A stretch of 64,000 bases of DNA from Siphonodentalium dalli (lineage: Eukaryota; Mollusca; Scaphopoda; Gadilida; Siphonodentaliidae): positions 96,975,343-97,039,342 of the forward strand of contig CP136065.1 of the NCBI GenBank assembly GCA_032622095.1, read 5' to 3'. Positions 1 to 64,000 of this stretch are shown in pieces. Under the pieces are notes generated by a model that worked only from the letters and a program-made list of their open reading frames with translations, had not been told where the DNA came from and did not search any database. The stretch's first letter is position 1. Each line of letters starts with the position of its first letter. The translations under genes and the position numbers were made by a program.

Positions 1-3000
1 ACCCATACTATCACACATACTATCACACATACTATTACACAGACTATCACACAGACTATCACCCATACTATCACACATACTATCACACAGACTATCATAC
101 AGACTATCACACAGACTATCACACAGACTATCACACATACTATCACACAGACTATCACACAGACTATCACACATACAATCACACACACTATCACACAGAC
201 TATCACACAGACTATCACACATACTATCACACATACTATCACACAGACTATCACACAGACTATCACACATACTATCACACAGACTATCACACATACTATC
301 ACACATACTATCACCCATACTATCACACAGACTATCACACATACTATCACACAGACTATCACCCATACTATCACACATTCAATCACACAGACTATCACAC
401 AGACTATCACACAGACTATCACACATACTATCACACATACTATCACACATACTATCACACATATTATCACACATACTATCACACAGACTATCACACATAA
501 TATCACACAGACTCGCACGGACTATCACACAGACTATCACCCATACTATCACACAGACTATCACACAGACTATCACACAGACTATCACACATAATATCAC
601 ACAGACTATCACACAGACTATCACACAGACTATCACACAGACTATCACACATACTATCACACAGACTATCACACATACTATCACACAGACTACCACCCAT
701 ACTATCACACAGACTATCGCACAGACTATCACACAGACTATCACACATACTATCACACATACTATCACACAGACTATCACACAGACTATCACACAGACTA
801 TCACACATACTATCACACAGATTATCACACATACTATCACACAGACTATCACACATACTATCACACAGACTATCACACATACTATCACACAGACTATCAC
901 ACATACTATCACACATACTATCACACATACTATCACACATACTATCACACAGACTATCACACATACTATCACACAGACTATCACACATACTATCACACAG
1001 ACTATCACACAGACTATCACACATAGTATCATGCAGACTATCACACATAATATTACCCATACTATCACACATACTATCACACAGACTATCACCCATACTA
1101 TCAAACAGACTATCACCCATACTATCACACAGACTATCACCCATACTATCACACATACTATCACACATACTATCACACAGAGTATCACACATACTATCAC
1201 ACATACTATCACCCATACTATCACACAGACTATCACACATACTATCACACATACTATCACACAGACTATCACACATACTATCACACAGACTATCACACAT
1301 ACTATCACACAGACTATCACACATACTATCACACATACTATCACCCATACTATCACACATGCTATCACACATACTATTACACAGACTATCACACAGACTA
1401 TCACCCATACTATCACACATACTATCACACAGACTATCATTCGGACTATCACACAGACTATCACACAGACTATCACACATACTATCACACAGACTATCAC
1501 ACAGACTATCACACATACAATCACACACACTATCACACAGACTATCACACAGACTATCACATATACTATCACACAGACTATCACACAGACTATCACACAT
1601 ACTATCACACAGACTATCACACTTGCTATCACACATACTATCACACATTCAATCACACAGACTATCACACAGACTATCACACAGACTATCACACATACTA
1701 TCACACATATTATCACACATACTATCACACAGACTATCACACATAATATCACACAGACTCGCACGGACTATCACACAGACTATCACCCATACTATCACAC
1801 AGACTATCACACAGACTATCACACATACTATCACACAAACTATCACACCGACTATCACACAGACTATCACACAGACTATCACACATACTATCACACAAAC
1901 TATCACACAGACTACCACATAGACTATCACACATACTATCACACAGACTATCACACTTAATATCACACAGAATATCATCCATACTATCACACATACTATC
2001 ACACAGACTATCACACAGACTATCACACATACTATCACACAGACTATCACACATAATATCACACATACTATCACACAGACTATCTCCCATACTATCACAC
2101 ATACTATCACATATACTATCACCCATACTATCACACATACTATCACACAGACTATCACCTATACTATCACACAGACTATCACCCATACTATCACACAGAC
2201 TATCACCCATACTATCACACATACTATCACACATACTATCACACAGAGTATCACACATACTATCACACAGACTATCACCCATACTATCACACAGACTATC
2301 ACACATACTATCACACATACTATCACACAGACTTTCACACATACTATCACACAGACTATCACACATACTATAACCCATACTATCACACATACTATCACAC
2401 AGACTATCACACAGACTATCACACAGACTATCACCCATACTATCACACATACTATCATACAGACTATCACACAGACTATCACACATACTATCACACATAC
2501 TATCACACATACTATCACACAGACTATCACACAGACTATCACACAGACTATCACACATACTATTACACAGACTATCACACAGACTATCACACATACTATC
2601 ACACATACTATCACACAGACTATCACACATACTATCACAGACTATCACACAGACTATCACACATACTATCACACAGACTATCACACAGACTATCAAACAT
2701 ACTATCACACATACTATCACACAGACTATCACACAGACTATCACCCATACTATCACACATACTATCACACAGACTATCACACATACTATCACACATACTA
2801 TCACCCATACTATCACACATACTATCACACAGACTATCACACAGACTATCACACAGACTATCACACATACTATCACAGATACTATCACACATACTATCAC
2901 ACATACTATCACACATACTATCACACATAATATCACACATACTATCACACATACTATCACACATACTATCACACAGACTATCACACAGACTATCACACAT

Positions 3001-6000
3001 ACTATCACACAGACTATCACCCATACTATCACACAGACTATCAACCATACCATCACACATACTATCACACATAATATCACACAGACTATCACACAGACTA
3101 TCACACATACTATCACACATACTATCACACAGACTATCACACAGACTATCCCACATACTATCACACAGACTATCACCCATACTATCACACAGACTATCAA
3201 CCATACCATCACACATACTATCACACATAATATCACACTGACTATCACACAGACTATCACACAGACTGTCACACATACTATCACACAGACTATCACACAT
3301 ACTATCACACAGACTATCACCCATACTATCATACAGACTATCAACCATACTATCACACAGACTATCAACCATACTATCACACAGACTATCACACAGACTA
3401 TCACACAGACTATCACACAGACTATCACACAGACTATCACACAGACTATCACCCATACTATCACACATACTATCAACCATACTATCACACAGACTATCAA
3501 CCATACTATCACACAGACTATCAACCATACTATCACACAGACTGTCACACAGACTATCACACAGACTATCACACAGACTATCACACAGACTATCACCCAT
3601 ACTATCACACAGACTATCAACCATACTATCACACAGACTATCAACCATACTATCACACAGACTATCAACCATACTATCCCACAGACTATTAAACAGACTA
3701 TCACACATACTATCACACATACTATCAAACATACTATCACACATACTATCACACAGACTATCACCCATACTATCACACAGACTATCACCCATACTATCAC
3801 ACAGACTATCACCCATACTATCACACAGACTATCACCCATACTATCACACAGACTATCACCCATACTATCACACATACTATCACACATACTATCACACAG
3901 AGTATCACACATACTATCACACAGACTATCACACAGACTATCAGACATACTATCACACAGACTATCACCCATACTATCACACATACTATCACACATAATA
4001 TCACCCATACTATCACACATACTATCACACATACTATCACACAGACTATCACCCATACTATCACACATACTATCACACAGACTATCACACATACTATCAC
4101 ACAGACTATCACACATACTATCACACAGACTATCACACAGACTATCACACATACTATCACACATAATATCACCCATACTATCACACATACTATCACACAG
4201 ACTATCACCCATACTATCACACAGACTATCACCCATACTATCACACAGACTATCACCCATACTATCACACATACTATCACACATACTATCACACAGAGTA
4301 TCACACATACTATCACACAGACTATCACCCTTACTATCACACAGACTATCACACATACTATCACACATACGATCACACAGACTATCACACATACTATCAC
4401 ACAGACTATCATACATACTATCACACAGAGTATCACACATACTATCACACAGACTATCACACAGACTATCACACAGACTATCACCCATACTATCACACAT
4501 ACTATCACACAGACTATCACAGACTATCACACATACTATCACACAGACTATCACGCATACTATCACACAGACTATCACACAGACTATCACACATACTATC
4601 ACACATACTATCATACAGACTATCACACATACTATCACACAGACTATCACACATACTATCACACAGACTATCACACATACTATCACACAGACTATCACCC
4701 ATACTATCACACAGACTATCAACCATACTATCACACATACTATCACACAGACTATCACAAATAATATCACCCATACTATCACACAGACTATCACACAGAC
4801 TATCACACAGACTATCACACAGACTATCACAAAGACTATCAACCATACTATCACACATACTATCACACATACTATCACACAGAGTATCACACATACTATC
4901 ACCCATACTATCACACATAATATCACCCATACTATCACACAGACTATCACACAGACTATCACACAGAGTATCACACATACTATCACACAGACTATCACAC
5001 AGACTATCACACAGAGTATAACACATACTATCACACAGACTATCACCCATACTATCACACAGACTATCAACCATACTATCACACATACTATCACACATAC
5101 TATCACACATAGTATCACACATACTATCACACAGACTATCACCCATACTATTACACAGACTATCACATATACTATCACACATACTATCACACAGACTATC
5201 ACACATACTATCACACAGACTATCACACATACTATCACACAGACTATCACACATACTATCACACATACTATCACACAGACTATCACACAGACTATCACAC
5301 AGACTATCACACAGACTATCACACAGACTACCACACAGACTACCACACATACTATCACACAGTCTATCACACATAATATCGCACAGACTATCACCAATAC
5401 TATCACACATACTATCACACAGACTATCACACAGACTATCACACAGTCTATCACACATACTATCACACAGACTATCACACATACTATCACACAGACTATC
5501 ACACAGACTATCACACATACTATCACACAGACTATCACACACACTATCACACAGACTATCACACATACTATCACACATACTATCACACAGACTATCACAC
5601 AGAATATCACACATACTATCACACATACTATCACACAGACTATCACCCATACTATCACACAGACTATCACCCATACTATCACACAGACTATCACCCATAC
5701 TATCACACAGACTATCACCCATACTATCACACAGACTATCACACATACTATCACACAGACTATCACCCATACTATCACACATACTATCACACATACTATC
5801 ACACAGAGTATCACACATACTATCACACAGACTATCACCCATACTATCACACAGACTATCGCACATACTATCACACATACTATCACACATACTATCACAC
5901 ATACTATCACACAGATTATCACACATACTATCACACAGACTATCACACATACTATCACACATACTATCACCCATACTATCACACATACTATCACACAGAC

Positions 6001-6759
6001 TATCACACAGACTATCACACAGACTATCACCCATACTATCACACATACTATCACACATACTATCACACAGACTATCACACAGACTATCACACATACTATC
6101 ACACATACTATCACACAGCCTATCACACAGACTATCACACATACAATCACACATACTATCAAACAGACTACCACACAGACTATCACACATACTATCACAC
6201 AGACTATCACACATACTATCACACAAACTATCACACAGACTACCACATAGACTATCACACATACTATCACACAGACTATCACACTTAATATCACACAGAC
6301 TATCACACAGACTATCACACAGACTATCACACATACTATCACACAGACTATCACACATACTATCACACAGACTATCACACATACTATCACACAGACTATC
6401 ACACAGACTATCACACATACTATCACACATACTATCACACAGACTATCACACATACTATCACACAGACTATCACACATACTATCACACAGACTATCACAC
6501 ATACTATCACACAGACTATCACCATACTATCACACAGACTATCAACCATACTATCACACATACTATCACACAGACTATCACACATAATATCACCCATACT
6601 ATCACACAGACTATCACACAGACTATCACACAGACTATCACACAGACTATCACACAGACTATCACACAGACTATCAACCATACTATCACACATACTATCA
6701 CACATACTATCACACAGAGTATCACACATACTATCACCCATACTATCACACATAATATC
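1..6759. repeat. 12-bp satellite array, left block
   Basis: Continuous tandem array of a 12-bp unit on the plus strand, with dominant forms ACTATCACACAT and ACTATCACACAG and a third common form ACTATCACCCAT. Rarer markers include ACTCGCACGG (at 511 and 1757), CAACCAT units, AGAGTATC units and 6-bp deletions (near 2638 and 4518). These markers recur in blocks, so the array has higher-order structure. The plus strand is A/C-rich and nearly lacks G except in CAG. Five of the six frames lack stop codons because 12 is a multiple of 3 and only one minus frame meets TGA/TAG, which produces very long but meaningless open frames in both directions. The array starts before base 1, so its left end is unknown. 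Confidence 0.97.
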
Positions 6760-8041
6760 CACTGCATGAAAAGCGAGATTTATAAAATATAAATGTCGCA
6801 TAAATTTAGGACCCTAAATTTATGCATGCATTTATGCATAATAAATTCGCCTTTATACAAAAATATACATCTCGCATTTATATTTTTAAATCTCGCATAA
6901 ATGTCGCATTAATTTCGCTCATTACTGTAACCAACGGCTGGTTTAAGTCTTGGCCCATAATTTAATTACTACCATGTGGGTATGTGAGACGTGTATCATT
7001 AACACGAGCTAACGGCCGGATTCAGGTTTCTTTGTCTGCTAACAGCTAACAACTCTAATGCGAAGACGTGCGTGAATGAGATGGGAACTCATTTTACCAT
7101 GGGTAAGTTAACACATATGTGGCTATGAAATGAAGCTATTTCACAATTTATGTTGCCGATTCATTCTTTCATCAATTCGCAGCGTGATCGACACATGTTG
7201 ATTATACAGAGACGTCGGAATAAGGTTATTCTATCGCGTGAAAATGTGGTTTTGTGAGACTGATTCCACCCTTAGCCAGATCACAAATAAAATGCCGTAC
7301 ATTACAATTAAATATCGCGTAAAATGTGGAGTTGGAAGCGAGATTTCACCCTTGGCTATGCCCATGCGATCACTTAATTATTTAATTTTTTATTCTTTAT
7401 TGCAGAGACTACGAAAATTGATGACTGCAAGATACAACTATGACACAAAGTGCCATGTCCAAGTAGTTCATATTATATTTGTGACTGGTATAACCAACAA
7501 TAGGGCAGCATTTTGTTGGCAAATTACTACACATGGAGATACCAGAATCAGGGCGACACATGTGTATATGTATCGTTAGATATACACATCCGTGTCGCCT
7601 TATATGCTGGTACCAAGCCAAATGTCACCATAAAGTAGATTTCACAAATATATATGGATATATATGTTCAAATCCAAATAATTTATACGGGGTATAAATG
7701 GGCATAAACTGGAGTATATAACCAGAATAAATGTAGCTATATATATTTATGCAGCTTTATTCAGTAAATAAATTTCGCATTTATGCATAAACAGGTCGAT
7801 AATAAATGTGCATAAACGTATGAATAAATTCCGAGTTTATTCTGTTGAATAAACGTGGGTTTATTCAGTGAATAAATTGTGTATAAATGTCGGCCTTTAT
7901 TCATGAATAAATTGTGAATAAATGTGCATAAATTTCCGGATTTATGCACATTTATTCAGTGAATAAATTTCTGATTTATCCAGATTTATGCACATTTATC
8001 CGGAATTTATGCAATGAATAAATTCCAGTTTTCATGCAGTG
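6760..8041. mobile_element. Non-autonomous CACTG-ended DNA transposon (CACTA/EnSpm-like) inserted in the satellite
   Basis: Seen: the left end reads CACTGCATGAAAA and the right end TTTTCATGCAGTG, a perfect 13-bp terminal inverted repeat. ATC is present on both sides (6757-6759 and 8042-8044), a 3-bp target duplication. Removing the element plus one ATC restores the 12-bp register, and the same uninterrupted junction is present near 10738. Both ends are packed with ATAAAT/GCATAAAT motifs in both orientations (about 6775-6910 and 7680-8035). Known: CACTA-class elements have CACTA or CACTG ends, 2-3 bp target duplications and repeated subterminal motifs. Inference: this is a non-autonomous member, since no transposase is recognisable. 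The 113-residue open frame in the middle resembles nothing I know. Confidence 0.8.
7540..7613. repeat. Hairpin inside the CACTG element
   Basis: Inverted repeat with arms containing TACCAG, GGCGACAC and GTGTATAT on the left and ATATACAC, GTGTCGCC and CTGGTA on the right, around a loop of about 10 bases. The GGCGACAC core also forms the ends of the MITE at 20894-21282, so this may be a tiny nested foldback. No clear target duplication is visible. Confidence 0.6.
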
Positions 8042-8044
8042 ATC

Positions 8045-11000
8045 ACCCATACTATCACACAGACTATCACACAGACTATCACACAGAGTATCACACATAC
8101 TATCACACAGACTATCACACAGACTATCACACAGAGTATCACACATACTATCACACAGACTATCACCCATACTATCACACAGACTATCAACCATACTATC
8201 ACACATACTATCACACATACTATCACACAGAGTATCACACATACTATCACACAGACTATCGCCCATACTATCACACAGACTATCACATATACTATCACAC
8301 ATACTATCACACAGACTATCACACATACTATCACACAGACTATCACACATACTATCACACAGACTATCACACATACTATAAAACATACTATCACACAGAC
8401 TATCACACAGACTATCACACAGACTATCACACAGACTACCACACAGACTACCACACATACTATCACACAGTCTATCACACATAATATCGCACAGACTATC
8501 ACCCATACTATCACACATACTGTCACACAGACTATCACACAGACTATCACACAGTCTATCACACATACTATCACACAGACTATCACACATACTATCACAC
8601 AGACTATCACACAGACTATCACACATACTATCACACAGACTATCACACACACTATCACACAGACTATCACACATACTATCACACAGACTATCACACAGAA
8701 TATCACACAGAATATCACACATACTATCACACATACTATCACACAGACTATCACCCATACTATCACACAGACTATCACCCATACTATCACACAGACTATC
8801 ACCCATACTATCACACAGACTATCACCCATACTATCACACAGACTATCACACATACTATCACACAGACTATCACCCATACTATCACACATACTATCACAC
8901 ATACTATCACACAGAGTATCACACATACTATCACACAGACTATCACCCATACTATCACACAGCCTATCGCACATACTATCACACATACTATCACACATAC
9001 TATCACACATACTATCACACAGATTATCACACATACTATCACACAGACTATCACACATACTATCACACATACTATCACCCATACTATCACACATACTATC
9101 ACACAGACTATCACACAGACTATCACACAGACTATCACCCATACTATCACACATACTATCACACAGACTATCACACAGACTATCACACAGACTATCACCC
9201 ATACTATCACACAGACTATCACACAGACTATCACACAGACTATTACCCATACTACCACACATACTATCAAACAGACTAGCACACAGACTATCACACATAC
9301 AATCACACATACTGTCAAACAGACTACCACACAGACTATCACACATACTATCACACAGACTATCACACAGACTATCACACATACTATCACACAGACAATC
9401 ACACAGACTATCACACATACTATCACACAGACTATCACACAGACTATCACACATACTATCACACAGACTATCACACATACTATCACACATACTATCACCC
9501 ATACTATCACACAGACTATCACACATACTATCACACATACTATCACCCATACTATCACACATACAATCACACAGACTATCACACAGACTATCACACAGAC
9601 TATCACACATACTATCACACATACTATCACACATAATATCACACAGACTCGCACGGACTATCACACATACTATCACCCATACTATCACACAGACTATCAC
9701 ACAGACTATCACACATACTATCACACAAACTATCACACAGACTATCACACAGGCAATCACACAGACTATCACACAGACTACCACACAAACCACCACACAT
9801 ACTATCACACAGACTATCACACATAATATCACACAGACTATCACCCATACTATCACACATACTATCACACATACTATCATACAGACTATCACACATACTA
9901 TCACACAGACTATCACACATAATATCACACAGACTATCACACAGACTATCACCCATACTATCACACATACTATCACATATAATATCACCCATACTATCAC
10001 ACATACTATCACACAGACTATCACCCATACTATCACACAGACTATCACCCATACTATCACACAGACTATCACCCATACTATCACACATACTATCACACAT
10101 ACTATCACACAGAGTATCACACATACTATCACACAGACTATCACCCTTACTATCACACAGACTATCACACATACTATCACACATACGATCACACAGACTA
10201 TCACACATACTATCACACAGACTATCATACATACTATCACACAGAGTATCACACATACTATCACACAGACTATCACACAGACTATCACACAGACTATCAC
10301 CCATACTATCACACATACTATCACACAGACTATCACAGACTATCACACATACTATCACACAGACTATCACACATACTATCACACAGACTATCACACAGAC
10401 TATCACACATACTATCACACATACTATCATACAGACTATCACACATACTATCACACAGACTATCACACATACTATCACACAGACTATCACACATACTATC
10501 ACACAGACTATCACCCATACTATCACACAGACTATCAACCATACTATCACACATACTATCACACAGACTATCACAAATATTATCACCCATACTATCACAC
10601 AGACTATCACACAGACTATCACACAGACTATCACACAGACTATCACACAGACTATCAACCATACTATCACACATACTATCACACATACTATCACACAGAG
10701 TATCACACATACTATCACCCATACTATCACACATAATATCACCCATACTATCACACAGACTATCACACAGACTATCACACAGAGTATCACACATACTATC
10801 ACACAGACTATCACACAGACTATCACACAGAGTATCACACATACTATCACACAGACTATCACCCATACTATCACACAGACTATCAATCATACTATCACAC
10901 ATACTATCACACATACTATCACACATAGTATCACACATACTATCACACAGACTATCACCCATACTATCACACAGACTATCACATATACTATCACACATAC

Positions 11001-14000
11001 TATCACACAGACTATCACACATACTATCACACAGACTATCACACATACTATCACACAGACTATCACACATACTATCACACATACTATCACACAGACTATC
11101 ACACAGACTATCACACAGACTATCACACAGACTATCACACAGACTACCACACAGACTACCACACATACTATCACACAGTCTATCACACATAATATCGCAC
11201 AGACTATCACCCATACTATCACACATACTATCACACAGACTATCACACAGACTATCACACAGTCTATCACACATACTATCACACAGACTATCACACATAC
11301 TATCACACAGACTATCACACAGACTATCACACATACTATCACACAGACTATCACACACACTATCACACAGACTATCACACATACTATCACACATACTATC
11401 ACACAGACTATCACACAGAATATCACACATACTATCACACATACTATCACACAGACTATCACCCATACTATCACACAGACTATCACCCATACTATCACAC
11501 AGACTATCACCCATACTATCACACAGACTATCACCCATACTATCACACAGACTATCACACATACTATCACACAGACTATCACCCATACTATCACACATAC
11601 TATCACACATACTATCACACAGAGTATCACACATACTATCACACAGATTATCACCCATACTATCACACAGACTATCGCACATACTATCACACATACTATC
11701 ACACATACTATCACACATACTATCACACAGATTATCACACATACTATCACACAGACTATCACACATACTATCACACATACTATCACCCATACTATCACAC
11801 ATACTATCACACAGACTATCACACAGACTATCACACAGACTATCACCCATACTATCACACATACTATCACACATACTATCACACAGACTATCACACAGAC
11901 TATCACCCATACTATCACACATACTATCACACAGCCTATCACACAGACTATCACACATACAATCACACATACTATCAAACAGACTACCACACAGACTATC
12001 ACACATACTATCACACAGACTATCACACAGACTATCACACATACTATCACACAGACTATCACACAGACTATCACACATACTATCACACAGACTATCACAC
12101 AGACTATCACACATACTATCACACAGACTATCACACAGACTATCACACATACTATCACCCATACTATCACACAGACTATCACACATACTATCACACATAC
12201 TATCACCCATACTATCACACAGACTATCACACATACTATCACACATACTATCACACATACTATCACACATACTATCACACATACTATCACACATACTATC
12301 ACACATACTATCACACATACTATCACACAGACTATCACACATAATATCACACATACTCGCACGGACTATCACACATACTATCACCCATACTATCACACAG
12401 ACTATCACACAGACTATCACACAGACTATCACACAGACTATCACACAGACTATCACACAGACTATCACACAGACTATCACACAGACTACCACACAAACCA
12501 CCACACATACTATCACACAGACTATCACACATAATATCACACAGACTATCACCCATACTATCACACATACTATCACACATACTATCATACAGACTATCAC
12601 ACATACTATCACACAGACTATCACACATAATATCACACAGACTATCACACAGACTATCACCCATACTATCACACATACTATCACATATAATATCACCCAT
12701 ACTATCACACATACTATCACACAGACTATCACCCATACTATCACACAGACTATCACCCATACTATCACACAGACTATCACCCATACTATCACACATACTA
12801 TCACACATACTATCACACAGAGTATCACACATACTATCACACAGATTATCACCCTTACTATCACACAGACTATTACACATACTATCACACATACGATCAC
12901 ACAGACTATCACACATACTATCACACAGACTATCACACATACTATCACACAGAGTATCACACATACTATCACACAGACTATCACACAGACTATCACACAG
13001 ACTATCACCCATACTATCACACATACTATCACACAGACTATCACAGACTATCACACATACTATAACGCATACTATCACACATACTATCACACAGACTATC
13101 ACACAGACTATCACACAGACTATCACACATACTATCACACAGACTATCACACAGACTATCACACATACTATCACACATACTATCACACAGACTATCACAC
13201 ATACTATCACACAGACTATCACACAGACTATCACACATACTATCACACAGACTATCACACAGACTATCACACATACTATCACACAGACTATCACACTGAC
13301 TATCACACATACTATCACACAGACTATCTCATATACTATCACACATACTATCACCCATACTATCACACAGACTATCACACATACTATCACACATACTATC
13401 ACCCATACTATCACACATACTATCACACAGACTATCACACAGACTATCACACAGACTATCACACATACTATCACACATACTATCACACATACTATCACAC
13501 ATACTATCACACAGACTATCACACATAATATTACACAGACTCGCACGGACTATCACACAGACTATCACCCATACTATCACACAGACTATCACACAGACTA
13601 TCACACATACTATCACACATACTATCACACATACTATCACACAGACTATCACACAGACTATCACACAGACTATCACACAGACTACCACACAGACTACCAC
13701 ACATACTATCACACAGACTATCACACATAATATCACACAGACTATCACACATACTATCACACAGACTATCACACAGACTATCACCCATACTATCACACAG
13801 ACTATCACACATACTATCACACATACTATCACACATACTATCACACAGACTATCACACATACTATCACACATACTATCACACATACTATCACACATACTA
13901 TCACACATAGTATCACACAGACTATCACACATACTATCACACAGACTATCACGCATGCTATCACCCAGACTATCACACAGACTATCACACATACTATCAC

Positions 14001-14645
14001 ACAGACTATCACATATAATATCACACAGACTATCACCCATACTATCACACATACTATCACACAAACTATCACACATACTATCACACAGACTACCACACAT
14101 ACTATCACACAGACTATCACACATACTATCACACAGACTACCACCCATACTATCACACAGACTATCACACATACTAGTACACATACTATCACACAGACTA
14201 TCACACATACTATCACACAGACTATCACACAGACTATCACATACTATCACACAGACTATCACACATAATATCACACAGACTATCACCCATACTATCACAC
14301 ATACTATCACCATACTATCACCCATACTATCACACATGCTATCACACATACTACCACACACACTACCACCCATAATATCACCCATACTATCACACATACT
14401 ATCACACATACTTTCACACAGACTACCACACAGACTATCACACATACTATCACCCAGACTACCACCCATACTATCACACATACTATCACCCATACTACCA
14501 CACACACTACCACCCATACTATCACCCATACTATCACACATACTATCACACATGCTATCACACATACTATCACACATACTATCACACATGCTATCACACA
14601 GACTATCACACATGCTATCACACAGAATCACACATGCTATCACAC
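8045..14645. repeat. 12-bp satellite array, right block, with ~2.7-kb higher-order repeat
   Basis: Continuation of the left block after the transposon. Marker variants recur at nearly fixed spacing. The ACTCGCACGG marker is at 9647 and 12355 (2,708 bp apart) and again at 13539; the 6-bp-deletion marker is at about 10333 and 13044 (2,711 bp); the sequence after the transposon at 8045 recurs at about 10741 (2,696 bp). From about 13950 the array becomes more degenerate, with GCATGCTATC and ACTACCACACAC variants and small register slips at 14240-14310 and 14626. It ends around 14645 in non-repetitive sequence. Long apparent reading frames across it are artefacts of the 12-bp period. Confidence 0.97.
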
Positions 14646-15770
14646 ACTTGTGAACTCTCTTTATTCTATACCACGTGTTGAGCGACGACAGCATGCATAC
14701 ACTTAAAAAGTGCGTGATCATTGGAATGTGTGCTAGGCTAACACAAATTCAAACCGTTAATCTTCCAGTTTTGAAAGTCGATGTCTCACCATCGAAACCT
14801 GTTATTTATGGGCTCAGTGGTTCGATCTAATTATTTTCTGATACTGTATATATATATATATATTATGGTTGTATTGTATCAAACAGGACAGGCCACATTT
14901 AAAGGCACGTGAGGCCTTAGTTGTCGAAAATATTCATATTTGTTCTAATCACCGTAAACAGAAAAACATTAAAACGCATACAGTTTCGTTCATACATACC
15001 ATGACCATCACGTAAACAGCATGTTATCTTAAAGACCTACTATATTTTACCTATGGAATAGCCTGATTGTGTAACAGAAGACAGCACAATGCTACTGGCT
15101 AATCACACACATATGGCATAAACGCTCTTTATTAGTTCCATATCAGGAATTCACCAACAAAGAACGCTCTTTATGTTTACCATCATACTATAAACAAACA
15201 CCAGAAAAGTAACTTTTTATGCTTTTGTTTACATAACAATGGTCAAACATTTGACAATAACATACTGTTTATGCGATATTTCTTATTTGTATACGGACAA
15301 AGTCTGTCTACATTTTGATGTTCTTTCTGTTTGTGGCGGTTTTTGACGGGTGTAAATATTTTCACAGGATACCCACCGCCAAGGCCAACCGTACCTTTAA
15401 AGAAACAATTTAAGGTTTCCAATATCATCCAGATGCATAAAAATACATCATGCAATTCATACATAAACATTCATGTAATAGTTTGTATTAACTAATTAGT
15501 TATCACATGTAACATATGTTATACAAATAATCTTTGATAATTACGACATTCATGCTCAACCACAAAATTGACATAATGTATTAATAATATAATTACCCAC
15601 AATGTCTACTCGTATAAATATAGAGGCAGACGCACAAATTAGTCGCTTATAAGACGAACGTGTAGTGTCACGTGGTCTGATGTTAAAAGTTACAATCCGT
15701 ACACTTCGTCCAATGGCTAGTAGCGGGATCTCTCAGTTACGATCATGCTTACATTTCAAAGAGCTTCATG
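14646..15770. other. No gene seen; AT-rich spacer
   Basis: Unique-looking AT-rich sequence between the satellite and the foldback MITE. It includes a short (TA)n tract at about 14847-14863. Open frames are short and match no family I recognise. Confidence 0.6.
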
Positions 15771-15986
15771 TAAAGTAATGCCCCAATTAATCGACTCTTT
15801 AACCACAGCAGAATTATGGGTAACTTCTCAGGATTTAGTCGGAAATATGGCTTGTTGCCATTCATCGGAAATATCTCGGGGAGAGCTTTCCGATGAATGG
15901 CAACAAGCCATATTTCGGACTAAATCCTGAAAGTTACCCATAATTCTGCTGTGGTTAAAGAGTCGATTCATTAGGGCATTACTGTA
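15771..15986. mobile_element. Foldback MITE, TA-flanked, mariner-like ends
   Basis: Almost the whole element is one hairpin with arms of about 95 bp around a 15-base loop near 15873. Outer ends read (C/A)AGTAATGCCC, followed by a run matching GATTCATTAGGGCATTACTG on the other side, and TA lies at the borders. The outer 25 bases are related to the ends of the element at 24358-24583. Ends beginning CAGT with TA borders are typical of Tc1/mariner-derived MITEs; this assignment is an inference. Confidence 0.75.
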
Positions 15987-16190
15987 GTATTACACAAGGC
16001 ATCTGTAGTCGAGTTGGAAGATCCAACTGATATCATTGGACACCTTTCGCACAACGAACTAAGAATTACCACGGTGTGGAATCACGTGGTTTCCACTTTC
16101 CATGTTGGTGAGAACCACGCACTCAAAATATGCAAACGCATAAAAACATAATATATGAGGCATTGACACAAAACATATCATTTTGACTAT

Positions 16191-16625
16191 TACGAGCATA
16201 TGCTAGTTTATTTTTAAAACAAGCTGATACCTTATTTGTTCGAAAATACTCAGTAGTAGTTACTTCAAGGAGAATCCTTCGGCGGACACCCATATAAAAA
16301 TGTACCTGGGTAAATCTTGGTGTTTACCTAGGTATACCCCTGATGAACCCCGGTACATGTAGGTTTTACCCTGGTTCCACCCAGGTCACACCCAGATTAC
16401 ACCCAGGTAAATCAGGGCTTTATAAAGATTTACCCTGGTGTTTTCTATATATGTTAGGTTAAACCCCAGTTTACCCGGGGTTTTACGGATATAATTTAGA
16501 AAAATGCTGTCACACCCGGGTATTTAGACCCAGGTTATCCGGAGTATTTACACCCAGGTATTTACACCAGGTTTTCGCCCAGGTATTTACTACAGTGTTC
16601 ACCCGGATATATACACCTGTGGTAT
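16191..16625 (+). repeat. CCAGGT-rich element, copy 1
   Basis: From about 16260 to 16620 the sequence is dominated by CCCAGGT/ACCTGGG motifs in both orientations. The segments 16191-16241 (TATGCTAGT...AAACAAGCTGATACC) and 16287-16316 (CCCATATAAAAATGTAC) recur in reverse complement at about 31386-31432 and 31326-31356. The element is therefore a dispersed repeat with a common end, present twice in this window in opposite orientation. No coding potential. Confidence 0.7.
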
Positions 16626-16639
16626 TTTGTTAAACTGTA

Positions 16640-19480
16640 TAATCTGCACTTGAAGTTACCGTATTAACCCGTTCTATATTACAGCATCATTGGCGTGTAG
16701 TTACCTTATTAACCATTCTATATTAAAGCATTAATTGACCTTATTAACCCGTTCTATAAAAGTATCATTGGTGAGTAGTTACCATATTAACCCTTTCTAT
16801 ATTAAAGCATCATTGACGTGAAGTTACCTTATTAACCCTTTCTATATTAAAGCACCATTGATGCTGTGTAGTTACCTTATTAACCCTTTCTATATTAAAA
16901 CATCATTGACGTGTAGTTACCATGTTAACCCTTTCAATATTAAAGCACCATTGACGGATAGTTGCCTTATTAACCCTGTATATACTAAAGTACCATTGTC
17001 GTGTAGTTACCTTATTAACCCTTCCTATACATTGACGTGTAGTTACCTTATTAACCCTTTCTATATTAAAGCATTAATTGACAGGCAGTTACGTTATTAA
17101 CCCTTTCTATACTAAGTATCATTGGCATGTAGTTACCTTATTAACCCTTTCTATATAAAAGCATTAATTGACAGGTATTACCTTAAACAACCCGTTCTAT
17201 ATACTAAGTATCATACGTGAGTAGTTACATTATTAACCATTTCTATACTAAAGCGCCATTGATGGGTAATTACCTTATTAACCATTTTTGTATCGAAGCA
17301 TCGTTGACGTGCAGTACCATATTATAACCCTTTCTATATTAAAGCATCATTGACGGATAGTTACCATATTAACCCTTTCTATATTAAAGCACCATTGGCG
17401 TGTAATTACCTTATTAACCCTTTCTATATTGAAGCAATAATTGACAGGTAGGCCCTAGTTACCTTATTAACCCTTTCTATAATAAGTGTCATTGGTGATT
17501 AGTTACATTATTAACCCTTTCTACAATAAAGCATCATTGACATGAAGTTACCTTATTAACCATTTCTGTATTAAAGAATTATTGACGTGTAGTTACCTTA
17601 TTAACCTTTTCTATATTAAGACATCATTTACGTGTAGTTACCATGTTAACCCTTTCAATATTAAAGCACCATTGACGGATAGTTGCCTTATTAACCCTGT
17701 ATATACTAAAGTACCATTGTCGTGTAGTTACCTTATTAACCCTTCCTATACATTGACATGTAGTTACCTTATTAACCCTTTCTATATTAAAGCATTAATT
17801 GACAGGCAGTTACGTTATTAACCCTTTCTATACTAAGTATCATTGGCATGTAGTTACCTTATTAACCTTTTCTATATTAAAGCATTAATTGACAGGTATT
17901 ACCTTAAACAACCCGTTCTATATACTAAGTATCATAGGTGAGTAGTTACATTATTAACCATTTCTATACTAAAGCGCCATTGATGGGTAATTACCTTATT
18001 AACCATTTTTGTATCGAAGCATCGTTGACGTGCAGTACCATATTATAACCCTTTCTATATTAAAGCATCATTGACGGATAGTTACCATATTAACCCTTTC
18101 TATATTAAAGCACCATTGGCGTGTAATTACCTTATTAACCCTTTCTATATTGAAGCAATAATTGACAGGTAGGCCCTAGTTACCTTATTAACCCTTTCTA
18201 TAATAAGTGTCATTGGTGATTAGTTACATTATTAACCCTTTCTACAATAAAGCATCATTGACATGGAGTTACCTTATTAACCTTTTCTATATTAAGACAT
18301 CATTTACGTGTAGTTACCATGTTAACCCTTTCTATATTAAAGTATCATTGACGGGTAGTTGCCTTATTAACCATGTATATACCTAAGTATCAGTGTCGTG
18401 TAGTTACCTTATTAACCCTTTCTATACGAAGTATCACTGACGTGTAGTTACCTTATTAACCCTTTCTATATACAAGCACCATTGATGGGTAGTTACCTTA
18501 TTAACCAGTTTTGTATTGAAGCATCATTGGCGTGTAATTACCTTATTAACCCTTTCTATATTGAAGCAATAATTGACAGGTAGGCCCTAGTTACCTTATT
18601 AACCCTTTCTACAATAAAGCATCATTGACATGAAGTAACCCGTAACCATTTCTGTATTAAAAAATTATTGACGTGTAGTTAGTGGTTACCTTATTAACCC
18701 TTTCTATATTGAGACATCATTTACGTGTAGTTACCATGTTAACCCTTTCTATATTAAAGTATCATTGACGGGTAGTTGCCTTGTTAACCCTGTATATACC
18801 TACTAGTACGTATCAGTGTCGTGTAGTTACCTTATTAACCCTTTCTATACTAAGTATCATTGGCGGTTAGTTACCTTATTAACCCGTTATATACTAAGTA
18901 TCATTGACGTGTAGTTACCTTATTAACCCTTTCTATATAAAAGCACCATTGATGGGTAGTTACATTATTAACCATTTTTGTATTGAAGCATCATTGGCGT
19001 GTAGTTACCTTATTAACCCTTTCTATATTAAAGCATCATTGACATGTAGTTATCATATTAGCCAGTTCTATATTAAAGCATCATTGACGGTAGTTACCAT
19101 ATTAACCCTTTCTATATTAAAGCACCATTGGCGTGTAATTACCATATTAACCCTTACTATATTAAAACATCATTGTCGTGTAGTTACCCTATTAGCTCTT
19201 TCTATATTAAAGCATCATTGACGTGTAGAACTTTATCTTATTAACCCTTTCTTTATTAAAGCATTATTGACATGTAGTTACCTTATTAACCCTTTCTATA
19301 TTAAAGCATCATTGACAAGAAGTTAAATTATTAACCTTTCTATACTAAGTATAACTGCCGTGTAGTTAGTTACCTTATTAACCCTTTCTATATTAAGACG
19401 TCGGTCATTGACAGGTAGTTACCTTATTAACCATTTCTGTATTCAAGCATCATTGGCGAGTAGTTACCTTATTACTTGAA
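16640..19480. repeat. 45-bp minisatellite (TTAACCCTTTCTATATT...)
   Basis: About 60 imperfect copies of a 45-bp unit containing TTACCTTATTAACCC, TTTCTATATTAAAGC and ATCATTGACGTG. A block starting near 16905 recurs almost exactly about 721 bp later (16 units), with a third, more diverged recurrence beginning near 18300, which shows higher-order amplification. Because 45 is a multiple of three, short open frames encoding 15-residue repeats appear; these are not genes. Individual units carry small insertions (such as a GGCCCTAG addition at about 17450 and 18170) and deletions. Confidence 0.95.
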
Positions 19481-20893
19481 GTTTATTATGACAGTATGAC
19501 AATACACTACCCCGGACAAATGAAGCAATATCACACTTTATCTAACAGCCTAGCTATAACTAGTGAACATTAAACTGACAAACAGACAATTTTCAGGGCC
19601 ATTACCGGTATTTAATATTAAAGGGATACAAAATAAAGATATTTCTAATTATCAGTAAGAATTATTCTCTAAGTGATACTTATTATTTCAAATAAATGAT
19701 TGCGTATACTATAGTAGACCATATACCAACAGGAAAATATTAGTGAATACAATTATTGTGTTTCAAAATTCGTTTCGTTTCGTTTCTGCAGCCAAATTAC
19801 AATCTTAACTTTTAGTTACCGTTACTTCGAAATGAAGCGCCGATAATTCCTTGTGGTGTTTTGAGTTAATTTTGTCGCGAATCAACGCGGAATGACAGAA
19901 GGAAATGGTGTATTGGCTACAAACGGATAAACTGTGGACTTATATATAAGATTCGCCGATTTTGTCCGCATGGATGTGCGCAAATATCGAAAAAGACGGA
20001 ATTTCATGTGACAAAAAATATTTCAATTCCCGGAACAGTAAGAATTAAGCTACGATAACGAAACGGATCAACTATAGTATTGAACGGCCATCTGCCCATA
20101 ACCAGAATATTCCCGCTGACACATCTATATGACCTGGAATATTGGTATCACATGCAAACCACTGACAGTGGACATAGTGCATTGGGATTGAATTGAAAAG
20201 TAATACATGTACAGTACATTGTAATTATTTGTAATTGTCACGCTACGACAATACGCAAAATTGAATTTGTGGTACCGGTACAAGCATGATGCAGTGGCAG
20301 TGGCCTGATCATGCACCTGTCCAGAAGAAAATTGAGAAGTTTGATCTGCGATAGTATAAAGGGGTCTGTACTACTGTACATGTGGCCATAGACTCATACG
20401 GTACTGATAGTGTTAAGCCTGCTGTTACAATAATACTACTTTTGCTGTTTTACTGGTCTTACTGTGTCAATGTGACATTGTTAATTCAGTTCCACTCTAA
20501 TGTACATTAACTGGCAATGATGCATCACTATTAAAGGCACCGGTAATCCCTACATACCAGGAGGACGCGGCATTGAAACTTGGTACAACAGTTGTTACAC
20601 GACAAAGAAAATTATCAACAAGTTCATGGTAACAATTGTTACAATTTACAAATATTTAAGGATTATACTAATGTCAATTTGATGAGTAGATGCGTGACTG
20701 ATAAAAGAATTAGAGACTCCATATTTACTCAAAAGATAACAGTATATGATGCCATACAGTTATTCCATAACACCTCAACCTTTGGTGGATAACAGCAAAC
20801 TAAAGAAAATGATGAAACCCAGACTCAACATCAAGACTACATGTGCATGCATAAGTGACGGTTCAATGATTTTGACTCCATCACATGATATTT
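19481..20893. other. No gene seen
   Basis: AT-rich sequence with a (CGTTT)n patch near 19767-19790 and short open frames only, including a 70-codon plus-strand frame at 20580-20792 that I do not recognise and that lacks supporting splice or promoter context. Confidence 0.5.
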
Positions 20894-21282
20894 AGGCGAC
20901 ACCAATTTTTAAGTCTGGTTTACGATAATGTGGGGAGAAAAAAGTAGATGCAGGACAGTGCAGGAGGGAAAAAAATAAAAAAAGATTGTCCCCCCAATTT
21001 ATATCAAGTAAATCGTGGAATTTCACATAAATTTTACAAAAATTGTGAAAAAATGTTTTTGAATAAAATTCTGAACCAAACAAGACATATCTTGTCATGA
21101 AATACATGAAAATATGGATATGTAAATGATCATAAGCAGAACCGGATGCGACAACAGATGAAAATCAGTACGCATGACGCATGTAAAATATTTTGGGAGA
21201 AAACAGTTTAATTTTTTTTCATGAAATGGACAAAAAGTTGTAGGAGGTGTTCGTAAACCAGATTTAAAAATTGGTGTCGCCT
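20894..21282. mobile_element. 389-bp MITE with GGCGACACC ends and TTA target duplication
   Basis: Terminal inverted repeats of about 32 bp begin GGCGACACCAATTTTTAA and end with the reverse complement. TTA is found on both sides (20892-20894 and 21282-21284). A second, truncated copy of one end lies at 26204-26268 with about 65 bp of close similarity. A 3-bp TTA duplication with GG-starting ends suggests a PIF/Harbinger-derived MITE, which is an inference. Apparent minus-strand frame 20892-21107 is internal to it and not a gene. Confidence 0.8.
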
Positions 21283-21284
21283 TA

Positions 21285-23150
21285 GGCTCATGTTAACACA
21301 GGTTCACATATTCTCAAAATAATTGTCTCCCTCAACCGTACTAGTATTTATATCTGATAGAACCTCAGTGAGACCATGTTGAAAATTAGGCCAAAACGAA
21401 GAATAGCTGTGTTTAGGGTAACCCGCCCGCCCCTACTCAAAACCTGCCGCCAAATTCCATTTTATCGTTTTTTCAAAAATTTCCTCCGACTTCATTTTAT
21501 TTTTTTGTAATTAGGAATTCGGGACTACGGAATTAGCTTAAACAAGTAAACCACTTCCTTGCAAATATCGTCAATTCACGAAAAACGGAAGTGCTGCCAT
21601 TGTTGTTGTAGTATATTCGTATTCCCTCGTCATTTTTCGGCAAACCTCGCCGATTTCACCCGATGTCACGAAAGCGGAAACCAGAAAACACGCGATACTT
21701 GTGCCGGAATATGTATTAACTAGCAAATCGAAAGTAACCGGATATTTTGCCGATTGCACATGGCGATTGAATATGGCGGAAACACTTCCGTGTGCGGATA
21801 GATCCTGCGTTTTAGCTATTAAACTTCACAAATGCGTTCATATGAATCAGAATAGAAACATCATGGCGCCTGTCAACTATAGCAGAGACATGTTAATTGT
21901 CGTGCGTGACCCGGTACCACACGGATTCTGAACTGACAGAAAAGGACATAGTAATAAAATGTCAGATTAAAAATAATTCTGACACTTTTGAAATCGACCC
22001 AAAGCTCAAAGTTCCATTATTATAGTTTATCCACCTCTCACCGCATCCACCCTGAAAATTATAAGCCTGACGTAACATGAGTCTGTATGTACCCATGCAG
22101 TAGGAGTGGTATGTGCCTGGTAGAACTTAATTTTTTCCTAGTAGAACTATTTCTCATTAAATATTCATTCGTTCTACAGAAAGCCGGACCCGATGAATCA
22201 ACATCTTCTGTGTCGCAATGATCCGAATGCAACAGTCATAGGGTAATCAATGCACATACATGTATATGTCCTTGGTGCTTAGTTTGTTTTACAGGTGTGA
22301 ATGCCACCACCGCTTTGCATATTGATTATGTTATGTACGTCACGTTGGCGTTGCCGCATGTATGTGCCATTTCCAATGGAGGAACTCTTGTTAAATTCAC
22401 CTTCTGAGTTGAATATTTCGCAAAATTTCTTAGTATTCGAGTCGGTGGATAAACAAAATATCATAAGTGTCTTGTGTGGGAAATTGAACAGTAATATGTC
22501 CACTCGTAGGATTTGGCCTGTAATATCCGAGCTTCAGCGTGAACATAAACCGTTTAATTTCCAACAATAGACACTTATTCTATATATAATATCATTTAAT
22601 ATCATGCTGTATACATGTCATTGAACTTCTGCAACACCATTAAACTGATTAAAGCTACCATGACATTGATTAGTGTGACAATGACTTGCCCAAGCTATAT
22701 ACGAGTGACACTGGCAGACGATTAGAATAAACATACAGCGTGGAAAGTTCCCCAAATCTATTGAAATACTCATTTAAAAACCACCATAGCTCGTCCTATT
22801 ATTGTACTAGTACTAATCTATACAAGTTGCCTTTCAAGAAACTTTCTCAACATTTGTACAGAAAATACACCAGCTGGTTTGTACAAGTTTTCACTGCCAC
22901 GGCATGGCTCAAAAAACTTAACCATCAGTGGACATTCATCTGTCACACAGTCTGGCAAAGAATGGTTTACGGTTCGTGTTCGGTGCTCCTTTTAGAAATT
23001 ACGTCATTGAGCTATTCCGGGGGGGGGGGGGGTGGCAATTATTATTGGATGTTTTGATTGGTTCAAAGAAAATCCTGTAACAGAAATAGTTTCGATGTGT
23101 AGATAACTGAGACTTCGAACGTGCATACGAATCAACACACACGCTTTATT
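21285..23150. other. No recognisable gene; ETS/YY1-like motif pair near 21585-21795
   Basis: A less AT-rich patch at 21560-21930 carries an inverted pair of ACGGAAGTG...GCCAT and ATGGCGG...CACTTCCG motifs, with open frames on both strands. An open frame at 22301-22570 follows a plausible acceptor (GTTTGTTTTACAG) but encodes nothing I recognise. A run of 12 G bases lies near 23019-23031. Confidence 0.35.
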
Positions 23151-23194
23151 TGTTCAATAATCACAAATCATCCCTGTATAAAAAAAAGATATTT

Positions 23195-23765
23195 CGACCG
23201 CCAATTTGAATAAACGTACAGGGGCAAATATCGATCGTACAGGCGGGAATTTTAACTCAAATTTAACAATCGTACATGTACGTTTATTAGGCACCCAAGA
23301 GTATGTAGTACAGGTACATGTATGTATCATGTGGTGTTTTGGTATGCCACATACTTGAATATGTACTCTTGAGTGCCTAATAAACATACATGTACGATTA
23401 TTAAAATCGAGGTAAAATTCCCACCTGTACGATCGTTATTTGGTCCTGTACGTTTATTAAATTAACCAAAAGAAATAATTCACCAATCTTAAATTGTGTT
23501 ATTCATAGACAAATGAACTCTGATTGTTGACAGTGATCAGCACACTGTAGATTCACAGACCTGGCTATCAATCAAAACTATATCTGTCACATGGCATCAG
23601 TATATAAACCAGTCAGATGGTACGTTTTGTTGGGATGTATGGTACTAATAGTTCCAGTCTGTACGTTTATTCCGCCCTGTACTATTATTCAGTTACGCGA
23701 CATTTTCCAACCTGTACTAGTCTATTATTCCACCCTGTACTTTTATTAGGCACTCAAGAGTAATG
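23195..23765. repeat. GTACAGG/TAATAAACGTAC foldback repeat plus a partial third copy
   Basis: Arms at about 23205-23300 and 23360-23455 are inverted copies carrying GTACAGG, CGATCGTACAGG, GGGAATTTTA and TTTATTAGGCAC. A further set of related units (CTGTACGTTTATTCC, CCTGTACTTTTATTAGGC) lies at 23655-23757, ending in the same AGGCACTCAAGAGTA motif. No coding content. Confidence 0.7.
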
Positions 23766-23769
23766 TTTG

Positions 23770-24355
23770 CAACAGCGATGTTGTCGATTAATCAAAATAC
23801 CGTAAATACTATGAGGCATTGCAGCGGTCAGCGGCATTATAATTGAATGTGGTTGAACAGTCAAATACCGGTGGTCAATCTTGTTGCGGGGTGGGGTCAT
23901 TTAATTAGGACATAGCTATATTTATGTTAAACTAGTCTCTTGTGTAGTTTGGGTTACTATTAATAAGATATTTAATGAATGTTTGGAATGTATGGTAGCA
24001 TTCTTACTAGTACCTGGATAAACATATGCCACGCACAACGCTGGTCATCATATCATCACCACTGTGGGCAATAAACCCCGGCGGGCATCAGTAAACCGCT
24101 CATCGGGCTATAAAAATTAGAGTTTTCCATACCAGGGTTAGTCTAATCAATTAAAATTGGTCAATTTAGAGGTTATACCAACCAGTGGAAGACGTACATG
24201 TATATTCAGATATCTATCAGTTTTCGAGAAAAACCCCATCTTAGTCGAGCAGACTTAGAATATCGGGGTAAACTTAAATTTCATTCAGCAAAACTTTCAC
24301 AGCAGAATAAAAAAAATAGTACATTATAATCACTTACAGTACATGTACATGTTCT
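23770..24355. other. No gene seen
   Basis: AT-rich spacer without recognisable coding or repeat structure, apart from scattered ACATGTACATGT motifs, which are frequent throughout the window. Confidence 0.5.
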
Positions 24356-24357
24356 GT

Positions 24358-24583
24358 TATGCCCTAAGTAAATGACCCATTAACTGCGGTTATAATCCAT
24401 TTACAACTGCGGTTAAACCGTAACCGCACCACAGTTATTTGCCGTAACTGCGGTGGCATCGCAGTTACATGCGGTTAGGTTACCGCAGTTAATAACCCTT
24501 AACTGTGGTTACACCGCACGTAAACGTTAACCTTCCGGTATTTGAATATTTGGTTAAGGGGTCGATTACTTAGGACATTACTG
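24358..24583. mobile_element. MITE related to the 15771 element, rich in TAACTGCGGTTA palindromes
   Basis: The left end CTGTTATGCCCTAAGTAAAT and the right end ATTACTTAGGACATTACTG are inverted copies, with TA after the right end. They resemble the ends of the foldback at 15771-15986. The interior contains repeated GCGGTTA/TAACCGC words in both orientations, giving many alternative hairpins. No coding content. Confidence 0.65.
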
Positions 24584-25075
24584 TATCTGTTTTAGTGCAC
24601 ATCAAATTGATTTGTTGTATTTCCTCTTGTAATTTGTCTTTGATTGTGTTCGCCATTTCGATGAATCGATGGACTACATGTACTGACATCAATGACTGAA
24701 ATGAGTCAAAATTTAGCAGTGCAGCCAATTATATAGATAAACAGAATTAAATAGCATCCAAATTCCAAATGACCATAAATGATAAAAAAAAAATTATTGA
24801 GCACATTTTTAATACTAGTAATTACAGCTACAATGAAAGCATATAGTTTGAGCTTCTTTATAATACCACTGAGTTAGGTGATCGATGTTTTGATATTTTG
24901 GTTTGGGCACCTAATAAAAATTCTAAGTTTGGTAAAACTGTCTGTATATAAAGTTTATCTGACCGTGATGAATAAAACCTATAAATGGGATCATATACAT
25001 GTATGTTAGATATCATTACATGATTATTTGAAAACACATATCCGTATGGAAAACAAACTATTTTACCACTGGCCA

Positions 25076-25197
25076 AGTGGTCCTGCTAATATGCTATGAT
25101 GCTGGTGGTCCTGCTGAATTGCTATGATGCGGGTAGCGCAATTCATAGCAATTCAGCAGGACACAACCGCATATCATAGCACATTAGCAGGAACACT
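25076..25197. repeat. Nested double hairpin
   Basis: Outer arms 25076-25102 and 25169-25197 (AGTGGTCCTGCTAATATGC against its inverse) enclose inner arms 25109-25131 and 25137-25161 (TCCTGCTGAATTGCTATG against its inverse). The two arm pairs are related to each other, so the unit looks like a duplicated inverted repeat. Confidence 0.75.
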
Positions 25198-25199
25198 TG

Positions 25200-25869
25200 A
25201 ACAGGGGTATATTTACAGTGTCAAATCGAATGGGCATCTTTTAACAATAATTTTTAACAATTTCCTAGAAGTGTTTGAAAATTGAGAACTGAATTTATAT
25301 TTTTTGTTATGAGGTTTCGATTGAAAAATTTCTAACTTAGCACATCAGGATTAACAGACTACCGGTATGTTTGGTATATTTTTCTGTAATCGACACCTGC
25401 TGAGGTGGGGAAATATCATCCATTTTCGCACAGCTATATTCTCTTTCCCAACAAAGTCCATAGAACATACATGTAAAATTACAGCTATGCTTTAACTAAT
25501 CAACTCGCCTTATAAAGGTTGACCATCGGGTATTACTGCAGTATTCAGGCGTGTTCATGTGATCAACCGCAGTCAGTTATACCGCTGCAGAATGTGGTCC
25601 ACCTCACATTTGCAGTTAGGTTGTATTTTTCATGCGATGTTTAAATGAATTTTTTTTTAAAGTTGACATTGTAACCACACCAGAATTTTTTTTTATTGTT
25701 TCAAAATGTCTAGATAGAATTCAGAATTTTTGTGGTAAAACAATTAACTTGGTTATCACAGACATATTACTGCGGTAAGATTACTAGCGGATACCACATG
25801 TCAACAGGGACTGCATGCTCTAATTATTATCAGGTTTAACATGTTTATACTGGATACAGTTCATCGAGA
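25200..25869. other. No gene seen
   Basis: AT-rich spacer. ACTGCAGTAATA-type words occur near 25530 and 25765, related in flavour to the palindromic words in the 24358 element, but no clean boundaries can be drawn. Confidence 0.4.
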
Positions 25870-26178
25870 CTTAATAGTGGCCCAGAAAAATTTGACGAGC
25901 CGACGGTCTCAGACCAAATTGCAGATGAAGATGGATAACTCTAAAATCAAGAGGCTTTGTGTTGATAATAAGGCCAAACTTCATCGAACAGCATGTTGAT
26001 AAATATAAATTATATAATGTATCGGGAAATTTTATACTATACATGCAGTGGACAGTGGTTAGCATTATTTTTGGGCAATTAATCGATTCTGATAACTGAA
26101 GCAGCATTTCTAAAAAAAATGTTGTTGGAATCTGATTATATGGGGACCATCGAATCTGATTGAGCACCTTTAATAGTT
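25870..26178 (-). mobile_element. Truncated copy of the TTAAAGGTACTC MITE
   Basis: 25925-26175 aligns with 46665-46912 over its whole length with small gaps, sharing GATGAAGATGGATAACTC, ATTTTTGGGCAATTAAT and the end GATTGAGCACCTTTAA. The left terminal repeat present in the 46488 copy is missing here. The minus-strand open frame across it shares a stretch with the frame in the other copy only because both are the same repeat. Confidence 0.75.
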
Positions 26179-26203
26179 AACTATATGAGCTAAATACACA
26201 TCA

Positions 26204-26270
26204 GGCGACACCAATTTTTAAGTCCGGTTTACGAACACCTCCTACAACTTTTTTTCCATTTCATGAACCC
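26204..26270. mobile_element. Solo end of the GGCGACACC MITE
   Basis: About 65 bases closely match the reverse complement of the right end of the 20894-21282 element. The matching opposite end was not found downstream, so this copy is truncated. Confidence 0.7.
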
Positions 26271-26860
26271 AAAGAATTTACACGCATAATAGACATTTAA
26301 ACGTTGAAAATTGCAGGTTTTGCTCTAAATTTACACATTCTCATCTTAAAAAATTATTTGATTTCCTGTATTGCAATACACATGATATCATGATATGCGT
26401 ATCATTGATAGTGTATCCCAATACAATGCATGAATTCGCTATGAATCAATACAGTCCCACAAAAAATGGGAACTGCAGTTATCTCTCATTGATTTTAACT
26501 CAATAACCACATAGTAAATTGGAAGTTTTCCATGGAAATGTGTGTTGTCGATTAGTCTACTTCGACTTGATTTTTTACTGTCGATTAGTCAACTGTGAAA
26601 AACCAAAGCCATTTCAATACTAATGCAGTATCTGCTGGTATTAAATCTTACTGCAGTAATATTTTTGTTGTAACCAAGTGAATTACTGCAGTGTTTCAAC
26701 CACGGTAAACCGCATTAATTTTTCTCATGACCGCCTTTCAGCCAGATCATTCTTTACAGTACTTACCATGTACATGTACCATATGTTCTATTTGGGGATA
26801 GACTATGATATGTCACTTTGTGGGTTTAGTTTATAGAATTGGTGCAGTTGCACACTGCAT
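26271..26860. other. No gene seen
   Basis: AT-rich spacer with a short near-duplicate of GTCGATTAGTC at 26548 and 26580. No coding or RNA gene recognised. Confidence 0.4.
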
Positions 26861-28150
26861 CACTGCCTAACTCATTGCAAATGGAGGTCTCTTAATACAT
26901 TTACATGTGTATAGTTTCTCAGTGCAATTTGGCTTTTTGGATGAAAACCAAAACTCGATAAGTCCATACAATAGGGACAATTTGATTGAAGTTTAAAGCA
27001 GAAATATAGTTTGGAGCAATTCATAGGGTCACATAACCATTACCGCAATTATGTACATTATTACATGTACCTCAATCATATTTATGATGATTCAATGACA
27101 GTGCGTTAGACCGAGTGGTCATTACTAGTAGTCCGATGGGTTCGATTGTCAAGAAGTTCAATAGTTTGAGGGTTCAATAGTCCAAAGGTTCAATGGTAAC
27201 CGCGTTGAGAGTATCAATTACTGTACCGTAGTACAAAGTTATTTACTTGAGACATAACATGTATTGTCGATATACATGTACACAATGAATGTTTTATCCA
27301 ATTGATATTTTATGAATACATCTACTCACAAGGCCCTGGAGAAAAATACAATAATACCAATATGGACTATACCAGTGACTGGTATACTCACTGTATAGTC
27401 TATATTGGTATTTCAGTTTTTTTCCCCAGGGGCCTGTGTATGTAGATGCACTGATAGATGCTTTGGGGAAGATATTTTGTGTATAATTGGGTGTCTACTA
27501 TGTTACCTAATTGTACATGTAACTGTCACAATAAACTGGGCATGAAGATTACAACTTGGGAGACTATTATTATTGCGGCCTCATTGCAAATGGGGGCCTC
27601 TTGGACGGTACATGTGTATACTAGTAGTTCTTCGTTGCAATTTGGATGAAAACAAAAAATCAGTGTCGATACAATTGGAACAATTTAAAGGACATTTATT
27701 AGTAAAGCAGAAAAATTACTTGGACCTATTCCTGAGGTCACATAACCATTAACTCAATCATGTACAGTGCATTAGTCAGAGTGTTCATTACTAGTACATG
27801 TAGTTCGATGGGTTCGATTGTCAGGAAGTTCAAGAGGTTTGAGGGTTCAAATGGTCCAAGGTTCAATTGATTTGAAAGAATCGATTGTGTTTTACAACAC
27901 ATTAATTTAGTCAGTTATATACATGTACATGTATGGTAATAGTATTACCCTCATACAAAATAAATTACCCGAGACATAACATATATTACCCATGAAAATA
28001 TACACAAATTAATGCAATATTTATAGTTTACGCATACATGTACTGATGCTTTGGGGGAGATATTTTGTGTGTAAATGGGTGGCTATAATTAGACCTAACA
28101 TGACTGTCTCGCTATAAACTGGGCATGAAGATTACAAATTTTGAGACAAT
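26860..28150 (+). repeat. Tandem segmental duplication (two diverged ~0.6-0.7-kb copies)
   Basis: Copy 1 (about 26870-27555) and copy 2 (about 27575-28150) share an ordered series of blocks: CATTGCAAATGG, GGTCACATAACCATTA, GATGGGTTCGATTGTCA, GAGACATAACAT, GATGCTTTGGGG and CTGGGCATGAAGATTACAA. Copy 1 is longer because a foldback element (27319-27448) sits inside it. Nothing coding was recognised. Confidence 0.8.
27319..27448. mobile_element. Small foldback insertion in one duplicate
   Basis: Arms of about 55-60 bp (CATCTAC..CACAAGGCCCTGG... and ...CCAGGGGCCTGTG..GTAGATG) fold back on each other around a short loop at 27379-27387. The corresponding position of the other duplicate (about 28025-28050) lacks it, so it arrived after the duplication. 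Confidence 0.75.
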
Positions 28151-28516
28151 GTACACTCTATAATAACCAAACACCCAGGTTATCAGACTCTCGGACTAAT
28201 GCACAGTACTCATGATTTCTGCTTGGATCTCACATATTTTAAAATAAAAAAAATTGTTAGGTGAATCAGCTACATGTACTTGTACAGGTACATGTACTTG
28301 TAAATGAAGTAAATTGAAAACATTGATGCACAATTTTCAGGTGGCATGCATGATTCATACCCCTCTGCTAATTTGGTAGTCGGGATTCATTTGCGCAGTT
28401 TAACCGGTATTCCGGTATTCCGGATTCAACAAAAAGGCTGGTTCGCAGCTTTTCTAGCACAAAATTAATTTTGTTTTACTATTTTCCAGCCCAAATGACA
28501 TTTATGATGTAATTGT

Positions 28517-29100
28517 CCCCCGAAAATTTCGGGGGACTATTAAAATAGCCGGTGTCCATCCGTCCGTCTGTCCGGAAATGGTTTCCAGATGATAACTTTA
28601 GTTTCGGTTATTAGATCAAAAGCAAATTTGGTATGTGTGTTTATCAGACCAAAATAAAGATCAAGTTCGAATATGGGTTTGCTCTGCCCATTTTTGCGAG
28701 AGTTATGGCCCTTTTTTTACTTAGAATTTTGTAATTTTCTGGTTTCCGGATGATAACTTCAGTTATTGTGATCATATCTGAACCAAATTTGGTATGTGAG
28801 TTTATCAGCCCTATTAACAGGTCAAGTTCGAATATGGGTTTACCCATATTTGCGAGAGTTATGGTCCTTTTTCGACTTAGAATCGTGTTAATTTCTGGTT
28901 TCCGGATCATAATTTTAATTTGTGTGATCATATCTGAATCAAATTTAGTATGATAGTTTATTATTCACCATTTCATGGGACACTGGTTGGATTGTTCTGA
29001 AATGTAGTATCAGATTTAGGGTCCTTGATATTTTTTTCAGACAAGCTGATGCCCCAATGAAGCCACTTTTTCGGGGGACACTGTGGCCGGACGTCCTTTT
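28517..29100 (+). repeat. Dispersed repeat with GTCCGTCCGTC head and ~165-bp internal tandem units
   Basis: Starts with a palindrome CCCCCGAAAATTTCGGGGG, then CCGTCCGTCTGTCCGG, then about 2.4 units of roughly 165 bp, each with TGGTTTCC(A/G)GATGATAA, AAATTTGGTATGTG and AGTTATGG(C/T)CC. It ends near TTTTCGGGGGACACTGTGGCC, echoing the start. A relative in opposite orientation is at 47870-48290. I know such GGCCATAACT/(CCGT)n repeats as common in bivalve genomes but cannot name the family. Confidence 0.6.
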
Positions 29101-29257
29101 ATTCAATCTATTATCTATAGGTATGTAGAAGTTATGGATACAACTTCAGCAAATACTAGTACATGTATATGAAAACTATATTATTAGTGTAATATTAGTT
29201 TTCATTCAATATTTCCTTACTTGTAACTGGTACGCATGATTCAACCTTTTAACATTA

Positions 29258-29377
29258 ACTGGTATTGGGGCCAGGGAGGTGGGGGTGGTGACACCTTCCA
29301 TACTGGTGTATTCAATTGTGAGTGGCCTTTATGAGGGTGTTACCCCTCCTATCACCCATGAATACTGAATACCAGTT
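29258..29377. repeat. Imperfect foldback
   Basis: Left arm starts AACTGGTATT and right arm ends AATACCAGTT, with inner GTGACACC/GGGTGTTAC and GGGAGG/CCTCC pairing. Likely a short MITE; borders are not certain. Confidence 0.55.
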
Positions 29378-29399
29378 CACAGTTTTCTCACATTTGCTG

Positions 29400-30589
29400 A
29401 AATAGTATCCAAAACATCAACATATCAAGAGGTATTAGACTGAATTAGATAAAAATATATCACTTGGGTCTGTTTAGGCTGGAAAATACTCAAAATTTGT
29501 ATAATTTTCTGCTACCGGTATTATATCTGCATATTAGCCTTTTTGCTGAATCATGAATGCCGGTTATATTACCGTGTGAAATCCTGGTACCAGATAACAT
29601 TGGGTATGTATATAGCATACCACCTGAAAATGGCCTGAATGTCGCATGCCAAAGCGGGGTGGGGGTGTGTGTGACACGCTCCTTGATCATAGTCTGTATT
29701 CTACAGGGTATGTTAGCTGTTTCGAGTTGGTGCAATTAATGTGATTGTTTAAATCTCTACCATCTGAAATCTATTTTTTATAGCATATTTTGCTATCTGA
29801 TCAATTGCTACTGATATAAAAAAGGATAAAGATGGTGCGTCTCTTTCCCAAATGTTCTGCTTACATGTACATTTGGGGGTTTATGAGTCAAATAATAATA
29901 GACAACATGTCCTTCTAACACTAAGAAATAATGTGTTCTTATGAACCAGGACAAAATATGGCTATTTCTGGAGCATTACAGCACACTATTACAAATATAT
30001 ATTTGTAAGCAGTGAGATAATGACAGGAAACATGTCCTTAGACTAAAAAATATTTTTTTGGTGTGTATTTCACATCACAGCTCATGTGTATACTCACATT
30101 AGTTTAAGTCATTCAAAGGGAGAAACCCATTTAGAAAGTTTAAATGAGACAAAACTACCTCACTGTAGATGTAGTTGCAAGGTAAAACATGTACATGTAT
30201 ACTGGTAAATGACATTGGAACTAAAATAATGATTTTTGTGTCCACCGGTATGTCATGTACCGGTATACATTGCAACTACATGTACATGTAACTTGCCTAA
30301 CATACCATATACATGTATGCAGAGGGAATTTGCAAGTGTTTTTTAATCAAAAATTTAACCCAACTCTTGTTGTCAGTAAGTTTTAACCCATACAGTTTAA
30401 TGAGTTTATATATTTATGTATTACATGTGTTTCTATACATGTATTTTATCTTTAGTTAGTTTGTTGTCCTTGAATAAACTTGTATTGCTTCACAATCAGT
30501 TTCCTTAATGTTCTATTATACTAAAACAACTCCATTGATAACAATACCCCTGCATCCCATCCAAATCTAATTCATTGCCATCTTCATCA
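29400..30589. other. No gene seen
   Basis: AT-rich spacer. ACATGTACATGTA words and ACCGGTA words cluster at 30180-30315. Open frames are short and unrecognised. Confidence 0.45.
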
Positions 30590-31440
30590 TTTCACTTTGG
30601 ATCCCCACCCAGGTGTACCTTGGTGTTATTCACCCAGGTGTTCCTTGGTGTTTCCTACCCATGTGTACCTTGGTGTTTCCCACCCAGTTTTACCTTGGCG
30701 TTTTCTTACCCAGGTGTACCTTGGTGTTTTCTTACCCAGGTGTACCTTGGTGTTTTCCTGCCCAGGTGTACCTTGGAGTTTCCTTACCTGGGTGTACCTT
30801 GGTGTTTTCTAACCAGGTGCATCTCAGTGGGAAATCCACCTGGGTAAGAAAACACCAAGGTACACCAGCGTAAGAAAACACCAAGGTACATCTGGGTTGG
30901 AAACATCAAGGTACACCTGGGTGGGGAACACCCAGGTAGGAAACATCAGGGTTCACCTGGGTGAATAACACCAAGGTACACCTGGGTGGGAAACACCCAG
31001 GTAGGAAACATCAGGGTACACCTGTGTGAATAACACCATGGTACACCTGGGTGGGGGAAACACCTGGGTGAATAACACCATGGTAAACCTGGGTGGGGGA
31101 AACACCCAGGTAGGAAACACCAGGGTACACCTGGGTTGGAAACACCCAGGTAGGGTACACCTGTGTGTGGTCACCTGGGTAAATACACCCAGGTTTATCC
31201 ATACCAGGGTTTGTATCCAGTTTCAGGTGGGTAAATCAAGGTAAATCCCAGGTTTCAGGGGGTCTTGATGGTTGGTGGATATCTTGGTAGATAGATTTAC
31301 CTGGGTTTCGGCCCAAAAAACCTGGGTGGATTTACCCAGTTACATTTTTATATGGGCAACTTTGGTCAGAATGTGAGTTTGGACACAAATTAGGTATCAG
31401 CTTGTTTGAAAAAAAAATAGTATAGCATACGCTCGTAGCT
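30590..31440 (-). repeat. CCAGGT-rich element, copy 2, with internal inverted minisatellite
   Basis: 30600-30818 is a tandem run of 29-30-bp units of the form CCCAGGTGTACCTTGGTGTT. From 30835 the same unit continues in the opposite orientation (AACACCAAGGTACACCTGGG), so the whole is a large imperfect foldback. The right end (31326-31432) is the reverse complement of the left end of the 16191 element. Numerous short proline-, tryptophan- and glycine-rich open frames here are by-products of the repeat. Confidence 0.8.
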
Positions 31441-32159
31441 GCCAAAATAACATGTAATATATAATTATCCTAGTTTATTACACTTTTCCTCGTTTCTGGT
31501 CGCGTTTGCGATCGCTTGTGCCATCTCATCAACTCACCCGAAACAACGTGATTCCCCACCGTGATTACGAATAGAGTTCTACATTGTACGTCATTAGAAT
31601 TTGTGTTTTCTATCGGTTGTCGTTTTGCCGTCGCCGTAGTTGCGGTCTACGATTGCGGTTTAGAGAATACAAGTATCGGCATGCGAGTGGTGCATGAAAC
31701 CATTATCGAGCCTACCACTGATGACGACGACCTGATGACAACACCATTAAGTACACAATAAAAACGGAAACATAACTATATCACCTTGCTGTGATTGATA
31801 CATTTTACAAAACACGTTTTTTAAATGATTAATTTTCCTAGACACTTGCAGAAGACGAAGAATTCCTGTCCGAGAAAGTATACTAAAATTTATTCGTTGT
31901 TTCATTTGGAGTTGTCTTTCCTTAACCAATCATATACGGAATTACGTCACAATAGTTGGTGCAGATCGTTTCTATAAAAGTACTTCTGATTGGTTGGTCA
32001 TTAGTGATTCATTGTAAATTTTTACGGCTTCAGGTCACTTCGATAAATCGACTACTGGTGTAGGACATGTCTGGACACGTTCTTGACAATTGCCATTCAA
32101 CTTTTCGTTGCTGTTTACACCTGACTGTCAAGCAGTGCAGCATTCACAGATTAAGATAG
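31441..32159. other. No gene recognised
   Basis: Mixed-composition sequence with more CpG than its surroundings near 31495-31680. A 66-codon plus-strand frame at 31561-31761 has no family resemblance that I can see. Confidence 0.4.
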
Positions 32160-33245
32160 ATTTCCAGAAAATGACTTCGAAAATAAGTTTGAGAAGGAGG
32201 AAGAATACAAGTGACTACAAAACATTTAACGATCGTGGAGTCGACTAATTTGATTATCACTACGAACACGCTGATCAAGCGACATGTAAAGAGGAGATCG
32301 AGGAAGACGAAGAAACCATGTTAAAGCGACCACTATAAGCTGTACATAGTCAATATCAGGAGTTAGAATCATCTATAAATCAGGAAATCGAATTCTTAAA
32401 TTAGAAAACTCCACGAGGGAGCTGGATGTTGAATACTAGAAGATAGTTCGAACTCAGACAACAAGAAAGAGATATGAAGAAAATAGTTTTTAATTGGAAA
32501 GAGAACAGCTGAAATATTTGGAGACTGGTAGAGGTAAATTTGACCTCAAGAACTTGAGAGAAGACAAGATTGCCATAGAAAGGTCAAAACAATAATTGGA
32601 TCTTTTGAAACTGTTCAATGACGATGACTCTTCTAATTAATCAGAACATGCGGAATCACCAAAACAAAATCTAACAAAATTTCGAGATCCAATTTGGATA
32701 AATAAAACCAACAACCAAATTCGCTTTCCACAAATATGTCCGCAATCAGAGTTTCTAATGGAATTTGTTAGACGTAACATTTCATTCAACAATTTGACAA
32801 TGAATCAATTTGTGGCATGGGAGCTAGATATTTTTCTGAGCAATAACAACCAATGCGCAAATAAATGGCATGTGAACTCTATGACTGGAAATACCTGACT
32901 GACTGGTTAAAGCATTTAATAGTATGCGCTCTCTCCTTCCTGCAGCCAAAAATCACCCGCATATGTGCAAACAAATGGTAGCCATTTGATACCCATTACT
33001 TATAGAGATATCACAAACCGACTGCCGTCTCATTGGGGCAGCGTGGGCAAGATCCCAGTCAGTATTAATCACAATCCTCCTAGAGAGTGGGTACAACGTG
33101 GGCTTTTAAATCATCAGAACGAACAGAGCTGATACAACTACATGGTGATTGGCAGTTACGCCGAAAACTTTAATTGTAGTTTTCAGATAGTGATAAATTG
33201 TCTGTTTCAACGAAACTGGCAGAAAAATGAAGCAATCCAATTTAT
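32160..33245 (+). pseudogene. Decayed mobile-element protein(s), ending in a tyrosine-recombinase domain
   Basis: Translating the plus strand gives coding-like text broken by many stops and shifts. From ATG at 32171 there is a basic start (MTSKISLRRRKNTSDYKTFN), then charged, coiled-coil-like sequence to about 32640, then a segment around 32690-32900. At 33021-33230 one frame reads GQDPSQY, TTWAFKS and ELIQLHGDW (GDW at 33144-33152), then SDSDKLSVSTKLAE. Known: tyrosine recombinases of Crypton and DIRS/Ngaro elements have an H-S-x-R-R-G-G box before a GDW-type motif and a catalytic tyrosine just after it. Here the box is QSS*RVG and stop codons fall where the tyrosine should be, so it cannot work. 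No reverse transcriptase is visible, so the element class stays open. Confidence 0.6.
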
Positions 33246-33659
33246 AATTTCAGGATAAGTCATGTTAGTTTTGATTATATATAGGATATTCCATCATAAA
33301 GTATGAATCGGGTATTGATGGTGCAACAATTCGTTCATTACGGGGTTATACAGTGTATCGCCTTTCATAAAAAATCCAGAACTGGTCGACTTGGATAGAC
33401 AGATTTCAATTTCTTATAGTATATGCAGGAACAAAGGATATTCCTATAAAAACAGCCAGTCAAATACATTCAGATTTGGGATAACTGATTTTTTTTAACC
33501 ACGTCAAATTCATTTCCATCGTACATGAACATTTATTTTATTTTCCAATTCGAACGAAATCTTTTTGAGCCAATAACGCCTTCATTTGTCATGAAGTTTT
33601 GGAGGTCGTTCAAGTAGATACGCAACAACAGGGTGATAGGTTTCGCCTTGTCTGACTTG
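33246..33659. other. No gene seen; possible 3' part of the recombinase relic
   Basis: AT-rich sequence after the recombinase relic, with no terminal repeat or further recognisable protein text. Confidence 0.35.
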
Positions 33660-34260
33660 GCGACTTTTTTATTTTATTTTCAAAGCTGATTTTATTTCTT
33701 CTAATGATATTGGCCTGTTTAATAGGCTATAGTGATCCAATTTATTACAATTGCATTCGATGTCGATATTTTGAGAGTATTTTACAGTGTTAAGCTCATT
33801 AGCGTATTCCTCGAGAGTATCTATGCTTATACGTGGAACGGCCCTTTTTCCATTTCCGCCAAGTTTATTCCAAAATTTCCTTGGGTTATTTACTTTAGTG
33901 TTTGTCATTTCACGAGATACGTGATCTCTATGCTTTGACATGGCACAATCTTACTCCCATTTGTACTCTCGAGACTTCTCGCTTAATACATATCTCGTAT
34001 CGTCATTCAATAAACGCCTAACATCTCTCACAGCTTTTCCGTCTCGATCGACATGATCGAGTGAACCAATGTTTACTGTTATTTTTGTCTTTACACTTTT
34101 TATTCAAACAATAAGATACTGTGTCAAAGGTACAAAGAATATTTGTTATATTATCTGAACCATTTATTTTCGTAGAGTCAATGTTACCAACTGTCAAATT
34201 CAAATGGCAGATATCATTACACCAAACAAGTCTGTGTTGATAATCTGTTGCGAAAACCCT
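33660..34260 (-). pseudogene. LINE fragment: region between endonuclease and reverse transcriptase
   Basis: Minus-strand translation in shifted frames gives KHWFTRSCRSRRKSCERC (about 34075-34020), then NNPRKFWNKLGGNGKR, then RPISLEEIKSALK at the left end. W-F-x-x-x-C-R-x-x-R-K, NPRKFW and (I/L)EEI-x-x-A-(I/L)-K are the usual order in the linker of CR1/Jockey-like non-LTR elements, just before the reverse-transcriptase fingers. At least two frameshifts separate the pieces, and the reverse-transcriptase domain itself is absent, so this is a dead, truncated copy. Clade assignment is uncertain. Confidence 0.6.
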
Positions 34261-34280
34261 GTGCCAATGCATGCTCTTAC

Positions 34281-34402
34281 ATATGCGAGTCTCCCATAGG
34301 GAGTCTCGCATATATAAGATAATACATGGGCCTAACAATATTTACATTGACATTGTAAGCCAGTGCATTCTGATACATACGAGTCTCCCTATGAGACTCG
34401 CA
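34281..34402. repeat. Pair of GCGAGTCTCCC palindromes
   Basis: 34281-34313 is a near-perfect palindrome (ATATGCGAGTCTCCC / GGGAGTCTCGCATAT). 34380-34402 is a second one built from the same GAGTCTCCC word. The spacing and shared word suggest ends of one small element. Confidence 0.55.
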
Positions 34403-34462
34403 CACATGGGCGTGGTCGTTAAAATTAGTAAATTAAAACATATCAGTTTAAAACGAGCGCGC

Positions 34463-34537
34463 CACTTTAAGAAGAGCATCGATAAACAATACATAGTAAA
34501 TGATATGTATTGTTTATCGATGCACTTTTTAAAGTCT
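34463..34537. repeat. Hairpin with ATCGATAAACAATACATA arms
   Basis: The two arms match for about 32 bases with only a few differences, and the inner 20 bases (GCATCGATAAACAATACATA) are perfect. The loop is 8 bases. Could be a foldback MITE or a small structured RNA; nothing else supports the latter. Confidence 0.7.
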
Positions 34538-35786
34538 CATCCTCTGTGGACCAGCCTATGTGAGTTTGGAAGCATATTACAATGAGTTACTCCCCCTCCA
34601 CTGCTCTCCGCATTCAATGTTTCAAATACATCAGTATTTATGACAAAATTGAGCTGTTTGCACATACGTGTGTACTAAATTTCGTGCTGATTCTGATATC
34701 TTGACTTATTGTAGATAGTCTATGCACATTACTATGGTAATGTAACACAAAATCCATTGGCGATCACTTAAAATTATGAGGTTTTTTATTTTTTATTTCG
34801 ATTACTAGTAAGTCTTTCACAAACTGTTATGTGTCTTTATTCTTGATACACTCGAGACATGATTCGATTCCGGATTCGATGCGATTTCGAATTATTTGCC
34901 CGATATTAAATAAAAGTACCATTTTTCCTGAATATATGACTTCCAGAATGTATACCTCATCACTGGCACCCCTCTCCAATTTTAGTTAACAACATTTGAC
35001 ACTGTGAGAACTTAGACGATGAATTCCTTCTATTGGCATTGCAGCAGATTTTAACAATTTTAACACCATTTTCAGGAAAAGTTACCTGACCCAGGGCTAA
35101 ACATCTCTGTCTGAGCTCATTGTTTAAATAAGGTTCCACTGTTTTCTGATTTTCAGACAAGTAATAATTTGTCTTCAAAATTATGCAAAGTTTACTGACT
35201 AATGAACTGTCCACACTATTTATTTTTCAAAGTAAAGGCACTGAATCTGCAGCTGATTTGCAGCTGATTTGCATATGGTTAAATGAAACCTGCGCATATT
35301 TGTTTCTGTGTAGAAATGAGATTCATGGGGCACAAAAGTTGAAAGTCAAGTTACAACCTGATCAAACGAGGGTGGTATAACTTCTCGTGCTTCACCATAA
35401 GATGCATCATATTATTAAATTAAACTTAATTCCTACCTGCATTTTGGATCTTTGTTCTGAATTAGTGTATTATTGGGGAGCTTCCAACTAAAGGACACAG
35501 CGTAAAAGACACACATTTTACAAACAGCATCAGTTTAATAATCATAGGTATGTATCAAGTTTCAACATGGGTTATGTACAAAACACATATGAAGAAAGGG
35601 CACAAAAGTTTAAACTGGTGTAAACGCTCTAGGCAGCCCCCCCCCCCTGCGTTTGCTGGAGGAGTAAATTGTATAACAGTTAAAACACTCTGGGCTGTGA
35701 TTGGTTGAATGAACTAAAAGAAAAATGTTCACAAAAATTCAAAGAATCTTTCTCCCACAAACTTGATTTGCCAAGAGACCCATTCA
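34538..35786. other. No gene recognised
   Basis: AT-rich spacer. A cysteine-containing minus-strand frame of 84 codons (34960-35214) is unrecognised and has no supporting neighbours. A C-run lies at about 35637-35647. Confidence 0.4.
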
Positions 35787-36444
35787 TTAAGGTAGCAATA
35801 CACGATTTCCAGCAATTTTGCCAACCTGGGAGGGGGTACTGTACTTCAAATCAATGCTAAGCCATTATCGTTGGCATATATCAAATCAAGCATGTTTTAA
35901 TTTCGACAGAAATTTTAGGTGTAATCATTTAAATGTACTTTTGGTTCTTCGTACAATTTGTCATTGAGTTATGCCCCTTGGTTTGCACACACGAACCGCT
36001 CAAATTTACTCATTTTGTTTACTCAAATTGGCCATTTTCAACCCAAAAACAGACCACGATAGAGCGAATGTCAGTAAATAAGATTATTCCACCTGTTAGA
36101 GCTATGCTAGAGCTGAGAAATATTTGAAATAGAAAAAAAGTTTATTGTATCAATTTGAAAAAAAAGTCTTGCGAGTCCAGATGACAGAATTCAGGGGAGA
36201 GAAATCGGGCTATTTTCCTGTAATCAATAACACAGAGTTGGCCTTCACTGAATACGAAAACCCTGTTGCGTATCCAAATTTTTCGACTTTTTTGAGAACT
36301 TTCCCAGTTTTGTAAAATAAATAAACCTTCAAACCAGTAATGACACAGTTAACACAGACCACACTGGCCTTTATGCCCTCCAGCTACTTATATTTCTATT
36401 TTCAGACCCCCTACAACCCGTGAAATCGTGTACTGCTACCTTAA
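35787..36444. mobile_element. 658-bp MITE with TTAA target sites, copy 1
   Basis: Bounded by TTAA on both sides (35787-35790, 36441-36444). The ends GGTAGCAATACACGATTTC and GAAATCGTGTACTGCTACC form inverted repeats. It is nearly identical along its length to 37753-38409. TTAA targets suggest piggyBac-type mobilisation, which is inferred. The short open frame inside is shared with the other copy but is not a gene. Confidence 0.85.
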
Positions 36445-36740
36445 GGAAAATAGAGTTATCCCCCTTCAACGCGCAAATGTCCAGTTAAGTCTCTGACGTA
36501 CACCGATAACTTTGATATATAACACATATGGTGTTTCTTCAGTGCGGATGGGAAATAAGGTCAATATAAGTAGTGTGGTTTCAATAAAAATGAACCAAAT
36601 TCACCCAAATTATTGGTTATAGCGAAAAAAAACAAAGTTAAATTATAAATGTGACATCATGCCCACCACCTTAAAACTAAACATCCCAGTCAAAAAGGCA
36701 GTCTGAACAGACATATTACATCTGTATTCTGCCGACCAGA
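36445..36740. other. No gene seen
   Basis: Short spacer after the MITE with nothing recognisable. Confidence 0.4.
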
Positions 36741-36799
36741 GCATATGTACTATGGTTATTTACTAGCCAGCCCCCCATCCTCCCCCGCATATGTTAAGA

Positions 36800-37600
36800 C
36801 AATGTTCTTGTCACCCCCCCCCGAATATGTTAAGACAATGTATTTGGTTATTTGGAAACACGACCAAGACCGAATAACCAATATCAATCAATACGCCTAT
36901 TCGTTTGTGGTATCCGAGGAGTTCCATTGTTGGGATGTTCCCTTAGCAACACATTTCGTTACACGCAAATCACTTTTATGTGGTCAGTCATAAACATGTA
37001 AGAACGCAACAAAACTCCAAACTAATCGTAGGGAATAACTAATGCATATATAATCACCGCTCCACCAAAATGTGAACCATGTTTATTAGGCCGGTCGGTG
37101 TACATTCATTGATTCAATGACTTAATTGTCAAGTTGAAATCACACTATTTAATTAGTTATGGAATCTTATATACCATTTTTATTGTGCTGGTGCTCACGC
37201 GCTGTTCGTGATAACTCAGTAGCTGACTTTACCCCCTCTCCAATATACATATTTACATTACTCGGTCATTCGGAAACACGACCAAGACTAAATAACCAAC
37301 ATTAATATGGCTTTTCGCACCAGGTATCCAAGGAATTCCATTGTTGAAATGTTTGCGTGGCAACACGTTTCATTAAATTAATGTCAATTTTATGTAATTA
37401 CACAAAACCGCACCACTCGAAACGAATCGCACAGAGTAACAACTGATGCATATATAATCACATCACCAACCCCCCCCCCCCCAAATGTGAACCGGAATGT
37501 TTTTTTATCCATAGCAGACATACGTTGAATTTGTTTTTTGCCCTGTCGGTGTGATCATTCAGTGACTTGTCAAGCTGGAATCCATAGTATCAAAGTTTAC
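36800..37600 (+). repeat. Tandem duplication, ~430-bp spacing
   Basis: 36845-37135 and 37260-37590 share, in order, GGAAACACGACCAAGAC, GGTATCC(G/A)AGGA(G/A)TTCCATTGTT, TGATGCATATATAATCAC-like and AAATGTGAACC words, then GTCGGTGT and GACTTAATTGTCAAG-like words. A C-run at about 37468-37481 marks the second copy. No coding content recognised. Confidence 0.7.
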
Positions 37601-37752
37601 AGCAACTGATACAAATACTCTACAAGCAATTGCACCTAATTCCGAGAACAGTCATAGATAGAAACTGTGAATAGTAACTCAGACACGAAGATAGGAAAGA
37701 TAAAATGTTTCAGTAGATTTACACTAATTTATTATTAATTTGATATGTCTCT

Positions 37753-38409
37753 TTAAGGTAGCAATACACGATTTCCAGCAATTTTGCCAACCTGGGAGGG
37801 GGTACTGTACTTCAAATAAATGCTAAGCCATTATCGTTGGCATATATCAAATCAAGCATGTTTTAATTTCGACAGAAATTTTAGGTGTAATCATTTAATG
37901 GACTTTTGGTTCTTCGTACAATTTGTCATCGAGTTATGCCCCTTGGTTTGCACACACGAACCGCTCAATTTTACCAATTTGTTTACTCAAATTGGCCATT
38001 TTCAACCCAAAAACAGACCATGATAGAGCGAATGTCAGTAAATAAGATTCTTCCACCTGATAAAACTATGCTAGAGCTGAGACATATTTTAAATAGAAAA
38101 AAAGTTATAGTATCAATTTGAAAAAAAGTCTTGCCAGTCCAGATGACAGAATTCAGGGGGAGAGAAATGGGGCTATTTTCTTGTAATCAATAACACAGAG
38201 TTGGCCTTCACTGAATACGAAAACCCTGTTGCGTATCCAAATTTTTCACTTTTTTGAGAACTTTCCCAGTTTTGTAAAATAAATAAACCTTCAACAAACC
38301 AGTAATGACACAGTTAACACAGGCTACACTGGCCTCTATGCCCCCCAGATACTTATATTTCTATTTTTCAGACCCCCTACAACCCGTGAAATCGTGTACT
38401 GCTACTTAA
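37753..38409. mobile_element. 657-bp MITE with TTAA target sites, copy 2
   Basis: Same family and orientation as the copy at 35787-36444, with TTAA at 37753-37756 and 38406-38409. Differences are scattered substitutions and small indels, including a short AACA insertion near 38292. Confidence 0.85.
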
Positions 38410-39289
38410 AGGTGAAGTCTGGTGTAGCCTTTTCGAAACTTTAAGTCTGAATCAGTGTGATTCCAAAATATTGCGGAACTGACTTTACAATTTGAAGTGT
38501 ATTTCTTGCTATAGATGGTGTTTGTGTTTTTATTGGGAAAGTTTCCACAAGCTCACATAATCTGAGGGCAGTTCGAAACAGTTTCAGTTTGGCCTCTCGT
38601 GCAGATAACGAAACATTAGTATTGAAGCCTATGTAAAATATTTACACCAGTGTTACCTGATATGATAGTGGTGCTCGTCAGTGCTCTCGAAAACTGAACT
38701 TATCCTGCAATATTGGATGGTGATCGGCAAATCGGCTGAAATGTTTCTGAAACATTATAGATGAATCTGCCAATCAAAGTCACAGTCTTTGTGGTTTTTT
38801 AGTTTTGGACTGAGATCGAGTAACATTGAATTTTGATTGAAAGTACCGGCCAAGATGGCGTCCAGTAATGTAAATAAAGGCGCTGGTGTATCTTTCCTAA
38901 AGAAGTTGAAAGTGTATCAGGCAATCTGCTCAATTTCGGAAGTTTTGCAACTGAAACGAAAAACCGAAAGTTACCAACAACAACTTGGAGAAAAGTGCAG
39001 CAAAAAACTCAACACCATGCATGTCTCACTTGAAACTTTAGACCAAACCTTAGTATATTTGAGGGAAGGACGCCCAATTAATTTCAATTCCAAAATAATG
39101 GCGAATGCCACACCCCTGACTCCCTTAATGATACATTCAATATTTCTACTAACTCCATTACTATAGCAAGCCTAAAACGCCAAATAAATGGCCTTTCAAA
39201 TGCTCGAAATCAGCCCCTTCTGCGACTACCTTCTCCGTCTTACTCAAAACTTTGAGCCCGTTATTGAGGGACAAGAAAGTTGGACAATT
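38410..39289. other. No gene assigned
   Basis: A 109-codon plus-strand frame (38837-39166) begins in a context like CCAAGATGGCGTCC and has some lysine- and glutamine-rich, helix-like text, but it matches no family I know and leads directly into a LINE relic. It may be repeat-derived. Confidence 0.35.
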
Positions 39290-39775
39290 ATTTCATCGAT
39301 GTCAATAGGGAATCGGGTGCCCAACTCATGTAAAAAATGGAGATTTGAAATAACACAACTATTCCCAATCATGGGATATAATAGTTCGCAATCCATTTAC
39401 GGCCACGCCTGACACGAATCTCAATTGACGTTAATATCCATAATATAGAATTAATACGAGAATCCACTCGACGAACATATTTCTGAAAATAGCAGGCATG
39501 CGAGATGATGACCTGTGTCATCGATGCGCAAATACTCAAGAACACATTTCGGACATTTTCTGGGACTGCCCACACACAAATCGGTTCATAACCGAACTTC
39601 AGTCTTGGTTGAAAATCAAGAAAGTGTCTATACAGATAACCAAAACATGTATGTATTTTGGCGTTAGTCAGTGTCAAGTGAATTATATCATTAACTACAT
39701 TCTGTTTATGCTAAGGCAATATCTCTATACTCTCAACAAACTCATTTCTTGCTGGATTGTAATTCAAATATGAAT
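39290..39775 (+). pseudogene. LINE fragment: C-terminal end of the reverse-transcriptase protein
   Basis: A plus-strand frame ending at 39773 contains RINTRIHSTNIFLKIAG (about 39450) and then CHRCANTQEHISDIFWDCPH followed by RFITELQSWLK. The spacing C-x2-C-x6-H-x5-C with FWDC and a tryptophan-leucine after it is the zinc-binding tail seen at the C-terminus of many non-LTR retrotransposon proteins. Upstream text (PFTATPDTNLN) also fits, but stops and at least one shift interrupt it. No reverse-transcriptase core was found. It is a 5'-truncated dead copy, as usual for LINEs. Confidence 0.65.
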
Positions 39776-40389
39776 GCGACAAGTACACACCCATATTCAA
39801 CATGCGATATCAAGAGATGGCTACCCTTAGAATATGTCATTAACGAGAAAACTGATTGACTTGCTGATCCTGTTCACCCACGCTGCACAGTTAGCTGTAT
39901 ACATGTATTTTTAAATTAGATACATTAAGTCCGGAACCGGAGCGATCTCTCCAATCTACGTTAATCGTGTTTCAACTCGATCAACAATTTGCCGATCATG
40001 AATTCATTTGCGACTGTCTAAACTCTTTATATATATGTAACTATATAACCGGACATGCTTCTTTAAGAACGTGATCGTTGTGTTACCCAAAGGCCTCGGA
40101 ATAACAATATATTTATATCTTCAAAATAACTATACCAGATATGATATATGTTACATGTAAGTTTTCCTTCGTATCGCCTGCGAGTTAGTAGCCCAAGTGA
40201 AATCCTACATCACCTTGGGTGTGTGCAAAAGTGCAAGAATATTTAATTCCAACTGTGTCTTTACTATAAGGTGTGCGTCTTAAGTTTGTATGTTTGTCTG
40301 ACCATCCTGTTATATTCATTTATCCAATAGAAAAGTATAATTCAAGACCACCATAGCGAATGATCTAAAGACACATTAACGTCTTTAGT
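39776..40389. other. No gene seen
   Basis: AT-rich spacer with no recognisable element borders. Confidence 0.4.
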
Positions 40390-40930
40390 TACCTCATTCA
40401 ATGAAATGAAAAGCTGCTTCAAACATGAATGTGATGACATGTTAAAATATGTGTGCACCAGTTTGGCTGAAGTTGAAAATCAGAGTAAACAAAATCGAGA
40501 TGGCAACAAGACAGTCATGGGTAGACTTGATAATGTGGAGTCTGAAACAGGAGGGTGAGAAATAGAAACGAGGAACTAGAAGAAAACCTAAAATCCATTC
40601 AACTATCACGTGACATGCGTTTCGTCAAAGCTAAGCATTATAGTAGGATAATTTGTCTTAGCTTCCACAACATGCATGTACCTGAAAGCAACACAGATCC
40701 TAAACTGATAAACGCTTCCGAAATTATTACCAAAACCTGCGAAGACCACATGGATATTAAACTCAAAGAATCTGACATTTTCAAATCCCATCCCTTGTGA
40801 ATTATAATGAGAAGGGCAATGACTGGTTCTGATGATCCTATTATATATTACTGTGTAGCGCAATGTCCAGGCAATTGTTATTTCAAAACTTGGGAACCAA
40901 GGAGAGACATATTCGGTCATTAGAGATGTT
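40390..40930 (+). pseudogene. Possible LINE ORF1-like relic
   Basis: Plus-strand text in two frames: a helical stretch (SFNEMKSCFKHECDDMLKYV, about 40393-40550) followed by ELEENLKSIQLSRDMRF and IPESN-like text with KLINASEIITKTCEDHMDI and FKSHPL. A coiled coil followed by a domain of this kind resembles ORF1 proteins of LINEs, and the window contains other LINE debris. Frameshifted and weak, so this is offered as a possibility only. Confidence 0.3.
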
Positions 40931-41780
40931 GAAAGGTAATTCTAATGGCATCGTTACAGAGGACGTGACCCACTACAAACATCAACTTGTTCAGTGTGGA
41001 AACTACATTTTGGAAACAGTTTAGAAAATGTATAACCGAAATAAATTAGGTTTTCCCTTGACGAGGTTATGAAACAACATTGAGACTAGAAACGTCAACA
41101 GTCGGGTAAACATAAAGAGCTTCGAGAAATGTAAAAATGAACAGAAAAAACTGCATTAATTGAAAACATAAGGAATTGATACAAAATGATTAACATTATA
41201 TAACGACATAAATTATGGAACTTCCTCTACACGTTATAGGCTATACGACTATGTATAAAGACCAACATGAGCGATTTCAGCAATGGGCAATCAAGTCCGA
41301 ACTGAAAATGAAAACCAAATGGAGCTTGACCCCAAATCTATATATGTTCATATTACCAACTGAACACTGTATATATCAATATGTGACTCGTGTATTGTAA
41401 TATACTTACAATAACTGATAAAACTTATAGAATTTGGGAGGCAGAATTAAAAGTAAAAACAATCAGGTGTTTCTATAACAACTTGCCAAATTTTAAGAAA
41501 ATGAATGACAATCGTAATATTACAAAACATATGCTCTGCCCACATATATCGACACAATCCGGTTCCGCTTTTGATGTCCGGTTCGACGTTTTGTAACCAT
41601 AACAATTGAAGTGGCGGGTCGGTTTTTCTGTTGGTTACTAGTAAAGTGTTGGTATCTATATCATGGCGTGTAGCATATCAGTTAGTTGTGTTAATCATGC
41701 AAAGCATGTTAACTTCCCATTGTTGAAAAATGTGGCGAAGAACACGAATAATAGAACACATGCATACTATAATATATATA
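40931..41780. other. No gene seen
   Basis: AT-rich spacer. 41075-41130 (GAGACTAGAAAC...CGAGAAATGTA) is related to the repeat units at 53450-53740. Confidence 0.45.
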
Positions 41781-42530
41781 TTATTCTTTCCGTTCATATT
41801 CTGGCACCATATTGTCTTCTACGACATAATGCCTGCAAAAACATACCCCGCAAACTTGAGTGTGTGACCACACCCTTATATTCTGTAAATACATAACGCA
41901 AAAGTCACACAGAACCCATCACCATTCGCAAGTACTGAACAAGTATGTAACTACATATAAGAAACTATGAAACATGAATATATATTCAAACATAACTCAC
42001 CCTGATATAAGCTATTTAAAAACAGAAAATTTAAACAATTATAAACAACATTACATAAATATAAAAGATATATAAATAGCCCTAACAGTAGCTATATACT
42101 AACGAACTTTGTCTCTAGTTTGTCTCTAATAGCATGTACTTAACTTGCAATAATCAATCATACAGGTATTTGAAGTCAAATGTTAGCAGCGCTGGTGCAT
42201 GTGGAACTACAGGCAGCTTACTTTTCACATCGTTACGATTGGTGAAGATGTATTTCATATCAATCATTCCGTTCATATTATGGCACCATATTGTGCTTTA
42301 CGACGCAATGCCTGCAAAAAGTATGTGCATACTTTGAGTGTTTGAACGCACACCTATATGCATTACACGAATAACGCCAAAGTCACACAGAACCCACCAA
42401 CGTTCGCAAGTATTAACCAAGTATGTAACTACATATAAGAAGCTATGACAAATGATTATAACATAACATAGCTCATAACATAGCTCACCCTAATATAAGA
42501 TATTTAAAGAACATAAATTTAACAGTCAAA
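41780..42530 (+). repeat. Tandem duplication, ~485-bp spacing
   Basis: About 41785-42040 and 42265-42525 share TTCCGTTCATATT, GGCACCATATTGT, AATGCCTGCAAAAA, AAAGTCACACAGAACCCA and AAGTATGTAACTACATATAAG in the same order. It is downstream of the last exon of the minus-strand gene. A (CT)n tract at 42561-42577 follows. Confidence 0.75.
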
Positions 42531-42816
42531 TATAATATGGATATTAAGGACTTCACAATACTCTCTCTCTCTCTCTCATGCTGAACTAAGAACATTCGAA
42601 TTCTAATTCCCCCATTGATGGTATTATAAATGTATAGCAATTTAATCCAATATATAATATTCACATATATTACCCAAAATGATGACCTTATAATTACAAA
42701 ATGCCATCAGTGTGTACATATGTATGTGTGTGTATGTTCAATGTTATGTATATATACATGTATATGTATGGATCACGCCAAAAGGATAATCCATTCCAAA
42801 TTTGATTTGAATTTGA

Positions 42817-42822
42817 TTTAAT
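42817..42822 (-). promoter_or_regulatory. Candidate poly(A) signal ATTAAA
   Basis: ATTAAA on the minus strand about 57 bases after the stop codon of the receptor gene. It is a common variant of AATAAA; assignment rests on position only. Confidence 0.3.
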
Positions 42823-42878
42823 ACTCGCCACTCGAATAACGAAGTGTTCAACAGAAAAACAATCGCTGACTTGTTGGG

Positions 42879-43042
42879 TCATGCGTGGCATACTGTGTCT
42901 CGTTGGGCGTTCTGAGGCACCTCGTACATCCTGTCTTCGTCATCCACAGGAGAACAGGCAGCCACTGAACCCTCACATACGTTTTGTGGTCTCAACTGCA
43001 TCAGATCAGAGTAAACTTGATCATCTGGTGGGGCAGAAGCAG
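42879..43042 (-). CDS. Receptor exon 5 of those seen: cytoplasmic tail and stop
   Basis: Follows the acceptor TTATTTTATTTGTAG and enters in phase 1. It encodes about 54 residues starting after A-A-S-A-P-P-D-D-Q, with VYSDLMQL and DRMYEVPQ and ending DTVCHA. The YSDL (Y-x-x-L) and YEVP (Y-x-x-P) motifs are the kinds bound by SH2 domains when phosphorylated; that use here is inferred. An in-frame upstream ATG (43079) would give a false signal-peptide-like start, but those bases are the intron pyrimidine tract. Confidence 0.78.
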
Positions 43043-46000
43043 CTACAAATAAAATAAACAAGGATGGGGTGAATTTCATTGTCTACAGTTCAGTTTGTCC
43101 ACGCGAAGGAATATCGAAATGGGTTCCGTCCGTGAATACGTTCGTCCGTTCGTCCGTGCGTCAGTCCGTCGTAAGAAATTTGGAGCTCTATATCTGTCAT
43201 CGTTTAATGGGTTTGAATGAACTTTCATACACGTATGAACCATCATGGTGGAAGGAGCACCCACATGGGACGGGGTTTGTCCATTAGTTCATTGCACAGT
43301 TATGGACGTTGGAGCGAAAATACGTTTCTGCCAAAGCTGGATCTATGTCCCAATCATGGCTGCTAATGTCCGATTTATGTATAGCAGGTTATTTAGCTAG
43401 CTACCAGGCATGATACAACATCCACATCTAACATGTGTTGTTCATTAATTGCTTCTGTAGTTATTGTAACTAAATGATTGTACAGATCGTACTAGATGGT
43501 GTGGGACTATATTTATTTGAATCACAATGTTCATGAAAGTTAGTATTCCCAATTCTCTCATAATAAAAAACATACTCGTTGCAAACGAGCCGCACCGTTA
43601 TCGGACTGGCGTTTATTGGAAACATGAAAACTGCATACCAGTGGGCACATGTCACATTTACATGGAGTACAATTTTACAATCTACCTGGTCTGCGACGAC
43701 GGTCAGGAAAAACCTCCTTTTATTTAGGAGGAAACCTGTTTTCCGAATCCCAATCAAAGCCGCAGCTCAAATGTTCGGAAATTCATCTGTAAAAATAATA
43801 TCCTATGCTATATGAGTATAAATACATATTGTTATGACTTTACATGCAAAATAAATAGCCGTGCAACTTTCTTATATTGCATGTTATAAGCATAGTCTAC
43901 TCTTTTACACATATGATTCTGCATTTATTTTTTTAATAAACTATCTTCAATGTAATTATAAGTTTAAGATCTAAGTCCGGCGAAGGTTAAGACTAGAACG
44001 ATACTACATCGCTTATCGCTCATGTCTAATTGTTCACTACTAATTATGACCCGCACTGTGAATACAAACTTTTTTCGCTAATCAAGCAAACGCGGAAAAG
44101 TATATTATCATAGGTGGTATATTGAGATGTCCACTTATGAAAAAATGTTAGTAAATATGAATAACTTAAGTTAGTCAAACATTTTTCCCCAGTACGACTA
44201 ACATAGCTTGGATTAAAACGAAGGCAGAAATTAGTCATAATGACTAGTGTGATGTTAGTCATAACGACTAAGACATTGTTAGGAACACGACTAATTGGGT
44301 CATTAGACTGCAATTGTGTTAGGTAAAATGAGCAGGATTGAGTCATAATTACTATCATGTATTAGTCCCTGAATGGGAAGGTGGGAATGTAAATCGGTGG
44401 ATATATTGTGCAAACAATCCCAATACTGAACCAGATGATATATTACCCATAATCACAAACTTTATATCAATTATGTAAAACACAGATCCAATACTGGTCA
44501 ATTGAGATGTATACCGTAGATTGTGGCATAACTTATGTCTGATTGGTTCATTTTTGATGATGTGTTTATGAAATAAGAAACGTTTATCCAAATAGTGCAG
44601 CCCTTGGTGTGGGAGAGAAGTTCTTATATATATGTCATTATATCATTCCATTATATCCTCCCACCACATTCGTTCAATAATATATCTAATATATTTGCGA
44701 AGCAATGAAAATTGAACATTTAATAATGGATATTAAGCATCAATTAAGGCAGTGTTGCAGCTATAGTAATTCTTCATGTAACTTAGGCCAGAGTAAGTCA
44801 TAGTGACTCGCCGTACATACCTTCAGTATTCCTTCCTAAGTAATGGTGGCTCCTTTCACTGGAATGTCTGAAAATAGTAGAATCGCGAACACTAAACATC
44901 ATGTTAGTTAAACATATTTGTATTGCCAATAGAAAGACGATATGGACTAAAGCACAAGTACTGATTACTTAAATTTGCCCTGCTCCGACATGTATATATA
45001 ACACAAATTCATGACGCGGCAATAACTCATGAAGATTAATTAAATACGCAAATACAACAATAATGTGGTTGCAATTGCAGGTGGGGGAAGATGTATCTCT
45101 TCCCGGAAATACTTGCTTCGGCAACATCAATATTTTCTAATATGAATCGTTTTGACTACTATGTTATACCAATATGTAACAGAGGCGCAATCATTCGATG
45201 CACATACATTATCTACAACTAATGTCTTTAAAAGTCCAGGATATTAGAAAGTCTAGATAGTAACTTTTTCTGTCCGAGTTGAGATAAGAAAATTAGGAGA
45301 TAAAGAAGTATATGTTTGGGCAACACAAACTTCTTGGATTCTGTTTCAGAGTCAGAACAATCTCTAATATATAAACCTCTGAAAAGAAAACAGAATATTT
45401 ATAGTCTTTTTTATTGGCTTTTATGTTTTAGAGTAGGTTGTCCATATGATCAGTACATGTGAATTGATTGCTCAACCAACCCCCACTGGATTAAATACGA
45501 GATGCCGATTCAGACCAAAATGTTTGTATACATTCCTCCAAATGAGGAACTCACCACATGTACCTCATAACTTGAATTTTTTTGTTATTGCTTGGCAATC
45601 AGACACTTCTTCGATTCAGAATTCATATCATGTTGACGTAATATTGGTGATGATCCTTTATAGGGAATTTGTATATAACTTCAAGAGACATGGTTTAAAT
45701 ATATCTTAATGATAGTATATGACCATACATGGCAGAATATAGCACACACGCTGTCACATTCTCAATGGGTCGTGCTAAATATTTTCAATTCAGATTATAC
45801 TACCACTAATTGTATCACTCTCTTCCAACACAATGTATATATTCACTCATATTGCACTCTTTGTCTAAGATTCACAGAGCGTATACATGTATATGGAATG
45901 TACGCTCTTTTAGATAAACTAGAATGTACTCATTGGAGCTGGCTATAGTTGTGCCCATCACAAGTGTGTCGTCCTTGATCATCATTGTGGTGTCTTGCCA

Positions 46001-49000
46001 ACATGATGTTGAACCACGGGTACTGTGTTCTCAACATTATGTGCCAGTCATGGAAGGGTTCAAGACCGATAGCGAACGCATTTAAACAAATCGGTGTTAG
46101 CACATACATTCCTGCGTAGAATTGTATTTGCTATGGAACTCCGTTCCGGACATGGTTTATATGCGTGCTTTTAAAATGTTCTTAACTTAGGAGAAAGTTT
46201 GCCGATATATTGTTCAGTGCATGCCTTTATGAATAACACAGGTCAATTACCTGTGAAACTTCCAGAACTTTTATATGCGAGCTTTTGATTAGATTATCGG
46301 TTTTTTTCAAATTAGCTGAAACAGTCATGATTTCGGAAACTTTTGTGGAATAAGACGGCGCTTGAATCGGTAATTTGAACGAGAGGCCGATCACGATCGG
46401 CAGATGTTTAACCCATACCTTGGCGATAACGATTAACTATTTTTATAAATCCTTACACCATCCTTTTCAACAATTCACACCTTACTATTAAAGCTACTCG
46501 ATCCGATTAAGCACCCCTCAGTTACGTTTTATTTGGCTTCGGGGATAACAAATATTTTATTCAAATCGAGGAACCCATTCCTCAAAGCTCAGAGTAAGCA
46601 GATATCAATGTTTTAAATCTATTATCTTTAACCACCTGGAATATTTAGTGGCCGTATGAAAGTTGATGAAGATGGATAACTCTAAAATCAAGTGGGTTTT
46701 TTGTGTCAGATATATGACAAAGTAGCAAAATTTCATTGTACAAAATGTTGATAAATAACAGATTTTGGGCAATTTTATACTATAGTGGACTGTGGTCAGC
46801 ATTATTTTTGGGCAATTAATTGATTCTGATAACAGAAGCGGAATTTCAAAAAAACTGTTGTTGTTGGAATCTGATGATATGTGGACCATCAAATCGGATT
46901 GAGTACCTTTAAGTTCACAAGTGGCATAAGACTTATTGGGCACCTTCCATATGGATATGGCATTTGATTCCCACCTATTAAGTCAGTTTAAAATAGATAT
47001 ATAGTCTTATAGAGCTCAGTCCATAGTCAGGCATAAGAACCATACATAACAGTTAAAGATAAACTATTTTAAAATTTTCGTAAAATATGATTGATAATGA
47101 TTGGATATAACATACTTTAATGCATAATTATGAGATAACTAGAGGTCGCCAGGGATATGAGATTGAAGATATTAGATTTATTACATTGGATAGCATACTG
47201 TATGTCTATGTAATGGGTGGGTTAATTTTGTTAATATTCTAAAGCAATTAAACCAACTGACCCTCTATGTACAGGTTAGGGGTGTGTTATCATAAACTAT
47301 GACTTGAAATATAATTTAACCAATGACAAATATTTGAGTTATTAAATGAGATAGCAAGGGGTTGATCTTAATCACACTAAAGAACTGATCAAAATAGTCT
47401 ATAAATGCATGTATATGGATTTAGAAGCCCACACAATAAGTCAGTCTCAAGAATACAAGCAACATAATTATTATCCTGCACCCCAAATGCAATAGAGGGA
47501 ATTTCAAAATAAGACATTTCCTCTAATGTTTTTAGAAATCCTTACTAAACCTGGCTCAAAATGAAAGATATAATTTAATATCTGCCTATCAGATATCATG
47601 TGTCTATGGAATGGGTTAATATTAATCCCAAAATCCATGCAAGACCAGAGAGCTATGTTGGAGTTGATAAATCCTGAGAAGTCACTGTCCACACACTATG
47701 GAAATGCAATAAACAACAGATAGCTATTAAAGTGCAGCAGTGAGTATCAGATTTCATTACCAGGTATCAATAATAGAGATTATCTCTAGTCTCTCTTACT
47801 GATACCACCGTTGTAAGCTGCTACAGTTATATATTGTAAGCAAATCTCAAATATGTTCAATTCTTAGTTAAAAGGGGCCATAATTCTGGCATAAAAAACA
47901 GGATCTGACCCATATTCAAACGTGATCTGTATTTTGAGTTGATAAACTCGCATACCAAATTTAGTTCTTATCAGTTGAAAAATGGTTGATTTATCAAAAT
48001 ATGCAGAAATTCTTTATCAAAGGGCCATAACTCCTTTCAAAAATATCGGATCAAACCCATATTTAAACTCGAGCTGTATTTTGGTCCGAGAAACTTGCAT
48101 ACCAAATTTTATTCTGAACAGATAAATTTTTTTTGAGTTATGGTAGCATGCATGAATTCTAAGTCGAAAAAGGGCCATAACTCCTAAAAAAACCTGTTTG
48201 AGTTATCGCACCATGCGTAAAGTGTCTACAGACAGACAGCCAGACAGACAGACAGACCGACAGACAGACAGACGGACGGACGGACGGACTAACGACGAGT
48301 CGTCAATCCGGACAACGACACTATGTTTACCATACTATGGTATGGGTAAACATAAAAACAAAATACATTTTACTGTAAAGACTAAAATCCGCCAAGGTGG
48401 TGAACATCTTTGAGACCCGTCCGTTCCGATTTTCAAGTCGCAGATGTCTGGACATCGACACAGTAGCGTCTTGAGTTTGCGCTCCGAATGAGTAGTTTGG
48501 GCGTCTCGATATGCGTCGTCATGTTGTGAGGTTTTAACTTGTTTCCAGGAAGCAAACTTTCAAAATTGTTCTAATTTGACAGATCTTAAATAAAACCCGA
48601 TAAAAATGCAAATTAAGCATATTTGGATTTTGTGCAACAACTTCATAATAGCGCATGTGGATTCTTTATATTCGTACTTCCTGTAAGACGTCACCGAAAT
48701 GCGTAATGACAAATAAGTAGACAATGATCCGGTCAAACCGAAAACATTAGTTTCTTCCAGCATAGACCGCCGCAAGAAGTTATTAAATATTGAATAGTCT
48801 ACTCGTACTCTCAGTATTTGTTATGAGAGAACAAATGCATACGTATCACTAAAGTATGATTTGTAACTGGATGCACTACTAACCTGCGGCAGCGAAACAC
48901 TATGTACCCCAGCCCCAGACCGACGAGAAAGACGAGGAAGATAGCCGGAGCAAGCACCGCCACTAGTGGGTATCCTCTGTCTCTTGCTGAAAGTGAAATA

Positions 49001-52000
49001 TATAGAAGATCTACAACGAGTCCCCATTTTATAGCGGAATTCATAAAACGAGTCCAGTAAATTAGGTCTCCAAACATAATTTACTGGACGAGTTTTGTAA
49101 ATCCGCTATATACTGGGTACGAGTTGTATATAGGTTATATTTATTACATGATTCAAAACCTCGATACCACATAGTTAAACTAACACATGGGTCATGAAAC
49201 TAACATCGGCTTATATCAGGCTTGCGATGACGATTCACGTAACTATGCGTTATTTGTCCGCGTAAAGAAATAGTTCAAGATAAATAGAGACTCCCTGACG
49301 TGTTTAATGGCGTATATTTAATCATATAGCATTTCAAGCTTTTCATTCATTAGAGTATGTTGGGAAAATATTGGAAGCCATATATACACTCTAAACAGTG
49401 GAGATGCAATATTGTTCCCCGGAGAGGCAATATTTGCATTATATAACCACCCCTCCAAAAGGCTAACGTGCCCCCCCCCCCCCCCCCCCCATTAAAGGGT
49501 TAGCAGCCGAAGAACAATTTGCCCCTCAGCGGCTGTTAAGTACATGCCTGTCAAAGAACAATTTGTCACTCAACGGGGGTCAAGTACCTCCCTGTCGAAG
49601 AACACTTTGTCCCTCACGGGAGTCAAGTGCATCCCTGTTGAAGAACAATTTGTCACCCAGTGGGGGGATTCAAGTACCTCCTGTCGGAGAACAATTTGTC
49701 CATCAACGGGAGTCAAGTACATCCCTGGCGAAGAACAATTTGTCCCTCAACGGGAGTCAATTGCATCCCTGTCGAAGAACAATTTGTCACTCAGCGGGAG
49801 ATACACATTATCACCCAGGAGAGCAAATACGCCCACATGGGTGGTTATAATTTATTGGAAGCCATATATATATCTTGAGACGTAGCGTACGGAATATAAA
49901 CAGACGACAAACCGGAAGTTAAAGATCACCTAGCACTATTTCCTGTTATGCAATGACAGTTTCATATCACAATTTATAGAATGGGTTTATTGAATGGAAT
50001 ACGGGTAGGATCGTGTAGAAAAGATAGGTATAATATGAGCCTTCCAACATATTCATTCAGAAATGATTGTTGTAATGCGAGCCGATGTTATCAAATATAT
50101 GTGGAACATTCTGGCAACTAAATTATGCAAACTGGCTCGGGTATTTATTGCGTACGACGAATGAGGTATTCCAAAATGTTGTCTGCATCTTCAAATTATC
50201 GTCCACGTGTATCATGTTACCGGTGTATTCCGCAATGAACATTAAGTGACCAAGGAAACTATAATATCAAAGGACCTACATGTGATCTGCTTTCATAATT
50301 TTTTCCAGAAATGGCTGGCCCTCTGATATCCTGTCTGAAACAAAGCTCTGTTCTGGAGACCGTCGGTACTAGATACTTGTTTAGAAGTTCCAGAGCAACA
50401 CTGAGTTTGGGCTGCTGTGTTAATAGTTTTCATATATGGATGGCACTCTGATATCGTTTGGAAGATCCAGAGTGACATAGTACTCGTAGTCATGCGACAC
50501 AAAGATTACGCCTAATCAGAATGAGGTTCCCAGAGTGTGAATTTGGTGACGCTAGACCACCGTAACGTAACTAAATTCACCCTCTGGGACCTCAGTAACA
50601 GAGCGTTCTTTACCATGCGACATTGGCCACATTTGGACCACTACGGATAAGAAGTGTGAATAGGGTACTACGTCAGTATAATTTGTGATCTTCCCAGAAA
50701 TTGTCGTTTTTGCCATATTCATAGTTACGATTACGATTTCAGGTTTGCAACAAAACTCACAATGCTACCATATAGAAATACGTTCTAGATCGACGATCTG
50801 GTGCTCGTTGTGGGAGTTGACATTCCTTAGGATGTCCTTTATCTGTAATCGCCACGTGACCTTAATTTCTATCTCTTAGTTTACATCAAACTCTTCGTTC
50901 GTCGTCATTAAACACCATAATCTTGAGAACCACGTGATAGCGTTATTAAGTACAAAATAATTGAGACAAACATAATCATATCCCCTTACTACGAGTGGCT
51001 AGATTTTCTCATAAACGGACTCGAATTCTGCAATTTTGGACCGTTCGAAAAATTTACGACTACTATTAGCTATTCATACTTCTTATCAGTAGTTGTTCAT
51101 TGTTCATGTATATTATTTATTTAAAACACAATCTACACTGGTCGTCGTGAAGCACAGTATACAGGTAGAAACTCCCGTAGATCCGTGACCGGTTTCGAAA
51201 TAGGGTCCCTCGAGTTTTGTGCGCTCACAATATATCGAAATAATTGTATGTACAAAGTTTACGAACAGTGACTATCGTTAAGAACGTATACATCCAAACT
51301 TTAATACTTACGAATACGTTATTGTGCGATTGAGGTGGTTTAATCTTAACCTGCATGCAGTTGTGAGATACATCTCCAATTTTCAATAACAGTGATGCGA
51401 ATTCGTATTAGTGAACTCACATTTCGAGACAGAGCAGGTTTCACCTTCCCATCCATCCATACACCCTTTTAAGCAAGTTGCTGTTCCTTGGTCGCATCCT
51501 CCAGGAGAACAGTTATGGTTGCATGTGGATGAGCACGTTGAATCATAACTTCCAGAGAAACACCTCGAACAATTGCTTCGAGAATCGCAAATGTCACAAC
51601 CTGCCAGGCACTGATGACAACGCGCCTGCTTGTTAAAGTATCCACGCTGACAAACCTCACACTCGCCATTCTCGTTGCATCTCCCACAGTGGTCCGGACA
51701 TCGATTACGACAGCGTGGGCCATACCACCCGTCCACACATTCACCTAAACAGAGTCCTGTACCATCACAAGCATCATCAACACAGCGCTGCTTGTCGCAC
51801 GAATGACTGCAATTGGAGCCCACGTCGTAGGTTCCATGTGAACATGACATACAGCTTCCAGTATGTCGCGCACATGTGGCACAGTTACCAGGACATCTAC
51901 CCCGACAATCAGCAAGAAACCATTCCGGCAAACAATCTGTGCATTCTCCTGATTTACGATCACACGTGTTACAGTTAGCCATGCATGGGTCACGGCACTC

Positions 52001-55000
52001 CGTCCCTGCCCACTGAGGCTCACATCCGGCTTTGTCACATAGGCCCAAGGAAGGACAGTCATGCGGGTTCACGCAATTCCGATCAACGCACACGTCCTGG
52101 CAATTTGTGCTCAAATTATAAAATCCGCCATGACAACTTTGACAGCTACCTGTGTTCCGATCACAACTGCTGCATCGTTCGGTACACGGCTCTGTACAGT
52201 CTGTACCAAAATAACCCAGTTCACACCCGTCCTGTGAGCACTGACCAGTCCACGTAGGACAGTAGTCATTCCGTTGACAATGTCGATCACTGCATTGATT
52301 TATGCACCCGCTGGAAACATCGCCATACAATCCTGCATTGCACACTGCAGACAAACAATGTTTCGACGATCATATTATACATAAATAACAATAGTATACC
52401 TAAATGTAAAGACAAAATTCTTGGCATTAACTCAATGTATTGCTGGTTCAAAATCTTAGCTATGTATTATATTTGTGAACTAAGTGTTATATCTGCGTCT
52501 TTTCCCATGATGGAGTTATTTAGTAACTGTCAAATCTGAGACATCGCGAAGCCTCACAACTGGAACAAAATATTCTGGGACAAGATTCACGATAATTTGT
52601 TTACTTTTAAATAGCCTAATCTGCTGATAAACAGCATGGACACATTTTCAGAAATCGACTACTTATCTCTCAAGGAGAGTAATTATGCTAAGATTTATAG
52701 AGAAGCACTGGCCTAACTCGTCAGTGATAGATAATCGACTAGTGAAAAGTGTCACACATGTGCAGGGCCTAATATAATCTGATATGTGAACCTGCAATTG
52801 AACTGTTATTATATTTCGGACCACGATCACGAGCGAAGATTAAAACATGCTGTCAATAGACACAATAGTGTGGGAGAACGTTGAAATGACTTCAAACATT
52901 TAATTTGTATAATGAAACCACGTCCTTTGTGGAAAACGTGTTTTTTCAATGCATGAAGATACTCTCTCTATACAATGTAATTAAATACACAAGTGTTAAC
53001 AGGGTGTGGCTATACAGGTACTAACTGCGGATTGTGTAATGCGCTACATAGTATGACCGTTTGTTGAGCTTAGTATCTGGCCATTTTAATGTTTGTCACG
53101 GGGGTGTATTTTTTGCATGAAGGATTGAATGTATGCCGGGTGGGTTGATGGTCTAAACTGACAACATATTTTAGACAACCACTCGTAATGTTTCACTGGA
53201 GACTTTAATACTCCAGATATAGGCTATGTAATAGTTATACAGTTTTAACAGGAAACAACCAAATTATCAAAACTGGGACCTCGTATAGGCCTTAGTTGCG
53301 ATGAATTTCAGCTATGGTATGTTGGATATGAAACAGAAAGTTGAAAACTTTCTTTCCGACTCTCTTCGAAAAGAACTCGGCACTGGTATATTTTGAAAAA
53401 AACTTGTGATATCTGGATCCATATGTTTTCATAAAAATAATATGCAACAATAGACTGGTAACTTCAACAATCTTGTAAATAAAACAGTTCAGAAAATATT
53501 TAGCTGAAATATATTAGATCTCCATTTATGAACTTATGAAACAAGATTGAGACTAGAAACTGCAAAAGTCTTGTAAAGACAAAATACTTGCAAACTGTAA
53601 AACTATGTAAAATACATTAGATCGTTCTTGATTAAAACTTAATATGATATTGTAAATCAACGAATGATGCATCAAAGAGACTGGAAACTTTAACAGTCTT
53701 GTAAACATAAAAAGATTCGAGAAATGTACAACTTAAATATACGTTTCCTGATGTAACTAGGACCAATAAGCGAAGCTAGTTTTGTGCGTGGAAACTGTCT
53801 TAAACATTACTGTGGCTATCAATGGTTAGAAAATAATGGTCATCAGTGCATCGAGCCAATCAGTGAATTGTTTACATATCTATTATATCCACTCACATGA
53901 CTAAATGTGTTACTCCCACAACCCTTACACCATCCAAGTCCGGTATAGTGACTGCTTGTCATTTAGAGTAATAGTTGCCCAAGTAGACTAACAAAAGTGG
54001 TATGTCATAACCCTAGATAATGAGCTGGTTGACATTAATCATAAAATAGTTAGAAATTATGGAATGGCGTATATTCAACACTATGATCTAGGCTTGCAGA
54101 TATCAGTAATTGACAAAATAACATTTCCCATTGCAGCCTGGTAAAATCTCGTGTGTGTCTGGTTTCAAAATATGTCAACTCCAGTTGAATTGATATATCT
54201 CGAAACTTCGAAAGTCAATATTCAGTTTACTGTCCTGATATGTTATCCGCTTAAATAGCCAAAATACTTGTTCGGTCCATTAAAATACATGCAGGGGGAA
54301 ATTTCTCACTGGATATGTATAAACACTTTTTATAAATTGGATACATGTACCTGTAATACTGCTACAATTTTTCCATTTATAAGTGTGGAATTGGACCACC
54401 CATGTTGACCTGGAATCTTTAATGCATACATGTGGTAGACAAATACCTATCAACCAGTATATTCAAAATTTCAATTTTCATTTTCAATTAACTAGTTAAA
54501 CTGCCCCATTTGTACTAAAGGAAATCATTTGCGAATGGCATGAACGATATAAGTATGTTCTCATGTGTGTAGGCCAAAATTCTAAACATTTGGAGGGGAG
54601 TCAACAATTTGAAGTAAACATATTGTTTTGTCGGGTTTGGGGGTGTGGGATGTCCCCGAATGCCAGATGCAAAAAAAAATAGCATACCTTCCTGCTGTTC
54701 CTTCCTGCAATTGGTTTCACCCTCTCTGTTCGTCATTGAATATGACGATAAATAAAGTTTTAACTGATAATGGTATCAAATTTCCTACAACTGTTTTATG
54801 TATTGTGAAAAAAGGGTGAGTGCATTTTTATATATGTTTGTCAATACATGTGGTATATCGACGAACCGGGAATAATATAATGTTTGAGTGAGTGAATAAA
54901 GGTCCATATGCTGGGTCAGTCAACCACTGCATTGCCAAAGAATATACAATGACAACTTTCAGTCCTTACTTTTTAGTTCAAAATGTCAGTTATTGAAACA

Positions 55001-58000
55001 CCTAGTTGTAACACGTATATTATTAAATGTTGTTAACTCTGTCTATACTAAACATTCATTGTTGAGTAGTAATCCGTAGGAAATGCTCAGATAATAAGAT
55101 CAACAAGGTCGTTTGTTGGTCTTATTATCTGATCATTTCCCTCAATAAATAGGACCCATTTCTTAGTTGTGTTATATGCCGGCTGCTGATATACATGTAC
55201 ATACCTTCGACTCAATAATAGACCATTTCGATGTAGACTTTTTAAATTGGTGTGAGAATCAATTTAGTATAGAATGGGTTAACTTGGATCTTCTTTCTCT
55301 AGGACGAAAATCGTGAGATATACGGTATTCCGACGAGGATTTCCATGATATTGAACATCTATAGCCTGTCGCGAGTCATGATGGTCGGTGATTTATACCA
55401 CAATTGTATGTGTGTCCATTGTGAGTAACACATATTTGTAAATTTCAGCTTTACATCCTACTTGTATAAATTTACATTTTGAGTGCAAATATTCAAACGT
55501 CATGTCATGGATTAAACGTTTAACATATATTAGAACTACATGTACATCGCAGATACAGTGTACATCGCCAAAATAGTTCTTTTGTTACATTAATTTAAAA
55601 TTGGAATATGTTATATCAATTAAGTATGAGGAATAGTGCCTGCATTTCAATCAAAAGTACCTGCTACTGTTATATTATCTAGGAAAAATATGAGTGATAA
55701 TAGTTAGTGACTGATGGCTTAGAAAAAAACTGATGCCACGAATTATACGTATGCGTCACTACGTGTGACGCACATTCCTCAGTGAAGATACACATTATAA
55801 GAAAACATCGGAGTAGCTGAGTTCACGGAATAAATCAAATTAATAATTATGACATATATAAAAATACCCATAGGTCCGAATCGGCATCTCTGGTTTAGAC
55901 TAGGTTTTATTCTAGACCTGGTTTTACGCAAGTTTAAAATATAGGTTTTAGTAGTAGTAAAACTTGGCTTGGAATTCGATTTCAATTAAAACTAGGTTTA
56001 CTGGCGATTAGCTATATCTAATTTATCCGCAACATACATGTACGTCTCGTCTCGAAAACATACCGTTAAATATACTTTGAAAAAACACCAAAGTAAAACC
56101 ACCCTACCCCAGGTTTTACTAAAACCTAGTTTGGTGGGTTTTATTATTCGGTCGAGTTTTTTCGCCTGGTATTGATGTTGTTTCTATATGGGAGCGTTTC
56201 TTTTAAATTGGATGAGGCGTTTATGCGCAGGGCGGGTGTTGGTACTTATGAGATATCTTCGAGCAAATATGCGTTGTTGATGCTTTCTTGCTATATAGCT
56301 TGTTTGCGATTCGCTCGTTCGGAGGTCGCTTTCGCGACAGATAGTATGGAGGAATCGGACTGATCCAGTTGACACGCTCGACCCGAACATGACTTTTGGA
56401 ACTTATTCCCTATAACTTAAAAATGTCTCTTTCGGTCAATTTGACGGTTTGGGTTGGTAGTCCGCCCAAATACCAATTAGAAACACCCCGGGAGTGTGGA
56501 CCATTTTCCAGAACGGCAAGGATTTCGGCCTATTTGATGACATGGGTGGGTGGCCCGCCACAAGTACCCAATAAAAACACCCCACCCCTCACCCCGGGGG
56601 TTGAAAATGGGGTACAGTCATTTGTCCTGTATTGAACCAGCTTGCATTAATCTGGTGCAATATTTTTCAAATGCATGATTCCAATGAAGTGTTCGCTAAC
56701 ATCCTTCTGTAAATAAAATTTGAGAAACACATGTATATTGTTTCAATATAATCCTGTTCTTGTAACAGAGACCCATGACTCCAATGGATATTAAATATTA
56801 AGACCAAATTTCCAAAGTATTAAAACTATTACCTAACCTTATGTTACCTTATGTTACCTTATGCATTGGTACACTAAAGCGATGTCGGTATTAGATTGCA
56901 CCCCAGTAGTAAGGGCTGACACAGTGGCCACTTCCCGGGCTCGTGGTCACTCTGCATGGCCCTGGACAAGAGTGACCACGAGCCCGAGAGGCGGCCAGAG
57001 TTCCATCAGAGGAGTGTGACCCAGAGTGACCACGAGGCCGGGAGTTGGCCAGTGTGCCAGCCGAGGAGGGTGGTCCAGAGTGACCACGAGCACGGGGTGG
57101 CTCAGAGTGTCCACCGAGGCGGGTGGCCCATCGCGTGAGTGTGTATCCCCTCGCCCTTCTATCGTGACTTTCATGCCAGCTTAAGTGTAGTCTACAACCT
57201 CCGAATGGGTATGATACTAGTGCTAACACATATCCAACATATGGGATATTGTTGTTTTATGGCATACCGGCCTACTGGGAAGTAGTGTTCGTCACAATTG
57301 AGAAATTTTGGTGGTTCGATACCGGTCAAATAGGCCACCTTTACAAACACAGGTTTTCTAGTTGAAAAAGTCTGGACAATTTTCGAAGTTAAAGCTCTAT
57401 GACATGACAATACATATTTGGAACTCCCTTTTTGTGATCGTACACATGGATCTTTGTGAAGAACGGCAAACTTTTTACGCTATTTTTTTTACCTCGAAAT
57501 TGGGAAACAAAAATGGCGCGAATCGTAATCTCGAAATAAAAAAGCTAGACAGTATTATCTTTTATTGTCAGTGCCTATAGAATTTTGACAAACATAGAAT
57601 ACAAAACAAATATTTTTTCAACTTTCCTTATACATGTATTGTGTCTGTATTTAATATATCATTATTGTTTGAACGGGATTTGCGTTACCGGACAAAATCA
57701 TTTACCGGACAAACGACTGTATATATGGACCATATTAAAGAACTGTAAGGATTTTTGGCCAATTTGACGGCATGGTGGGTGGCCCGGCCCAAATGCCCCC
57801 GGGGTGAGGGGTGGGGTGTTTATATGGGCTATTTGAGGACCCATGACGTCAAATTGGCCCAAATCTTTACCGTTCTCGAAAATGGTCCATACCCCATATC
57901 CACCCACTCGGGCGAGGATGACGGTGTTTCTAGGGGGATTTGGGGCGGGCCACCCACTCCTGTCGTAAAATTAGCCCTAAATCCTTGTCGTTCTAGAAAA

Positions 58001-60155
58001 TGGTCCATACCAGATTCTCCCCGTCGGGTTGGTACCTCCGGGGTGAGGGTGAGTGGTGTTTCTAGGGGGTATTTGGGGCGGCCGTCCACCAATGCCATTC
58101 AAATTGACCGAAAGAGATATTTTTTTGCGAATAAGGAATAGGGGATCAGTTCCAAAAATCATGTTCGTCCATGATATTAGATAATAACGAACCAAAGCCG
58201 GACGCCTTTGGTCGTATATAGACTATATCTGATTATGTGACGTCACCAATTATTATCTAATACGACGCTGCTGTTTTGAATTTGCGCGAGAACTTTTGTC
58301 GCACAGTAGATCGGTGCGCTTAAAGCATTAATGTCGTAATGTCATAATGTGGTATTGCAAATGACACTATAGCAACTACAGACTACACACATCGAGGCGA
58401 GTTAAAAGTGATCGAAATTTGTGATGTGAAATATAATAAGATTGACATCACAAATTTACCGATCTACTATGCGAAGGTGGGCCTTAAATGTACAACAATT
58501 GGTTCTGTACTGTGCGAAACGAAATAACATATATTTATATAATTGTGTTAGAATAAGGCTATATAGTACATACATGCATGTGATAATCCATAAATATCAT
58601 ACTATTTTCTGGAATCGAAGGGAAACACATAATTATGAACAAAGCAGAAGATACATTCATGCAGGTTCAGGCGAAAACAGTCAATTGGGGAAAGTTACAC
58701 GATGACGTTGTTCGTCGATTTTCGTTGAAATCGACACGGTGACATCTTATGAATGAAATGAACAGCTATGAAATGGACAGACTTCTCCATACAGTAACTC
58801 AGCAGCAGCGCTCATCCAGCGTCAACAAATTTATTGCTTAAATTCAGTAAACATGTTCCCGTTCCCCTCTCGACAAGGTATAACTATTTTCACTTTGCAG
58901 CCATTTATAGTCTAGCTGTCAATAAAGACTACCCGGAAGTACGATTGGCCTAATTTAATCTCGAAATTACGATTGGGGTCTATTCTCTCGACGAACCATT
59001 GTGTACGGGTGTAACTACTGACAAACACCCCAGAAAACAGCTTTATGTGAATCTTATTATGGTGTGAATACCAGGGAATCTATAAACTACTTTCGATAAA
59101 AAAAAAACAATTAAATGCCAAAGCTACCCTCGTGTGAGTGATTTAGCTTTGGTTCGTTATTGCGCTAGCATTAGGTCATATTAATTAACCGCTATATATA
59201 ACAGTCCGTAAATTCGTCGTGATTTCACAAAGCGCACGGGTTTTTTCGTCTGATTGGGATATTAGATAGTGACAACAGGGCGCGTGACCCAACAATCCAT
59301 TGATAAGTAGCCATCACAGACAGACAGACAGACAGACAGACAACGCATCCTATCCTGAACAATTGTGGACCACATGTAACGCAATCGACTAAATCCATGC
59401 ATGTCGTCCCCACGGTCGAGTAAAACTTGGTAGTTTAAACAAGGTATAAACCGGAGATGCCGATTCGGACCACAGTGACCCAGAGTGCATAGTTTTCACT
59501 ACTCGTGCATGGTATTATGGTTTTGACCACAATTATGCTCGTGGCGAAAATTTGGTGCTTTCCGTTACTATGGATGTATATAAATATAGAACACCGAATG
59601 CGAGTACCATCTGTCCTGATTCGGAATCAGTGTTAGGTATATATTTGCAAGTGCACGTGTAAGTAATACAACTGCACCCATGGGTGTTTTCCGGAAATAT
59701 TACTGGGGGATTCCACGAGAAAGAACTGTAAAGCATACTATCGACATACAATGTATTATGTAGGATATGTTGAACATTAAATTCAGATAAAAGCAAATGC
59801 ATGACGTCCATAAAGGCGATTGACTCGATGTTTACTCTTTAGCAAGCCATGTATAATTAGTTAATATAATTAACATATCGTATTGTACCGTGATTGAGAT
59901 GTGAGTAAGTCATTTACCAAGCAACATGAAAAGGATACTCACCATATACCTCTAATTCTCTGAAGTTGAGTATATAGTATCTTGTCTGTTTGAGGACTAC
60001 AAATCTTCCCGTCATAGACGTCATGCATTTGATGTTGTAAACTAATTGTGAAGTATCACTTGTGTCCTCATAACACATCTCAGTATGTGTCCATGTACTT
60101 GGTTGTCTGCTATTTGATACATATATTTGAAAGCCGATAATTCTGTCAGTTTCCC
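42879..60155 (-). CDS. FTP/EGF-repeat transmembrane receptor, MEGF10-like (partial: 5' end missing)
   Basis: Five exons join with matching codon phases: 60155-59943, 52344-51421, 48986-48884, 44867-44821, 43042-42879, totalling 1,451 nt or 483 codons plus stop. All introns are GT/AG with good pyrimidine tracts (introns of 7,598, 2,434, 4,016 and 1,778 bp). Order of parts: C-terminal half of a fucolectin-tachylectin-pentraxin (FTP) domain, seven 8-cysteine EGF-like units, one membrane helix, and a cytoplasmic tail with YSDL and YEVP. Known: vertebrate MEGF10/11 and fly Draper use EGF-repeat ectodomains and tyrosine tails for engulfment; molluscs carry many FTP/EGF relatives. Inference: a cell-surface recognition or scavenger-type receptor. 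The signal peptide and first half of the FTP domain were not found in 60.2-64.0 kb. Additional in-phase exons within introns cannot be excluded. Confidence 0.8.
43043..44820 (-). other. Intron 4 of the receptor gene
   Basis: AT-rich. 44190-44370 has repeated TTAGTCATAATGACTA-like words in both orientations. No other exon recognised. Confidence 0.6.
44821..44867 (-). CDS. Receptor 47-nt microexon: juxtamembrane tail
   Basis: Bounded by acceptor CTACTATTTTCAG and donor GTATGT. It is the only short segment I found in the 5.8-kb gap that converts the phase-2 end of the membrane exon into the phase-1 start of the tail exon. It encodes R(split)-HSSERSHHYLGRNTE plus a split codon, a basic and polar stretch that suits the inner face of the membrane. 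Confidence 0.7.
46488..46912. mobile_element. 425-bp MITE with TTAAAGGTACTC ends
   Basis: Left end TTAAAGCTACTCGATCCGAT and right end ATCGGATTGAGTACCTTTAA form inverted repeats of about 22 bp with few differences. TTAA at each border is compatible with a TTAA target. A truncated relative is at 25870-26178. The minus-strand 112-codon frame that spans it is not a gene. Confidence 0.75.
47870..48290 (-). repeat. Dispersed GGCCATAACTCC repeat with (CAGA)n(CGGA)n tail
   Basis: Contains three GGGCCATAA(C/T)TC words, CATACCAAATTT words at 47951 and 48099, and ends with a long (CAGA)n run turning into (CGGA)n at 48230-48287. Read on the minus strand it resembles the internal units of 28517-29100. 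Confidence 0.65.
48884..48986 (-). CDS. Receptor exon 3 of those seen: membrane helix
   Basis: Acceptor TTTCACTTTCAG, donor GTTAGT, 103 nt, phase 1 to phase 2. It encodes S(split)-RDRGYPLVAVLAPAI, FLVFLVGLGLGYIVF, then RCRR. About 25 hydrophobic residues followed by a basic stop-transfer cluster indicate a type I single-pass helix. It ends the ectodomain immediately after the last EGF-like unit, with only a five-residue stalk. Confidence 0.82.
49369..49870. repeat. 44-bp minisatellite element between 18-bp direct repeats
   Basis: Seven tandem units of about 44 bp (GAAGAACAATTTGTCCCTCA, then a CGGGAGTCAAGTACATCCCT-like part) occupy 49505-49800. A run of exactly 20 C bases precedes them at 49471-49490. 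TATAACCACCC (49442) and GGGTGGTTATAA (49840) are inverted near the edges. The whole is flanked by perfect direct repeats TATTGGAAGCCATATATA at 49369-49386 and 49853-49870, which look like a long target duplication. It lies in intron 2 of the receptor gene. Open frames across it are period artefacts. Confidence 0.75.
50522..50594. repeat. Foldback hairpin
   Basis: Arms TGAGGTTCCCAGAGTGTGAA (50522) and TTCACCCTCTGGGACCTCA (ending 50594) pair with few mismatches around a loop of about 22 bases. Confidence 0.65.
51421..52344 (-). CDS. Receptor exon 2 of those seen: seven EGF-like units
   Basis: Acceptor GTTTGTCTGCAG, donor GTGAGT, 924 nt (308 codons), phase 1 at both ends. By my count it contains 56 cysteines, which is seven groups of eight, as in laminin-type or MEGF-type EGF-like repeats. 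Recognisable unit endings include GCELGYFGTDC, GCEPQWAGTEC, ECVDGWYGPRC and GCMDGWEGETC, alternating with units such as CSSCDRNTGSCQSC and CNTCDRKSGECTDC. One large exon encoding all units is unusual compared with one EGF per exon, but common in MEGF-like genes of invertebrates as far as I know. The plus-strand and shifted frames here are shadows. Confidence 0.9.
53450..53745 (+). repeat. Diverged tandem units (GACT.GAAACT..AA.AGTCTTGTAAA)
   Basis: Related starts at about 53452, 53549 and 53680, each continuing with GTAAA-rich text and CGAGAAATGTA- or CAGAAAATATT-like text. A fourth relative is at 41083. No coding content. Confidence 0.5.
55079..55140. repeat. Hairpin with AGATAATAAGATCAACAA arm
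   Basis: Left arm 55079-55106 and right arm 55113-55140 are inverted copies with about three differences, around a 6-base loop. Confidence 0.7.
55870..56155. repeat. AAACCTAGTTTTA-rich repeat
   Basis: Words such as ACTAGGTTTTA, CCTGGTTTTA, AAACTAGGTTTA and AAAACCTAGTTT alternate in both orientations. The start, GGTCCGAATCGGCATCTC, reappears inverted at about 59452-59471 and, less well, at 45498-45516. Confidence 0.45.
56385..56640 (+). repeat. GC-rich ~150-bp-unit repeat, copy 1
   Basis: Begins GAACATGACTTTTGGAAC and contains GGTCAATTTGACGG, GGACCATTTTC, CAAGGATTT and GGGTGGGTGGCCCGCC. It is the inverted relative of 57720-58172. The open frames here are by-products. Confidence 0.7.
56970..57110. 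repeat. 52-bp GC-rich tandem repeat
   Basis: GTGACCACGAG recurs at about 56975, 57027 and 57079, with GGGCTCGTGGTCACT inverted at 56938. CpG-rich relative to the surroundings. Open frames on both strands are repeat artefacts. Confidence 0.65.
57720..58172 (-). repeat. GC-rich ~150-bp-unit repeat, copy 2 (inverted)
   Basis: Read on the minus strand it begins GAACATGATTTTTGGAACT at 58172 and runs through about three units carrying GGACCATTTTC, GAACG(G/A)CAAGGATTT and GGGTGGCCCG, ending near 57720. It matches copy 1 from the first base, so 58172 and 56385 are probably true element ends. Confidence 0.7.
58183..59161. mobile_element. Possible 979-bp MITE with 16-bp inverted ends
   Basis: AATAACGAACCAAAGC at 58183-58198 and its exact reverse complement at 59146-59161. 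No clear target duplication and no coding content; the inner sequence is not a hairpin. Confidence 0.5.
59943..60155 (-). CDS. Receptor exon 1 of those seen: C-terminal half of FTP (F5/8-type) domain
   Basis: Acceptor TTGTTTTTCAG, donor GTGAGT, 213 nt, phase 1 at both ends. It encodes GETDRIIGFQIYVSNSR, then WTHTEMCYED, a second cysteine in NIKCM, GRFVVLKQTR and NFRELEVY. The F-x-I-x-V-(G/S)-N strand, the paired cysteines, G-R-(F/Y)-V and the closing E-L-E-V-Y are the second half of a fucolectin-type galactose-binding fold. The first half, with its A-V-D-G and W-W-x-V-D-L motifs, must be on an upstream exon. The last base G joins TG of the next exon to make valine. Confidence 0.82.
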
Positions 60156-62880
60156 CTGAAAAACAATCCATTAATCGTTTAACGGCGTATACACTGATTA
60201 TGATTGGAGGGACAACGTACTGAAACATTTCGTGAATCAAGGATTATACCTCTTACAGAAGCCAGACGGCAGTTTCGGTCCTATTATAAATTTAAAACGC
60301 ATATGCGAATTATTGCTTGTGCACTATAATATCCATTGTCCGGATGGCCATGCTGTCTGCAAAATATTTATTCGAATAATTTAATGTTTTATCTATTTTC
60401 TGTGCACCATTCAGTGACCAAGAAAAGTCCCTTTCTATAAATGTATACATTGTGCCAGGTACTAGTAATTGCACACATATGTCAGTAAACTTTAATAGCT
60501 GACTCCTTTATAAAGATTAATAAATTAAATTACTATTGTCTTAAGGGGAGACGCACATATTGCATAAATCCAGCCAAAAATGGAAAGAGATTTTCGACAA
60601 AGAATATCTGGGTCTACCTAGCAAAAAATCTTGAATTTCACATATCATCTTCATTGTGTGTAGAATCTGAGGAATTATTAAGAGACAACAAAAACAATGG
60701 ATTTTAATTCATTTGAGAGGTTAAAATTTTTAAAGATATTATTTAATGTTTTGTCCCTTTCGGTACCAAGAACTGCTAGGATAATTAATAATTTCAGACA
60801 AAACTACAATAACCAAATAGCTTATTGTCCGAGGTCTATGAGAGGAGACTTCATTTATATCATAATGTTGATTTTTTATTGCATAATACAGCAACATACC
60901 CCCATATATTATAATGAAGAATAAAGCAGTCACAAATATTCCACCCCAATAAAAACAAATGTTGATATTCAGTGTGGTTCACTCAAGCAGGTACCAATGA
61001 ACAATATGGTGGTCAGCTTTAACTTGATTATGAACCTATGACCCGCAACTCATCTCAGCCCAATTGTTCATTGATCAACAGGTATGGCGTGAAAATCATC
61101 AAATATAGAAAATTGGTTATGGGTAGTTTCCTTTCTTAATGAACATAATCATTAAATTTCACAAATAAAGGATAATTAGTCTCCTCTCACGATCCTGAGA
61201 TATGATATCATGGCTATATGAGCTGCACTTTTGAAAATAATATATTTAACAGAAGTTCTTGATACCTGAAAGCAGTGACATTTTAGATACCTTTCATGCC
61301 ATAAAAGTCAAGTGAATGAGGTTATAATATAATTGTGTCACAATAATCGCTTGTACCAAATTTCACAAAGATATTGCTTGAGAAAATCCGTTTTGAAATA
61401 ACAGGAGATTTTGATAAAACGTACAGCTGACCCTTAATGTTACATTAGCACCTGCATGGATCAATTTGTAGGTGCATGCGATTCATTTAACATAATTCAC
61501 TGGCATTGCCTAAGTTAATGTCTACATGGGCAGCCACCTCAAAGAGTGTTGTTAAAGACAAATTATGGACTTTTTCGGGTGCGTGAAATTGATAAGTTAG
61601 TACTCAGCTGGTATGCCAACCTGGGAAATGTAGCATTCTGCTAGCATTCTGCTAACATCGCCGAAAATTTCTAAGAAAGGGACCATACCACTCCATAGAA
61701 AAAATCGTCTGAACTACGCCCAATTTTAAATATTTACATCTCGATTCGGTACGCAAGTATCGGCGATAATCTAACACAACTGATTTTGCCATCGATAGTC
61801 ATGGCATCTAATTAATATATGAGAATGACGGTGTGTATCGTCAATTTGGATTAATATTCGTATACAAATAACTACTCTGAGCAAGATTATTCTCAATTTC
61901 TATTTGATCACCCTACGGAGTGTTTCACATCACTTTAACTCTGGCTAATTGGATTACCATGGGATATTTGACTACCTTTTTTTAGAACGGTGAATTCAAC
62001 ATTCCACTTTTAAGACTGCGAGCAATGCGTGGGGTATCGTTAGTATATAACAAACAAAACAAAAATCGGGGGGGGGGGTGATACTCTATGTATTTAGTTG
62101 TTTAACCTACTAATTTCTAATTGTTGGCTACCAGTAATTTCACATTATGAGTATTAAAATCAGCTGATAAGTATATACTTCATCTATGTAGTCAGACTGT
62201 ATGCCCTGGAATAAACTAACTCTAAAAATAAAGAATGCAGATAGACGAAATCGGTTTTGGACCCTATTTTGGCATATATCAGTTAGAATTTAGTTCAGGA
62301 CTTGTTTTTGAGAAAGCGAGCATAATATTTTATAACAAAATTCAACACATAGCATTATGTTAAGTAAGAAATGCGTATGTTAAAGTGGTATTTTAATTTT
62401 GACTGTTATAACGATATTTTAATGCTCACTTTCGAAACCATGCACAAACTCCTTTAACTTTTACCGGAAATCTTTTTAGGGGTGCATGGTGAATAGTAAG
62501 GTGTTGTTACACTTTTGAGTTATCGAAACGCCCCCAGGGTCCAATGGCTATACAGGAAACATTTTGTATTTAGACAATATTTTGACATAATTGACTACAG
62601 GCTCATGTTTAACGGGCCAGGTTCTGTACTGGAGGCCCTTGTAACAGGTTTGGGTTACTTGTGTTGCTGAAATTGGGGATATTCTGGTCATAAATTGAAT
62701 AAATTTTGTGTTATTTGAGTTAATAAGAGGTTGCGATATAGCATCATATTGTTTTGGCCATGTAAATATATTCTGAAAAATCTTCCAAGGAGATATTAGC
62801 CCAACACATGTGCCCTAGAATGGTACAATGAACCTAAGTCATGAATATGTGTTGGATTTAAATAACCTTGTATTTGTTTT
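60156..62880. other. No exon recognised upstream of the FTP half-domain
   Basis: AT-rich, intron-like sequence. TATTTTGCAG at about 60360-60369 on the minus strand precedes text reading HPDNGYYSAQAI, faintly like an FTP start, but the frame closes without a donor, so I do not call it. A G-run lies at 62071-62079. Confidence 0.4.
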
Positions 62881-62884
62881 ATAT

Positions 62885-63822
62885 GTTACTAGCTGGTGGG
62901 CCCGACTTCGTCCGGGCTGTTTCCCCTCTGCTTTCATCCGGACAAAAGTACCCATACCCAAAAGTACCCGTATTTTACCCGATTTGACATTGAATTGACA
63001 ATTGCAAAGGTCAAGGTCAGGTCGGGGTCATGAAATGACCCGTCCAAATCACTCCCCGGACAAAATTACTCCTAGGTATGAAATTCGTCGAAGTCCGTCC
63101 GTTTTACTCGATCTGACCTTAAATTGATCCTTTTTGAAGGTCAATGTCATTCGGGGTCATGATCTGACCCGTCCAAATCACTCCCCGGACAAAGGTACCC
63201 TAGGTATAAAATTCGTCGAAATCCCGTCCGTTTTACTCGATTTGACCTTGACTTGACAATTTTGAAGGTCAAGGTCAGGTCGGGGTCACGATTTGACCCG
63301 TCCAAAACACTCCCTGCACAAAAGTACCAGACAAAAGTACCCGTCGAAATCCGTCCGGTTTTACCCGATTTGACCTTGAATTGACCATTTTGAAGGCCAC
63401 GGTCAGGTTGTGGTCACGAATTGACCCATCCAAAACACTCCTCGGACAAAAGTAAACCTATGTGTCAAATTTCGTCGAAATCCCGTCAAAATTCGCGATT
63501 TGACCTTGGATTGACAATTTTGAAGGTCAAGGTCAGGTGGGGGTAACGATTTGACCCGTCCAAAATACTCCCCAGACAAAAGTACCTCTATGTATCAAAG
63601 TTCGTCGAAATCCGTCCGTTTTACCCGATTTGACCTTGAATTGACCTTTTTGAGGGTCAAGGTCAGGTCGGATTCACGATTTGACCCGTCCAAAACACCG
63701 CCTGGGCAAAAGTAACCCTATGTAGCAAGATTGGGCTAAATGCGCCCTGCAGTTTTCCCGGCCATAGGTAACAGACAAACAACAAACAAACAGACAGAAC
63801 TCCCAAAATATATAGTACACTA
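62885..63822 (+). mobile_element. SINE/retroelement-like repeat with ~130-bp internal units
   Basis: Head ACTAGCTGGTGGGCCCGACT, then five to six units of about 128-130 bp containing GACCTTGAATTGAC, GAAGGTCAAGGTCAGGT, GACCCGTCCAAAACACTCC and GACAAAAGTACC, then a tail with ACAAACAACAAACAAACAGACAGA and AATATATAGTAC. Repeats with an ACTAGCTG-x-x-CCCG-x-CTTCGTCCG head and such a tail are widespread in protostome genomes; I do not assign a named family. Confidence 0.6.
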
Positions 63823-64000
63823 GCCGATGAGCCCGACGTTGTCCGGGCTATTTAAAAACCAAATTTCAAGTCGATAGCTCCACCCGTTTCCGAGATCTGG
63901 TCTGCGCATGCACGGAGCTGGCGTCGCACGGGTTCGGCGACCCGATAAAATTCGAAGCTGGCGTCGCACGGGCTCGGCGACCCGATAAAATTCGTATCCG
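63823..64000 (+). mobile_element. Start of a second element with the same head
   Basis: ACTAGCCGATGAGCCCGACG and TTGTCCGGGCTATTTAAAAA follow directly after the tail of the previous element. From 63918 a 40-bp unit (GAGCTGGCGTCGCACGGG... GACCCGATAAAATTCG) is repeated twice. Cut by the window edge. Confidence 0.55.

Follow-up and report, generated by a model that had tools for sequence, protein, structure and literature searches.

The minus strand of the 64,000-nt stretch of DNA analyzed here (the window) probably carries the 3' part of one gene, which would encode a type I receptor with a lectin-like head, a stalk of nine cysteine-rich units, a single membrane span, and, if a candidate microexon has been chosen correctly, a cytoplasmic tail of 73 residues counted from RCRR; we propose that this predicted receptor acts in uptake. 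Four coding exons with AG/GT borders lie in order on this strand, exons having been chosen for such borders. The FTP exon (60155-59943; 213 nt, phase 1-1, donor ATATG/gtgagt) may encode the C-terminal half of an F-type lectin/discoidin-like domain. It is followed by a cysteine-rich repeat exon (52344-51421; 924 nt, phase 1-1), in which a partial unit precedes nine six-cysteine units, by a membrane exon (48986-48884; 103 nt, phase 1-2), in which the hydrophobic span LVAVLAPAIFLVFLVGLGLGYIVF precedes RCRR, and by the last coding exon (43042-42879; 164 nt), which encodes the cytoplasmic tail with DDQVYSDL and DRMYEVP and ends in a TGA stop. The candidate juxtamembrane microexon (44867-44821; 47 nt, phase 2-1), which encodes RHSSERSHHYLGRNTEA when the junction codons are included, lies between the membrane and tail exons on the same strand. 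The FTP, repeat, and membrane exons join into a single open frame of 413 residues, and the frame of the tail exon is open as far as TGA; with the candidate microexon, the reading from the FTP half to the stop comprises 482 residues.

Splice sites were scored with matrices that, like the motif patterns used in this study, were untrained. By these matrices, the donors of the FTP, repeat, and membrane exons fall within the top 0.06%, 0.87%, and 0.33%, respectively, of the GT sites of the strand, and the acceptors of the FTP, repeat, membrane, and tail exons fall within the top 2.6%, 5.8%, 1.6%, and 0.7%, respectively, of its AG sites. The predicted introns, when the candidate microexon is included, are 7598, 2434, 4016, and 1778 bases long from 5' to 3'. 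Compatible phases and splice sites, all on one strand, argue for one jointly spliced gene, and phase 1-1 exons are usual in shuffled extracellular modules; against the one-gene reading count the length of the first intron, which separates the FTP exon from the repeat exon, and the 1-in-3 chance of a phase match alone. The stop-to-stop frame that holds the repeat exon extends over 328 codons and is the longest in positions 20001-64000, where 100 first-order Markov resamples reached a maximum of 244 codons. Given the length of this frame, the regularity of its cysteines, the membrane span, and the phased and ordered exons, it is not credible that the receptor body arose by coincidence; where the microexon and the connection to the FTP exon are concerned, chance is a serious possibility. 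On the 3' side, ATTAAA occurs 59 and 235 bases past the first base of the stop codon, a signal that does not discriminate in A+T-rich DNA.

The repeat exon encodes 56 cysteines in 308 residues. A profile made from the units of this exon recognizes nine full six-cysteine units, instead of the seven EGF units counted in an earlier, sequence-only reading of this DNA, as well as a weak partial unit that opens the exon and requires an upstream partner exon. Among 2840 ORFs, the profile reported only the repeat-exon ORF, a result that, given the origin of the profile, speaks to uniqueness within the window and not to homology. Cysteine gaps recur with a period of six, and the units, when grouped by eye, follow the order B A B A A B A A B, with gaps of 3,3,2,5-6,2,8-10 in A units (one of which starts with 2) and of 3,3-4,4-5,5-6,3-4,8 in B units; for all nine units, the best-scoring partner is of the same type. 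Growth of the stalk through duplication of a B-A-A block was considered and dropped, as pairwise scores for A2-A4 (40) and A3-A5 (49) compared with a score of 90 for A1-A3. The description of these units as MEGF-like EGF repeats was not borne out; the exon contains 11 C-x2-C and no C-x-C, the PROSITE patterns EGF_1 and EGF_2 found no match in it, a Pfam search with the joined protein, repeats included, returned no family at E values up to 10 (the HMMER bias filter may hide cysteine-rich matches), and a PDB search with the repeat exon at E values up to 1 gave no EGF match. An AlphaFold2 model of the repeats, built without an alignment, was poor (mean pLDDT 42.9). "EGF repeats" would seem to be a loose label for these units.

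The membrane exon encodes, as the same reading had proposed, a single hydrophobic span (best 19-residue Kyte-Doolittle mean, 2.77) followed by the basic RCRR, giving a frame like that of a single-pass receptor; a Pfam search with this exon gave only chance-level matches. The predicted protein has the traits of a type I single-pass receptor, i.e., one span, a basic stop-transfer segment, and a cytoplasmic tail, the last of which is linked through the candidate microexon. Because the membrane exon leaves two bases and the tail frame needs one, a direct join is out of frame, and an additional exon is thus required between the two. A search with thresholds set by us yielded six phase-compatible microexon candidates, the best of which is 44867-44821; since, of 46 overlapping control stretches put through the same search, 9 produced a candidate at least as good, this microexon is not distinguished from chance and represents a guess. 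Of the five exons proposed to encode one protein, the FTP, repeat, and membrane exons share one open frame, and the step from membrane to tail would pass through this microexon.

With regard to the tail, DDQVYSDL is a YxxL motif with preceding acidic residues, hemITAM-like under a loose pattern, and MYEVP is a YxxP motif; a pattern search found one YxxL and one YxxP in the tail and no NPxY, ITAM, ITIM, YxN, or YxxM. YSDL and YEVP agree with the previously suggested tyrosine tail, but the tail differs from the MEGF/Draper type by having no NPxY, ITAM, or ITIM. In the mechanism that we favor, DDQVYSDL would serve as a hemITAM-like SH2 docking site for a Syk/Shark-type kinase, and MYEVP, as a YxxP motif, would be a docking site for Crk/Nck-type SH2 proteins.

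For the head, the trimmed FTP exon (70 residues) matched PF22633 (NedA-like galactose-binding, F5_F8_type_C_2) with an E value of 0.0039 and 18.2 bits, below the cut-off of 27.8, over positions 46-89 of the 91 in the profile, which correspond to the C-terminal half. Neither the 109-residue ORF around the FTP exon (searched at E values up to 1) nor the joined protein of 413 residues, for which no Pfam family appeared, gave this match. A second profile was made from three F-type-lectin halves of solved structures (one of 1k12 and two of 3cqo); with this profile, the FTP exon ranked first among the 2840 six-frame ORFs (2295 scored), at only 9.3 bits and an E value of 0.17. When the exon was ranked together with 2000 shuffles (1838 sequences scored overall), it came second at 9.9 bits, behind one shuffle at 15.9. 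In the alignment to the three-sequence profile, the basic residue that ends the fucose motif is matched in the FTP exon (DRIIGF), as are two cysteines of 1k12, and the cysteine of LCEVEV is replaced by arginine. The fucose motif of F-type lectins is described as HX24RXDX4(R/K) and the cation motif as h2DGx (PMC5712786). Only the final basic residue of the former falls within the FTP exon; the remaining residues of the two motifs sit in the first half of the domain. Searched against the PDB with phmmer at E values up to 10, the FTP exon gave chance matches and no lectin, and an AlphaFold2 model of the FTP half, built without an alignment, was poor (mean pLDDT 61.9); in Foldseek, this model matched mostly fibronectin-type-III-like structures, with E values of at least 0.22 among the 50 matches listed, and we do not take these as evidence. 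A second FTP-like match, at 22137-22030 on the minus strand (E 0.063), was rejected as chance after inspection.

On the minus strand of 60156-64000, a search with a few motifs did not find the first FTP half, and neither did an exon search at fixed splice thresholds, which left one unrelated candidate; the cation motif h2DGx, expected in the upstream exon, had no match there. As no upstream exon with the first FTP half was seen in these positions, the start of the gene is not at the edge of the finding; the N-terminal end of the protein, where a signal peptide or an EMI domain would be expected, lies outside the window. Because the PF22633 match is below the cut-off and dependent on the query, the PDB matches are at chance level, and the structure model is too poor, we regard the lectin label, i.e., an F-type lectin/discoidin-like half domain, as likely and not as established. 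Profile searches of the kind suggested in the sequence-only reading, for FTP and EGF families, returned a weak FTP-type match and no EGF family; the FTP half-domain that it had named is favored by the PF22633 match of the trimmed exon and by the first rank with the lectin profile, but not by the longer queries. A mussel transcriptome study reported 42 F5/8 type C domains and considered the data insufficient to identify bona fide F-type lectins (PMC5549309), and this caution applies equally to the FTP exon.

The window also contains several repeats. Positions 4-14646 hold approximately 14.6 kb of a 12-base satellite, CATACTATCACA, in about 1220 copies with 83% matches; the GC skew, taken in 2-kb steps, is mostly near -0.75 and weaker (-0.29) at 6001-8000. 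Together with the spliced coding exons of an extracellular receptor, long satellites of this sort point to an animal as the source of the DNA. A tandem array with a 45-base unit and about 60 copies occupies 16738-19474, with a longer period of 134 across most of it; short tandem repeats at 30607-31154 cluster around ACACCTGGGT and ACCCAGGTGT, i.e., in both orientations; and an array with periods of 130 and 258 lies at 62973-63728, near the right edge of the window and 5' of the FTP exon. An ORF at 39444-39770, perhaps a LINE remnant, matches zf-RVT weakly (E 0.0026), its 18.8 bits falling short of the 27.5-bit cut-off. Minus-strand ORFs at 46605-46982 and 25871-26176 share a stretch near LLSESINCPKIMLTTVH, which suggests a dispersed repeat. 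An Rfam search gave no matches at the gathering score.

If the FTP-like half exon came from a separate gene or were a remnant, the receptor would start at the repeats, with its own signal exon within the 7.6-kb gap; this arrangement, which the 7598-base intron, the sub-threshold FTP assignment that is lost with the longer ORF, and the failure to find the first FTP half in the window would all fit, nevertheless appears unlikely to us, as the donor of the FTP exon is among the highest-ranked of the strand, the phase of this exon fits the acceptor of the repeat exon, and the repeat exon, which opens with a partial unit, requires a partner upstream. We give little credence, and less than to a separate FTP gene, to the idea of a decayed or unexpressed gene copy, with exons left over from an expanded family. 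The four exon frames contain neither a stop nor a frameshift, and AG or GT occurs at each of the seven splice borders used, although exons were picked for such borders; that the microexon is uncertain and that tandem repeats surround the gene would be compatible with decay, as would the large number of genes annotated as this class in an oyster (PMC13070813).

A further alternative concerns the nature of the stalk and is partly compatible with the single receptor gene that we prefer. The units may be of the furin-like or growth-factor-receptor cysteine-rich kind and not EGF, in which case the protein would be an adhesive or matrix-binding receptor and not an engulfment receptor of MEGF type; we consider this possible, if somewhat doubtful. 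It draws on the C-x2-C pairs and missing C-x-C of the repeat exon and on a furin-like spacing pattern that fits five of the nine units, a pattern written after the units had been seen. Four of the nine units, those of B type, have C-x3/4-C, followed in three of them by G-Y or G-W, which, as read by eye, is closer to EGF; moreover, the type of stalk does not fix function.

The MEGF/Draper/SREC family is marked by C-x-C EGF or laminin-EGF repeats and an N-terminal EMI domain, and MEGF, Draper, and CED-1 proteins by a tail with NPxY and an ITAM or paired YxxL. The predicted receptor has in common with MEGF10/11, Draper, and CED-1 a cysteine-rich repeat stalk, a membrane span, and a tyrosine-bearing tail, but differs in having no C-x-C, NPxY, or ITAM and in a head that we read as FTP-like rather than EMI. 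Oysters probably also have proteins that combine EGF repeats with a head of F5/8C or FTP type. Compared to the F-type lectins 1k12 and FBP32 (3cqo), the C-terminal half aligns and the last basic residue of HX24RXDX4[RK] and two 1k12 cysteines are shared, whereas the LCEVEV cysteine is replaced, the score is weak, and the exon is read here as part of a receptor. A Nematostella protein with an F-type lectin domain (FTLD), compared here by its domain description, combines FTLD and EGF-like domains, as in our reading, but also has CCP and other domains, and the description consulted mentions neither a membrane span nor a tail (PMC5712786). The same review describes FTLD occurrence and domain organization as substantially expanded in molluscs (PMC5712786); Aplysia is reported to have 5 F-type lectins and 2 MEGF10 orthologues (PMC9334734), and given these small counts, expansion would therefore not be general in molluscs. 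In eastern oyster haemocytes, lists for scavenger receptor activity include multiple-EGF-like proteins, 29 of them in one comparison, and draper-like transcripts, 27 of them in a second comparison (PMC13070813). These genes resemble the gene described here by annotation only, as a scavenger/engulfment class with many copies and haemocyte expression, and the available parts of that report do not mention an F-type lectin head, unlike the head predicted here (PMC13070813). That oyster haemocytes express many genes with such annotations makes the receptor class plausible but ordinary.

Among the literature matches listed, from a search that left subscription journals mostly uncovered, none described an FTP-EGF transmembrane receptor in molluscs. 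In contig collections of viruses and prokaryotes, which have no bearing on rarity among animals, the repeat exon had no pattern match in viral contigs and six stretches in genome contigs, none of them confirmed, and the FTP exon had three stretches in viral contigs, none of them confirmed.

If the single receptor gene is read correctly, the first half of the head would be encoded upstream, beyond the window, and the stalk would consist of the nine cysteine-rich EGF/furin-like units. The receptor may target microbes, dying cells, or food particles, binding their glycans or phospholipids through its head and possibly also its stalk. Clustering of the receptor would then allow a Src-family kinase to phosphorylate DDQVYSDL and MYEVP; phosphorylated DDQVYSDL would recruit a Syk/Shark-type kinase and phosphorylated MYEVP a Crk/Nck-type SH2 protein, and tyrosine signalling may lead to actin-based uptake. 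This lectin-to-phagocytosis account of a receptor predicted from its exons is a reasonable hypothesis and no more.

The gene probably represents one member of an expanded group of invertebrate scavenger/engulfment-type receptors, which we presume to be molluscan, with a resemblance to molluscan, probably bivalve, receptors. A bolder view would place it in a distinct invertebrate class, with an F-type lectin head, a stalk of alternating C-x2-C and C-x3/4-C units, and a tail with hemITAM-like and YxxP motifs, that couples glycan binding to Syk-/Crk-type uptake without the NPxY and ITAM of Draper and MEGF10; we consider this quite improbable. The locus seems to be a true receptor gene that belongs to a kind with known members and is unusual in the spacing of its repeats and in its tail; the receptor class is probably common already in molluscan genome annotation. 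The main value of this gene would thus be as an example with such spacing and such a tail. If its exons are spliced as read here, it would offer a specific invertebrate candidate for uptake triggered by glycans, and the two tyrosine motifs of its short tail can be tested separately.
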